This document shows positions 1 through 64,000 of a DNA stretch of 64,000 nucleotides, in pieces. Both the position numbers and the translations under genes were made by a program. The DNA comes from Fragilaria crotonensis (lineage: Eukaryota; Bacillariophyta; Fragilariophyceae; Fragilariales; Fragilariaceae): assembly GCA_022925895.1 (NCBI GenBank), contig JAKSYS010000185.1, positions 1 through 64,000 of the forward strand. Direction: 5' to 3'. A model generated the notes under the pieces. That model had not been told where the DNA came from. It saw nothing but the letters and a program-made list of their open reading frames with translations, and searched no databases. The number at the start of each line of letters is the position of its first letter. Position 1 is the stretch's first letter.

Positions 1-12
1 CCTGATGTCTGC

Positions 13-2019
13 ATGCGAATCAAAAAGTACGCAAAGGAAAACCTTGAAACACTGTCAATTGAGATGTTGTCGGAATACATCCACGACAAAGCTCTTCCCA
101 TGCTTGTACATTCCACATTTGCTGAATGTGATGAGGGCGAAGAAGAAGATGAGCTGAGTGTTAGTGGGCTGCCGTCATGCTTGATTTGGACTCAGAAGAG
201 TACCAGTCTAAGTTGAGACAAATATTTGTCCCGCACGGACTTACCAGTGTAAGCCCCAGCACAGTCTATCGCTGGATGATTCGATTGGGATTTCGATACG
301 CCGCACGGAAGAAGGGTACTATGTTGATGGGCACGAAAAGCCCGCAACAATTCAATACCGTTGGGACTTCTGCAAGCGATACCTCACCTACGAACAACGG
401 ATGCATCGTTGGACACAGGTCACCTTGGCTGAAGCCGTCGTCATGGAAGAGAATGGTGACGTAGCAAAGGGCTCTGGATACAAGCAGGGCAACATCATTG
501 AATATCATGTCGATACTGTCAATCCGGAGAAGTTGAAAGAAACAGAATTCGGTGGAGACTTGAGCATAAGATTCCCGGTTGGAGCCAAGCCATTGGTAAT
601 CTTTGGCCATGATGAATGCATATTCAAGCAATTCACCATGCCAGGAAACAATGGTACGGACCGAGCAAAGAAACCTATATTGTTCCCAAGGACGAAGGAA
701 TGGGAATAATGATATCGGCTTTTCAAAGTCGAGAATTTGGTTTTGGAATGCAGCTAACAGTACAAGACCTGCAGAGTGAATGAGTCAAGGCGAGGATCAA
801 CGTACATGGACAAGCAAGCAGCGCACGACACAAGAAAGAATGTGTTCAAGTTGGAACTTACGACAACACCATTCGTTAGAGAATTCGAATACAGGGCTAA
901 CTCGGAGGGCTACTGGACCTATCAGCACATGGTCTTGCAGCTCGAAGATTGTGTCAATGTTCTCAAGGTACTCTACCCTCAATACGAGTTCTTGTTTCTT
1001 TTCGATCATTCCTGTGGTCATGATCGACAGAAAGAGGATGGCCTAAATGTTGCGCGAATGACAAAGTTGTATGGAGGTGCACAGAAACGGTTGAGAAACA
1101 CTGTAATAAAACAAACTCAAGGATACCTTGGACCGTACTCACCTAAGCTGGAACCAGGGAACACTCAATCGATGGTTTTCAAAGCAGATGATATTGGCCC
1201 ATTTTGGATGACTCAAACACAGCGTGAGGAAAGACGGCATGATCAACTACTGGACGGGCAAACAGTCACAAGAAAGTACACTCGAGAGGAGCTCATTCGA
1301 CACCTAAAGGAAAAGGGAATTACTGCGAAGGGTAAGAAGGAAGCCATACAGACAACGGCACAAGAACACAACTTACAGATTCAAGAGACAAAACCGAAAG
1401 TCATTGAAGGATGGGAGAACAAAGCAAAGGGTCTGTTACAGGTACTTTGGGAGAGAGGCTTCGTTGACGAATCCCAACTGGAGAAGTACACATTGAATGG
1501 AACACGGGATGTGTTCGGCCTTGTGCAAAAGTACTTTTCGTTGAAGTCCTTGATGAGTAACTGTCTCGATTTTGAAGAAGAGAGAGACTCTATTGCAATC
1601 CATGGGAAGGAAATGGGAGTACTTGTTGACCGAACTCCAAAATGTCACTGCGAACTTGCAGGCGAAGAATCGAGTATTCTTGGGTTGTGCAAGAATTTCT
1701 ACCGCCGAGTTGCTCTGCGGAGAAAGAAGGGAAAGAGAACTTTAGGTCTGTGGTGCGAGAGAGCATGTCGACGGACAATGTGTTAACCAAAGCAAGGATC
1801 AGACACTTTTCACGGCGAGCCAGGCAATACATATGTGCTTACTTCAAGATCTGGATCAGTTTGAACGAAAACAACGTTGGCAATGTTACACACACAGCTG
1901 ATCCCATCAACATCGAGAAGCTTGTCAAACTATTCAAGACACACCGCTGTGCTCTGGATTTTGACACGTCATTCTGCAAGGCAAGTTTTGTTTACTCCGA
2001 GCAACCATACACACAGTAG
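13..2019 (+). pseudogene. Decayed DDE-superfamily transposase with embedded SAP-like domain
   Basis: Pieces of one transposase lie in order but in changing frames. A helix-turn-helix segment (VSPSTVYRWMIRLGFRY, about 255-300) is followed, after a frame break near 313, by YYVDGHEKPATIQYRW and then by the first acidic motif FGHDECIFKQ (about 602-630). A second break near 700-775 precedes the second acidic motif LFLFDHSCGHDR (about 990-1025). About 1271-1385 encodes a SAP-like helix-extended-helix (REELIRHLKEKGITAKGKKE), a DNA-binding fold. Further frame changes follow near 1640. At least three frameshifts mean no intact enzyme is encoded. The motif set resembles DDE endonucleases common in diatom and fungal genomes; I cannot name the superfamily. 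The 5' end may lie outside the window and no terminal repeats were identified. Confidence 0.7.
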
Positions 2020-2096
2020 TCCTTAAACAAGTAGACATCAAGATGAAACAAGAGCATCATTGAGGGAAATGCCTTGCTGCCAACATCCTGGGACTT

Positions 2097-2683
2097 TCAA
2101 CGCAGACGTTCGATAGCATTTGTCAATTCCCGATCCTTTGCGAGGACTGTAGAACTGGGTGATTGTCGAGTTGGAACAAGAATACTCCAATCATGCAATT
2201 GAATTGCACCTGGCACCCAATTTGTTCTGGCGGCACAAGATTGGCGAGGCACGTTGTAGGACATGAGTTCGGCGTAAATGTTGACGACTCCTCCGACCAC
2301 TTCATCTGACTTGATTTCAGCTTCCAGAGCCTCCAACGAAAAGAAGGAACCAGGAGGATACTCGGTCCCTCCACGAATGTTTCCCCCCGTGAGCAAGATG
2401 GCATCCACGAGGTGTGCTCGCTGTCGACCACGCCTCACGTTGAGCACTCTTCTACGCACGTGCTGCAGTCTGCATTGTCTAGAATGCCGCGGCCTTCATC
2501 GGCAGCGTCTTCAGCACCAGCCTGCCACATATCGATGGTTTTCTCGACGGTACAATTCGTACATGCATAACACAGCATGCCGTCTTTTCGCGAGTGCAAC
2601 CGAGGCATTGAGGTAGCTTTCGAGGTCAACCAAGTATTCACCGTAGTTCGAATTGCACGTATCAGAATCACTGGCGCTGGCAA
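2097..2683 (-). pseudogene. Fragment resembling 5'-nucleotidase C-terminal domain
   Basis: Two overlapping minus-strand frames (2683-2435 and 2459-2097) carry a cysteine-bearing stretch (CYACTNCTVEKTIDMW) and then LVDAILLTGGNIRGGTEYPP followed by FFSLEALEAEI. The GGNIRGG-xYPPG pattern followed by a helix matches the substrate-binding C-terminal domain of UshA/5'-nucleotidase-type metallophosphoesterases (typical form GGSIRGDxxYPPG). The metallophosphatase domain, signal peptide and a continuous frame are all absent, so this looks like a gene remnant. The family assignment rests on one motif and is moderate. Confidence 0.4.
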
Positions 2684-2699
2684 TGCATCAATGAATCGT

Positions 2700-3004
2700 C
2701 AATTGTGATTTGAGTGTGTGCTCGCTCAATGATGTTCATTGAGATGTATTCAACATGCGTCATGATTTTTACTTCGAATTATTAAATCAATAAATAAATC
2801 TATACTGGGGCCTACGTATGCTACTAAAAGCATCATGAGGCTGCAACCAGCCGTATGATACAAAACGTATGCATACTGCATACACTACGTACGACATACT
2901 ACCGGTAGTTCCATGTGCAATACAAGTACTACTTCTATTTTACATACATACTCCAGTACATAACAAAGGACCCTGTTATCACAGCCCTGTCTTCCTGAGT
3001 TCTC
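2700..3004. other. Intergenic, no gene seen
   Basis: AT-rich sequence (about 2765-2810) followed by a GTAC-rich stretch with TACCGGTA-type palindromes (about 2870-2960). No coding potential is recognised. It probably contains the upstream region of the NDUFB9-like gene. Confidence 0.5.
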
Positions 3005-3028
3005 GTAGAAGCTTCTAGAAGCTTCTAC
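3005..3028. promoter_or_regulatory. Perfect heat-shock element (palindrome)
   Basis: A 24-base perfect palindrome contains four alternating inverted modules with exact 2-base spacing: GAA at 3008, TTC at 3013, GAA at 3018 and TTC at 3023. This is the canonical nGAAnnTTCn array bound by trimeric heat-shock factors. It ends 28 bases before the first ATG of the NDUFB9-like gene, so it is in a core-promoter or 5'UTR position. HSF families are greatly expanded in diatoms. Binding and heat responsiveness are inferred. Confidence 0.6.
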
Positions 3029-3056
3029 TACATCGTTGAACTCCATCATCGTCACC

Positions 3057-3640
3057 ATGTCACGGCTAGTGCGGCCACAAGTACTTAATCCTGCTTTCTT
3101 ATCAATTGCGATGGAGACAAAGCAGAAGCTTCCAACCTTGACTGCCAATCAACAGGTAAGAGGAAAAGCGCTGGGAAGCGTCAGTAGACAGTGTTTTATT
3201 GTGACAGTACCGTATCCTCACAGGGCCTCCGGCAACAACTACTCTAGGTCGCTCGACTTTACCGTCACTCCCTCAAAACGCTCTCGTCCTGGGCCATTGA
3301 TCGCGAAGTTTTCATCGAAGAAGCCACACTTCTCCGAGCACGATTCGATGCCAATCGAGGTGTCTCCGCTAGTGCTGCTGCCCGCCTTTTGGGCCTTGGG
3401 GAGGATGAGTTGTTTATGAACACTCATCCTGATCCCTACACGGTTGCCTACATGCCGGGAGGAACGCTTTACATGCGAAACCCTCCACCTCCTCTCGAAG
3501 TTTGCTTTCCGGATGGCAATTATCCAGCCGATGCTCCTAAAGTTACGTACAATCCTGATATGACCATCTGCAAGCCTGAGACGGGCAAGAGTGCGGTGGG
3601 TAGTGTTTTGGTGGACTTTACCAAGAAGAAAATGGAGTAA
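3057..3640 (+). CDS. NDUFB9-like mitochondrial complex I LYR subunit
   Basis: Accessory subunit of NADH:ubiquinone oxidoreductase in the inner mitochondrial membrane. Two exons: 3057-3155, a 92-bp GT-AG intron (donor GTAAG at 3156, acceptor TAG ending 3247), then 3248-3640. The spliced product is about 163 aa, or 145 aa if the in-frame ATG at 3111 is used. Exon 2 opens with the LYR motif (VARLYRHSLKTLSSW, about residues 34-48), followed by LLRARFDANR and a HPDPYTVAYMPGGTLYMRN segment. These match the order of conserved blocks in NDUFB9 (LYR; LLRARFDE; HPxPY). A nearer CAG acceptor at 3223 would read into an in-frame TAG, which favours the 3247 acceptor. A heat-shock element sits just upstream. 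The start codon is uncertain. Confidence 0.75.
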
Positions 3641-3793
3641 ATTGAGAAGTGATGGACTAGGGCAGGTGCGAGGAAACATTCTCACACTGACGGCTTGCGA
3701 ATGAATGAAATAACGAATTACATAAGGAACAGATATCAATTGGACCGTGACAACCAATCACATTGCTCTTTTACGAATATCCTACCAAGTCAG

Positions 3794-4914
3794 TTAGTAG
3801 CGTAGTATCTGCTGAATCATCGATCGAGCTTGACCGAGGTAGCCTCCAAACAGTACTTCATGGTTTAGAATGTGATACAAGTTGTACACTGTTCTTCGAT
3901 TAGCGTGACCCTGACCAGAACTCGTAAGTCGCACGTAAATTCCAAGTGTCGGCAAATGCGCAGAAAATGTAAACCAACGAATCAAATCCATCGAGAGCTA
4001 TTTCCTTACCTCAGGGAGCGGCCATTCCGATTCATACCCTTGATAGAAATCAGATCCAAATCCACCAAATAGATAAGTCATCGCGATATCTGCCTCACGA
4101 TCGCCGTAGTACACGGCCGGATCAAAGATAACTGGCACCACTGTCCCATCCGCCTCCCTGACGTATCCCTTGTTACCACCCCACAAATCACCGTGCAGCA
4201 ATGATGGCTGTGGTTTGTGCGATAGCAACTGCTTCGTCTTGATTCGAAGCTTTTCAATTTCATCATCACCGTACCCGGCATTATCCGTCAACTCCAGCAT
4301 GTGACCAAGGCGATGCGTGTCCCAAAAGTCTGCCCAGTCATCCTTCCACGGTAAATTGGGTTGCGGCGTTGCGCCAATGGTATTGTCGACATCAAATCCA
4401 AAGAGTCCATTGGTTGATAGAGTCCTATGCATCTTGGCCAATTGAACCCCGGTTTCACGACCGCTGCCCCCACTGCAAAACTGTAAATATTCGAAAATAA
4501 CAAACGATCGGGTTCCATCTTGACCAAAACAAAGTGGAGTCGGGACACGCATCGTTTGACTGGCGGCCAGTGCCTGGACGCCTAAAAATTCGGCTCGCAA
4601 CATGTCGGACCGCGAGGACGAGGCGACTTTGCAAAAGTAGGGCTCTTGTGTGACGGAGTCCCGAACGACCCAGTAGACGCACCTCCACCTCCCGAAGCGC
4701 CTCCGCCGGAAGTCGGCGTGATTTGGACCGTCCGACCCAGAGTCTGCGACAATTCGTTGGATATGGCAGTATATAGGTTGTTGTTTGAAGATGCCATGAC
4801 TGTGCGTCGGGATGGGGAACTGGCGAGTGTTGGAGACACTAAGGAACGAATGGGTGAAGGAAATGATAATGCGGAGGGAAACGAATAGCAATAAATAAGA
4901 AGAATGGCGCGCAT
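3794..4914 (-). CDS. Fructosamine-3-kinase / ketosamine-3-kinase family protein
   Basis: Phosphorylates fructosamine or ribulosamine adducts on proteins so that they decompose (deglycation). Exon 1 is 4914-4010, followed by a 99-bp GT-AG intron, then exon 2 at 3910-3794. Visible blocks are a glycine-rich nucleotide loop (GGGASGGGGASTG), YFCKV with the ATP-binding lysine, SLLHGDLWGGNKGYV (catalytic HGDLW), PVIFDPAVYYGDREADIAM (metal-binding D and a second acidic motif), and the C-terminal YNLYHILNHEVLFGG. The frame breaks once, at a GGG run at 4669-4671; one extra G would give ASTGVVRDSVTQEPYFCK. The N-terminus is hydrophobic and ends SALS-FPSP, which resembles the ASAFAP-type site of diatom plastid presequences. 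An internal Met (MASSNNN) could give a cytosolic form. The deletion is probably a consensus error. Confidence 0.85.
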
Positions 4915-6238
4915 GATGAGAGGCGAAACTGATTGATCCTGTGCGTCTTCGATTGATAGCTGGAAGCTGGAGGAGGTTCGCACTCTAAGATTTTACTCTA
5001 CGCTCAAGAGTAAAGGTATGACATATAGCAAGCAATAGAGTGTTCGTGTAGACGACGAGTTCTCGTCCAAGAACACGCGAAGGTGATTTATGTCTGACGA
5101 CTCACAACTCACAACTCACAACAGTTGTATTCTCGCAGTACGTGTACCAGGTACCCCAACTTTGTAGCAGTAGCAGTACCTTATAACGGTTGAAAGCAGG
5201 TACGGTGCTGCCGTATCTTATATGCATACAGAACTCTTGTGGTACATAGTACATAGTACATAGTACGTACACTCGAGTACTCCAATACTACTACATAGGA
5301 CTTGATTGTAGAGTGTACGGAACATTTGTACCACACCAAGTACTGAAGTACTGTAAATGGCATACTGTGCACATACCGGTACCAGTATGTACCTGGTTTG
5401 TAGTACTCCAGTACTGGTACTGTTTACAACTTTACCACGTCTTATGATTTATGATACAACTGTAGAGCGATAATACGAGCTACGAGCTACTCCAGTGCTG
5501 TACTACCAACCAACTATACTACAGTACCAGGTACTAGGTACAATACCATGATACCAACAATCCTTTCCATACACCAGTTACAGTCATATGCACAGCGGTT
5601 GGATTTGTGGTTGGCCAGCAAAAAGGCGTTCACGGTTCAAAATTAGGAAAGTGCACCTACATCAACGTATACTGATAAAACGACGCGCCATCCTCTGTTT
5701 CCCGCCAATCCCGTGATTCTGGGCGCGCTCATGGCACATACGGGGGTTAGTTCGTGGCCTCGGCCTTCCTCGCAACTCCGCTTTCAATTTTGGTGTGTCT
5801 CCCTTCCTCATTTCAACCCGTGTCCAACATTGATTCTGTCAATCCTGCGCTTACTCTCTCATCGTGGTTGTGCTGGTGTTGCAAGAGTTGGATTTGGGTT
5901 GTAGAGAGTGTGCGGGAGGAGCTTGTAGTGTTGGAACAGGAAAGCTACCCTCCTCCTCATCGCGCGTGCAATCCTACGTACGACTGGATCTAAAACTGCA
6001 AGGCACCTCTTTTTCTTGGCACGAATCCTTCCGAAATACTTATCTTGTCCAGTATTGTCCGATCCCAACACATCACGAGGCACAACTCCACCATTGATCC
6101 TCTTTTACCTGTTGGATTGTGGAGATAGGGAGAGCGCCAAACGATCACCTGCCGAGTTGTTGTGCTGACAACCTCGTATTGTTCGGACAGTCATAGAGAT
6201 ACCCCATCCTGGATCAGTCGTTTCGTATTTGCATCACG
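4915..6238. other. Intergenic: GTAC-rich block and kinase upstream region
   Basis: About 5140-5560 is saturated with GTAC, GGTACC and TACTCCAGTAC motifs, including three tandem ACATAGT units near 5247-5267. No gene was recognised. The portion from about 5700 to 6238 is less repetitive and probably includes the promoter and 5'UTR of the Wee1/Myt1-like kinase. Short ORFs there show no family features. Confidence 0.5.
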
Positions 6239-9200
6239 ATGGCCAGCCACCCGCGTTTGGAGACCCTTGAATCGATTGCGACTCCCTTTCGAAGTAGCGA
6301 CAATCCTTTCATTCTCCGGACCAGAAGCGCCGAGGATACTATGAAAACTGGCCGACGTGCGGAGCAACACAGGGAAGAGCAATTGGAGGACGAAGACGAG
6401 TTAGACCTTTCCTCGGCTGTAACATCGCTGCATTCGTCGTTCGATGCTGCGCTATCGGGATCGGAAAGTTCTCGTGAGGCACCTCTCCCACGAGTATCGT
6501 TGGCATCCTCCTGGGATGAATCCTCGTCTCCCATTTCGCAATTCAGCGATGGCCATCTCTCCGGACTCAAACTCTTACCCAGAAATGACTCGTCAGAAGT
6601 CATTCCTCCCTCCACAGTGCGAAGACAGAGGAAGACGCGCTCGTCATCGCTGTCAGACGCCATGCGAACACCTGGAAGACCTCTGCGGCCGCCAGGGTCG
6701 GTGTTGAAGCTTCCTCGGCAAACTACACCCAACTCGTCACGCCGAAGAAAGGCGTCTCCTCCGACGCAGCAACTTCGCCAGACAAAATCGCCACGACCAT
6801 CGCCACTGCAGCGGCAGGAACAACGAGAGGAGCGAGAACGACAACATGTGGCGTCAACACCACGACCATGCTTTCCTCGAGGTGACACCCCTTTTCTCTT
6901 GAAACATCCCAACTCCCCTCAATATCAGGCAACACCAACTGTCGGCAATCTTCTTAATCTTAAACAGGTTCCACACAGCGGAAGCACAGGGATTACATCC
7001 AACTCATCGGCTCTTGATATCACAGGTGATACGGAAGCTAGTCAAGAGTCTCCTGTGTCAACTCCTTTCCAGTTCACCTCGTTTCCAGCATCATTGCCAC
7101 GAGTCCACCCCGTCCCAGTGACGGGACTGCCACGATGTTTGGCCCCAATACGATTCGAAAGAAAGTGTCTTATCAATCTCGATTGGATGCCACCATGGAG
7201 CAGCCGGACTTGAATCCGGATGAGGATGTCAAGGCCCTCAAACGATCTAGGCCTATGACTGCCGTGATGCGCTATTCCATCGATGACGCGGCGGCACATA
7301 ATTCATCCATCAGCAGTATGTCTGGAGAACACGCCAATGCGATGATCCCGCGGAATCCGATCCCATCCTTCCCTCCTCCAGATCTGGACTGGAAATCGTT
7401 GCATTTGACTCAAGTCTCTCGTAGAATCGACAGCGCAGACGATGGCATCCCAGAGCAGGGACCGACGGTCACCAAGCGTCTGGAAGTTCCTGCTGGTCTT
7501 TTTCTGAACACGCCGAATCATGGGTACAGTTACAGCGAAGATGAGGAATCACCGGCACGGCCCAGTGTTGCACGAACGAGATTGGATTTTAATCTCGTAC
7601 TCAGTCCGCCGCAAGGTGATGCAGACGGGCAAGAGGTCCTGACGAAAGATTTGAACCCCACCGCTCAGTCCTTTCAATCGTCAAAGCCATTCCCCGAGCG
7701 CCGTGTGAGCAATTACCTTACCATGTCGCCCGCCACAACGTCTCAACAAACGTTCGCCACCGAATCCACAGCGACAGCTTCGACATTGAGTCCCATGAGG
7801 CCGCATGCATCGTCATCTATGTTAGAACGACCTGCAAGTCCAGCCGAAGTTCAATTTCGCTTCAGACTCGATGCCGCTCAGTGTTCGCCGATTCTTCCTC
7901 CTGGTAGGATTGACAATAACATGGATGTTGACCAAACGTCTCCACCTACAGATCAATTGTCGCCAGTGGCAGAGTGTGAGGTCACGAGAACGGCCTCTAG
8001 CATGGGCAACACTTCTAGTCAAGACGATTCCAAGCTGTCCGTTTCACAAGATTCATCAAGTTCATGTAACAGCAGCAAGCAGCGTCGCCTCCGTCCGATG
8101 CCCGACATGTCGGCCTTTGACGCTGGAGCGTCGGTACGAAGTGGATCCTCGCTCAACAACAAATCTGGTGCCGACGACAGTGTTCCTTCTCCCAAGCTTG
8201 CGTGTCCTCCGACGCCAGTTCGGACTCCTGCATGGGCACACAATGACGGCGCAACCAACATCTTCGTCAGGGCCAACTCGTTAAACGTGACTAAAGTATT
8301 GGCGACGTGTCCAGTTCAAGTTGTCGATGGCCACTCGTCCCTTGAGACCTCAATGGACTTGAGCGGCGCCGGTGATGTTGATAAACGCAAATCATCTTCG
8401 TCTTTCTCGCCCCTTGGCATGGAAAGGGGTGACGAGGTCATGGAAGACGCCGATGTGCAGAGACAGCGAGACTTGCTTGATTCCGCTATTGGTATTACCC
8501 CTCTACCAAGGACAACCGGTCAGGTTCTTTCAGTCCCCCGATTTTCCTTGACACCGGAGCCGCTTGCGGAGTTGACAATGAATCCCAAGAAGCAGTTTGC
8601 GGCGCGTGTGGTTCCATCCAAGCCAGCTGCCATTGACTCAACAGAGGATGGCGTCTCCATTTCCTTCGCCACCAGCTTCGAGAATCTTGGAGAACTCGGA
8701 AGTGGTGCATTCGGGGATGTATACAAGGTCCGTTCGAAAACAGACGGGCAGCTTTACGCAGTCAAGAGGAATCGCCGTCAGTTCCGCGGCAAGCGTGACA
8801 GAGATATGGCCATGGCAGAAGTTCGCACTATGCAGAAACTCCAGAGTGTCTGCGCGGACAGTGCCAACAAAGCCAAGTCCAGTTACAGTCTGTACGTTCT
8901 TTTCTTCTACCGTGCATGGCAAGAGGAAGGCTTTTCTATTGCCAGACAGAGCTCTGTTGTCGCGACACCTGTCGTGACTTGATGAATTCTCTTCGATCAA
9001 AATGGCAATTTGCTGTTCTCAAGTATCCGTCGTTGACGAATCACTTGCCTGGCAATCAAGCAAATAACGACGATGGCGTTGCCGTTGGGCGCTTGATGCC
9101 TGATATGACTGTCTGGAAGATTTGCCACGATGTCGCTGCAGGTCTATCTCACATCCATTCTCACGGCATCGTCCATCACGACATCAAGCCCTCGAACATT

Positions 9201-9775
9201 TTTTTGTCTCCCATGCGCGCTTAGGCGCCATGTGCAAGATTGGCGACTTTGGGATGGCAGGAGAGATTGGCACAGCCGAAGATGGTCAAGAAGGCGATAC
9301 TGTGTACATGGCGCCCGAACTCCTTTCCTCCAGTGAGAAACAGCCGAGCGCTGACATTTTCAGTCTCGGATTGACCCTCTACGAATTGGCATCTGACATT
9401 GGATGGCAGATGCCGTTCGAGGGTCCACGTTGGCACGAGGTGCGAGGCGGCCATCACGTCCCTGAGTTGCCTCCTTCCCGACATTTCGACTTGGTGAGAC
9501 TCATTCAAGCCGCCATTAGAGCCGACCAAACCAAGCGTCCGTCTGCGGACGAGATTTTGAATTGCTTTAGCTTGGTTAAGAACGCTGGGTCCCGGTGCGA
9601 CGAGTTCCTTCGAGACTACCTCTTGGATATTGAGAGAAATGATCGTGAGCGAGAGGTACGAGAAGCACTTCTAGCTCAGCCAGAGCAGACGCCGCGGAAT
9701 TCGGTACAGCGTGAAGTACGAACTCCTACGCCAGGAATGCCCTTGGTTCCGTTCTTCTTCACGCCGAATCCTTGA
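6239..9775 (+). CDS. Wee1/Myt1-family protein kinase (frame-disrupted)
   Basis: Likely inhibitory kinase of cyclin-dependent kinases controlling entry into mitosis. An ~800-residue Ser/Pro/Arg-rich, low-complexity N-terminus with many possible SP/TP phosphosites precedes a C-terminal kinase domain (about 8670-9580). Visible motifs are the Gly-loop GELGSGAFGDVYKV, YAVKRNRR with the ATP lysine, the catalytic loop HGIVHHDIKPSNIF, KIGDFGMAGEIGTAEDGQEGD and YMAPELL. The GDFG...EGD-YMAPELL layout and the following DIFSLGLTLYELA are closest to Myt1-type kinases as I know them. The frame breaks at about 7125, 8930 and 9222. Each fits a single missing base in a G or T run, since the downstream frame continues the conserved protein. 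Start ATG at 6239. I judge it a functional gene with consensus errors, but decay cannot be excluded. Confidence 0.8.
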
Positions 9776-10115
9776 GGTGAAAGCAAGATATCTACGTTAA
9801 TGTATACTACGCATCTGATGAATAATGATTATTGTGAACGTGTTTGCACTTAATATAGTCTCTAGGAATTGAATCATTTGGGTGAGGTGCTAACCTTTCG
9901 GCTAAGACAGCCGTTCGTATCACGCCCCAGCACATGGCACAAATCGAATCGAATTGCATTTGAAAAGGAAAGGACCTATCTCTATTGCATTAATGAGATT
10001 CAAGAACACATACAGCAGCCGCAATTTAGGATTACATGGTCCAAAGAACTCAAGAGAAATTTCAGCAAAATGCCTGGGAGATTCGTCACCTGGTCACGTT
10101 CAATACGACGCCGCT
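9776..10115. other. Convergent intergenic spacer
   Basis: Separates the 3' ends of the kinase (+) and the diflavin reductase (-). It should hold both 3'UTRs. No gene, tRNA or repeat was recognised. Confidence 0.5.
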
Positions 10116-12941
10116 TTAACTCCAAATATCCATGACGAATCTTTGCTTGGTCTTCATCTCCTCGAAGTATCTACTGGCCTCGTCGGCGCCCAACCGATGA
10201 CTCAAAAGCTCCACTATTTTGCATTGAACATCCTTTGCCATGGCAGTGCCATCACCGCACACGAAAACAGACGCTTGGTCATCAAGAAGAGCCTTGGCCA
10301 GTGATGAGTCTTGCATCAGGTCTTGAACGTACTCCTTCTTTCCGTCCCGAGAAAAGGCAGTGTATAGCTTCTTGACAAGACCGTTCTTGACAAAGTTCTT
10401 GAGCTCTGACTCGTACAAAAAGTCGTGGTCGGCATGGCGGCATCCAAAAAAGACTTCAATGCTACCAACGCGATGATCTGTTTTCGACTTGAATCCATCC
10501 GTCGGCAGTTCGTTCTCCTCGACTTCGTAGTCCCCACGCCAAGTTCCTTCGACGACTTGCTTGGCAGCAGTCTTTTGCGAGTCAAGTTGGGCTTGACGGT
10601 GTTGAAGGAATCCTATAAATGGAGCGATGCCAGTACCAGGGCCAATGAGAATCAGAGGGGTCTCCTTTTTGACTGGCAGGTGAAAATCGGACGACGGTTT
10701 GGGAAATATGGGCAACGTGGCTGGAGCACCCTGGCCAGAGTCACCACTTAAATAGCTGGAAGCCAAGACTTCCAAGTAGCGGGTCGCAACACCGCCGATG
10801 CGACGGGACTTTCCATTCAAGGCGGGCGTCATATAGTCAACGACGGAGAATGCAATCGTCAAGGTCAATGACTCATGGAGAGGACTTGAACTGACAGAAT
10901 AGTACCTTGGTGGAATAGCAGGTAAGATACCGATTAACCCCTGCAAAGTGATCGACTGCGTTGAGGGAAAGTCTTGCAACAAGTCGATTACTGTCAAACG
11001 CTGCTCAGCCACAATTTTATCAAACGCATCGGCATGACACTTGGCAGCCAAAATGCGCAAGGCAGCCATTTCCTGCGGATCCGCAGCGAAATGCGACAGT
11101 GAATGCAACAAACGCTTATTCTTGAGAATAGGTGAGCTGAGATCGACGCGATACCGCACCACGTCTCTGACCGTCATTGCTGGGCCGTCGTCGATAATCA
11201 TCTTTTGATCGGCATTAACGTTGTGATTTTGTCGAATCATATCCAGGATGAATTGGACTGCGGACGGAGGGTTCGGAACGGAAATCCCCAGCGAATCACC
11301 CGGTTGATAGTCGAGAGTAAAGTCATCGGGTAGAGAAAGCTTCATTTCAATCACGCGCTTCCCATTGCGAGCATCAGTTTCAAGAGAAAACTCTTCCTCG
11401 TAGACGGCCATCGCTTCCCCAATATTTGTACTATCTTGGTGCAAGATGGCTGCCGCTCGCTTCGCCGCGTCAGTACATGTCTTGGTTAAGTAGCGTGCAG
11501 CCAGAATACTCGACTCAAAGGGCTTGGTGTGCGTGAACTTCAGGGTTGACGACGACGATACCGTCATGCGATCCATGTCTATGGTATCAACAAAGGCTTC
11601 GGGTTGGTGCTCGTCTGTGATAAGCTCACATGAAGAGAGCCTGCTTCCCAGACCAGGTAGCTCGGTGTGAGGTACTTCTGGGATCAAGTCTGCTTCTTTC
11701 AGATCAAGAACAGCACGAAGAGTGGAAAGTCCAGATGACTGCGCCATCGCAGGGGCAGCGACGGTGATTGGTAACGCAACAGGAGCAGTCGTTGAGGATA
11801 GGTTGACTTCGTCATCCTTCTTTTCCTCTGCCGCGGTTTCTTGTGCATTGAGTTCCAAGGCACCACTCGTGGGGGTACAGCAAGCATGCTCAATGTCAAC
11901 TAGGACAGACTCCTTCCACTGCTCCACCACATCCTCCAATCCGACGGCTTCATCCGCACATGCAATCCGTCGCAGTCTCTTCGCACCCAATTCCACCAAT
12001 CTTTTATCCAATAGCTGGCCAGCTGCGCAGAATTGATCGTAGTTGGTATCTCCCAAGGCCAGAACAGATATTGTACAATATTGGAAAGATGTAGGCGCCG
12101 TCGTTCTTCGTTTGATGTAACGCAAGAAGCGATTGCCATTTTCGGGGATGTCACCGTTCCCTGTGGTAGAAGTAACGATCAACAACCCATGCGTTCCCGG
12201 AGTCTCCCACGTAGCCGTGTGTTTCTTAAATTGATCCAGTTCGCAACACACGACTTTAGGAAAAGTAGTGCCCTTGTAGCTTGCCGCCAAATCCTTGGCA
12301 ATATGTTCGGCATTTCCAGTCGCCGATGCGTAGAGAACATAGAGTGGGGACTGTTGTGTTTTAGGAATAACTGTTTTCGAATCCGGAAGAGGGTCTTCCG
12401 TTACCTCAATCGGTTCAGCTATAGGTGATACAGTCTCTCCTGCCATTGCCTTCTTCATCTCGTCCAAAATCGATCTCTTGAATGGTTCCACAAAGTCTTC
12501 CAGTCCGAGGGCTTCGTCGGCACACGTGATTGGTTTGCAACGATGACCTCCCAACATTCCAATATGCTTGTCAAGTACCTTTCCCGTCGCACAGAATTGA
12601 TCGTAATTGGTGTCTCCCAATGCCAAGACGGCGTACTTGACATTCTCAAAGGTCGACGTTGGCGTCGTTTTGCGTTTGATGAATCGGATCAACCGATCGG
12701 CATTTTCTGGTGCATCGCCGTTGCCTGTCGTGGAACATACGACAATAAGTCCGTGATAGACACCATTCTGAGTTGGTTTGCACTTCCAGTCCTCTTGGTA
12801 CCGACGGAAGGTATCGAGCGGAGCGCAAATAACGTCGTTATCACCTTGGGCTCGTGAGGCGAGTTCTTTGGCAATATGCTCCGAGTTGCCAGTGGCAGAA
12901 CCGTAGAGAATAAAGAGTTTGGCAGCAGATTGTGATGACAT
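10116..12941 (-). CDS. Diflavin reductase with tandem flavodoxin domains (methionine synthase reductase/CPR-like)
   Basis: Predicted NADPH-to-FAD-to-FMN electron-transfer protein of 941 aa, uninterrupted. The start is set at 12941 (MSSQSAAKLFILYGSATG), where homology begins; a longer frame to 13142 adds 67 low-quality residues. Domains in order: flavodoxin 1 (about 8-165; GSATGNSEHIAKELA, CSTTGNGDAPENA, LGDTNYDQF), flavodoxin 2 (about 198-350; ASATGNAEHIAKDLA, TSTTGNGDIPENG, LGDTNYDQF), an Ala/Thr/Glu-rich linker (about 355-450), the FAD-binding module (about 505-720; PPRYYSVSSSP at 677-687) and the NADPH module (about 760-935; GPGTGIAPFIGFLQHR, VFVCGDGTAMAKDV). The C-terminus (MDIWS) supplies the stacking Trp. 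Most family members have one flavodoxin domain. The electron acceptor is unknown; methionine synthase is one candidate. Confidence 0.85.
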   Translation of the reverse strand: MSSQSAAKLFILYGSATGNSEHIAKELASRAQGDNDVICAPLDTFRRYQEDWKCKPTQNGVYHGLIVVCSTTGNGDAPENADRLIRFIKRKTTPTSTFENVKYAVLALGDTNYDQFCATGKVLDKHIGMLGGHRCKPITCADEALGLEDFVEPFKRSILDEMKKAMAGETVSPIAEPIEVTEDPLPDSKTVIPKTQQSPLYVLYASATGNAEHIAKDLAASYKGTTFPKVVCCELDQFKKHTATWETPGTHGLLIVTSTTGNGDIPENGNRFLRYIKRRTTAPTSFQYCTISVLALGDTNYDQFCAAGQLLDKRLVELGAKRLRRIACADEAVGLEDVVEQWKESVLVDIEHACCTPTSGALELNAQETAAEEKKDDEVNLSSTTAPVALPITVAAPAMAQSSGLSTLRAVLDLKEADLIPEVPHTELPGLGSRLSSCELITDEHQPEAFVDTIDMDRMTVSSSSTLKFTHTKPFESSILAARYLTKTCTDAAKRAAAILHQDSTNIGEAMAVYEEEFSLETDARNGKRVIEMKLSLPDDFTLDYQPGDSLGISVPNPPSAVQFILDMIRQNHNVNADQKMIIDDGPAMTVRDVVRYRVDLSSPILKNKRLLHSLSHFAADPQEMAALRILAAKCHADAFDKIVAEQRLTVIDLLQDFPSTQSITLQGLIGILPAIPPRYYSVSSSPLHESLTLTIAFSVVDYMTPALNGKSRRIGGVATRYLEVLASSYLSGDSGQGAPATLPIFPKPSSDFHLPVKKETPLILIGPGTGIAPFIGFLQHRQAQLDSQKTAAKQVVEGTWRGDYEVEENELPTDGFKSKTDHRVGSIEVFFGCRHADHDFLYESELKNFVKNGLVKKLYTAFSRDGKKEYVQDLMQDSSLAKALLDDQASVFVCGDGTAMAKDVQCKIVELLSHRLGADEASRYFEEMKTKQRFVMDIWS

Positions 12942-13491
12942 TGTAACGATGCTTTTTGTCCGATGATGAGAATGTATCCTATAATGTGCGGTAAAGAGTG
13001 AATTATAGGCAGCAGTGTTAGTGTCCTGAGACTTCCACAGATGTGTGAAAAAGCAATTGTGTGTGTGGAGTATTGAGGATGTTCGTGCAACGCGCAACGC
13101 TAAATGCCATTCGCATGCACACTGCACGTAAACACGTGACAAAAGATGAGATGTTCCAAGAGCTGCACTGCCCTGATTTTTACAATGAACTCAAGGACAT
13201 GAAGAAATTGTATATAATATTTTTCGCATTCTGAAGCACGTTCACATTCTTTGTTTTCACCTTCAAGGCGTCCGTCCGTCAGAGCGTGCTCATGCCCGGA
13301 ACCAACAAAAGAGGAGAGAGTGAAATCGGATCTACGCGAGTCAACGAAGAAAGGCGAACAACAGCAACAACAACAAAAACAAACGATCTCGTGCTCCAAG
13401 ATTGTCCTTCGGCTGCTTCTTACTGGGTTGCTTGCGTACAGAACTATCAAACATAAACCACCTCTACCGATATTAGTCGCATCCAACCACA
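12942..13491. promoter_or_regulatory. Shared divergent promoter region
   Basis: 550 bp lie between the start codons of the diflavin reductase (-) and the FYV7-like gene (+). The part next to the FYV7-like start is CAA/AAC-rich (about 13355-13385), typical of a 5'UTR. No defined operator was identified. Confidence 0.4.
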
Positions 13492-14099
13492 ATGGCACCA
13501 ACTACCACCACCACAACCACCAACAACAACAAGACTAAGGAACCGCATCATCATGAACGTCGAAAAGCAGCTGGTATCGAAGCCTTTACTGCTCAGAAGG
13601 GTGTCACGCGTAGCATACAAACCTACAAGCATCGTAAGGAATCAAAATTGGCAAAGAAGGCGTCGTTGTTGCGGGAATATCATAAAGTGATGAAGAAGGA
13701 AGGCTTGGAAGCAGGACGTGGGAAGAGAAAACGAGACTACATGGACAATGATGACAATACAGAACTAATAGAAATACGTCGTAATGAACGTGACGAGAAT
13801 CATCAAGCAGATGCTGTCATCGTCGAAAACGAGGAGAAAAAGATTCGATGAAAAAGCAAGTCAGAAAACGAAAACCAAAGATGAATCCCTTGACGAAAGC
13901 CCTTCAGAAGGCCAATGAGCGAAAGGCAGAGCAAGAGCAAGAACAGATGCGTCGCCAAAAAGAACAGGCGGAACGAAAGACTAGAATGGCCCATAGGAAG
14001 CGAACCGCCAAAATGCTGAGCCAACGGACAAAGAAGGGACAGCCTGTTATGAAGAATGTCATTGCTGATTTGTTGTCAAGGATTGAGCAAAAGAAGTAG
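13492..14099 (+). CDS. FYV7-like rRNA-processing protein (one frame break)
   Basis: A small, very basic, probably nucleolar protein for small-subunit rRNA maturation. The N-terminal frame (13492-13851) starts with a Thr/Asn run, then YKHRKESKLAKKASLLREYH and KVMKKEGLE, a basic coiled segment like the core of FYV7. The second frame (13848-14099) has a long charged helix and ends RTKKGQPVMKNVIADLLSRI, the family's C-terminal signature ([KR]GQPxM...LL..I). The two frames overlap by ATGA. The simplest reading is one missing A in the AAAAA run near 13838-13842, giving EEKKDSMKKQV across the join. Two separate genes are unlikely because both halves match one family. Confidence 0.65.
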
Positions 14100-14690
14100 G
14101 CGAGGTATGTGCTAATGTCAAGGCATAGCAGGTCGCTGGAAGATTTTCCGGAACCTCCAGGTGGGCCAATACAGCAATCTATTTCGAACAGGGTCTGGGC
14201 GGCCTCACTCTAGCACCTGCTTTTTCGCTACACAAGCATTAAGCCATGTCGTCGTGAATTGAGCCGCATCGGCACCTCGCCATCACACCGGTTCTTTCCA
14301 TCTTAGTTCTCTAGGAAAAAGGCCCGATCCGCCGACTACCCTCGTATAAAATAGAAGTTGTAGGGCACTGATTACACCGAAAGAAGAGTTTTCTTCTTGG
14401 TGGAAACTTGAATCCGACTTGAAACCTGAACTGTGGTTGCTGGTCGAGTTTCCAGTTTCCAGTTTCCAGTCGCGGGTCGCAAATGCAAACTGCGAAAGGA
14501 GCTAAAGAAAACAGTCAGTGTCCAGTAGTTGTGCATCGGGACGATGGCACTGCGAAAAGTTCATGAGGATAAGACGAAACACGGGCAACTGAGTCTGGTT
14601 AACCCACTCGATCGAATACTGAAGCGTCCGGAGAAGCGCCCTTATTAAATCTGATGCGGACGGACCCCCGGTTTATGAGTACCAAACTGT
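14100..14690. other. Intergenic, no gene seen
   Basis: Holds the 3' flank of the FYV7-like gene. A short tandem run of GTTTCCA-type units lies near 14449-14470. No coding or RNA gene was recognised. Confidence 0.45.
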
Positions 14691-15122
14691 GCGATCCATT
14701 GTTTTGTTGCTTGTTGTAAGTTGCCTTAGTATCACAAACGAGCACTTAAAATATATAAAGTCTTGTAGCAGTCTAAGTCGTGACAACGAAGGTATCTCTC
14801 TCTCGACAGTGGATGTTGTCAAAGGCGAGGTGATGCCGATACTTGAGGCTGGCAGCCTTTCTTCACAAATATAAAGAAAACATATCTAGAAACCAAGTGC
14901 TTGCGTCAGCAGTTCTCCTACATTACTCCATCACTACACGAGTACACCCCAGCTGTCTCGCTATCAAGTTCAAGTGCCTCTCAACCAAGTCATCAAGGTC
15001 GCTCTGGTTCAGGAGGCTTCAAAGGGCACCTGTCGCAATTCCTAATCCTCTCCAACTCTACGCTTCTTAACCTACTCACATGCTCACCTGTGGGGATGCT
15101 CAGATTGCGGAGGGGTGCATGC
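14691..15122. repeat. 3' flank of CS-domain gene, related to the downstream repeat family
   Basis: Sequence from AAGTTGCCTTAG (about 14717) through TATATAAAGTCTTGTAGCAGTC and GTCAAAGGCGAGGTGATGCC to the gene's stop is recognisable, inverted and diverged, at 18346-18730. Part of it also recurs in every ~1.02-kb unit of the array at 18.6-22.2 kb. It may be the ancestral, single-copy form of that repeat. Confidence 0.65.
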
Positions 15123-15740
15123 TCACACAACTTCATGGTCGGGACTTGCCCGGGCATTAATTGTGTGCCAAGTTTCTCCTGGAACTTGTTTCTTCAATAT
15201 CAATACCAAAAGTTTGTCGTCTGATTTGACCTTGAAGGTGGCGTTGGTAATTTTGCCTGCCAACTTGGTAAAATAAAGAGTCTTGGGTGCCTGTTGCTGT
15301 TCTTCTAGTCCCTCCTCCTGACCGGAAGGCTGTTCAAGAACTAGCGACAGGGATTCTTCCGTAAATTCCAAGGACACATGTTCGGGCGTGACTGTGTCGT
15401 CGATATCGATATACAATTTGACTGACTTTTCGCCATCGCAAAAGGCATATTTGGTAATGGTTGATTTGTGAATATCAAAAGAGGAATACTTTCGTTCCAG
15501 TGCGACACGATGGCGTTCTTCCAACAATCGCTTTGGTTCAGGTTTGCCATCCCATGCTGGACCCTGGGGTGTCTTGTCATGAGCAAAGTAGTAGGCATTC
15601 TTTCCCTTGCGACGAATGTTCTCGCGAAGCGCTGAGACGTTTTCTTGCTCATCTTTGGCTGATGATGCTTCGTCTTCCTCAACTATCATGTCATGATGAG
15701 GTTGCTGTTCCTCTTCACCTGGTGTTGGTTCAGACGACAT
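15123..15740 (-). CDS. CS-domain (p23/NudC/SGT1-type) co-chaperone-like protein
   Basis: Predicted 205-aa soluble protein. After an acidic N-terminus (1-35) comes RRKGKNAYYFAHDK...GPAWDGKPEPK (about 43-70), a block often found upstream of CS domains in algal proteins. The CS domain itself follows at about 93-194 (ITKYAFCDGEKSVKLYIDID, VSLEFTEESLSLVLEQ, LYFTKLAGKI, LLVLILKK). The CS fold is a seven-stranded beta sandwich that usually contacts HSP90 or HSC70 clients. The start chosen is MSSEPTPG at 15740; an in-frame upstream Met at 15827 would add 29 residues. The 3' half of this gene and its downstream flank exist as an inverted broken copy near 18.0-18.7 kb. The exact subfamily is not determined. 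Confidence 0.75.
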   Translation of the reverse strand: MSSEPTPGEEEQQPHHDMIVEEDEASSAKDEQENVSALRENIRRKGKNAYYFAHDKTPQGPAWDGKPEPKRLLEERHRVALERKYSSFDIHKSTITKYAFCDGEKSVKLYIDIDDTVTPEHVSLEFTEESLSLVLEQPSGQEEGLEEQQQAPKTLYFTKLAGKITNATFKVKSDDKLLVLILKKQVPGETWHTINARASPDHEVV

Positions 15741-16297
15741 TGACGAAGTATCGAAAAGAGTCGAATCGAATGGATTTGAAAAATGCGCGACGTCGAAGAT
15801 GTCTCTTGAGACTTGAGACCCCTCCAAATAGAGTCAAACCGAACGCTGCAGGGACGGTCGGTTTGCGTTAGCGCTCCGTCTTCAAATCTGCTTGCGTGGC
15901 ACGTGGCACACAACAGACGAAAACTGCGCATGGTTGCGCAATGGCATCATAACATACTTCATGATTCATGATTCAAGATTCATCATATACTCCAGTGTTT
16001 GAAACGAGTCACGAATACGGTAAATTCTGGTACTAATGGTACAATACTGTACGTACATTACCTTGCTGCCACGGTCATTGGGTCATCGCTTGAAGTTCGC
16101 ATGAGGGATCGTCCACTACTACCTGGCACTCGTACGGTAGCTTTCTAATCATGCAAGGAAATCCATCGTACACTTCAGTACCTACATTACGAAGCGTCTC
16201 TGCACAATGCACCAACACACCTGTCTCGCAATACCAAACACGCTTAGAACATCTCGCATCAACGACCGAAAACGAAAGCCCCGATTACTCTCGCACC
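15741..16297. promoter_or_regulatory. Divergent upstream region
   Basis: Lies between the CS-domain gene (-) and the ALY-like gene (+) starts. It contains a direct repeat of ATGATTCATGATTCA type near 15960-15985 and scattered GTAC motifs (about 16020-16140). No defined factor site is supported. Confidence 0.4.
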
Positions 16298-17196
16298 ATG
16301 ACGATTCTCGGAGTTCCTGAAGGCAGCGGTTTCACCATTGGCACCTCGTCAAACATAGCTCCAACGGCTGGTATCGCAAGCAAGATGGACATGTCTCTCG
16401 GTAAGTTGGAAGGGGAGTTGCGTAAAAGAGTTGCTGACGATTGCCGTTTCACGCAAACACGAACCATGTCAAGTTGTATGATCGATTTTCTCCTGTCTCA
16501 TTCAATCCATCTCTCTCTTCCCAATCAGACGATATGATCAAATCGCGTCGTACTGCATCTGCTACAACACGCGTTACTGCCGCGGGTTTGGATCGCCAAG
16601 TGGCCAAGGGCAAGGCAAAGCGCTCAGCGGCTGCCAACGCCCGTCGCGGCATTGCCACCACTGCCCAACCGACCGCAAAGGAGATTGAAATGGAAGTCGA
16701 TCGACAAACTCATCGGGCAACATCCTCCACAAAGAAACTTAAGGAACAGCAGCAGCAACAAGCGCCACCCCGAGGGCGTAAGCCTCGCAGTCAAGCCGAC
16801 ATCAAGACCAAAGCCAGGCAGGAGAAGAAAGCGGGAACGCCAAACAAGAAGCCAGCGGCATCCGATAATGTTATTCCGCCGACGTGGATTGGAGGGACAC
16901 GTCGTCCGCCATCCAAGAAAGCTGTGACCGCAGCTGTGGAAGCCATGCAACAATCAGGCTTCAAGGTCCCCAAGGGAATGCAAATGGTCATTTCATTCGC
17001 ACCTGCTCCCGATCATTATCCCACTGGAAACAACGAATTTGGAGGCAACGCAGCCAACACAAACAACGCAAGCGCCAAGAAGAAGCAGCCTAACAAAAAC
17101 AACAACAGCGCCAAGAAGCCTAACAGTAACAACAACACCAAGGGTGGAGGTGGCCAGGGTACTGGCGGCCGTGGGGGAGGTGGGCGTCGCAATTAG
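16298..17196 (+). CDS. ALY/CHTOP-type mRNA-export adaptor without RRM
   Basis: Likely nuclear TREX-associated adaptor that binds the helicase UAP56. Exon 1 is 16298-16400, a 128-bp GT-AG intron follows (GTAAGT...AATCAG), and exon 2 is 16529-17196; the product is 256 aa. Splicing creates the UAP56-binding motif KMDMSLDDMIKSRR (about residues 29-42), with the codon for the first Asp of LDD split by the intron. The rest is basic and low-complexity: an Ala/Arg segment, QQQQQ with Lys-rich stretches, a short conserved-looking IPPTWIGGTRRPPSKK, an Asn/Lys-rich tail and a terminal GGRGGGGRRN. No RRM is visible, so it resembles CHTOP or UIF-type adaptors more than canonical ALYREF. The assignment rests on the UBM and RG tail. 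Confidence 0.65.
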
Positions 17197-18043
17197 ACAA
17201 GCACATTATTCATTTACACACAAACTACATGTCTACATGCCACGAACCACCCGCAAGAAACAAAACAAAAATTGACGCATCAACAGAATGATCCATGGAC
17301 TGACGACTTTGGGAACCTGGTTATTGTCCTTGCGATCCCTGTTGCATGCATAGTACCGAAGGAAACAAAATGTGAACCCCACTTGGCATCATATCTTGTT
17401 GCCCCTGGGTTATAACTAAAAATGTGGATTTATTCGATTAAAAACTACACCTCTCGCCACCAACATCCTTCCTCGACAAGCAAACAGACAGGCACGGTTT
17501 CCCAAGACGAGCAGGTCACCCAAAGACATCAATTTGGATTGTGTCACATGTGCGTATTGGTTCCACTCTGAGCTCACTAATCACGTGCTCCTTGAACCCT
17601 TCACGCGCACAATGTGGTTGCCTGTCTGCTTAGGGAGTTGTGGTTTTGCTACAACGACATTATTGCTGTTTCCGTATGAGAAGCGGCGGCTTTCTCGTTT
17701 GCGGTTCTCTCGGGTTCGTGTGTTGTTCGCCGCCGTGTTTGTTCACTAGCTCTATTTTCGTGCACTTTGTTTCCACAGTGGCATTTGCAAATTCCTTAAC
17801 GATTCCGAAATCGTTTTGTCGGATGGCCCTTTTGCGTTGCTTTGCAATTGTTGGAACTAGGATGCTACATGCTCGCGTTCGACGGAGGAGGCAGGCCATC
17901 CTCGTCCAACAAGAGAAATCTACTCGACAACCAACCAAAAACCATAGTTTCGACGGTTCGGGTCACAGCATTAACTCTGGTTCAGGATATCAACATCGCA
18001 GCCAAATGCAGATACCAGTTATTGTTCTTTCATCGATTGCCAA
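17197..18043. other. Intergenic, no confident gene
   Basis: A 3' flank of the ALY-like gene followed by sequence without recognisable coding. The right end may contain very diverged upstream parts of the duplicated CS-domain gene, but I could not align it by eye. Confidence 0.4.
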
Positions 18044-18345
18044 TAACGCCCTTTTGCGATGGCGAAAAGTCATTCGAATTGTTTATTGGTATCGACGACA
18101 TTGTCACGCCCGAACATGTCGCTAGTTCTTGAACAAGCGTCTGATCAGGAGGAAAGGACTTAGAGCAGCAACAGGCGCCCAAGTTTCGTTACTTTACCAA
18201 GTTGACAAGCAAAAGCATCAACAACACGTTCAAGGTCAAAATCCGACGATAAACTTTTGGTGTTGATTTTGAAGCAAAACGTATCTGGAGAAACATGGTA
18301 TACAATCAATGCCCAGACGAGTCCCGATCATGAAGTTGTGTGAGC
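18044..18345 (+). pseudogene. Partial inverted copy of the CS-domain gene
   Basis: Plus-strand CCTTTTGCGATGGCGAAAAG onward matches the 3' half of the gene at 15123-15740. It encodes DGEKSFELFIGIDDIVTPEH (parent: DGEKSVKLYIDIDDTVTPEH), then hits a stop at 18132. Out-of-frame remnants of the distal CS domain follow, down to the parent's own stop context CATGAAGTTGTGTGAGCATG. The 5' half is missing and frameshifts are present, so it is non-functional. Similarity continues past the stop into the parent's 3' flank. It is therefore a genomic DNA duplication, not a processed mRNA copy with a poly-A tail. Confidence 0.8.
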
Positions 18346-18639
18346 ATGCGCACCTCCGCAATCTGAGCTGAGTATTAGCTGAGTGTGGAAGTTGATTAAG
18401 GATTGTAGAGTTACGAGAATTACGAATAGCGACAGGGTCCACTGACGCCCCCCTGATCCAGAATGACCTTGATGACTTTGTTGAGAGGTAGTAGATCTTG
18501 ATAGGGAGGCAGCTGGGGTGAACCGTGATCCTGGTGTAGTGAGGGAGTAGATGTAGGAGAACTGCTGAAGCAAGCACTTGGTTTCTAGATCAGTTTTCTT
18601 CATTTGTGACGACAGGTTATTTGCATCAAGTATCGTCGA
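18346..18639. repeat. Duplicated 3' flank of the CS-domain gene
   Basis: Continues the inverted duplication, corresponding to the segment at 14691-15122. It ends at the tandem array, whose units share its terminal part (GTGATACCCTCGTTGTCAAG, CTACAAGACTTTATATATTT). Confidence 0.65.
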
Positions 18640-21600
18640 GAGGGAGAGCGTGATACCCTCGTTGTCAAGACCCGGACTGCTACAAGACTTTATATATTTC
18701 AAATAGTCCAACAATCTTAAGGCAACTCACAGCAAAAACCAAAACCTACTATGAATATTCAATTCTTGACTCTTGCAGCCGGGGGCTCCGTCCACATCAG
18801 ATTCGCTTACACCGCTTCTACGGACGCCTCAGTAACCGATCGTGTGGGTCAACCGGACTCCCCAAACCCCAAACCCCAAACCCCAAGTTGCCTGTCATCT
18901 TCTTTTGTTCCTTTGTCGCAGCCATCGCCTCAGCGCACGACTGGAAGCTCACTTTTTTCCTTTGCTCATTTTCGCAGTCCAATCATGATTGAGTCCCGAC
19001 GCACGACTGGAAACTCGACAGTCGACAGGCAACTGTACTTCCGGGTTTCAAGGGGTCAGGTCGAATTCGAGTGTCCAGCAACGGAATCAGGCCCCCACCC
19101 TAGAGACCCTAGAGAGACGAAGTCGCTCAGGATAGTGGGCGTTCTTTTGAAGTAACTAACACTGATGGACCCCATGTGATTGTGAAGTGCCGATGCAGCC
19201 TAAGTTATGGCGACAATTGTCAAGACTTACGACGTTCGACTAACAACTCGGATGTGATAGGGTGCACTTGTGTCACAAAAAAGCAGGTGTTGTTAGGAAG
19301 CTGCCCAAACCCTATGCGAAATTGCCGCCCAGCGGGCAGCAGTACCTTCACACTAGAGCTGCCTTTATTAATTACTGTACCGGTAGACCACATTGGTTGT
19401 AGCGAAACAGCAATAGTCCCACACAAATTGGAATTTTAACCGATGCACAGCAGACGCCAGTGTCGCCTCCTTTTCCAGAGCAAAATTGATGATTTGGTTG
19501 AGGGATAGCTAGACAGCTGGGGTGTATTGGTGTATTCGTGTAAAGAAGGAATATATGCAGGAGGACATACGCAAAAACAAGGCTTTCTAGATGAATGATT
19601 CCTCTTGATTTGCGTCGACAGTCTACCAGCATGTACGTTTGGCATCACATCGCCTTTGACAAAATCCATCGTCGAGCGAGAGCGTGATACCCTCGTTGTC
19701 AAGACCCGGACTGCTACAAGACTTTATATATTTCAAATACTCCAACAATCTTAAGGCAACTCACAGCAAAAACCAAAACCTACTATGAATATTCAATTCT
19801 TGACTCTTGCAGCCGGGGGCTCCGTCCACATCAGATTCGCTTACACCGCTTCTACGGACGCCTCAGTAACCGATCGTGTGGGTCAACCGGACTCCCCAAA
19901 CCCCAAACCCCAAACCCCAAGTTGCCTGTCATCTTCTTTTGTTCCTTTGTCGCAGCCATCGCCTCAGCGCACGACTGGAAGCTCACTTTTTTCCTTTGCT
20001 CATTTTCGCAGTCCAATCATGATTGAGTCCCGACGCACGACTGGAAACTCGACAGGCAACTGTAGTTCCGGGTTTTAAGGGGTCAGGTCGAATTCGAGTG
20101 TCCAGCAACGGAATCAGGCCCCCACCCTAGAGAGACGAAGTCGCTCAGGATAGTGGGCGTTCTTTTGAAGTAACTAACACTGATGGACCCCATGTGATTG
20201 TGAAGTGCCGATGCAGCCTAAGTTATGGCGACAATTGTCAAGACTTACGACGTTCGACTAACAACTCGGATGTGATAGGGTGCACTTGTGTCACAAAAAA
20301 GCAGGTATTGTTAGGAAGCTGCCCAAACCCTATGCGAAATTGCCGCCCAGCGGGCAGCAGTACCTTCACACTAGAGCTGCCTTTATTAATTACTGTACCG
20401 GTAGACCACATTGGTTGTAGCGAAACAGCAATAGTCCCACACAAATTGGAATTTTAACCGATGCACAGCAGACGCCATTGTCGCCTCCTTTTCCAGAGCA
20501 AAATTGATGATTTGGTTGAGGGATAGCTAGACAGCTGGGGTGTATTGGTGTATTCGTGTAAAGAAGGAATATATGCAGGAGGACATACGCAAAAACAAGG
20601 CTTTCTAGATGAATGATTCCTCTTGATTTGCGTCGACAGTCTACCAGCATGTACGTTTGGCATCACATCGCCTTTGACAAAATCCATCGTCGAGAGCGAG
20701 AGCGTGATACCCTCGTTGTCAAGACCCGGACTGCTACAAGACTTTATATATTTCAAATACTCCAACAATCTTAAGGCAACTCACAGCAAAAACCAAAACC
20801 TACTATGAATATTCAATTCTTGACTCTTGCAGCCGGGGGCTCCGTCCACATCAGATTCGCTTACACCGCTTCTACGGACGCCTCAGTAACCGATCGTGTG
20901 GGTCAACCGGACTCCCCAAACCCCAAACCCCAAGTTGCCTGTCATCTTCTTTTGTTCCTTTGTCGCAGCCATCGCCTCAGCGCACGACTGGAAGCTCACT
21001 TTTTTTCCTTTGCTCATTTTCGCAGTCCAATCATGATTGAGTCCCGACGCACGACTGGAAACTCGACAGGCAACTGTAGTTCCGGGTTTTAAGGGGTCAG
21101 GTCGAATTCGAGTGTCCAGCAACGGAATCAGGCCCCCACCCTAGAGACCCTAGAGAGACGAAGTCGCTCAGGATAGTGGGCGTTCTTTTGAAGTAACTAA
21201 CACTGATGGACCCCATGTGATTGTGAAGTGCCGATGCAGCCTAAGTTATGGCGACAATTGTCAAGACTTACGACGTTCGACTAACAACTCGGATGTGATA
21301 GGGTGCACTTGTGTCACAAAAGCAGGTATTGTTAGGAAGCTGCCCAAACCCTATGCGAAATTGCCGCCCAGCGGGCAGCAGTACCTTCACACTAGAGCTG
21401 CCTTTATTAATTACTGTACCGGTAGACCACATTGGTTGTAGCGAAACAGCAATAGTCCACACAAATTGGAATTTTAACCGATGCACAGCAGACGCCATTG
21501 TCGCCTCCTTTTCCAGAGCAAAATTGATGATTTGGTTGAGGATAGCTAGACAGCTGGGGTGTATTGGTGTATTCGTGTAAAGAAGGAATATATGCAGGAG

Positions 21601-22195
21601 GACATACGCAAAAACAAGGCTTTCTAGATGAATGATTCCTCTTGATTTGCGTCGACAGTCTACCAGCATGTACGTTTGGCATCACATCGCCTTTGACAAA
21701 ATCCATCGTCGAGAGCGAGAGCGTGATACCCTCGTTGTCAAGACCCGGACTGCTACAAGACTTTATATATTTCAAATACTCCAACAATCTTAAGGCAACT
21801 CACAGCAAAAACCAAAACCTACTATGAATATTCAATTCTTGACTCTTGCAGCCGGGGGCTCCGTCCACATCAGATTCGCTTACACCGCTTCTACGGACGC
21901 CTCAGTAACCGATCGTGTGGGTCAACCGGACTCCCCAAACCCCAAACCCCAAACCCCAAGTTGCCTGTCATCTTCTTTTGTTCCTTTGTCGCAGCCATCG
22001 CCTCAGCGCACGACTGGAAGCTCATTTTTTTCTTTTGCTCATTTTCGCAGTCCAATCATGATTGAGTACCGACGCACGACTGGAAACTCGACAGGCAACT
22101 GTAGTTCCGCGTTTTTAAGGGGTCAGGTCGAATTCGAGTGTCCAGCAACGGAATCAGGCCCCACCCTAGAGACAAAGTCGCTCAGGATAGTAGGC
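18640..22195. repeat. Tandem array of ~1.02-kb units (about 3.5 copies)
   Basis: The same unit recurs with landmark ATGAATATTCAATTC at 18751, 19785, 20805 and 21824, giving periods of 1034, 1020 and 1019 bp. Copies are nearly identical, differing by small indels such as the count of CCCCAAA units (fewer in the third copy) and 8-14 bp differences in the first. The last copy breaks off near 22195. Each unit contains a CCCCAAA tract, a segment that could encode a signal-peptide-like LPVIFFCSFVAAIASAHDW, and a diverged copy of the CS-domain gene's 3' flank. ORFs inside (for example 95-165 aa from the landmark ATG) differ by frame between copies and are not convincing genes. Confidence 0.9.
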
Positions 22196-23002
22196 GGTTT
22201 CTTGTCTTATAATGCTCCCATTTTCAGCCTGATCGACCAGCAAATGTGGTCGAGCATTCACGATTCAAATGTCGATTTTCGAGTTTTCAAAAGGACTACG
22301 GCGCTGGAACCAATGGAATAGCTCAGAGCCGATGCGGTCCTTTACGGGGACGAGTAGTTAAGGCCTAAGACAAGCAACTTAGGTCTCGGGTGTGATATGG
22401 GTGCACCAAAAGAAGCGATAAACAGGGTACAAGTACTACCGGTAGTACTCGGAGTACAATAGAAAGACCGCCCGTACCTTGACATGGCAAAAACGTTCTC
22501 TACGGCGCCCAACCAGCTGCCAGTTGTCATGCCTTGGGATTCGGTTTGTAGTTTGTACGTGTAGAACCTGCTGAAGAATTTCTCACCTTCGTAGTGGCTG
22601 TCCAAGTTGTAGACCATGCTAGTTATAACTAGACACATCCTTATTGCAAGACCCATGCGAAAGGCTGTCCATGACAAGGTTGTCTGCAATTTTGCATCGT
22701 CGTCGTCGTCGTCGTTGTCGCACGACGCATCGCTTTAGGTGAAGACTTGACAGCAAAAACATAAAGTACAATTGCCAGTAGCGCAAGTGAGTTCTTTCGA
22801 CGCACATCGACGACGCTAGGGTTCCAAGATGTTTGCCGGATATATGTACAAGATCCCTACCCCTACCAAATAAAGTACATTTAGCAACGCTTACAACGCA
22901 AGTTCAGTCATGCGCCACGACTCGGAATGAAAGTGGACATTATGTATGTTGACTGATCACCATTATGTAAGGCAACCCACTGCAAACACTTCAAATCTTG
23001 CA
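22196..23002. other. Unique sequence after the array
   Basis: No gene recognised. A GTC-repeat microsatellite lies near 22700-22720. A 115-codon minus-strand frame (22689-22342) has no family features. From about 22968, AAGGCAACCCACTGCAAACAC aligns loosely with the leader of the array units. Confidence 0.4.
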
Positions 23003-23197
23003 ATGATTCGCTTCCTTGGCTGCCTGTCCTTCTTTTTATTTTTTGCAGACGGCCCACCGGCCAACCAGATGCACGACTGGAGGTCTAAGGATAAGGAGAC
23101 ATTGCGCAACATAAAGTCAATCCAAGGTCGCAGTTTTGAGTTTCAAGCAAAAACAAAAGTGGTTGGATCGGAGTCAGGAGGGTCCTCACATGCGTGA
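23003..23197 (+). CDS. Possible small secreted protein related to array units
   Basis: 64-aa frame beginning MIRFLGCLSFFLFFADGPPA, a plausible signal peptide, followed by a short polar chain with MHDWRSKDKETLRN and ending GGSSHA. The leader DNA before the ATG and the later CACGACTGGA segment resemble the corresponding parts of the ~1.02-kb array units, which encode ASAHDWK after a hydrophobic stretch. It may be the least damaged member of that family. No known family is recognised and expression is unproven. Confidence 0.3.
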   Translation: MIRFLGCLSFFLFFADGPPANQMHDWRSKDKETLRNIKSIQGRSFEFQAKTKVVGSESGGSSHA

Positions 23198-23412
23198 TTT
23201 AGTATCGGTTTATAGTCTCGTGCACGTGTCACTGTCTTTGAATGCGAAACTCAACTAGTTCGTAAGAGAGTGGCACGACAGCATCAACTACGAGCAGTCG
23301 GGGCATGCATTGCGCTAGTAAATAATCAACCAAATTCGACAATCGCTCTAACTCGCAACCTACAATGTACTTTCTTCGTTGCGTTTTGAACATTCGTAGG
23401 CCTGTTGGCAGT

Positions 23413-24414
23413 CTAGAGTCGACTGCGTGTGACGACAAGTGAGGCCAATCTCGATTTGATTGTTTCCTCGGCTTCTTGAACCATCGCACGAATGACCTGG
23501 GAACATGTTGGAGTCGAATGAATAAGACCTACTCCTTGTCCGACGCTCCACACACCGCCGTCAGGATCGCCCCTTTGTTCCGCAGCCCGACCTCGTTTGC
23601 CGTTGACCAGGTGCATCACGTCTCCGAATTCAAAGTCTGCTCCCTTGGTGGATTCAATTTCTTCAATTTCCTCAGCCACCTTGTTCCGAAAGACGCGGCA
23701 TGTATTGTTCAAACGGCGCAGCATGAGTACCGTATCTGTTTCCTCTGCTTGCAACATGCGTTGTTTGAAGGAATCGGGCCAGTTGGATTCTTGCGTTGCG
23801 CAGAAGAGCGTCCCGCAGTTGACACCGTCGGCACCCAATGCCAATGCTGCCGCCAATTGCGTCCCAGTTACAACGCCACCGGAGCATACGTACGGCCGCG
23901 TCAAGGCCTGCGCTCCACGGGCCTGCAGAACAAAGTTCCCAACATCGGCTTCTCCCGGATGACCAGCGCATTCGAATCCATCCAAGCTGATAATGTCCAC
24001 ACCGAGGCGTTCCGCACTTTGTGCGTGACGAATTGAGACGCATTTGTGAATTGTAATCAAGCCAGCGTCTTTGAATATTTTCACAAACCGTTTTGGACTG
24101 CTTCCGGCCGTCTCCACAATCTTGACGCCCTCTTCAATAATGACACGTGCATATTCCTCGTACGGAGGAGGTTCGCCAATAGACGGCAAAATGGTCAGAT
24201 TGACACCGAACGGTTTCGAAGTGAGCGTCTTGAGGCGGCGAATCCACAAACGGCCTTGTTCGGGAGATCCGGCATTGTGAATGGCAAACAGTCCCAGCCC
24301 GCCCGCATTTGAAACAGCCGCCGCCAATTCGGGCGTACCGACACCTGTCATGCCACCCATGAGAATGGGGTGCTCAATGCCCAAGAGTTTTGTGATGCGG
24401 GTTTCAAGCGGCAT
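23413..24414 (-). CDS. Nitronate monooxygenase (2-nitropropane dioxygenase family)
   Basis: FMN-dependent enzyme that oxidises alkyl nitronates such as propionate-3-nitronate. The frame is intact at 333 aa. It starts MPLETRITKLLGIEHPILMG and continues GVGTPELAAAVSNAGGLGLF, the typical N-terminal TIM-barrel strand and helix. FGVNLTILP follows, then SLDGFECAGHPGEADVGNF with the catalytic-type His, and GGVVTGTQLAAALALGADGV with CGTLF, which forms the phosphate-binding end of the barrel. Length is normal for the family. The protein looks bacterial in type, and transfer is possible but untested. No targeting signal is evident. It shares a 437-bp divergent promoter with the dapF-like gene. Confidence 0.85.
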   Translation of the reverse strand: MPLETRITKLLGIEHPILMGGMTGVGTPELAAAVSNAGGLGLFAIHNAGSPEQGRLWIRRLKTLTSKPFGVNLTILPSIGEPPPYEEYARVIIEEGVKIVETAGSSPKRFVKIFKDAGLITIHKCVSIRHAQSAERLGVDIISLDGFECAGHPGEADVGNFVLQARGAQALTRPYVCSGGVVTGTQLAAALALGADGVNCGTLFCATQESNWPDSFKQRMLQAEETDTVLMLRRLNNTCRVFRNKVAEEIEEIESTKGADFEFGDVMHLVNGKRGRAAEQRGDPDGGVWSVGQGVGLIHSTPTCSQVIRAMVQEAEETIKSRLASLVVTRSRL

Positions 24415-24851
24415 CCTTGCAGAGTGGCAGGTGGGAGTTTGGGTTGAGAATCAGAAGGATTTCACTTATGAACTTCTTAATCCTAAATCGCAACTGTGGA
24501 GTTGAGAGAACGAGTGTGCAGAATGCAGAGGTGGAATTGCTGTGCTGCAATCTGCAATTCACTGTAATAATGAGTGATGTCAGGTTGTGAGATGCGATGT
24601 GGTGCAGTACTTGTACCTGGTACCAGTACCAGATGTACGTCGTATGGAGAAGAATAAGTGGATCCATTACACAGTACTTCAATAGAGGCTAGTACTCCAG
24701 TAGTCGTTGACAAGCACATAACGGCGTCAATTCTTCGCGGATGTATGTAGTGTTTTATGGACATACGCGAGCCTTCGACCCAAGACCAAACCCACGCCAC
24801 ACATTTCTACCTGCCACCTGCAACACTCAGTTGGGACTTGTGAATAGCACC
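24415..24851. promoter_or_regulatory. Divergent promoter region, NMO / dapF
   Basis: Separates the two start codons. It contains a GTAC cluster with CTGGTACCAGTACC near 24610-24640. No specific site is assigned. Confidence 0.4.
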
Positions 24852-25895
24852 ATGGTGTTCCGTTCTCTGTGTTTTCTAGTGCTCTCCGCATCAATTTTCG
24901 CAACAGCATGGATGACTCCTCCCTCCAACAGCCGCAGCATAGGATGTAGCAGCACTCGTCGTTTTGCTGAAAAAATCTCATTTTCCAAGTACGAAGGACT
25001 TGGAAACGACTTTATTCTGATTGACAATCGCGATCGATCCGAACCTTCCTTGACTCCGCAAGAGTCAGAAAAGCTGTGCGATCGAAACTTCGGTGTCGGT
25101 GGGGACGGAGTTATCTTTGCTTTGAAACCCCCGTCGGACGATTACGACTTTACGATGCGTATTTACAATTCCGATGGAAGTGAACCGGTAGGTAACATAT
25201 CATGGGAGATATCTTTTGGACGCGATCTCTCCAAGAAAATCACGATCCTCACTGTTCCCCATCACCAATGAATCATTCAGGAAATGTGCGGTAATGGAAT
25301 TCGATGTCTCGCGCAGTTTCTCAAGGATATCGGCGAAGACAAGGGCACCTATAAGATCAATACCTTGGCTGGAAACATTGTTCCTGTTATGAACGACGAC
25401 GGAACCATTACGGTCGATATGGGACCACCCGAGTTAGTGGCCAGTAAAGTTCCAACAACGCTGGCTCCTAATTTTGAGGGAGACTCGGTTGTGGAACAAG
25501 ATTTAGAGTGTAATGGGAAGAAATGGAAAGTCAATTGCGTTAGCATGGGCAACCCTCATTGTATTATCTTCGTTGACGATCTGGAGAACGACCTTGATTT
25601 CGAGTCGGACGGACCTGCACTCGAGTCCAACACCGACGCCTTCCCGGCGAAAATCAACGTCGAGTTTGTTCAAGTTATGAGCGACAACCACCTCAAGATG
25701 AAGGTTTGGGAGCGCGGTGCCGGACCCACGCTTGCGTGCGGCACGGGAACCTGCGCCCTGGTGGTGGCGGCGATTCGGGCGGGCAAGATCCCGCGTGGTA
25801 TGACTCGAGTCACATTGCCAGGCGGGGATCTCTTTATTGAATGGAAGGATGACAACAAGGTCTACATGACGGGACCTGCCACATTTACCTTTTGA
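24852..25895 (+). CDS. dapF: Diaminopimelate epimerase, probably plastid-targeted
   Basis: Converts LL- to meso-diaminopimelate in lysine biosynthesis. Exon 1 is 24852-25187, a 93-bp GT-AG intron follows, and exon 2 is 25281-25895; the product is 316 aa. The PLP-independent two-cysteine active site is complete: Cys115 in EMCGNGIRC and Cys265 in [10 protein letters not shown]. Other family blocks are [38 protein letters not shown] (formed by splicing), [14 protein letters not shown] and VWERGAGPT. The N-terminus [20 protein letters not shown] followed by MTPPSNSRS looks like a signal peptide with an aromatic residue at the cleavage site plus a Ser/Arg-rich transit peptide. This is the bipartite diatom plastid pattern, consistent with lysine synthesis in plastids. 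Confidence 0.93.
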
Positions 25896-26938
25896 GGGAG
25901 TTGCCAAATTACAGTGAAGGTGTTCAGCTTGCAAAGTTATCGGAAGGCACAATCAGCTAAGAAAATTGTGCTTTCCTTCATAGTAGCAGGTTAGGCCAAC
26001 AGGCCAAGTTATATTCCTCGTCAACTCGGATGGAGTACATTAGTCTCGTAGGGGTGTATGGGTCTTGTGCCTTAAAAGCTTATTCGAAGGAAGAAATGAT
26101 TTGTCTTCGAAGGTTGAGTGATCATTCGTGTGGCAAATATGCTAGTTACAGTCCAGTTACATCATTTCCGTGGCAGCTAAAAGCTTGCAAATATCGATCT
26201 TTGCACAAGAAGGTAATAAAGTAAGGCAGCATGCTTTCGCTTCGACCTTATGCTAAACATCCCGTTCAGAGATTGTAGGCAGGAACAATGGTATACGCTG
26301 CTCGGAGCACTTCATAAGCGGACAGTGTACTTATATGGGCTTGTCAATGGAAGTCGCAACGATTCGGTATTTCAGGTGTGCTTAGGACCTTCCTAACATC
26401 GAAGAAGAAATTCAATGCCTAGGAGCATCGTAGTGAAGTTGATTGAAGACTGGGTTTTTAAATTCCAAATTTTCCATACAAGCTGAAGACGAAACCATAA
26501 TGGAAATTTTGGAGGACGTGAAGTCAAGTGAACCACGGAGAAGATCCCCTTTCTCGTCAGGAATGATATCAGAGATCTGAAGTTGCAAACAACACATTGC
26601 ACGAACATGACTATGAATTTCCTAAGAAATCATATCGGTGAAACAGTAATTCTTTCTCCAGTATCCGAAATGGAACACGAATGTTCTCGCCATCCCCTGC
26701 AAATTGCATGTCATCCTTCCTCCTTACTATCAGATGGTGTTTCACTCCAGCGGCTGCCTGCTGGTGCATTGTTCTTCCTGAAAGCTTGAGAGATCAACCA
26801 ACTTTCAACAACAATCATTCCAAGACATACAAATTAACTTTGAAAAAGCAATCCTCCCTTGTCTTGACCTTGTTTTCAATCCGTAGGCCATCCAGTTGAA
26901 GCCCATTCTGTGCATCAATAGCTGCACATGTAGTTTAG
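25896..26938. other. Intergenic, no confident gene
   Basis: Short frames only, without family features. The segment from 26393 to 26608 on the minus strand could be a further remnant of the transposase relic that follows. Confidence 0.4.
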
Positions 26939-28221
26939 TCAAGCTTTGCCATATTGGGTTGGTTTCTGGAAAATGTCACATGATCTGGAAAGACATTTGA
27001 TGTTTGTTCCTATGGCGTTCCTTTTTTGGAGGGAAGTGGCAGTTGCCATACTAAAGTAGTTTTTCACATTCCATGAACCAGACAATGTACCCAGGGCTCG
27101 TTTATTGCCATTCTTGCTGTTGCTATTGGCAGCAATATCTTCAGCACCAAGAGTCCCCATAGTTTTTCAACTCCACATTTGAAAGGAATGATTTGGGATG
27201 CCTCAAGCTGTTGGTGTCACAGCTTGATAAAATATGACCATTCCTGAACAATGCTTCAGGTGCATCGGTTTCTGCAAAGTACAAATCAGCAGAAACAATC
27301 CTGTTCAAACAGATCCAAGGTAACAAAACTTGCTTTCAACATTAATACCATACAACAAACTCTTTTTGTGTGATCCAAACAACTCTTCTTATGAAGGATC
27401 ACACCACCGATTCCACATGCTGCATTCTGGGTTTTGTTGCCATTCTCAGGCTCGTAGTCAATGCTTGCAACAGCATGCTTCTTAGGGAGGCAACGACGTC
27501 TCAAGGGGCCTCCCTCCTGGCCATACCAAAAACTCATGGATTTGTCAACACGAACCAAATAAATTGATTTAGCGAGCTATAGTAATTTGCATTATACTCA
27601 TAATTTTTCCATGTCATCAACCAACTTCCATCAAATCTGCACCCTCCTCATTAGGGACGTCAGCTATGCTGATGACTCCACCAAAAAGCTCAAGAATACA
27701 TGCCAATCAAGCAGTGGTGTTTTGACATGCCTGTCAAACCTAACGGTGGTACTAGTTCATGATCCTTCAGTAGGTGAAGTTGTGCGAACAAGTTAACCAA
27801 AAATTTCAACACCTCACTGAAAGTTGTTTCCTGCAACTTCAGCTCGTTGAGTTGACAATTTGTCCATTGGACCATATCAAGGAAGAAGTTGATTTGGTTA
27901 AAACATGAAGAGAAAAATATCCGATGACAAGCTCTCCTTTGCTGCCCCCTTTGTCCTGGAAAAATCTCACCAACCATGTCACCAGCTCCACAAGCTTCAA
28001 ATTTGACGTCTTACATTGCCGTTCAATGGAAGATCATTTGCTGCCTTCCTCACCCATTCAATGCCGTGAAAAATTGCAATTGTTTGAATTGAAGCCACAG
28101 CATCACCTCTGATGTCCTTGTTATTGTTGAAGACCAGAGTGACATCCACTTTGCTCAGGTGCAGCAATGCTGCATCTCCAAATACAAATGCATCTCTGGC
28201 TGTGTTGTGCCACGGAATCAC
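26939..28221 (-). pseudogene. piggyBac-like (DDE_Tnp_1_7) transposase relic
   Basis: Minus-strand fragments lie in the correct order but different frames. About 27977-27690 reads NQINFFLDMVQWTNCQLNEL then TFSEVLKFLVNLF, resembling the piggyBac N-terminal block (I...TN.QL...T..E..KF.G). About 27558-27286 has VRVDKSMSFWYGQEGGPLRR, like the family's D(E/K)SM segment. About 27326-27141 has RIVSADLYFAETDAPEALFR then HILS, matching the second catalytic Asp region (ADxYFxS...L...G). Frames are interrupted repeatedly and no TTAA-flanked ends were confirmed. Relic of a transposon; no function expected. Confidence 0.5.
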
Positions 28222-29160
28222 AAGAGACGTACGCTACATAGCTACTGGTAGAGAGCTTCGATGCCGAATAAAATTACGGGTATGAATTATATGAATACAT
28301 CACGCCACGAGGTTTCAGAGCCAACTCAATTTTCGTTCTATCAATTGAAAATGAACGATTTAACAAGCATGCAAACCCTACGGGGGGGTCTACACACCAC
28401 ACCACAGGACAATTGGACAATGCCATCCTGCTCCTACTCTACGACAGTACACGACGAAAAAACGTTAAAAGTGACATCTCGTCAATATCATTTGGTGGCA
28501 CATTTTGCAAAAATGCCACTTTTTAGGAGGCCTGACGTATGTGCATTATGAATAAAGCAAGCACAACCTCGTTTTCATGCTGCAACTTCGAAAAGTGTAA
28601 CGCATGTTTACGGACAAAAGACTTAAAATGTAATAATTTCTTGGTCACAAATACGATACAACGGGTTTTACGCATTATTTTTACTTTAATATTGACTTCA
28701 GTCGAGTTATGAAACGCTTGCAAGCTCCCACATTCGTGGCTACCACTGTTGTTATATAGTGGTGGTGGAGCGTAGAGCCTTCCTTACTTGCGTGAACATC
28801 ACAATTCGAATCTTTATTACGGACTGAACAGATAAGATCTGTCTGGTTAAATATTTCGCATAAGCCTATCCATCTGAGTTTCTCTTACAAAAAGAACGAA
28901 GCAACATTCTGGAGTTCAAGGTTTGCCGCCAGAAAAGTGAATCATCGAGCCCGCAAGGTCATTTCCAAGATTGATTTCGCTTATTTTGATGATAGTCGAT
29001 TTGATATCATTGAAAAATACTATCGATATGAATACTTCGTTTCGGGTCATGTTTTTCATAGGCAATGCCGTACATTCAAGCAGTTCGTCTACGTATATCA
29101 TTATGTTTGAGCGAAACGAAGTGGGAAACAATAACGATCTCATATTTTTGTTTGTGTGAC
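28222..29160. other. Intergenic, no gene seen
   Basis: AT-rich sequence without convincing coding frames, tRNA or known repeats. Confidence 0.4.
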
Positions 29161-29276
29161 AACATTGAGAAGGTCACAATCATAGATCCATTGCTTTCTG
29201 GACTAAAATTGATCGAAAAGCACCTGTGCCTAACTCTACGAATCGCTACTTCGGTAAGAAAAGCTTGTCCTTCATG
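29161..29276. repeat. Dispersed ~115-bp repeat, copy 1
   Basis: ACATTGAGAAGGTCACAATC through GTAAGAAAAGCTTGTCCT recurs at 36242-36357 with a few substitutions and small indels. Similarity stops abruptly on both sides. This copy ends about 215 bp upstream of the silicon transporter start. Confidence 0.8.
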
Positions 29277-29493
29277 TAATATTTATCTGTGCCGAGCGCT
29301 GCAGTTTTCGTGTGCCTGGGGAACGTCATGAGATACGTCGTATTGCATCGCCTGACCAATGTAGACATCTGTCAACTACCCCAAGCGAAGAAAAGTTGTC
29401 ATGCGGTGAATTAACGCTGAAGTTGTCCCCACCCATGATGCACCGCAATACATCTTCTCACACTTTCGTTTAACAGAAAAAGTCTTAACAACT

Positions 29494-32400
29494 ATGGCGT
29501 CGGAAGACATTGAACTGTCCGTGGGAGAGGGCAAAGAGAGCCCTGTGGTAGTCAACCCTTTTTCCTACAAGACTACCGAAGACGAGCCTGCTGAGAATGT
29601 TGCTGATGAGACAGGCAAGCTTTTCCCTGTAGCGGACGAGCACGGAAAGCCAGCTCACTACCCTGGTGAGGATGACGGTGCCAAGAAGGAGATGGTAGAT
29701 GAGGCAGAAAAAGACCCAGCTGCTCCACGCTCTGTGCTAGGAGCAGCATTGGAATCCTTCAAATACCTCTACTCTAGTGCCCTCCTGGTCTTGTCCGTGC
29801 TGGTCGTTCTTGCTGCTATGTTTACCAACCAGACCACCGCAACTGCTGACTTCGGACTTCACCCTGCCATTGCATTCTTCATCTTCTGGTTCCTCATTGT
29901 CTGGCTCGCCATGATGGAGGGTGGACAAGGTGCCCTCATTGGTCTTCAACCCATTGACAAGGCCTTGTATGCAGAGTCCCATCCCCGCTCTTTGATCAAT
30001 ACCAAGCTCGCACATAAGGGAGACAACATGGAGCGCTTCATCGTCGGACGTCAGTACCTCGTCGTTCTGGTCATCACCGTCATCAACTTGATGGGATCTG
30101 CCATCAAGGGAGCCTCAGTCCTTGGTTTCCCAGGCTGGGCTGATGAAATCTTCCTCGCCAATGGCTTTGCCATGATCTTGACCACCATCATGGTTGGTCA
30201 ATTGACAGCCCAGGTCAACGCTGCTAACTGCATGCTTGACTTCATCAACAACTATTTCATGCTGTTCACTTCCTACGTGTCGTTGGGAATTGAGTTCTCT
30301 GGCCTTCTCCACTGCGTGTACCTTGTTCAGATGATCTTTTCCAAGATCACCGGCAAGCCCATCGAGTCGAACGAGCCACCACGGAATGCTGCCCAAAAGC
30401 TCTTCTTCTGGGGTCGGGTTGTTATGTCTCTTGCAATTCTTGGATTCTCTCTTTCTGTCACTCTCGTCGCTCTCTTCGATGGAAACACCGGCATGTGGGC
30501 TGGTGTCCCACCGTATGTGTCAGTGATCCTCTTGTTCGTCCTGATGGCCGTTGTCGGAATGATGGAAGGTATGCAGATTGCTCTCTTCGCACTCGTCAAC
30601 CTCCCGGAGGAAGAACTTAAGAACTATCCTATTGCCCACGCCAACTGTCAGTTGACCTTCACCGGCCAGAACTTGCAGGCTTTCTTGATCGGTCGTCAAA
30701 TCTTCGTTGCCACCTGCATGTTCGTCGTTGCACGTATTGCGACCCCTACCTACACCAAGGACGATGCCAACATCTTCGGTGTTTCGGATGGATTCCAGGC
30801 GTTCTTGAACTCTGGTCTTACCGGCGCTGTTATCACCACCATCATTGGATCTCTTGCATGGCGTATCATTGCGTCGTCGTTCCCTGTTGCCTTCTTGTCC
30901 AACCCTCTGATCTACATCATCATCCGCGTTTGCCTTGTCCTCGAAAACTCTGGTATCTGTGCCGGTGCCTGGGTTCTTGGCCGCTTCAATAAGCTTATTG
31001 CAGGTTACCAGCCCGACGAGGTCTATCTTGAGGGTGCTGAACGCCACACCGCCGAACCTGTCACTCGTCGCGACGGAGACATTGATCGCCTTCTGACTGT
31101 TATCAAGTTCATTTACTCTTCGGTCTTACTTGTGTTCTGTTTGATTGTTGTCTTTGCGGCGATGTTCACTAACCAGACAGTTGCAACTGCTGACTTGGGA
31201 CTTCACCCTGCCGTTGCATTCTTCATCTTCTGGTTCCTCATTGTCTGGCTCGCCATGATGGAGGGTGGACAAGGAGCCCTCATTGGCCTTCAACCTATCG
31301 ACAAAGAAAAGTATGCCGAATCCCATCCACGCGCTCTGATGAATACCAAGCTTGCGCACAAGGGCGACAACATGGAGCGCTTCATCGTCGGACGTCAGTA
31401 CCTCGTCGTTCTGGTCATCACCGTCATCAACTTGATGGGATCTGCCATCAAGGGAGCCTCGGTCCTTGGTATGCCAAAATGGGCAGATGAAGTCTTCCTC
31501 GCCACCGGTGTCGCCATGATCTTGACCACCATCATGGTTGGTCAATTGACAGCCCAGGTCAATGCTGCTAACTGCATGCTTGACTTCATCAACAACTATT
31601 TCATGCTGTTCACTTCCTACGTGTCGTTGGGAATTGAGTTCTCTGGCCTTCTCCACTGCGTGTACCTTGTTCAGATGATCTTCTCTAAGATCACCGGCAA
31701 GCCCATCGAGTCGAACGAGCCACCACGTAATGCTGCTCAGAACCTTTTCTTCTGGACCCGCGTCATCATGTCCATTGCCATCTTAGGTTTCTGCTTGGCC
31801 GTGACACTTGTTGCCCTATTCGACGGCAAGACCGGCATGTGGGCTGGTGTCCCTCCTTATGTGTCTGTGATCATCTTGTTCATCCTGATGGCCGTTGTCG
31901 GTATGATGGAGGGTATGCAGATTGCTCTCTTTGCTCTTATCAACCTCCCTGAAGAAGAGCTCCGAAGCAGTCCGATTGCCTACGCCAACTGTCAGTTGAC
32001 CTTCACCGGCCAGAACTTGCAGGCTTTCTTGATCGGTCGTCAAATCTTCGTTGCCACCTGCATGTTCGTCGTGGCTCGTATTGCCACCCCTGTCTACACC
32101 GCGGACGATGCCAACATCTTCGGTGTTTCGGATGGATTCCAGGCTTTCTTGAACTCTGGTCTCACCGGCGCTGTTATCACCACCATCATTGGATCTCTCG
32201 CATGGCGTATCATTGCGTCGTCCTTCCCACTCGCTTTCTTGTCCAACCCTCTGATCTACATCATTATCCGTATCTGTTTGATCCTCGAGTCGTGCGGAAT
32301 CTGCTCCGGCGCCTGGGTTCTTGGGCGCTTCAATAAGCTTATTGTTGGATATCAGCCCGACGAGGTCTACCTCGAGGGTGCTGAACGCCACACCTCCGCT

Positions 32401-33780
32401 CCAGTCACCAAGCGCGACAAGGATATTGACGTTTCCATGACCACTGTTAAGTACTTGTACTCGATGGCGCTCTTGATCTTCTCCGTGATTGTTGTCATGG
32501 CCGCCATGTTTACCAGCCAAACCAAGGTTTCCATTGATGCCCACCCGGTTGTGGCTTTCTTGCTGTTCTGGTTCCTCATTGTCTGGCTCGCCATGATGGA
32601 GGGTGGACAAGGTTGCCTCGTTGGTCTCCAACCTGTTGACAAGGACTTGTACAAGGACTCACATAAGGTCACATACAAGAACACGATGCTTGCCCACAAG
32701 GGAGACAACATGGAGCGCTTCATCGTTGGACGTCAATTCCTTGTTGTCCTTGTGATCACTGTTATCAACTTGTGCGGTGCCTCCATCAAGGGTGCACAGG
32801 TGCTCGGACTCAGCAGTGGAGTCACTGAGGTCTTCCTCGGAGCTGGTGTTGCCATGATCTTGACTACAATTATGCTCGGTCAGCTCACTGCGCAGGTTAA
32901 TGCGGCGAATTGCATGCTCGACTTCATCAACACCTACTTCATGCTCTTCACGTCGTACGTCTCATTGGGTATTGAGTTCTCCGGACTTCTTCATTCGGTG
33001 TACCTTGTCCAGATCTTCTTCTCCAAAATCACCGGAAAGCCCATTGACTCGAACGAACCACCTCGCTCGGGTGCCCAGAAACTCTTCTTCTGGGCTCGTG
33101 TCTTGATGTCCCTTGCCATCCTTGCCTTTTCCTTGGCAGTAACCCTCGTTGCGCTGTTTGATGGCAAGACCACTATGTACGAGGGTGTGCCACCATACGC
33201 TTCCGTCATCATCTTCTTCATTCTGATGGGTGTTGTTGGTATGATGGAGGGTATGCAAATTGCACTGTTTGCGGTTGTCAACCTTCCTGAGGACGAGTTG
33301 AAGAGCTACCCTGTGGCCTTCAAGGTGTGCCAACTCACTTTTGCTGGAAGCAACTTGCAATCCTTCCTTGTTGGACGTCAAATCTTCGTCGCCACGTGCA
33401 TGTTCGTTGTTGCCCGTATCGCGTCTCCGAGCTATGGAGAAGGTGATGCCAATATCTTCGGCGTTTCTGATGGTTTCCAAGCCTTCTTGAACACAGGATT
33501 GACGGGAGCCGTGATCACTACCATTATTGGGTCATTGGCATGGCGCATTGTTGCGTCATCGTTCCCAGTTGCCTTCCTCTCCAATCCTCTGATCTACTTC
33601 ATCATTCGCGTTTGCCTTGTACTTGACAGCATCGGTCTTTGCTCTGGTGCCTGGTTTATGGCGCTTATCCACAAGCAACTTGCCGGGTACCAAGTCGATG
33701 AAGTGTACATTGGTACTCCAGAGGAGCGTGCAGCCGCTGCGAAGGTGGTTGACGAGGAAGAGCCGCTACAAGAAGAATAG
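29494..33780 (+). CDS. Triple-domain silicon transporter (SIT)
   Basis: Sodium-coupled silicic acid uptake protein of diatoms, 1,428 aa, intronless and intact. After an ~80-residue acidic cytosolic N-terminus come three SIT domains with a period of 446-448 residues. Each holds the paired signatures of the family: EGGQ (142-145, 590-593, 1036-1039) with a GRQ about 43 residues later (185-187 in domain 1), then EGMQ (358-361 in domain 1) followed by a second GRQ (400-402). About ten hydrophobic helices are visible per domain, for example AIAFFIFWFLIVWLAMM and VVLVITVINLMG. Linkers share YQPDEVYLEGAERHT. Single SITs are about 500-600 aa and often end in a coiled coil; here the C-terminus is short and acidic. 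Domains 1 and 2 are more alike than either is to 3. It should sit in the plasma membrane or in silica-related membranes. Confidence 0.95.
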   Translation: MASEDIELSVGEGKESPVVVNPFSYKTTEDEPAENVADETGKLFPVADEHGKPAHYPGEDDGAKKEMVDEAEKDPAAPRSVLGAALESFKYLYSSALLVLSVLVVLAAMFTNQTTATADFGLHPAIAFFIFWFLIVWLAMMEGGQGALIGLQPIDKALYAESHPRSLINTKLAHKGDNMERFIVGRQYLVVLVITVINLMGSAIKGASVLGFPGWADEIFLANGFAMILTTIMVGQLTAQVNAANCMLDFINNYFMLFTSYVSLGIEFSGLLHCVYLVQMIFSKITGKPIESNEPPRNAAQKLFFWGRVVMSLAILGFSLSVTLVALFDGNTGMWAGVPPYVSVILLFVLMAVVGMMEGMQIALFALVNLPEEELKNYPIAHANCQLTFTGQNLQAFLIGRQIFVATCMFVVARIATPTYTKDDANIFGVSDGFQAFLNSGLTGAVITTIIGSLAWRIIASSFPVAFLSNPLIYIIIRVCLVLENSGICAGAWVLGRFNKLIAGYQPDEVYLEGAERHTAEPVTRRDGDIDRLLTVIKFIYSSVLLVFCLIVVFAAMFTNQTVATADLGLHPAVAFFIFWFLIVWLAMMEGGQGALIGLQPIDKEKYAESHPRALMNTKLAHKGDNMERFIVGRQYLVVLVITVINLMGSAIKGASVLGMPKWADEVFLATGVAMILTTIMVGQLTAQVNAANCMLDFINNYFMLFTSYVSLGIEFSGLLHCVYLVQMIFSKITGKPIESNEPPRNAAQNLFFWTRVIMSIAILGFCLAVTLVALFDGKTGMWAGVPPYVSVIILFILMAVVGMMEGMQIALFALINLPEEELRSSPIAYANCQLTFTGQNLQAFLIGRQIFVATCMFVVARIATPVYTADDANIFGVSDGFQAFLNSGLTGAVITTIIGSLAWRIIASSFPLAFLSNPLIYIIIRICLILESCGICSGAWVLGRFNKLIVGYQPDEVYLEGAERHTSAPVTKRDKDIDVSMTTVKYLYSMALLIFSVIVVMAAMFTSQTKVSIDAHPVVAFLLFWFLIVWLAMMEGGQGCLVGLQPVDKDLYKDSHKVTYKNTMLAHKGDNMERFIVGRQFLVVLVITVINLCGASIKGAQVLGLSSGVTEVFLGAGVAMILTTIMLGQLTAQVNAANCMLDFINTYFMLFTSYVSLGIEFSGLLHSVYLVQIFFSKITGKPIDSNEPPRSGAQKLFFWARVLMSLAILAFSLAVTLVALFDGKTTMYEGVPPYASVIIFFILMGVVGMMEGMQIALFAVVNLPEDELKSYPVAFKVCQLTFAGSNLQSFLVGRQIFVATCMFVVARIASPSYGEGDANIFGVSDGFQAFLNTGLTGAVITTIIGSLAWRIVASSFPVAFLSNPLIYFIIRVCLVLDSIGLCSGAWFMALIHKQLAGYQVDEVYIGTPEERAAAAKVVDEEEPLQEE

Positions 33781-34237
33781 ATATGATACATTTGCTTTGA
33801 GAGTGCGATGAATCTGCATAAATTGTATGTTGGACCCCGTCGTGGTTAACGATGAGGAGGTCCCTATGGATATAAGACTATTAAGTTTGTGATGATATTC
33901 AATTTTCTGTGCACTAAATGAAGCGGATGTTGTGAGAATATTATTTACTCGAGTACGAGAAGACTGACCGTGTCGTTGTTGAGCTTTACAAAGCCTTGAT
34001 ACGAAGAGCAATGCTGTTAGAACCCAACTTTGGTCTCCCTTAAATAGGTTCGTTGAAATAAGATTGCTCGCGTCGGATGTGGTAGCTGGCTCTTTCCCTT
34101 TCCCTATTTCTATGCGCATCATTCCTTTTTTGAGCTATCCGCTATCACCTTTATAATGGGACTTGTTCGATGGCAGCCGTTCGATGGCACGTCGGTGTGC
34201 ACTGCTGAGTACTCCGGGGGAATCGTGCAAGCCAAGT
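33781..34237. other. Convergent intergenic spacer
   Basis: Between the 3' ends of the SIT (+) and the glycosyltransferase (-). Nothing beyond presumptive 3'UTRs is seen. Confidence 0.4.
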
Positions 34238-35602
34238 TTAGTTTTTGATCTGTATACCTTTGGATTTATAGGCAGATCCGTACTTCTGTTCATCGCGGCG
34301 CACCATCTCCTGCACGAGTTTGTGGCGCTCCTCCGAGTATGTCTTGTTAAGAAAAAAGATCTGTTTAGGGCCTTTGACCTTTCTACCTTCTCGGTAGTAT
34401 TCGCCAGAATTGCCTTCATTTCCCATTCCTTTGATGCAACGGACGAGTATGTCCAGATCCCCAGTAACACGAGAAAGAGGCTTCCCTTTTGTCATCAAGG
34501 TACCGTGCGCATATGTTACGTACTTATTTCGAAGCACTCTTAAATCGTCAAACCAATTATGTAGATGATAGGCGATACCATTTACCGCATCGGTCTTGTC
34601 ACCATCAATTCGTTTGAGACTGAAGGGAATGCCCCAATCGCCTTGAACGCGGCGAATATCAGGGGCGGTGAAGAGTGGATATCGGTTAGACTTCTTCACT
34701 ACTTCTGGGTATTGGTCAATCTCGTCTCTTCCGTACGTCTCGTGACGCTCTCCATACATTCGTTGGTGAGTTCGTAAGGGAACGACACGTTCGGTTGGAT
34801 CCCCGATGCCATCAACACATTCACCACTAATAACGTCGGGGTGGAACCACGGAGTTTTCTTTATACAATATGGAGAGCTCTCATAGGCAACGGTTGAAGG
34901 GGCGATTTTGGGGCGATGACAGCTTGGATCAGGGCGCAAGGCTGGGAAATCACAGGTCTGAACGGCTCGAAGGAAGTCACGAGAGAAGAATTCGTCAGCA
35001 TCAGACATGATACCGACATCTTCCGGCAGCATTCCCGCGTCCTTCCAGCGCTTGACGATAGGATTGCGCTGTTCAGATTCGCGATCCATCCACTTGAGAT
35101 CTTGCCGATCTTCAAGCCAATAATCAATGTACACTTGTGTCTTGGGTCCAAACAGCGCAGAATGTGTCAAGAGATCTCCCTTCCTTGATTCCTTGTACCG
35201 AAGCGGTCGCGGGGAGGCCACGTGCGTTGTGTTGGACTCTACAAAGACAGCAACATGATAAATATCATACACCTCCATAGCATGAATCAGATGAACTTGC
35301 CAATTTTCATCAGCTACCATTGTTCCAAAGAAAATGCGACGCGGCGGACCACTATAGGGCTTGAGACCATAGCGATCGCATCGGATGTCTATGCTTTCCC
35401 TGTCGATACGGGCATGCTCATCTTTGTACAAACTACTGACTTTGAACTTGGGAAGCGAAGCTGCAGTGTCGCGCCTTCTGACGATGTCGCTGCCAGCTGG
35501 ATTGATCGAGGTAGCATCGCATCGTAATGACGATTTCTGAACTGCCATGAGTGCATCCCGTGACATGGCCATGGATGCAAGGCCAACAATTGTTACAATC
35601 AC
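34238..35602 (-). CDS. GT17-like glycosyltransferase, type II membrane protein
   Basis: Probable Golgi enzyme of the beta-1,4-N-acetylglucosaminyltransferase (GT17) type or a diatom-specific relative. The reading frame upstream of the first good Met is hydrophobic (VATVLVIVTIVGLASMAM), suggesting a signal anchor. It has no in-frame ATG before an upstream stop, so the true start is either an unseen upstream exon or the internal Met near 35572. Core features are RIFFGTMVADENW, an acidic VFVESNTTH segment, GIMSDADEFFSRDFL (DxD-like nucleotide-sugar/metal site), WFHPDVISGECVDGIGD, and a C-terminal HLHNWFDDLRVLRNKY. The stop is at 34238. Acceptor and product are unknown. Diatoms carry many SDADEF-type proteins of this kind. 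Confidence 0.6.
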   Translation of the reverse strand: MIVTIVGLASMAMSRDALMAVQKSSLRCDATSINPAGSDIVRRRDTAASLPKFKVSSLYKDEHARIDRESIDIRCDRYGLKPYSGPPRRIFFGTMVADENWQVHLIHAMEVYDIYHVAVFVESNTTHVASPRPLRYKESRKGDLLTHSALFGPKTQVYIDYWLEDRQDLKWMDRESEQRNPIVKRWKDAGMLPEDVGIMSDADEFFSRDFLRAVQTCDFPALRPDPSCHRPKIAPSTVAYESSPYCIKKTPWFHPDVISGECVDGIGDPTERVVPLRTHQRMYGERHETYGRDEIDQYPEVVKKSNRYPLFTAPDIRRVQGDWGIPFSLKRIDGDKTDAVNGIAYHLHNWFDDLRVLRNKYVTYAHGTLMTKGKPLSRVTGDLDILVRCIKGMGNEGNSGEYYREGRKVKGPKQIFFLNKTYSEERHKLVQEMVRRDEQKYGSAYKSKGIQIKN

Positions 35603-36239
35603 CAGGACAGTCGCAACATTCTTGAAACTACATTGTAATATCCATCAATTTGATTCTAATCGTATACACACTCTACTATAAGGTATTACGACCATGGGCC
35701 TCCACCGAAATGTTGTGTCGTATCGACAAACGCGTCCCTGGCGCACGAAATGAGCGTGGGATTTAAGGCACGGGAGCACGGGAGTTCAGGAATGTCCGAT
35801 GTCCATCTAACTAAAGAACGTTCACCGAGTGCGCCACAGCAATACACGTATGCATATGACATATGCATACACACTCCAATATACTCCAGTACCAGTCACC
35901 AGTCACTGGTACCAATACATACTACTACTAGTACGAGTACCAGGGTACAAGTACTTCATGGGGCACCATATCATACAGTTCACGGGCTATGGGCTATGCG
36001 CTACAAAACAATGACGCGTGCCTGTGTATGCAAGTACTTCATATATGGTACCTGGTACCTGGTACCTGGTACTTGTACGCATGGCTCACCGCTCACCGCT
36101 TACCGCTCCCTTTTCTTTTTTGCAAAGCCTTTGGCTGGAATTTCACCTGACACGTCATTGACATAATCGACAAATAGGAAAACTTCACAATTTTGGGCGC
36201 CCAGATCGAATTTTAGATGACAAGAATTTCAAATGTCGT
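35603..36239. other. Intergenic with GTAC-rich block
   Basis: About 35870-36080 is rich in GTAC/GGTACC, including three tandem GGTACCT units near 36048-36070 and TACTCCAGTACCAGT. The left end should contain the glycosyltransferase promoter or a first exon. No gene recognised. Confidence 0.5.
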
Positions 36240-36241
36240 AA

Positions 36242-36357
36242 AACATTGAGAAGGTCACAATCATAGATCCACCACTGCTTTCTGGACTAAACTTCGATGG
36301 AAAAGCACCTGTGCCTAACTCTACGAATCGCTACTTTGGTAAGAAAAGCTTGTCCTG
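36242..36357. repeat. Dispersed ~115-bp repeat, copy 2
   Basis: Second copy of the 29161-29276 repeat in the same orientation, with a 3-base insertion after GATCCA and scattered changes. The flanks are unrelated. Confidence 0.8.
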
Positions 36358-36859
36358 CTTCCCGGAAGTCCAGGGACATCCGGGAATTCATTCTTGACCC
36401 TCACTTTACCGAGGTGTTAGGGCGATCAAATCGAGTCACGTGAACACTGAACCATTCATTAAGCCCATTCATTATCCTAACACATTCAAGTGACACAGCT
36501 ACATAAATCGAGTGTGTCAAACACCGTCACGAACTGCGTGCTGGCATTTCCCCATACGTATTGTGTTTCAGGAGTTTTTTAAAATCGTACGGTTCAAAAA
36601 CACACTCATTTCAAATTCAAATGCTCCCACTAGTAGGGACTGGACTATATCATTGTTCCTTCAAACTCATTTCCCTCCAAAGCTCATTGTTTGATCGCCA
36701 TCATGCCATGAGACTCATATTCTGATATGCAAACTTCCTTGCCTGAAGGAAATGCTCTTCCTGCTGCTGGAGTGACGCTCACGTTTCCAGCAGAGACTCC
36801 CGACGACAACCGTTTTTAAGACAATTACAACATGATGGAGGGCGAGAACGAAGACACGT

Positions 36860-38998
36860 ATGTACACTCTTGGTGAGAAGATTCTCCACTATCTTGGTGG
36901 ACACATCTGTCAACATCATTGGACAGCTATTAAGGCTGTCATTGTCTTTAAAGCTGGAGTGACTGTTTCGAAGTTGCCCCCCGATGAGCAAGTCCGCAAA
37001 GATTTTGACTATTTACCACAACAGTATCAACTTCAGCGTACGGGTGAAAGAGATGTGGCGATACACTTCCCGCAACAATTCACGAGACCAGACGGCACCA
37101 CGGGGTCAAGCACATTCTACGACTGCAAACCCGACTGGTTCTCGGCTACCATACCGAGGATGGCCGCACCCACTGACATAACGGGCCATCAGATTTTCCA
37201 CGCATCCAGTTCAACTGTCTCGTTCCCACTACAAGCTGCGCCCTCAAAGTCCTTTCAAGAGTGGATTCAACAATTACCAGAAGCAGAACAATCGCTGATT
37301 TCGACAGTCTCTCTCGCAATGTGTGATGCCGAACATCTACTACTCCAGTATCTTCAAATAGCATGTACCATCCAGATTGGCACTGTTGGAGAAAACAAAC
37401 ATCACCGAGGAGCTTTCTCATGGATAATTTGCGCCCCTGGGCGAGAGCACCTTGTGCTAAATACTGGCACTGTGGATGGATGGCAGAAATGTCAGAACTC
37501 CCTTCGCAGCGAAATCACTGCAATTGCATCGGTGACCTTATATCTGACTGAGCTTGCCAAATTCCACTCTCTGACAATTCAGAGCAAACTCAAACTCTTT
37601 GTGAATAGCTCCAGTGCGATCCGAGAGGTCTCAAATGTCCGCGACATGATCCCCAAACGAAAGATGGCAAACAACGCTGATCTTTTGAGTATGTTGCGTG
37701 ATGCACCTTCAGTTATACGTCACTTTCATCTGTCCAAAAGGCACCGACATAATGATGCCGACACCATCGCCGTTGAGCTACGCCCTTTCTCGGCACAGTT
37801 GAATGACCTATGTACCAGCATGGCGACAAGTCACCTGGCACGATTCCCGACACGTCAGGCAGAGAATACTCCATCTCGATACATCTGTCCAAGATCCCTC
37901 CCGGTAGCGGTCTTCTTTCGGTCTCACCATGTATCATCGAACTACATTCCGATTATACGTGACGAAATCACCTCGCGTAGACACCGTGCTTTCCTCCAAA
38001 AAAAATACAAATGGAATGATGACATTACAGCAACAGTTGCGTGGGAGGCGTTCTCCCTATGTGGACATCGCGTCCGAAATGACAAAGCTCCTACTCGGTC
38101 CAAGTTGGTTCATAACTGGCTCAATGTAGGTGCCCAACGGGCCAAACACGGGACCGTTGAGTCCGTCACTCTCAGGGCATGTCCATACTGCGCTCTCCCT
38201 GAAGATTTCGTTCACCTTCTAAGTTGCCGCTCTCCCAAAGCAATGACGTCACGGTATGATGCAGTCATAGTTCTCAAGAAGGCTTTGGGAGAAAGTGCCG
38301 GCAATATCTCCATCTTCCGTGCAATCACCCAATGGACCCTGCACCCAACAGTCACCCCAACGCTTCCATCCGGCGTACCTAGTCTTCAGACATCAATCAA
38401 TCGTGCTGTCCAATCCCAAACCGATATCGGCTGGCTGAATCTGTTTCGAGGTATCATAAGTGCGGAGTGGGGAAATGTTACTACTGAAGATTCCTCATCC
38501 CCTATGTCACGCGGAGTACACTCGACTGCGGCTGTCCACCACCTTGCGGGGACTATACGAGCCCTCCAAGATTACTCGATTGCCATCTGGAAAAGTCGAA
38601 ATGAAGTCCTTCACCAGAATGCCGAACTCAGTAACGATATTCTCCGTGCGCAACTCCACCATGAGATTACCACCATGTACTCTCTTCAAAATACCTTCTC
38701 TCCCATCCTTCAGAGCTACTTCGCAAAGCCACTTGAAGACCAACTCCTATGCCAGATGCGACAAAAGCAGCGATGGCTTCGTCTTGTGCGACTCGCAACG
38801 TCGCATGCAACATCGAAAGGTTCGCGACAGCAAGTGATGTCAAGCTACTTTCCGCACGCGACGAACATTCCCGAGAATGTACAACTGGCTACTGTACCAA
38901 TGGAAACTATGCCACGCATCCAATCGGCTTCTCATCAAGTACCGATACTCCAGTATTTCCCACCAATAGTGAGGGCGACTACTCCCACAACAGACTAA
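36860..38998 (+). mobile_element. Retroelement C-terminal ORF (RNase H-like, zinc-binding), 5'-truncated
   Basis: Long intact frame of 712 aa lacking any reverse transcriptase. An RNase H-like fold is suggested by GAFSWIICAPGREHLV, the SLRSEITAIASVTLYLTELA helix with its acidic residue, and LKLFVNSSSAI. In active enzymes the first strand carries Asp and the last reads (Y/F)xDxxxA, here Asn. Then come the HLSKRHRHNDADTIAVELRP region and an RSKLVHNWL...CPYC...FVHLLSC zinc-binding module, the order found at the C-terminus of diatom LINE-like elements as I know them. Catalytic aspartates appear lost. It is probably a truncated or domesticated copy. The ATG at 36860 is simply the first in frame. 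Confidence 0.55.
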
Positions 38999-40547
38999 CT
39001 TGTACTCCGTACGAGTCATCCGTCAATCATCCCAGACACTACAACATCCGCCCGCCGTTGAGGCCAGCAACATGAAATGCAGTTGCCTAGAAGTAGACAA
39101 CTGATAAACATGTAAGAAGAGTTTAGTATTAATATCAATGATTTGAATCCTATTGTATTCAGCAATGACTTGACGACCTTCTCACCGGCTTATTTTGGGT
39201 GAAGGGCAAAGAAATGCAAGGAGATCATCTCTATCAATATTACCTTGACTCTCGGGGCAAAATGAGAAGCCAAATCATCCAACACTTGCCAGCAAACTTT
39301 GTCAGCATGAGAAGTGGAAAAGGTTTCCATAAGGACTCAGCATTTATCAACTCAGCTCTACTAGATGAATGTTGCAAAAATATTGTTGTATTTCCTGGTG
39401 TCCTGACTCCACCAGCAACAAATGTACACACAACTGGCATGCAGACAGGACTCCGAGTCTTTGCTGCTGTGATACAGACATGTCATGCATTCATTTTTTC
39501 TTGCTGGTTCTTTTAAAATTCATACGCTGTTCTTGTGCAGAATACATCAATCATATTTCTGAGAAGAACATCTTCACCTTGCCCCTGCTCACGGAGGATA
39601 CTAGTCATTCCAGGTGCTGTTCTGTGTTCTTGTGTCATTGTTGATTTTGATGCAGCTTTGACATCGGACAACAAGACTTTTCTTGGCATGGTGAACAATT
39701 AACTACCACATCTAAGATAAACTGCTGTATTTGATCATTTTGGATCACTGTTGACAAGGAATGAGTGTCTCTGTTTGACTGATTAGACTCAAAGCATGTT
39801 CCTTGGACTTATTGCTATTACTGTTTGGCTGGGCAGAGTCAAGACTCCCCTGAATAATGTGCTCTTACTGATTTCTTTGGCTTGATGTCCTGAAGTAAAT
39901 GTACACAAAGAAGGAGACACCATGCCAAGAAATTCGGCAGGTAGCTGTCTCTCAAGGAATCAGTACATGAGCAACTTTTCTGTGACTTGTCACTGTAGTC
40001 TTCTACTGTCACCATGATGAAAGTAGTAAGCACATTATGGTGCTCATAAGATAGAATGCAATCTGCAGCTTTTATGTAGATGATTAGCCACTTAATCTTG
40101 AGCTTTGCAATGAAGAATGATGTGCACCTGGCGTGTTAAAACAATGCTATCAACAAATCACTGGAATATTGTTAAGCTTCTAATTACCTTCTGTAGGTCA
40201 AATTAACATTTTTATCACATAAAGGCATCACCATCAACTACTAACAACTCACACCTCTAAGGAATTGCTCTCGTACGCTGATGACCTAATACTCTGATAG
40301 ACGTGAACCATGCATACAACTGTACCAGGTACCCTACTCCGGTGCTCCGGAGTATGTACTCGTTGTACTCCTAGCTCAGTTTCTGTTGTATGTTCATATG
40401 TACTAGTGGGTACTAGTACCTCACATTTGATCGGAGTGTGTACTGCTACAGGAATCTGGACGTACAGTACCCCAAACTGGTCGTACTCCGTACCAATACT
40501 TTTTTCCCCTACAGTATGCAGTACCATGGTACCAAAGTAAGTAACTT
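38999..40547. other. Intergenic, no confident gene
   Basis: Contains short frames (for example 39199-39516 +, 105 aa) without recognisable domains. A GTAC-rich stretch at about 40310-40540 abuts the left LTR. Confidence 0.4.
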
Positions 40548-41044
40548 TGACAGTATTCGTGTAGACGGTACGCGAGTACTGGCCGACAGTACGCTGAAGG
40601 ACGGTAGGTCCGGGCGTACGCATGACGGACTTGGAGCACAGGCCACTGGCGGACATGGCTTTGGGCGACGTAGTAGGGTTGACCATGGTGAATGTAAGTA
40701 GTACAAATGTGTAGATATGTAGTGGAACAATAGGAGGGAAGTAAAGGCCTTTACTTTGTGTGTTAATGGAAGTTGTAGATGTAGAATAATGAGAATAGAA
40801 GTGGGGGAACCAAATGATGAAAAAGTGAGGTGCAGATGAGACTCGAGGCTAATGTAGATGGCATCCGATTTAGTACCAGGGTCGTGTAGACCGGTACGTA
40901 GAAATGAGATGGCATCTACATTAGTCCGGATGGCATCTCAAATTCAAATGGTTACGCGGGACAAGAGGTCTGATTCTCAGGAGCTAGTGTTGTGACGGAA
41001 AGTGGTCAGACGACTCATGACGGTGCAACAGTAGATCTCTATCA
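40548..41044 (-). repeat. 3' LTR (497 bp)
   Basis: Matches 51589-52089 with one substitution (CATTAGT/CATTAGG) and about four single- or double-base indels. Ends are TGACAG...TATCA. Contains GATGGCATCTA-type internal repeats and GTAC motifs. Confidence 0.95.
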
Positions 41045-44000
41045 CCCTCTTGGATCAGATCTCAGGTCCCAAAGTTGGTGAAGAAAGCATGTGGTCAGGT
41101 AGGATGCAGAAAATCTTCTTGAGGTGTGGATCAATTTTGCCAGAAAGTTGTGTCTTGGTGAGAATATCAGCAAGTTGATAGTCACAAGGGATCCAGTGAA
41201 GTTGGTGGATACCGTCTTGTTGGCCTTGGCGGACAAAATGGAAGCGTCGTTCAATGTGACGGGTCTTGCGGGTGAGTTTGCCATTTTGGCAATCTGGACA
41301 GTGGCTTCATTGTCAATCATTAAGATTGCAGGAGTGGTTGGTAAGCGCTGGGTGGATTCACGCCATTGTTTTGTGCCAAGATAGAGCATGTCATAGAGGA
41401 GCATGCGGATGTGGGCAGTGGCCATGGTGGCAGAGCATGCAGCCATATATTCAGCTTCAGAGGTTGACATGGCAACTGGAGTGGGCATGGTTGAGTTTGC
41501 TTCAATAAGTGCTCCATTGTGGAAGATCATGTAGCCAATGGTTGAGCGGCCAGTGTCTGGGCAGTCTTGCCAGCTGGCATCAGAGAAAACAGTAAGATCA
41601 GCATAGGGAATGCGATGTTGTAGGCAGATCTCATAGATAGGATTGGATGTGCAATCAGGGTAGAACTTGAGTGCATAGTAGGGACGGCGGCGTAGGTAGC
41701 CGATGAGCCAGGTGAGGGCACGGAAGTCAAGAATTCCAGGAGCAATACAGGCTTTAGCAAGTTTGCAGACAGCAAAGAGGATATCAGCTCTGGTGTTGTA
41801 TGCCAGGTAGAGGAGAGTGCAGACGGCGGAGCGAAAGGGGAGTCGTTGCTGCTTTTGTGCAACAAGTGCAATGTCTTGTTCTGTGACAGGACGGTTTTCT
41901 TTGCTGAAGGTGTAGTCTGGCGGGAATGGAGTGTCGCGTTCGGGGAATTCGGAATTCGGGTCATAACGTTGAAGGGTGTTCAAGACATAACGGTGCTGGT
42001 CCAAGGTATAGGTTGAGTCTTGGTGCTGGTGAATGCGCATTTGCAGGAACCATTGTGCAGGACCAAGGAATTTGACATCAAAGCGGTTTTTGACGGAATC
42101 TTCAAATTGTTTTTCAATGGAATCATTGCTGCCAGCATACAGCATATCATCAACGAAGAAAAGGAGGCGGAGCCATTGGTTGTGTTTGTCATATCGGACA
42201 AAGTAGGATGGTTCAGATTGGGATTGGATAAAACCTTGGGAGTATAGCCATTCAGAAAATTCAATGTTCCAGTATTTGCCAGAGTAGACAAGGCCATAGA
42301 TTCCTTTGTCCAGGAGAAGTGGTTTGCCAAAGAATTTAGCATATTCAGGGAAATGAAAAGCATATTCCAATGGGAGCTTGACAAAGTGGCGGCCAATGAC
42401 TTTAGCTTGCAAGTAGGCGCCAATAAAGTCAGCACTTTTGAGTGTGCGTCGGGAAGCACAAATTGTGGAGAGAAGGAGCTTGACCCCTCTTGAAGATGCA
42501 CAGGGTGACCAAGTGTCCTCAAAGGGTTGAGGAATTTCAATTGGTTGGACTTTTGGTGTTGGGGAGGCAGTGGCATTAGCAATGTCTTGACGCTGTTGAA
42601 GGAGATGTTGCTGATGTGCGGCTTTTGCTTTCTTTAAAGACGTTTCTCCAAGTCGCCTCGGGCGACCAGGCGAGCTTTAAGTTTCTCAAGTTTGCCAGTT
42701 GCTGTTTGTTTGGCTTTGAGAACAAGTTTGACAGGAATGATAGGGTCAGCTTGGGATGGAGTTTGTCCAAGGATGAATGTGCCATGATCAATGAGATTCT
42801 TGATTTCCATGCGAATTGCATGTAGCCAGGCAGAGCGTATGTCATCATCAAGTTTGAGGACAGCTTTAAGAGATTGTGGCTCAGGAAGGTATTTGTCAAC
42901 AGGTTCAGCAGGTTCTTCTTGACTGATAGTTGCATTATCAATGGTGAGCATGGCAGTGTGAATGGGATCAATGGAAGGAGGATCTTCATTACACTCTTGG
43001 AAGTAGAGGGTCATCATCTTTTGTAGATTGGAATGGCAGTGTTGGTGGCCAATGTAGTTCACTTGGTGTGGTGTTGGTGGTGTAGGGCCATGTTGATCAT
43101 CATTATGGGAGGCATCAGGAAGTGCCACAAGTGATGTTGGGAGTTCGGAGGCATCAAGGAAATGTGATGGAGGATTGCCGAGATCAGCGGCTGAGCCAGT
43201 TTGGTGAAAAGTTGCAGGTTCAGAGTTGTCAGCAGTGTTGCGGAGGCCATTGGGATTGAAATGGGAGCGTATAGGAACAGCTCCAGCAAAGGGCTTTGAA
43301 TCAAAGCATAGGGCAGAGTTGAAGTCTTCATCAAAGTAGGCGTCACGTGTGATAATGAGGCTTTGCGGTTGATCAGGAGAATAGATGAGCCAGCCTGCAG
43401 AGTTTTCAGGGAATCCAAGGAATATACCACGGGAAGCGCGTTGGAGTTGCTGCTTATAGGTAATGATCTTGTTGCGGAAAGTTGGTTCATAACGCTTGAA
43501 GAAGGTTGGGCAACCAAAGATGCGGAAATTGCCTAGATTGGGCTTGCGTTTGTAGCTGAATTGATATGGAGTTGTTGGGATTCCATTGATGTCAGTGACA
43601 TTCTTGGCTGGGCAGACATTGATAATGTGGACAGCATAGGCATGTGCATGGTGGAAGAAGGCACCGCCAAGTCGGGCATTGTTGAGGAGGGTATTGGCTG
43701 TGTTGTGGACTTCACGCCATTTAGCTTCACAGATACCGTTCATTTCTTGATGTTCTGGGGCAGCAGCTTCAACTTTTATGCCAAGGTTGGTGCATTCGGT
43801 GATGAATTTTGCAGAGGTAAATGCGGTTCCAGCATCGGTGCGGATGAAGCGGACGGATTGTGTTCGGCCAAGGAGTTCTGTTTGGGTCAGCCATGACTTG
43901 AGGGCTGTGATGATGGATGCTGTGCTTTCAGTTGGTAGACCAATCCAGCCAGTAAGTTTGCCAGGTGTTGTGACAATGAATAGATAGGCAGAATAGTTGG

Positions 44001-44991
44001 TGTTTGTTGTAAGACCATAACGGAATGGGTTGCGCATCAAGTCAAGATGTAGTCGATGGAAGGGATCGGTACCTTCACGTTGCGGGGTCTTGTTTCGAGC
44101 ACGTTTTTGGCTGATAGATATACGGAGAGGCCAAGTGTTTGGATCAATGGTTGGAGAGAGTACATGGTCATTCCAGGTTTGGTGAAGAGATCCAACCATT
44201 AGATTTCGGAAATTGCGGTAAGCAAGGCGTCGAGCAACAAGCTCGAGAGGTAGGGTGGTTACGGATCGTCGTTGATCAGGGTTGATGGTGTCAACAGTGT
44301 CAGCAAAGTGGTCTTCTGCTGGTGAAGAGTCAGATTCAAGGTTGACATTGGGTAAAGATATGGCTGAGAAGGCTTGATGTGGTGGTAGTTCACGGCGTAG
44401 GATGGGCCACGTGTACGTAGAATTGTTTGGAAGTTGGATGGTGGTGGCACGATTGTGAATCAAGACACTGAAGTTTTGTGTGCATGATAGTGCGGTCAAG
44501 GAAAGTAGGCGATGGCTGAGGCCTTCAACATAGTAGACATCAGTTAGGCCAAGGATGGATTTCATACCATCATCAGTAGTGAAGGGACATTCTGTGGTGC
44601 CTTTGTAGGTAGACAATTTAGTACTGCCATCAGCAAGGGAGACAGGTACACTGCAGGGTGTGACATCATGGAGGTCACTGAAGACTGGTGTGTAGTGGCT
44701 GGTTGCACCACTGTCAGGAAGCCAATTTTCAAGAAGAGGTGGGCCAAAACGTTGATGAGGAGATTGTGGGTCATCAGGGAAATAGTATGTGGCTCCAGAA
44801 TTGGGAGGAGAGTGATTGCCAGAAGGTTGAAAGTCTTGATCAAGGAGGTGTTGGTTGATCTCCATTTGGGGGGAGGGCTGGGTTTGGCCAAGGGATTGAG
44901 TCAGGAGTGTCATCCATTGGGTCAAGAGATGAAGCACGGAAAGCTTGGTGATAAACATTTTCTTGCATGTTTTCTCCTGAGTCAGTGACAA
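41042..44991 (-). CDS. Copia pol: protease, integrase, reverse transcriptase, RNase H
   Basis: Polyprotein in two frames. The first (44991-42634) has the aspartic protease site NWLPDSGATSHYTP, an integrase core with LHLDLM, RFIRTDAGTAF and MNGICEAKWREVHN (the D, D and E), and the start of RT (LKARLVARGDLEKR). It meets a TAA at 42634. The protein continues in the next frame (KKAKAAHQQHLLQQ...SADFIGAYLQAKVIGRHFVK), consistent with one missing base near 42636-42640. This part has the RT active site LRLLFFVDDMLYAG and RNase H motifs TVFSDASW, STSEAEYMA and LMIDNEA. The TGA stop (41044-41042) lies within the first three bases of the 3' LTR. Pol overlaps gag by 10 bases in another frame, suggesting frameshifted expression. 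Confidence 0.9.
41045..41051 (-). other. Polypurine tract
   Basis: Minus-strand AAGAGGG immediately precedes the TG of the 3' LTR, the position of the plus-strand DNA primer in LTR elements. Confidence 0.6.
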
Positions 44992-46376
44992 AGTAGGCTC
45001 GTTGTTGATTGCGGGGGAGCGGAATTTTCATTGTTTGAAGATGATCGAGAGGATGGGCCTCGATTGGAAGTTGCATTGCGTGCGGGGTTGGTGCAGTTGC
45101 GGGAATAGTGACCGAGTCTGCCGCAGTTGTTGCAGACAATGTTTGCAGCATTGGATTGGTTGCGGTTTTGATTGTTAGTGTTACCGTTGGTAGATGGGCG
45201 GTGATTTGAATTCGGCAGTTGACGAAGAGGTGGTCGATTTGTACGCTGTTGTTGCGTTGATGGACGTGTTGACGGAGCGTTGGTGCGACGGTGGTTGTTG
45301 GTGTTTTGCGGGGTTTGTCGCTGGGCGTTCGGTAAGGGAGGTCCACGGTGTTGTCGATGCTGTTGTCGGGTGGGGTTGTTTCCACCATTGTTGGTATAAG
45401 GACGTAGGATTGAGCTGAAAGCTTGTTGTTGTCGTTGAGTGAAGTTTCGAATAGTGGTGCCTTGTTGTGGACGGAAAGTCGTTTGGCGTGCAGAGTTTGC
45501 ATGTTGATTAAAGTGGCGGTGACTCATAGATGGGATTGTAAGACCACGGGATTCATCGATGTTGAGAAGATGACTTTCAAGTTCGGAGAATTGTGGCAGA
45601 GCTTCGTCGTTTAGTTCGGCGCGGCGAATGTCGGCATCAAAACGTTGGTATGATGCAGCATAAAAGGAATGATTGCTTCCTCCACGGACAGTTCTTTTAA
45701 TCAGTTCGGCATCAGAGTTTGGTATTCCAGCATGGTAACAATCACGCGAGATGGTGCGGATGCGGTTAAGATAGGAAGTAGCAACTTCGTTGTGCGGTTG
45801 TTTGATAGAGCAAAAAGCTTCGCGAGTGCGTTCGATATGATCTGGCGTTAAGGGAGCACAGTGGCGACGCAGGGTGAAGATAGCAGTTCTTGCATCTGGA
45901 GGTCCATCAATGATGTGTTTTTGACAGGGTTCACTGATGTTGGTGAAGATCAAGTTGTAGAGAGCTGTGCCAACAAATGGATGGGAGTAACATACTTGTT
46001 GGGGCCAAAGATCAAAGACTTGGCGAGTCCAGGGGGAAATGTTACAGACAATGCGGAGATTGTCCATAAAAGTATTGAAATGGCGTCGACGGGCTTGTAA
46101 ATCTGTTGGATAGGCCAGTTTGCGAAGATTTGCATTTTTGGCGTACTTCAGAAGAGTCTTTGTTAGATCTTCAATCGGAGGATAGGTGAAATCAGTCCGG
46201 GTGGAAGATGTCAGCACATCAGGTGATGTGGGCTTCAACTGTTTTGGATCTTCTTCAGAGTCATGGTCAGTATCATTGTCAAAGAATGTTTCAATTGTTG
46301 GTGGATAGGAAAAGGTAGCGTGGGTCGCCGGGCGCGGAGTTTGTTGACGGGACTCAAGGTTTTGAGTTTTTGTCAT
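44982..46376 (-). CDS. Copia gag with CCHC zinc knuckle
   Basis: Nucleocapsid/capsid protein of 464 aa, intact. The central part (about 60-300; RRRHFNTFMDNLRIVCNISP, LYNLIFTNISEPCQKHI, SYLNRIRTISRDCYHAGIP) resembles UBN2-type copia Gag capsid domains. The C-terminal third is Gln/Asn/Arg-rich and carries the zinc knuckle CNNCGRLGHYSRNC (C-X2-C-X4-H-X4-C). It assembles particles and binds element RNA. Its start lies about 190 bases after the end of the unrecognised ORF3. The position of gag in the middle of the element rather than next to the 5' LTR is unusual. Confidence 0.88.
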   Translation of the reverse strand: MTKTQNLESRQQTPRPATHATFSYPPTIETFFDNDTDHDSEEDPKQLKPTSPDVLTSSTRTDFTYPPIEDLTKTLLKYAKNANLRKLAYPTDLQARRRHFNTFMDNLRIVCNISPWTRQVFDLWPQQVCYSHPFVGTALYNLIFTNISEPCQKHIIDGPPDARTAIFTLRRHCAPLTPDHIERTREAFCSIKQPHNEVATSYLNRIRTISRDCYHAGIPNSDAELIKRTVRGGSNHSFYAASYQRFDADIRRAELNDEALPQFSELESHLLNIDESRGLTIPSMSHRHFNQHANSARQTTFRPQQGTTIRNFTQRQQQAFSSILRPYTNNGGNNPTRQQHRQHRGPPLPNAQRQTPQNTNNHRRTNAPSTRPSTQQQRTNRPPLRQLPNSNHRPSTNGNTNNQNRNQSNAANIVCNNCGRLGHYSRNCTNPARNATSNRGPSSRSSSNNENSAPPQSTTSLLCH

Positions 46377-46568
46377 TTTGTTGATTTATTTCCGGTCATT
46401 GAGGAGTTTTGTGTAGATTTGGGTATTGACATTTTGACGGTTGAAGAATTTCGTCCTCATGTTTTGGGAGCAGCGACGGATTTAGTGACGGATTTTGTTG
46501 CACGGGGTTCGAATCCGTAGGTGATGTGTTTTTGGAACGTATATTTTCGGTCGCGGTAGAAAATGTTG

Positions 46569-48834
46569 TCAAAACCGGGTGGTTGGGGTTCGAGTCGGTT
46601 GTAGCCGGGACGTGAGGTGTTTTTGCGTTTTCGGCGTTATGATGCTTGAAAATGCGTCAGAAATGCGCTGAAGTGGTCCAGGTGTTGCATTTGCCGATTG
46701 AGGTGACCTTGAGGGTGTTTCGGTGTGCGAAGTGTCGGTTTCAGGCGAGTTTTGCTGTGAAATCGCGAGATTTTGTTGTGTTCCGGGCAGAGATTGAGTT
46801 TCTTGCACTTGTTCCTCATACGTGGTTTCTTCGTCGGTTTCGAGGGGATTTTCAGCAGTATTGGCGTCGTTTTGCGTGGAAAATTCGCGTGCAGTGTCGT
46901 TTTGTGCAGGAATTTCGTGCTGGAGGTCCGGGGTTCGAGTCGGGGGCTGATTTAGTGACGAACGTCGTGTTTGTACCGCTAGAAAAGCGTGATGTGTACC
47001 CGTAAACGTGTTTTTATCCTCTTGGAATTTAATTACTGGTTGACTTTCAGCTAAATCTTGCGCATTTGGACAGAAATTGCTGTCGTGCATAGAAATAGGT
47101 AAGTCACCAGTAAAATATCCAGGATAATTCAATTGAGGTGGACTAGACTCACCTGTTCCATCAAGATTGATGGGTGAGTCAGGTCCCCTTGAATCAATAT
47201 ATGGGTATTCTGGGTGGTTGTGTTTCTCTCGATAGAAATAAGAGAGGTGATTGTTGAAAAGTTGCAATTCGGGATCACGGAGGGCATCATTGAGATGCGG
47301 AGCGCCCAGGCTCGATAAACGTTGTTTCCAGATGGGGAAATGGTGTAAACTGGGATCAAGCGGATAGCCAGGGAAAATGGAATCTTTGTGGGATCACGGG
47401 CAATGTGATACATTTGTGAGTGCTCATTTCGCCAAAGTTCAGCAGGATTATGCTGAATCCAGTCTGGGTCATCCAAATTGTAGGTTTGGAGAGGCTTGGC
47501 AGCTTGCTTGTAGAAGAGGGACTTGACTGATTCCTTGGTGTAGGGATTTCCATCAGGATCAATGATGATTGGTTGTTGGTCATGATCAAGGGTGACAGGG
47601 AAGATTCCAGCTCTTGCTGTTGGGATGGCCATTTCAGTTGGAGAGCCATAAGAATAGGTTGGGCCACAGAGTGGTGAACCTTGGAAGATAACACCATGTG
47701 AAGGTGGGCAGTTCTTGGGAAGGATGCCTGTTGGATCTTTTGGATCAATCAGTTGCACAACGCGGAATAGGATGTACTCAGAATGCGGTAGAAAATCGAT
47801 TGAGTCATTGGCAGAATTGGTTGCAATTGGGGTGACTGTCTGCAGGGCATCGATGTAACGTAGGGGATCATGATACTGAAGATTCATGATAGTTGTGATG
47901 TTGAATGGTTTGCAAACAACAAAATTGATGGCAAGGGCTGTGTCAGTGGAGTATGAAGTGGCCAGCTGAACATCTGAAGGTTTGGTAACCATTGGGAAGG
48001 AAACTGAGAAGGCAGTGAGCAGGTGGTCTGCTGGTGGTAGATTGCCAACAATGATCTCATACTGAGAGAATTCAGGGTCTCTGGAGATGCAGATTTTGTG
48101 GTGAGCCATGCCATGTTGAAGGATGGCGAAACGGATGAACTCTTGAGCAATGTGTAGTGTTGTGGCTTGGGTGTCTGCATGGGTGTCAAAGGTATTGACA
48201 AAGGCAGTTGTGAATGGATTTGCAGCTCTGAATTGTGATTCAATATGTGTGACACTTGATTGGAGATTTTCAAGTTGATGATGGGTTAATTCATCGGGTG
48301 GCATCGGGAACTGATCAATATCCTGGAAGGTGTCTTGAATGAAGTAGGGTAGTTTTCGGAATGTTGTTGACTTGGGAAATAAACTGAGTGCTGCAGCCGA
48401 AGAGTTGATATCACGAGCGATTTCGTGAAGATTTCAGGGTAGAAGAGATGCTTTGGGTATCCAAGTGTGTTGTAGTTTCTGTGATGAACAAGGTACATCA
48501 TTCTCAGAGCATAGATAAATGCAGTTGCACACTTTGACATGATTTCTGACTGATCATCATCCAGGTCATTGAAGGAAGATGGGAGGTTCTGCGGAAATAG
48601 TTCACGTTGTGGCGATCGCAGATGTGCGAGCAATAGATAGGTTGCCCGATTCAGTGTGTGGGTCATGCATTCGACTGATAGAATGTCAGACAAGGGGCGT
48701 CCCATATGGTAGGGAGCTCGTGTGATGTGAAGGGATCGACTGTTGATTGAATAAAAATACCAGAAAAGGTGGTGCCGATTGATATCACGGATGTAGTTCA
48801 CAGCCGGGGTGCATCCAAATAGTTCAGGCAGAAA
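46569..48834 (-). CDS. Unrecognised retrotransposon ORF3 (broken into three frames)
   Basis: Three overlapping minus-strand frames read as one protein of about 740 residues. The first (from about 48834, IFLPELFGCTPAVNYIRDIN) switches near 48425 to EIARDINSSAAALSLFPK, then MPPDELTHHQLENLQSSV. It switches again near 47300 to PHLNDALRDPELQLFNNH and ends at 46569. Each switch fits one missing base. The middle portion is well-mixed globular sequence; the last ~200 residues are Thr/Pro/Gln/Glu-rich. No domain is recognised. It is separated from ORF2 by a single in-frame TAA at 48856, so ORF2 and ORF3 may be one reading frame. Confidence 0.55.
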
Positions 48835-48855
48835 GATGCAATGGTGATGCTTGTG

Positions 48856-49872
48856 TTAACGCAGATTGGCAAGTCGCGGAGGCGAATAGGGCCATTTTGT
48901 CATCATGTAGAATAGCATCTGGGAAGGATAGCTCTGCGGAGCATTGTAGTCCTCTTCTTGGAACATTCGGAAAGGGTTGAGATGAATTTCCGAAAGATTA
49001 TCGTCGGGGCGATAGGGTGGGTCCGGGAATAAACTGGGTAGCATTCTTGCTGGTGGTTGGTACTCTGAAGGTAAGTCTTCTTCTTGGGCTTCATTTGCTG
49101 AGAGTAAGTCGTTGGGTTGGTCATCATCAAATGATTTGTTTTCCTCCATGCAAAGCATTGCAAAGTGTCCTTCATCATCATGTGAGTGAAAAGGAGGAGA
49201 AACAGGGTAAGCAAAACTGTTGTCATTACTAGGTAAATTATTACTGTCAGAGTAATAATTTATCCCAGTGTTGATTTCAGGGTTGTCCTCATCAGGTAAA
49301 TCCTCAAGTTTGATTGGAACAGGGTGCTGGACTTCATCATGAAGAGTGGCTTGACTGCTTGTAGGGTTTGTGTTGGACAACGTGCAGTGGGCCAAGTGGG
49401 GAAGATTGAGTCCCGTATCGGTCTTAACAACTGTAGTCAAATATACAGTAGTGTCTCTGCGATGGTAAGGCGGGGAAGCACCGGTGGTTGGTGACGGCGT
49501 CCCAGGGCTTGGTGATACATCTGTACTGCGTACGGGAGAGCAGTAAGAGTAGGCTGGCGAACAGAAGGGGTATCGCGGCGTAGAAAGGTCGGAGAAGCAT
49601 CGCGGTGTGTTCGCTGTATTGGAGCGCGGAGTGTAGCTCTCGGAGGAGCTCGAAGGGGGTAGGCTGATATTTTCGTCGACGTCAGCGTATCCGGGAATGA
49701 TGACATCATGGTTCTCATCAATGACGTCAGGACGGTTCTGATACGGTTGGAGGGCGCTTTCCAGGTGAGCGAGTAAATTTTGTGGGTGACAAGTGTCCAG
49801 CGAGCGAAGAGATTCTGGGGTTGTCTGTTTCAGAATTTTGCAAAGTTCCAACGTCAAGAACTGCACTTTCAT
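48856..49872 (-). CDS. Unrecognised retrotransposon ORF2 (338 aa)
   Basis: Starts MKVQFLTLELCKILKQTTPE, a compact helical N-terminus, then runs into a Pro/Ser-rich and acidic region (EDLPDEDNPEINTG, FDDDQPNDLL). It ends at a TAA at 48856, after which the same frame stays open into ORF3. It overlaps the end of ORF1 by about 145 bases in another frame, so it may be expressed by frameshift or be joined to ORF1 in intact copies. No domain recognised. Confidence 0.5.
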   Translation of the reverse strand: MKVQFLTLELCKILKQTTPESLRSLDTCHPQNLLAHLESALQPYQNRPDVIDENHDVIIPGYADVDENISLPPSSSSESYTPRSNTANTPRCFSDLSTPRYPFCSPAYSYCSPVRSTDVSPSPGTPSPTTGASPPYHRRDTTVYLTTVVKTDTGLNLPHLAHCTLSNTNPTSSQATLHDEVQHPVPIKLEDLPDEDNPEINTGINYYSDSNNLPSNDNSFAYPVSPPFHSHDDEGHFAMLCMEENKSFDDDQPNDLLSANEAQEEDLPSEYQPPARMLPSLFPDPPYRPDDNLSEIHLNPFRMFQEEDYNAPQSYPSQMLFYMMTKWPYSPPRLANLR

Positions 49873-51727
49873 CTCTTCGATTCTCGAATGTTTCGAGGAT
49901 GGGATCCGTTGGAGTGTCTTCTTCTGGTTCTTCAGCGGGGGAAACGGCGGTTAATGCGGTGCTGACGAGGCGTAGGGCGGTTTTCAAAGTGTCCAAATCG
50001 CCATTGCCGTAATTTTCGGGCAGATTGCGAAGGAAGTGGCGGAAGAGCAGGAGTTTCTTTTGGGTTCCTTTCGGTGGCTCTTTTTCGGGATTGCGGTGAA
50101 GATCTTCAAGGGCTTCAACAAGGGAAAGCAGATCTTGGTGGAGGGTTTGTAAACCCTTAGAGTCGTCATGTTCGACGAGTGTTTCGACAAGGCGGGGAAG
50201 GTTGTATGTAACGCCTTCCGGGTTGCGTTCAAGGGCATGAGGGGAGCTTTGTTTTGGCGGCCATGTCAGGTTAATTTTCGAGCAAGCATGGTCGCGGGTG
50301 TTCTTCAAAATAGATTGCAGCTTCTTAAAAGGGCTTGTGTAGACCGTTTTTGGTAGTCCTCTGGTAGTAGTAGTGTCCTTCATCGTTGTAGTGTTGTCCA
50401 TAGTATTCGTTGTGTCCGTAGTAGTTAAATCGTTTGTCGTTGTCGTCAATTCGGCCGCGTTGGGGGATCTTGATAGCAATTGTTTGCTCTTCGACCAGAT
50501 GAGGGTCGGAATTCGGAAGAAGGGGAGCGCTGCGGGTTTTCTGTCATCATCTTGGTTGTTGGAAAGGAATGGGACAACACTCTGAGTAGTAGTATCTGTA
50601 GGTCGCTCATCTTGGTGGCGAACGGGATCATCCTCGACACGGCGAGGGAAAATAAAGAGTCTGCGCTTCGGAGGGGTCTGGAATGCTTCATCAGACATGG
50701 GGTAGGCCGCAAAAGTAGGGATGGTGGGGTCGGGACAAGAAGCAATGTTGGTCGATGGACGGTCGACGGCGGCAGTAGTAGTCGTTGGATCCTTGGTAAC
50801 GTTGGTAGTTTCTTCAGTTGGCATGCTTACGTTGGTTTCTTCTTCTTCTTCTTCTTCTTCTTCTTCTTCTTCTTCTTCTTCTTCTTCTTCTTCTTCTTCT
50901 TGATGATGATGATGCTTGGGCTTCTTGGAAGTCTTCTTGTCCATTTCAGTAGTAATCACAGTTGAGTCGAGGTCGCGAAATTCCTCGAGAATAGTATCGA
51001 TATCGTCGTCGTTGGTGGCGCCACTTTTGTTGGAGAAAGTGCGCTTCTTCTTGGTAATGTTTGGGTCCTTCTTAATCTTCTGATCGTCACCAGAAGTAGG
51101 GGTAGTCGGGAACATAAGGTTGGCAAGCTTGGATTTCTTTGGGGATCCGTATGCTAAGGCTCCATGGTAGAGGAAAGGGTGAGTGGGAGTGCCTTCAGGG
51201 ACTGGACTACTGCCAAGGGTGGCAGGGACATCATTGATGTCATCAAAGGTCTCAGTGTTGACAGGCTTGGCCTTCTTGGGGCGGGTGGGAGTGGTAGTTG
51301 GGGTGTTGGTCTTCATGGTCAAGTCTTTGTTGTTGTTGTTGAACTTCAAGATTTGTTTTGTTGGGCTCTGGTCGTCAAGTTCCTGAGTTTTGGCGGGAGG
51401 TAGTTTCGTAGTTGCACTGTCGCATAACTGTAGTTTTTCAACGGCGTGTCCGAGTGCTAGTGCGGTAGACGTAGACGTTGTCGTAGTAGTAGTAGGTACG
51501 GTAGTGTCGTGCTTCTGGACGGTGCCAGTAGACGAGTAGACCTTCGACGGTAGTGTGCCTCTGATCGGTGGTACAAGGCGAGCAACCATGACAGTATTCG
51601 TGTAGACGGTACGCGAGTACTGGCCGACAGTACGCTGAAGGACGGTAGGTCCGGGCGTACGCATGACGGACTTGGAGCACAGGCCACTGGCGGACATGGC
51701 TTTGGGCGACGTAGTAGGGTTGACCAT
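49727..51727 (-). CDS. Unrecognised retrotransposon ORF1 (666 aa), starts inside the 5' LTR
   Basis: Intact frame whose ATG at 51727 and first 46 codons lie in the 5' LTR (MVNPTTSPKAMSASGLCSKS). The protein is largely disordered: Thr runs, Asn/Lys-rich patches, an uninterrupted acidic run of more than 15 Glu encoded by a CTT/GAA microsatellite (about 50837-50901), and PPKRRLFIFPRR. A more ordered helical segment near the C-terminus (LPRLVETLVEHDDSKGLQTL, LLLFRHFLRNLPENYGNGDL) may be a folded domain. No homology recognised. An RNA-binding or particle-associated role is only a guess. Confidence 0.55.
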   Translation of the reverse strand: MVNPTTSPKAMSASGLCSKSVMRTPGPTVLQRTVGQYSRTVYTNTVMVARLVPPIRGTLPSKVYSSTGTVQKHDTTVPTTTTTTSTSTALALGHAVEKLQLCDSATTKLPPAKTQELDDQSPTKQILKFNNNNKDLTMKTNTPTTTPTRPKKAKPVNTETFDDINDVPATLGSSPVPEGTPTHPFLYHGALAYGSPKKSKLANLMFPTTPTSGDDQKIKKDPNITKKKRTFSNKSGATNDDDIDTILEEFRDLDSTVITTEMDKKTSKKPKHHHHQEEEEEEEEEEEEEEEEEEEEETNVSMPTEETTNVTKDPTTTTAAVDRPSTNIASCPDPTIPTFAAYPMSDEAFQTPPKRRLFIFPRRVEDDPVRHQDERPTDTTTQSVVPFLSNNQDDDRKPAALPFFRIPTLIWSKSKQLLSRSPNAAELTTTTNDLTTTDTTNTMDNTTTMKDTTTTRGLPKTVYTSPFKKLQSILKNTRDHACSKINLTWPPKQSSPHALERNPEGVTYNLPRLVETLVEHDDSKGLQTLHQDLLSLVEALEDLHRNPEKEPPKGTQKKLLLFRHFLRNLPENYGNGDLDTLKTALRLVSTALTAVSPAEEPEEDTPTDPILETFENRRDESAVLDVGTLQNSETDNPRISSLAGHLSPTKFTRSPGKRPPTVSEPS
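50837..50901. repeat. (CTT)n microsatellite in ORF1
   Basis: About 21 trinucleotide units encoding a poly-Glu run on the minus strand. Its length is likely variable between copies. Confidence 0.9.
51574..51588 (-). other. Primer-binding-site candidate
   Basis: Directly after the 5' LTR the minus strand reads TGGTTGCTCGCCTTG. The initial TGG complements the tRNA CCA end at the expected position. The priming tRNA is not identified. Confidence 0.45.
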
Positions 51728-52089
51728 GGTGAATGTAAGTAGTACAAATGTGTAGATATGTAGTGGAACAATAGGAGGGAAGTAAAGGCCTTTACTTTGT
51801 GTGTTAATGGAAGTTGTAGATGTAGAATAATGAGAATAGAAGTGGGGGAACCAAATGATGAAAAAGTGAGGTGCAGATGAGACTCCGAGGCTAATGTAGA
51901 TGGCATCCGATTTAGTACCAGGGGTCGTGTGTAGACCGGTACGTAGAAATGAGATGGCATCTACATTAGGCCGGATGGCATCTCAAATTCAAATGGTTAC
52001 GCGGGACAAGAGGTCTGATTCTCAGGAGCTAGTGTTGTGACGGAAAGTGGTCAGACGACTCATGACGGTGCAACAGTAGATCTCTATCA
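51589..52089 (-). repeat. 5' LTR (501 bp)
   Basis: Near-identical partner of 40548-41044. It ends 199 bp upstream of the methyltransferase start codon. Confidence 0.95.
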
Positions 52090-52288
52090 GAACCATACGT
52101 ACTGCAGTGTTCCGAGTTACTGGGTACCGCTCACGGCGCTGACTCCCACCGTCGACCGTTACCCGTTTCGGGAGACGCAAGACGGCATAATGTCCAAGGG
52201 CGAACCAGACTTTTTCTCTCTCACTCTCAGTTGTGGATCAAGACATCATTGGCATCAGCACAAACATTGCCCTCCGCGACGAGCAATC

Positions 52289-53396
52289 ATGACAACCTTC
52301 TCTTCCACATCACGGTCATCCCCATCGTCTAGTGATGCTACACTTCGACCCTTTGAATGGCTCACTTCATCTCAGAGTGTACTGCCAATTATTGAATCCT
52401 TGAATTTGAACAAAAAAGATTGCACTTCATCTTGGTTGTGGTTCGTCGACCTTGGGAGAAACCATGGTAAATGAGTTGGACTTTGAATACGTCCTCAATA
52501 TTGATAAGGATTCAGAGACGTTGGATCGAATGCGACGACGATGGGAGGAAAGGAATAAGAAGACTACGTCGTCGTCGTCGTCGTCCGCCAGTAGCAATCA
52601 ACAATCACGTCACCATCAACAACAACGTCTGGAATACCAAGTGGTGGACTTTGGTTGTCCGCCGCCGGGTGTTGATGAAATGCCACATTCTCCCTATCCT
52701 CTCATTGTGGAGAAATCAACACTCGACTGCACTCTCTGTAGTTCGGACGCTTCGACGGGATTGCTTTCCTTGGTCTACCAACACTTGGCAGTCGGTGGAT
52801 ACTACGTACTCATATCCTTCAATTCCTTGGAATTGTTGTTGCCGCTGCTACGAGATTTGCCGGGTGCAAATTGGACTGTATCACATTATGAAATGGCGAG
52901 ACAGGTGGAAGATTTGAATGGGTGTTTTATCAACACGAACAAGTCAGAGTCGGCGTGTGCCAGTATTGAATCTCAAGTACCCGATACGGACCTGTCCACT
53001 CGATCACTACGTGTGATTGTCTGTCAAAAGAATGAATCCACAATGGGAATGTCGTCGTCGTCGTCGTCAGTATCGCATTCGAAGGACCATGATGTGTTGG
53101 ATTGGGATGCTGTCCAACATCACATTGTCACGACCAACAACATTTGGTACCGAACCATCCATCCACTCTTGACGGACACCCGACAACGTGAAATCGAAAA
53201 CTTGTTCGGAGATAACTCATCACTTCGATCACTTTTGGAATGCTATCAAATCTTATTCAGTGACGCAGAACGACAGGACTTGACATACGATTTCTTTATA
53301 GAAGATTGGCATGCCTATCAAGAGAGTCATCCAAACATTTCCGTAACCGAAATGAACTTGACAACTGCATTGGATTTTTTGAAGGAAATGCAATAG
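52289..53396 (+). CDS. METTL13-like SAM-dependent methyltransferase (one frame break)
   Basis: Class I methyltransferase of the EEF1A lysine methyltransferase/METTL13 type. It starts at 52289 (MTTFSSTSRSS) with LRPFEWLTSSQSVLPIIES before motif I. Motif I (IALHLGCGSSTLGE) lies in the next frame; one surplus A in the AAAAAA run near 52410-52415 explains the switch. Downstream are the acidic end of strand beta2 (YVLNIDKDSE), a long SSS/QQ insert and YQVVDFGCPPPG. Next is VEKSTLDCTLCSS, equivalent to the (D)K(G/S)TLDxLL motif of this family, then HLAVGGYYVLISF (motif VI). The C-terminal ~150 residues (LDWDAVQHHIVTTNNIWYRT, SLLECYQILFSDAERQDL) are unfamiliar. The copia element sits in its immediate upstream region. 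The protein substrate is unknown. Confidence 0.7.
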
Positions 53397-53525
53397 GCAA
53401 TTCGAACAAGTCTATAAGTGATTTACTACGAGCGCAGTCTTGATTTCAAAAGCATGGCGAGCGTGCGTTTTCATGCAAATCATGCTCTGCATCGGTTCCG
53501 AATTGTTTTTGTTCGCCTCGGCACT

Positions 53526-55555
53526 TTACGCCAAGGTCCTGCGCTGTGAAGTGCGTTGCAATGTCTTGCGTGGCTTTTTGGGAGCTTGACAGACTGTGGG
53601 TGGTGGTGACAATGGCTGTAATTCTTGGTCCAGGATGTGCGTCAAATGTCGAATTTTCTCTGATACCATGACCTCTTCTACGAACGATGGTCTCGGCGCG
53701 ACCGCAGGCTTTCTCGGTGTCATGAATTCCGAATGCGAACTGCCATCATCTGAATCAGCGTCGCTATCATCGTCGGCATTGCCATAATAATCCAGGTAGA
53801 CAGAGCTGTCGTCACTATCATGTGAAGCATCGTCGCTGGATGGGGAGGTTCCTCCAGTTTCAAACGACGCCGCAATACCGAGTATACCTCCTTCTTCTTT
53901 CGCCTTGAGCGGAGATCCTTGAACCTTCCAACAATGAGCATCCTCGTAGAACTGTGACATGTACTGTTGGTATTCCTTGAATTCTCGCCGCGTCTCTTCC
54001 TCTCGGGTTCGTTTTCGACCACGGATGGTGGCATTGTACAGTGCCGCTCTCAGCGTCACCATGATGAGTCCAAGGATAGTAATGGCCATGCCGGATCCAA
54101 ACATCCATGAGAGACCAGTGACTGCTTCATTGCACGGTGCTCCATAAAAGATACCATACATAATTGGAGTGATTGTGGCACAGTCAGATACGTCTAACGC
54201 AAGCTGAATGTTGGCTTGCGCCACATCCAAGCTTTCGGCAATTTGATCCAAACCGTCGACCAGAGGAGTAATATCCGCACCGCATACAAGACTGACTTGA
54301 TCGATACCCACCTCATCAATCACTCGCAACGAATCTTTTGCTTGAGTCATCGTCGATCGAATCTGTGGAACAAATGCCTTGACAAAATCAAATGGATTTT
54401 CGGTGGTGCAGTCCTGGCAATCGATAGAGTTGGAGTGTGAGTTTCAATCCAATGTGCGAGTAACGCATTGCACTCTCTAAAAAAAGAACGTACATTCATG
54501 TAGTAGTCAAATGCTTGATACATGACATCTGATTTTGAGGCAACATGGCTCAATACAATTTCCTCCATGGTTCCTTTGGGACTGAGGTTAATGGAACTTG
54601 CATTAACACCACGTCCAGCGCAAAAATCAGCATTTGCCGACGCCATGACGCCAAACGTGGGGGCTCCGACAGAAGCCACAATCAATAAAACAATGAACAA
54701 TGGCATCAAGAACCAAACCAGCATAAATCTCAAGGGAAAAAAGATGATATTGCAACGCGTGAGAATTACACCCGCCAAGAAAAAGAAATTGACAATAGCC
54801 ATAATCATCAAGAAAAACTTTGGAATCCAATCATTGTCGTATATGAATTCGAATGTGTGATTGATCGATGTCGTCAAGCTGCTTATCGTCGTCAATCCTT
54901 GTCGGGCGTAGACAACGTTTTCATCAACCAACCGATCCAGATCATCCAACGTACGTGAAAGGTGGTTGCCGACACCAACAAAGGCGACGGCAACCGAAGC
55001 ATTGAAAGTCGGACTGGTGGTGCTGTTATTCAAGTTTGGACAGTGTCGATCCAGACTGAACATTCCTGCTTGATCCATTCTTCGGATCCTATCTCGTTCC
55101 GTCAAGAGCGTCTCCATGATCCCAAAGGCCCGGACCGTCAGTCGCTGAATATCATCGTTGATCACGTCAACACGATCAAGTCCCGTGACAAAGGTAGATA
55201 GTCCTCTCGTGAGGAAGACAAAAATCAAAACTGGAATCAATATAGATGACATGATAAAGCCTGATTGGATTCTCCAAGATTGTTTGACCATTCTTTCCAA
55301 ATGCGGTTTGAGGTCGCGTCGATGTTTTTTAATGTATTGTACATCAATGACAGAACCTCCAGCAGCCCAGCCGATAGGTTTGTTTCTGTGTCTGATATCA
55401 TTATTGTTTGCGATGACGTTTTTGGGATCCCTGACAAGCAATTTCAAGAGAAGTAAAACAAGGAGCCACAGGAGGAGCAAGGTTGTTAGGAAGAATCCGA
55501 AGGCAACAAGTCCTTGAGCGTAGTCGACTTTAAGTAACGGATCGGGAGAGAACAA
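53526..55555 (-). CDS. Five-TM membrane protein, prominin/tweety-like topology
   Basis: Exon 1 is 55555-54494, followed by an 80-bp GT-AG intron (GTACGT...TGCCAG) and exon 2 at 54413-53526; the product is 649 aa. Without splicing, exon 1 runs into a Lys/Arg-poor tail ending at 54347. Splicing joins YYMN to DCTTENPFDFVKAF in frame. Hydrophobic helices: about 15-40 (GFFLTTLLLLWLLVLLLLKL), 98-122 (SSILIPVLIFVFLTRGL), 255-305 (two adjacent), and one in exon 2 (FGSGMAITILGLIMVTL). Two large loops lie between them, the second with several Cys. The C-terminal ~160 residues are cytosolic and Ser/Asp-rich with SP/TP sites. This 1-loop-2-loop-1 arrangement is like prominins and tweety proteins; sequence similarity to them is not evident to me. 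Confidence 0.6.
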
Positions 55556-56298
55556 ATGACTGAAAGTATTCGAATGTCCCCATCGAAAGGTTCGGTGCAG
55601 CTGCAGGACTGTTGCAGTGGGCGCCTAATGGTTGAAAAGGAGTGTAGACAAAAGTGAGTGTGATGATGAGATGCATGTTCTTGCAGCTTGTCACGAGTCA
55701 TGCATTACTGTTGTAGCACTCCGGCATTGTACTGCTACGTGTGAAGTGAGAACCATGCCCTCGACAACGCCGATGATGGAATAATGAAACCACTCCATGG
55801 CTTCAATCTCAGGAATCCTCGGATTACAAACTCACATGTGTTCGCAGAGTCGCGTTCATCGTTTGGTCTTGTTATAGCTGCTGATCTTTGTGAATGGAGT
55901 GAAACGCAGTGGATGGCGTATGATCAAGGATCAAGGTTCTACTCGGAGTACAAATATTCCGCACAGCACAATTGCGTTTCCTATTTTGCAATGGGCAACC
56001 ACTGCAACAACGCAAACCCAACAAACAACTTTCATCCAGGATAGAAATTCAAAATTGGCTACATTTTTCAAAACAAACGGCTGTTCGACATCGGGGAACG
56101 GGAGGCCGTGTATGTCCCCTAATCGAGCCGATCGAGCTGTTATAAAAAAATCGACTCCATAAATTATATTGCAAATTAACTTACACGTCAACTTTACCTA
56201 CAAACCTAAGACTGTTCCTCTGGGGACAGAAATACCGTACAGTGTACCAGTAGTAAGTAGAACTCAGTACTCCCGTAGAACACTGCAGGTGATGGCCG
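55556..56298. other. Intergenic, no gene seen
   Basis: Upstream region of the five-TM gene. No coding frame or RNA gene recognised. Confidence 0.4.
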
Positions 56299-56425
56299 GC
56301 TCGCTTAGAGCATCTCTTATTTTTAATTTTTATGGTGGGGGGTGTTAAAGCAAAATTATATACCCCGGGTGTAAAATTTAGACCCTCGTCGAAAAGTAAA
56401 AAAACGCAATTCTTATGGTTAAAGC
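56299..56425. repeat. AT-rich hairpin MITE-like element, partial copy A
   Basis: CTTAGAGCATCTCTTATTTT followed by ATACCCCGGGTGTAAAATTTAGACCC-type sequence and ACGCAATTCTTATGG. It shares blocks with the copies at 57570-57890 and 58180-58440. Confidence 0.5.
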
Positions 56426-56535
56426 CGTGGTACGGGTACCGTTGGGGTATGGTACTATCGCTTTTAAGCATATACTGTACTACCATCTACTCTAACGGTA
56501 GAATACTTCCTTCAAGTTTTTACACAGCATCTTAA

Positions 56536-57315
56536 GGCCGGTGCTTACAGCGAACGAAACGTCCCGCAAAACAGAACGCCGCGTCTATTCCGGGGAAAAA
56601 TGGTCCTTACAGCCCCCAAAACTGCCCCCGAATGGCGCGCGCGTTTCGGGAATCCGGGTACTTTTGATCGAAACCACAGAACGCCGCGGGCGTTCTGTGT
56701 GAAAGCCGGGTTCGCACGAAACGCAACAACCGAGTTTGTATATGAAGTGCTACGTAATTAGAACACGGACTAAATGGGACCAGGCATGGGACGGTGTGGT
56801 ACTACAGTATGCTGTGCCAATGGAGTATAATGCGAGTTGCGGTGCGCGGGCAGGCGGCTATTCTTGTCTTCGGAACTCATCGGATTGTCACCGATAACCG
56901 CATCCGATAGATAAGCTCATCGTTTGATCCGAGACGGCAAATCGTAGCATCCGAACGAAACGAGCGCCTGCCTTTCTTTCACGAGCCGCGCGGCATGTCT
57001 GTTGAGTGCTTCTTGCGGTTTTTTGGCCCATTTGCTCATGGCGGCAAATTTGTTCGACGAACGAAGTGACAAGCGACAAACGAGACGACTGATCCACATG
57101 ATACCTTTAGTACATTTTTAACGCAACTACTTCCAACGCCTGATTTCTTTTACACTTATACATGTCAGAATAGTATATATAAAATGCTCTCCAATTCTGC
57201 GGTTTTGTGGTTATTTCTAGGGAGTACGCCTGTAAGGACCATATTTCACGTTTTCACAGAACAGAACGGGACGTCCGTTCTGCCGAAAACGTTTCGTTCA
57301 CTGCAAGCACCGGCC
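56536..57315. mobile_element. 780-bp TIR element with TAA target duplication (PIF/Harbinger-type MITE)
   Basis: The ends are inverted repeats of about 26 bp: left GGCCGGTGCTTACAGCGAAC..., right (reverse complement) GGCCGGTGCTTGCAGTGAAC..., both continuing GAAACG. The element is flanked by TAA at 56533-56535 and 57316-57318. A 3-bp TWA duplication is typical of PIF/Harbinger. A second inner inverted block (GGTCCTTACAG / CTGTAAGGACC) lies just inside each end. No transposase is present. A perfect 11-bp-stem hairpin lies at 56675-56699. Confidence 0.8.
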
Positions 57316-57569
57316 TAATCGAAGTGGATTGACCGACACATTGATGTTCTCACATGCATGTTTGCTTGCCTCTTTGTTGCTCCAACAACACTTCCAGCAG
57401 CACGGGATTCGAGATCGTCGTTGCCTTCGTCGTGTTGCCCCCTTCGTGGGAGAGCTCGTTTTACGACAACTGTCAACGGTGCTGGTCTCTTCTTGGTGTC
57501 ATGAACCCCTGGTCACTGGTTTCACACGGAATGAAATGGTGATGACAAGCAATCTTGTATAACAATGGT

Positions 57570-57890
57570 GTTAAAATTCACGTAGAAACTGATTTTTACC
57601 ACCGAAGTAAATGATACAGTACTGACCCCCCAGGGTCAAATCTCGGAGATTTGACCCTGGGTATAAAAAAAAGTCTATTATTTGACCCCCAAAATCCTTG
57701 TACCCCTCATAGAATTGCTTTTTAATTTTTATGTGAAACACGATTGAGTTATCCCTCCATAGAGATGCTCTTAGAGCATGTCTTATCGTAAAGTGTAAAG
57801 TTAATTTTATACCCTGGGTATAAAATTTAGACCCTTCTAAAAAAATTAAAAGACGCAATTCTTATGGTAAACGCCGTATACCCTTGAGCG
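57570..57890. repeat. AT-rich hairpin MITE-like element, copy B (two head-to-head parts)
   Basis: Contains a perfect 15-bp-stem hairpin at 57630-57660 (CCAGGGTCAAATCTC with its complement), then AAAAAAAAGTCT...TTTGACCCCCAAAATCC. The junction CATAGAGATGCTCTTAGAGC leads into an inverted second part with ACGCAATTCTTATGG. Confidence 0.65.
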
Positions 57891-58179
57891 AAATACATAA
57901 TCGAAGTAGTCGTATGGGTACCGTTGTACGACAGTACGACTACGTGTCAATGAAACATGACATCACCCTGATGACTATCCACGAACAAAGTGCACTGTGT
58001 CATCACAACTTGTTCTTCATCAATCAAACTCCTTTCATTGATTGAAAAATCATCATTCACAATGGATGATAATGGGAGTGGTGTCTTGGTGAGGAGTTCC
58101 TGGTGGAGTTGCCATCTTGGTTGTGCATTCCTTGTGAATGTGATGAATCACTCGGAATGAAATGGTGACAACAAGCAAT

Positions 58180-58440
58180 CTGGTATAATGATGGTGTGAA
58201 AATTCATGTAGAAACTGTACATTTTACCACTGGAGCAATGATACAGTACTATACCCCGAGGGGTGCAAAAATTTATACCTAGGTATAAATTTCGAGAATT
58301 TATACCTAGGTATAAAAAAAAGTCTAAAATTTGACCCCCAAAATCCTTGTACCCCCCCCCATAAGAATTGCGTTTTTGAAATTTTTCGAAACACGATTGA
58401 CTTATACCCATGATAAGACTTGCTCTTAGGGGAAATACAC
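58180..58440. repeat. AT-rich hairpin MITE-like element, copy C
   Basis: Same left part as copy B (AATTCATGTAGAAACTG, ATGATACAGTACT, TTTGACCCCCAAAATCC). The central hairpin is replaced by two TTATACCTAGGTATAA palindromes (about 58273 and 58299). It ends CATAAGAATTGCG...TTGCTCTTAG. Confidence 0.65.
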
Positions 58441-58593
58441 GGGCTCCCGACGTTATTGCTCTCGAGTATGAGATCGGGTTAAATGACATCATCGTACTGT
58501 ACTCGGTGTAGACCGAGTTTCATACAGGACTGCATACCAACAAATCACATGATACTCCTTCTCTGTATGATATGTTCGGCCAGAAGAGCAGTT

Positions 58594-58815
58594 GTGACCA
58601 GGGATAGGGAAATAACTACTACTGAAACCGGTAACCAAAAACTGCGGTTATTTTGCATGACCAGTAACCAGAATTTTGGATATCAGGTTAACTGTAACTT
58701 TTTGCGTCTGAGTATCAATAACCACCAACTGCAACGTCCTGGTATACTAACCGTATACCGTAAGGTATGGTTAACAACCACCGGACAGTGGCAGTAGTTA
58801 TTTTGAAATCGGTAT
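58594..58815. repeat. Short inverted-repeat element (tentative)
   Basis: AAATAACTACTACTG near 58607 and its imperfect complement CAGTAGTTATTTT near 58792 bracket about 200 bp rich in GGTAACC/GGTTAAC. Possibly a small MITE; no target duplication was confirmed. Confidence 0.35.
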
Positions 58816-61800
58816 TGTTGGAATACTGTAGTGTACATTGAACATTAACCATGTGATTGCAGTCAATTAGTGATTGTAACATGAGGATGCAACTGAAAGA
58901 AGGTGCACTTTCTTGCATTTGAAGGATTCAGAAAGGCATCAGGGTGGTCCCCTTCAAAAGGCACAATCATCATCAACTGTGCCGGAAGATCCTGCTGCCT
59001 GCTCTGCAAGTTTTCCTTCTCCAGCACACCAGAGGAGGTATACCCAATTACCTGTACAAAAATGGCAGGAGGGATGAATTTTCTCAACCACCTTTGAAAA
59101 TGCAATGGTGAGGACTTTGTCATTGTGCTGAGGATGTCCCTCAGAAGGAGTATAACAATAACAACAATGGTGGCCTCAGTAGTTATGAATTGAAACATAA
59201 TATAGTATAGTAATGAAGAACTCACCAGAAGGATTTCTTCTTAAGTGTAATTCTGTTTTCAAGGCATTATGAAAGCATATAATTGCACTCCTATCAAATG
59301 AGTCCATGATGGTTCTGGCTGAGCACACAAGAAGCAAGAAGTTCATTGTGGAATTTGATGGATAGAGAGATGACCTGAAGACTTGCTCCTTCTGTGTGAT
59401 TTTGTGTCCTCTTTGTAGCCTCTGGCTTTCAGAAGATTTGTCACCTCCAATTATGATGTTCTTGACCAGCATTCTAACAACAAGAACTTCGGACTGGCTC
59501 TGGATTTAGCAGATCTTGGCTGGTGCTGTAGTAAGCCTGTGGTGGTCTTCCTTGGTTGTCTGCCTGCTTGCATATCTTTCTTTGGTGGCCACGGCCACAA
59601 AGTGCTTCTTTGTCCATGACTTTGGGAAGCTCCTCGGTGTGGTCAAAGTGTGGCGCATCAACATCATACTGCTGAATCAATGAGCTCATCACGTATACTG
59701 GTATATACCGAACTAAAATTAGAACAACAGTATACTACTGAATGTCTCAAGATAACAACGGTATTATAGAATACTGACCAATGATTCAGGGGGCATTAAA
59801 GTAACTAACCAATATTGTTCTGGAATACTGATATCTGACTGATACACCTGAAAACCGATTTCGGAAGGCTGCAGTATAATTTTTCCAATCCCTGGTTGTG
59901 ACGAGTGTGACCCTACATATTGGAATACGTTCCACAGAAGTACTCGAGTACTGTAGCACAAGGTTAACCATTGATTACCTGTCAAAGACACGAACTCACT
60001 CACTGCATACAAGTACCACTTTTTGTTATTCGAATTGAGTGGACCCGTCAAACGATGAGGGAGGAGGCAGTCCCTTTGGACAATGGCAACGGCACATCAA
60101 TCGATTGAATGTGTCAAAGAAAGTTGTGACTCAAGAACAACAAAAATTGATTGATACAATGGCAATGACAACAATGATGGCAACAACTTGACGGCAAAAG
60201 AAAAATGACGATTGACACAGGTGAAGACAGCTTGACTAAGAAAACAAAAATCTATCATATGAAATCCAACAATTGATTGATAGTGTAAAGGATTACAGCT
60301 CAATGACCAGAACATGATGAGAGTGAATGAGAAAAAACGGGAACGATGACGCGAACACAAATGAGAATGAGCGATGATCCATCGCATGCGTTCATGATGG
60401 CAAGAATGGAAAAACAACAAGTTTGACGAGCACAAATCACGACAGCAGTCATGACTCCACCTAAATGATGATCAATAGCGCAATAGCAACAAAAGGGTCA
60501 AATGTGAAAGGCGAGGTTGTTAACCAGCACTGTAATACAAATATGTACCAGGTTCAATAGCATATAGTACATAGATGACATACCGTCGTTACGAAACAAA
60601 ATCATCGAAAAGTATGCTGGCACGTAAAGAACAGGTAATGCGTAATCGTACCACTCAATTTACTACTTCATTCATTGCTTCAATCTTCAATGGTGTATGG
60701 TGCTCGTCCGAAATGATGTCAACTTTTTGCATAAAGATCACAGACAAACTGACATGAGTCACAGTGTGAATGTAGCATCAGTGATAAAATTCTATTGGTT
60801 AGTTTTTTATTTGAATGGGTAGGACAAAACGAGGGGCGCGAGAATCTGGACCCGGCACCCGGCTCGAGAATTCAGCAATTTGGCTGTATTCGTAGTGCAA
60901 CAGTACACGCGCATCTGCCCAGGTCGGGAGCGATACTCCTGATTCCTTTCTTGATGAACTAACCTTGCCCTTGTTGGTAAACCCAACAAGCGAAGGCGTC
61001 AAATGCAATGACACAACGAAACTCGCTCCATTATCCGATCCCAGCCACTGAATCTCAATCAGACTATGAACACGAAGATCCAACAACACATTAATGCCAC
61101 TCTGGGTTGTCAAAAAGACTAATCAGACTACAACAAACTAGTTGATCACTATGCAAAGATCTTGATGTACAACACTAGCGGCTGGTGTCTACTTAATGTT
61201 CCCACGTCAAGAAGGTCATTTGACTTTGTTCCGACTGTGCGGGATGGCGAAATAGTTATGAGTCATCTTCAAAATTCTGTGAGACTGAGATTGCAAACAA
61301 CTTGCACCGGACCACCTTTTGTTGAATGACTTCAATGCTCATTTTTTATATAGCTCTCCTTGGAAAAGACAATTATCTCCTTCCTCCCTCATTCACCAAA
61401 GGCATTTTTCATTACTATTTCTGCCACGTTCAGCAACCCAGTCACAATCAATGCCATCATCTTTTGCAGGTGAGAAACATTTTATATCAAACAACAGTGC
61501 CAAGCAATCATATTCCTTTCTTCAACATCCACCATTGACATCTACCAAACATGCATTCAACATCCGTATGGAGACGCTCATGCCATGCAGAGAATTGGAT
61601 CTCCATCCTGCTAGCTGTCCACTTAATTGGGGATTGTTGTTGGACCTGAGTGGTTACCATTGTCAACACAAAGCCAGCAACCACTAACATGATCATAGAC
61701 ATCGTCATGATCAAAGACATGATTGTTATCATCCAAATTTTTCCGAATGTTTTTTGACAACCTGAATGGATCAAACAATCACAGCATCTTGTCATTCCAT

Positions 61801-62830
61801 AAATATGGTTGGCCACAGGCTGTTAGCAGCATGATATGCAGATGGTGGAGAAACGGTGATAGCTAATGTAGGATCTTCATGCGGCTGTGTGTGACGCTAT
61901 TGCCACCAGCCAAACAATTCCTCGAGGAATAGCAATGATAATCATCTCTGACCATTTCACTCGATTATTGGAGGCACACAACTGGACAGTAGGCTTCATG
62001 ATGAGAAGGACAACAAAGATTCAAGGGCTACTTGATCATCAACTGACAATGCAGGCGTATGATATTATTACAGCAGACCCCATTCAATACAATTTGATAA
62101 TCGGCACTACCGCCGTGACAGATCCTTGCATGGAATACTGACTGGACCATCAGCAACAAGAACCCAAGAATGCAGGTGGCTAAGTAGAGTGTAAAATTTG
62201 TGCAGGCACAGTCGGAAAAAATTCACCGCAATCTCTCATTACTCTCATTACTTTGTTTTTTATGACTCTGGGTAAGGCATAACATTTTTAGCATTCCTTG
62301 GGAGGAAACTCGCCGGGTTGGGGTTCACAGGTCCGGCCTCACAGCTAGAGCAGTGCTAAGAACCCTACAATTAGGTTTAGCTAGCTATATCATTATTATT
62401 ATTTTTCACCACCTGAAAACCAGCAAGCAAGGTGATACTCACCCATGTGCTTCTGGCTTCTTTGCTACAGCATGATGGAGTGATAGCATATCATTTGTAA
62501 AAGACATTTCCACCAGATTCAGGGGAGGTGTAAATAAACCCTTCTTGTTGAATTAATTTTCTAGTACACCTGTTGCCTCATGTAAGCAAGTCATCCACAG
62601 TCCTCGCATGCCCTTAATACTTCAGTGCCACCAATGATAGGGCGGATCATGAAGAAGATAGGTGTTACCTTGACACCACACCTGTCCTTAGCACCATCTT
62701 GCCACTTGAAGAAGGCCACACAGCCTTTGAGTTAATTGCACACTCCAAAAAATTACTGATATGGAACTTGAAGCCGACAACAATGCACTTGCAAGAAACA
62801 TGTGCTATCAACGCAAGGATGCTTGACATC
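58816..62830. other. Gene-poor region, no confident gene
   Basis: Only short frames (60-120 codons) without domains. The minus-strand pieces at 59692-58863 (for example YDVDAPHFDHTEELPKVMDK) could be a decayed gene or transposon, but I recognise no family. No tRNA or rRNA seen. Confidence 0.4.
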
Positions 62831-62858
62831 AATCATGAATCATGAATCATGAATCATG
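62831..62858. repeat. (AATCATG)4 minisatellite
   Basis: Four exact tandem copies of a 7-base unit. Confidence 0.95.
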
Positions 62859-63296
62859 AACCAAGTTTACCCAGTTGTATGCATACGGTTTTGCATTCGT
62901 CTCATTGACATTATTCGGAAACGGATTAGGGTTCAACCTTTCGTGTACGGTGACTATGTGTACTGTGATTTGATTCGTCCAGTTTCTTCTTTTTGCCGCC
63001 TAACGTTTCCTTCTAGTCTATACCAAGCCAACCTACGTTTCGTACTCCAGTATGAGATTGTCCCATGCAACTTATACTGGCGCAAAGCAATAGCGACCGC
63101 CCAGCTGTGTTTTATGATGATATGTTTACGGTAGTAGTGCTACTGCACCTGCTAGCTAGTAGTAGTACCATCACGGTATTCCTTAGCTCGAAATCTGATC
63201 TCCTGACTCCTGAGCCCTGAGAGCGAGTGAACTATGGTTTACGGAACAACACATCAACGCACCATTCTCAGTCGTCACATCGTTTTGCACGACGAC

Positions 63297-64000
63297 ATGG
63301 CGTACAATGCATTTCGAGTAACTGGGGATCTCCTTCACGTTATTGCAGTATGCATGATTCTTTATCGGTTGTTTGTGAAGAAGAATGCCCAAGGTGAGTC
63401 TTTGAATTAGTTTTTGAATTTGTTCCCCAGGCTCAAGGCTCTCATGTCACATGCGTTTGCTTTCACTGGGTAATAACTCACGTTTCAATCTAACACGATA
63501 GGAATTTCGCTCAAGACACAAGAAGCGCTACTCTTTGTCAGTGTCGCGCGGTATCTAGACTTGTTCACCACATTTTATGATGCCTACAACAGCATCGTGA
63601 AAATATTTTACATTTCTTCATCGCTCTTCATTTGCTGCTCGATTTCATGCCTACACCAACTCAAATCGACGTACAGACCTGATCAAGACATGGCTGCGGT
63701 TAAATCCTGGCATTATGTCATTGCAACGATTCTAACGTTCAGCTTCTCATACCTTATTTCGGATGCAACATTTGGCATTGATCCTTTAGAAATTTGTTGG
63801 ACGGCTTCCTTTATCTGGGAGCCGCTTGCTTTGATTCCTCAAGCCATTCTTTACCGACGTTATCGACAGGTCGAGGGATTGACTGGAGCATCATTTCTGT
63901 TCCTCATGGGGCTGTACCGGTTCCTTTACATTATCAACTGGATGTACAGAGCCAACACAGAAAAACGGTATAAGCATCATCTCGTCGTCTATTTCAGTGG
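63297..64000 (+). CDS. ER lumen protein-retaining (KDEL) receptor, partial
   Basis: ERD2-family receptor that retrieves K/HDEL-tagged proteins from the Golgi to the ER. Exon 1 is 63297-63393 (MAYNAFRVTGDLLHVIAVCM...), a 108-bp GT-AG intron follows (GTGAGT...CGATAG), and exon 2 runs from 63502 to the window end without a stop (about 199 aa seen). Family landmarks: FRVTGDLLH at the N-terminus, GISLKTQEALLFVSVARYLD, YNSIVKIFYISSS, DPLEICWTASFIWEPLALIP, GLTGASFLFLMGLYRFLYII and NWMYRANTE. Seven hydrophobic helices are expected; about six are visible. The C-terminal helix and coat-binding tail lie beyond the edge. The loop after the third helix differs from animal forms. Confidence 0.92.

Follow-up and report, generated by a model that had tools for sequence, protein, structure and literature searches.

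Three silicon transporter units in one reading frame of Fragilaria crotonensis and a two-unit relative with a hybrid first unit

The locus and its three units

The window, which is the whole stretch of 64,000 nucleotides analysed, contains a reading frame that runs uninterrupted from its ATG to its stop codon and encodes a protein of 1,428 aa (Table 1). The protein matches the Pfam family PF03842 (Silic_transp) in three stretches with 1774 bits, against a gathering score of 26.8, and the units scored singly in the genome search reach 580-642 bits each. The underlying direct repeats are spaced 1344 and 1338 nt (448 and 446 codons) and share 63-95% nucleotide identity, which bears out the preliminary description of three silicon transporter units, repeating every ~447 residues, in one intact frame. 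As the term multi-SIT denotes a single frame with at least two silicon transporter (SIT) units arranged head to tail, the gene is a genuine and well-preserved multi-SIT. Shorter reading frames are present on the opposite strand inside the gene, and a search of the whole window against Rfam gave no match at gathering scores.

Table 1. Coordinates of the features of the multi-SIT locus in the window (contig C97).
Feature	Position	Strand	Evidence	Remarks
Three-unit silicon transporter (multi-SIT)	29494-33780	+	ORF, PF03842	Single frame, 1,428 codons
N-terminal extension	29494-29757	+		Acidic, codons 1-88, ahead of unit A; not in units B and C
Unit A	29749-31056	+	PF03842 match	No internal stop
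Unit B	31093-32430	+	PF03842 match	No internal stop
Unit C	32437-33762	+	PF03842 match	No internal stop
GGQ	A 29920-29928; B 31264-31272; C 32602-32610	+		
First GRQ	A 30046-30054; B 31390-31398; C 32728-32736	+		
CMLD	A 30229-30240; B 31573-31584; C 32911-32922	+		One per unit
GMQ	A 30568-30576; B 31912-31920; C 33250-33258	+		
Second GRQ	A 30691-30699; B 32035-32043; C 33373-33381	+		
Linker A-B	30943-31110	+		Codons 484-539, peak 10 of A to peak 1 of B; YQPDEVYL, RR, DGDID
Dibasic RR, then DGDID	31066-31086	+		Residues 525-526 and 527-531
Linker B-C	32287-32454	+		Codons 932-987; YQPDEVYL, KR, DKDID
Dibasic KR, then DKDID	32410-32430	+		Residues 973-974 and 975-979
YQVDEVYI	33688-33711	+		In C-tail of unit C, in register with linker motif
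111-bp direct repeat	29161-29271	.		Left of shared segment
Shared segment (SIT and GT17 gene)	29287-36245	.		Second copy on C771:19311-24794
115-bp direct repeat	36242-36356	.		Right end of shared segment, 93% to left copy
Glycosyltransferase family 17 (GT17) gene	34238-35602	-	PF04724 6.3e-10	Convergent neighbour within shared segment, separate from transporter

From a structural perspective, SITs are defined in PMC5100055 by ten transmembrane segments and two EGXQ-GRQ pairs. All three units show ten hydropathy peaks (30 in total) together with a GGQ/GRQ and a GMQ/GRQ pair, and thus both signature pairs noticed earlier in each repeat are present in A, B and C. The N-terminal and C-terminal halves of unit B are 30% identical over 166 aa (E 3.6e-18), corresponding to the known 5+5 repeat, and each unit would itself be such a repeat. 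The positive-inside pattern is imperfect because the loop between helices 5 and 6, which carries 4-5 K/R, would lie outside if a 10-helix unit had both its ends inside. The C-terminal tail extends 51 aa beyond the last hydropathy peak and the best Pfam stretch ends at position 445 of 513 of the model, so that, judged from length, the usual C-terminal coiled coil is missing, as already remarked on first inspection. This absence is not diagnostic, since the SITs of Thalassiosirales have been reported, on the basis of CCTOP, with ten TMDs and without coiled-coil motifs (PMC10700740). Structure prediction from a single sequence gave a mean pLDDT of 42 for the B-C part (980 aa), too low to be of any use, and the model of unit B was weak, while a PDB sequence search with the whole protein gave no match at E <= 1.

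The single-unit SITs of the same genome (PF03842; for example the copy on contig C188), as well as a SIT designated L025, consist of the same 10-helix unit with the same motifs. They differ in having one unit and a longer C-terminal tail, the match of L025 reaching position 506 of 513 of the PF03842 model. L025, the one match obtained among the contigs of other genomes with a five-row profile, lies on a contig assigned to a Clostridia MAG and is most likely diatom contamination. With unit C as query no relative was found among those contigs, nor was any found among viral contigs with either unit C or the five-row profile. Broken frames occur in several further SIT copies of the Fragilaria crotonensis genome.

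Divergence of the units and the two-unit relative

Units A and B are 90% identical, while C is 76-77% identical to them; dN/dS is 0.145 for A-B, 0.095 for A-C and 0.091 for B-C. In the same genome, contig C771 carries a two-unit relative of 980 aa, that is one 448-codon unit fewer, in frame. Between the C units of the triple and the double dN/dS is 0.135 (11 silent and 5 replacement changes), and in codons 1-84 of the N-terminal extension the two genes differ by 1 silent and 5 replacement changes, with no sign of purifying selection on this part. In a midpoint-rooted tree of 11 rows, restricted to the multi-SIT units, the single SITs of this genome and L025, all five multi-SIT units group together (100/100), apart from the single-unit proteins. 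Within this group the two C units pair (97/94) and A and B of the triple join the first unit of the double (100/100), whereas the pairing of the latter with B alone reaches only 84/88.

The first unit of the double is in fact an A/B hybrid, matching A at 82 of 90 informative sites up to codon 297 and B at 97 of 104 from codon 300 on, with the best single breakpoint at codons 297-300. This is what the loss of a single unit by crossover would give. A collapse in the assembly would be expected to place the switch inside the longest tract shared by A and B (119 nt, approximately codons 243-281), a position that the breakpoint does not occupy; the double could nevertheless be the collapsed form of another triple. 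An allelic relationship between C771 and C97 is not favoured, the similarity ending at positions 29287 and 36245 of the window, and a comparison of C771:1-19310 with C97:1-92000 gave no match at E <= 1e-5.

Moreover, A and B look patchily homogenised. A run of silent identity between them covers 39 codons, a length reached in 44 of 20,000 shuffles, and sites at which A and B agree and the double differs make up 15 of 204 in codons 116-190, an interval chosen post hoc, against 7 of 943 elsewhere. The longest exact match is 119 nt between A and B, 47 nt between B and C and 48 nt between A and C.

Interpretation of the three-unit chain and its linkers

Diatom silicon uptake drives the silica cycle of the ocean, and single SITs are known from biochemistry to couple silicic acid transport to Na+. 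The best explanation of the gene described here, with a probability of about 0.7, is that it encodes three complete 10-helix silicic-acid transporters in one chain, which arose by tandem duplication, act as autonomous units and vary in number. An in-frame duplication would have split C from the A/B ancestor first and A from B later. Because the helices of each unit are even in number, all units would share the same membrane orientation, with both linkers on the side of the two ends of the protein. Each unit most likely transports alone, and the gene, presumably expressed, would thus provide three transporters per message. The number of units would not be fixed, given the related locus with two units and the exchange of sequence between A and B. 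The autonomy of the units is suggested by the conservation of the motifs in all of them together with their variable number; the equally strong selection on their residues could also be compatible with a fixed complex.

Compatible with autonomous units, as a refinement on their processing, is the published hypothesis that multi-SITs are cut into units, in which case the chain would be cleaved at both linkers to release three mature transporters. The boundaries between units have been described as carrying YQXDXVYL and DXDID (PMC6114903), and both motifs occur at both unit boundaries of this protein, YQPDEVYL beginning at residues 505 and 953 of linkers that measure 56 residues between hydropathy peaks. 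Nevertheless, DxDID is in register with PLPDISDNV and PLPDLSDNV at the N-termini of the single SITs of this genome (the leaders of five copies, not that of L025), and YQPDEVYL with their C-tails, the C-tail of L025 being in register as well; therefore neither motif has to mark a protease site, which weakens the published argument that takes the conservation of DXDID as evidence of one.

The dibasic pairs offer a specific alternative to DXDID. Only three are present in the 1,428 aa, two of which (RR and KR) immediately precede the two DxDID, and the two-unit relative retains KR at this position. Their location fits a diatom metacaspase cutting after Arg, as reported for PtMCA-IIIc, and in extracts of Phaeodactylum tricornutum cleavage at Arg has been described as exceeding caspase-type activity by an order of magnitude (PMC8455989). 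Furthermore, an anti-SIT blot of Synedra acus, as recounted in PMC6114903, gave a band of ~64 kDa and no evidence of proteins of 94 or 152 kDa. On the other hand, the linkers are homologous, so that the coincidence of a pair with DxDID in both of them cannot be counted as two independent occurrences; a total of at most three pairs is unremarkable for this composition, arising in 5,394 of 20,000 shuffles, and basic residues are expected anyway in a cytosolic loop. Cleavage at both linkers is a real possibility that falls somewhat short of an even chance; the cut would most likely be made after RR/KR by a cytosolic protease with specificity for basic residues, for instance a metacaspase, and less likely at DxDID by a caspase-like enzyme. 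The more elaborate proposal of a membrane polyprotein, in which a cytosolic, metacaspase-like protease with Arg/Lys specificity would cut after the dibasic pair and release three transporters from one message, with unit-length crossovers and A/B conversion adjusting how many units there are, appears rather doubtful. If such a cut were real, the aspartate-specific site proposed in print would be misplaced by a few residues and attributed to the wrong class of protease.

An obligate oligomer made up of the three units in fixed stoichiometry, whose assembly the fusion would serve, is improbable. SITs have been cited as homotetramers in yeast (PMC5100055), PtSIT1 has been reported to peak at ~150 kDa in detergent (PMC4912633), and linkers of 56 residues would permit side-by-side packing. 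However, a trimer does not fit a tetramer, a two-unit form exists in the same genome, and two- and three-unit forms are both described in other diatoms (PMC6114903); the earlier suggestion that a covalent trimer could fix stoichiometry is consequently unsupported. There is likewise a small chance that A/B and C serve different functions, such as high- versus low-affinity transport or sensing, which the fusion would join. The greater distance of C points in this direction, and the same remark has been made for SuSIT1 (PMC6114903), but the four GxQ and the CMLD occur in all three units and comparably strong selection is seen between them. Finally, a chance frame, a misjoined or collapsed gene cluster, as initially considered, or a dying copy is very unlikely: although the broken SIT copies point to decay, errors in the sequence or unrecognised introns in this genome, the frame is open over its full length in a window without N, exact matches are short enough for reads longer than ~120 nt to resolve the order of units, collapse takes units away and adds none, and dN/dS between units (0.09-0.15) is well below 1.

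Comparison with known multi-SITs

The gene is not new in kind. In PMC6114903, 46-48 multi-SIT sequences of two or three units are described from 17 species of centric, multipolar centric and pennate diatoms, and two-unit SITs are reported in Parmales (PMC10328945); the preliminary description was therefore right in recalling multi-domain SITs from some pennate diatoms and too narrow in its range. What is added here is the hybrid two-unit relative, the patchy homogenisation apparent between A and B, the register of the linker motifs with single SITs and the dibasic pairs before DxDID. A three-unit gene, a two-unit relative with a mapped junction and single-unit genes make this genome a clean comparison for the role of unit number.

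According to the published description, SuSIT1/2 and SuSIT3 of Synedra ulna subsp. danica also have three units per frame, of 436-446 aa each, with one CMLD, four GXQ, YQXDXVYL and DXDID as here; in SuSIT1, too, A and B are alike and C is more distant, and SuSIT3 measures 1,416 aa against the present 1,428 (PMC6114903). The spacer between SuSIT1 and SuSIT2 is called non-coding there, whereas a GT17 gene lies next to the transporter described here. Synedra acus subsp. radians has, as in the present case, one three-unit and one two-unit gene per genome, SaSIT-TRI and SaSIT-TD, the latter proposed to have derived by losing parts of A and B, which recalls the double on C771; these genes are 4 kb apart on one chromosome, while the two genes found here are on different contigs with different flanks (PMC6114903). 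The Parmales SITs, reported in clade B, are likewise concatenated, but consist of two units, attributed to multiple domain duplications inside the Triparma lineage (PMC10328945), rather than the three found in Fragilaria crotonensis.

Anatomy and integrity of the three-unit gene

The silicon transporter (SIT) gene of the window lies in a frame that stays open across 4.3 kb, in a window without N, and in which the Pfam profile PF03842 (silicon transporter) matches three stretches, with 1774 bits in total. The units A, B and C, in protein order, appear at the DNA level as a unit-length repeat with spacings of 1344 and 1338 nt, and each of them contains GGQ and GRQ, then GMQ and GRQ, and a single CMLD. 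The preliminary description of three SIT domains fused in one intact protein is borne out by the open frame, the profile matches, the repeats and the full motif set of each unit. Ten hydropathy peaks are found per unit, 30 over the whole protein. Within unit B, the two halves share 30% identity over 166 residues, which is the 5+5 internal repeat described for SITs (PMC5100055, PMC4742977); by homology, the protein would consist of six five-helix repeats (3 x 2).

The dN/dS ratio is 0.145 between A and B, 0.095 between A and C and 0.091 between B and C, the last two values being rough because silent sites have nearly saturated in comparisons with C. The N-terminal extension departs from these low ratios, with 1 silent and 5 replacement changes in codons 1-84 between the triple gene and its two-unit relative. 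An origin of the gene by misjoining is unlikely, since the longest exact matches between units are 119 nt (A/B), 48 nt (A/C) and 47 nt (B/C).

Single SITs are described as Na+/silicic acid symporters in which four GXQ motifs play a role (PMC4912633). From the retention of all motifs in all units, and from the variation of unit number between related genes, we hold that the units would be autonomous: each would transport by itself, and the fusion would multiply the transporters per message.

SIT genes and associated features (C-numbers, contigs of the same assembly; L-numbers, extracted loci)
Feature	Position	Strand	Details
Three-unit SIT gene	window 29494-33780	+	single open frame, 1,428 codons
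GT17 (glycosyltransferase family 17) gene	window 34238-35602	-	convergent with SIT gene
SIT-GT17 segment	window 29287-36245		copy on C771
Direct repeats bounding the segment	window 29161-29271 (111 bp), 36242-36356 (115 bp)		93% identical
712-aa frame	window 36860-38998		just past the segment
LTR-retrotransposon-like element	window 40527-52089		
Two-unit SIT frame	C771:21646-24669 (L009:5647-8670)	-	980 aa from ATG; GT17 copy adjoins
MITE-like element	C771 (L020:4872-5616)		~740 bp
Single-unit SITs	C188		two: one intact, one interrupted by ~3.5 kb
Single-unit SITs	C703, C349, C637		frames broken; introns possible
Further short PF03842 matches	C1, C218, C871		

The two-unit relative and the shared segment

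The two PF03842 matches of contig C771 share one 1,008-aa frame. Its first unit is an A/B hybrid: A and B differ at 194 sites, and the single breakpoint that fits these best falls at codons 297-300. The sites on its left comprise 82 that are A-like, 5 that are B-like and 3 that match neither; those on its right comprise 97 B-like sites, 5 A-like sites and 2 that match neither. C follows as the second unit, with 21 differences over 1,365 nt from its counterpart in the triple gene. A crossover losing exactly one 448-codon unit would give this pattern. That the double gene is a mere collapse of the assembly is mildly argued against by the position of the breakpoint, which falls outside the longest tract identical between A and B in the triple gene.

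The silent differences that separate A from B are unevenly spread, and the longest silent-identical run (39 codons) was matched in 44 of 20,000 shuffles. Moreover, sites at which A and B agree and the double gene differs concentrate in codons 116-190 (15/204, vs 7/943 elsewhere; the Fisher p of 2e-7 is too small, as the interval was picked after looking at the data). On this basis, we read A and B of the triple gene as recently homogenised.

The direct repeats bounding the segment are possibly a long target-site duplication. Beyond the segment, on either side, no likeness of C771 to C97:1-92000 (the window being C97:1-64000) was found at E <= 1e-5, C771 stopping 264 bases past the SIT side. 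Insertion of a duplicated copy at a staggered break would leave such an arrangement.

Relatives of the GT17 gene, 72-76% identical, occur on C119, C564 and C99 (two places), none of which is among the contigs with PF03842 matches in the genome profile search. The 712-aa frame has no Pfam match at E 0.01; it may be the terminal part of a protein from a non-LTR retrotransposon. The LTR-retrotransposon-like element has two ~520-bp direct repeats (97.7% alike), minus-strand zinc-knuckle and retroviral-pol-like domains and a strong GC skew. On C771, the MITE-like element carries 35-bp inverted repeats at its termini and is related to dozens of elements elsewhere in the genome, and arrays of ~207-nt units, 68-87% alike, form two blocks (L020:489-9000, L021:1-389).

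Linkers and the question of cutting

Both linkers contain the published motifs YQXDXVYL and DXDID (PMC6114903). With ends lined up, the N-leader that this genome's single SITs share, PLPD[I/L]SDNVTLFK, aligns with linker DGDIDRLLTVIK and DKDIDVSMTTVK, sharing D, T and K, plus I in the two C188 copies. This register is seen in 5/5 N-termini (two C188 copies, C703, C349, C637), which are close kin and hence not five independent cases. In the same way, the C-tails FKRDEEYI (5/5 in this genome) and FQRDEVYI (L025, a single SIT from another assembly) are in register with linker YQPDEVYL. In these alignments, both linkers resemble a SIT C-tail running on into a SIT N-leader, and the YQXDXVYL site is not confined to multi-SITs (at least two units head to tail in one frame). 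Against a general rule, D-I is absent from the short N-leader of L025, where an unseen exon is possible, and from unit A's own leader.

DXDID has been proposed as a caspase-type site, an uncut working chain being also allowed (PMC6114903). Caspases are stated to occur in metazoans only; for a diatom metacaspase, cleavage after Arg is reported (PMC8455989). Dibasic pairs number only three in the triple protein (KK64, RR525, KR973), and the latter two stand directly before its two DxDID motifs; together with the metacaspase specificity, this makes cutting at the linker pairs a lead, not a demonstration. However, the two linkers are homologous, basic residues are favoured in cytosolic loops, and so few pairs are unremarkable (three or fewer in 5,394/20,000 shuffles). 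As told in PMC6114903, an anti-SIT blot of S. acus gave a signal at ~64 kDa, with proteins of 94 or 152 kDa not in evidence, which leans towards cutting.

SIT complement and comparison with described multi-SITs

The PF03842 profile search over the 62.1-Mb assembly (881 contigs) returned 19 matches, 18 of them above cut-off, three being the units of the triple gene. The second C188 SIT (L011:1991-7123) is split by inserted sequence and has its intact relative ~18 kb off, 98% and 87% alike in two parts. The SITs of C703 (L012) and C349 (L014) are 98% alike, the likeness running past the gene; their broken frames, and that of C637 (L013), may reflect decay, sequence error or introns. C76 and C169 each carry a B-like relic whose frame is broken (L015:1850-2494, L016:1777-2424); these are 89-90% identical to unit B over ~650 columns and 99% alike to each other over 1.27 kb. 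L025:1186-2871, on contig JACUUV010000112.1, is a SIT of diatom type, full-length and with a C-terminal tail that is long; its filing under a Clostridia MAG is probably bin contamination.

The triple gene belongs to an already described kind: 46 multi-SIT genes have been reported, with 48 full-length sequences from 17 species and all three diatom classes (PMC6114903), and two-unit SITs occur in Parmales (PMC10328945). The available text of these two papers does not describe the hybrid double gene of this genome, homogenisation between A and B, linker motifs that share the register of ordinary SIT ends, or the dibasic pairs as possible cutting sites. As for the derivation proposed here for the double gene, it is of the same kind as that proposed for SaSIT-TD of Synedra acus (PMC6114903).
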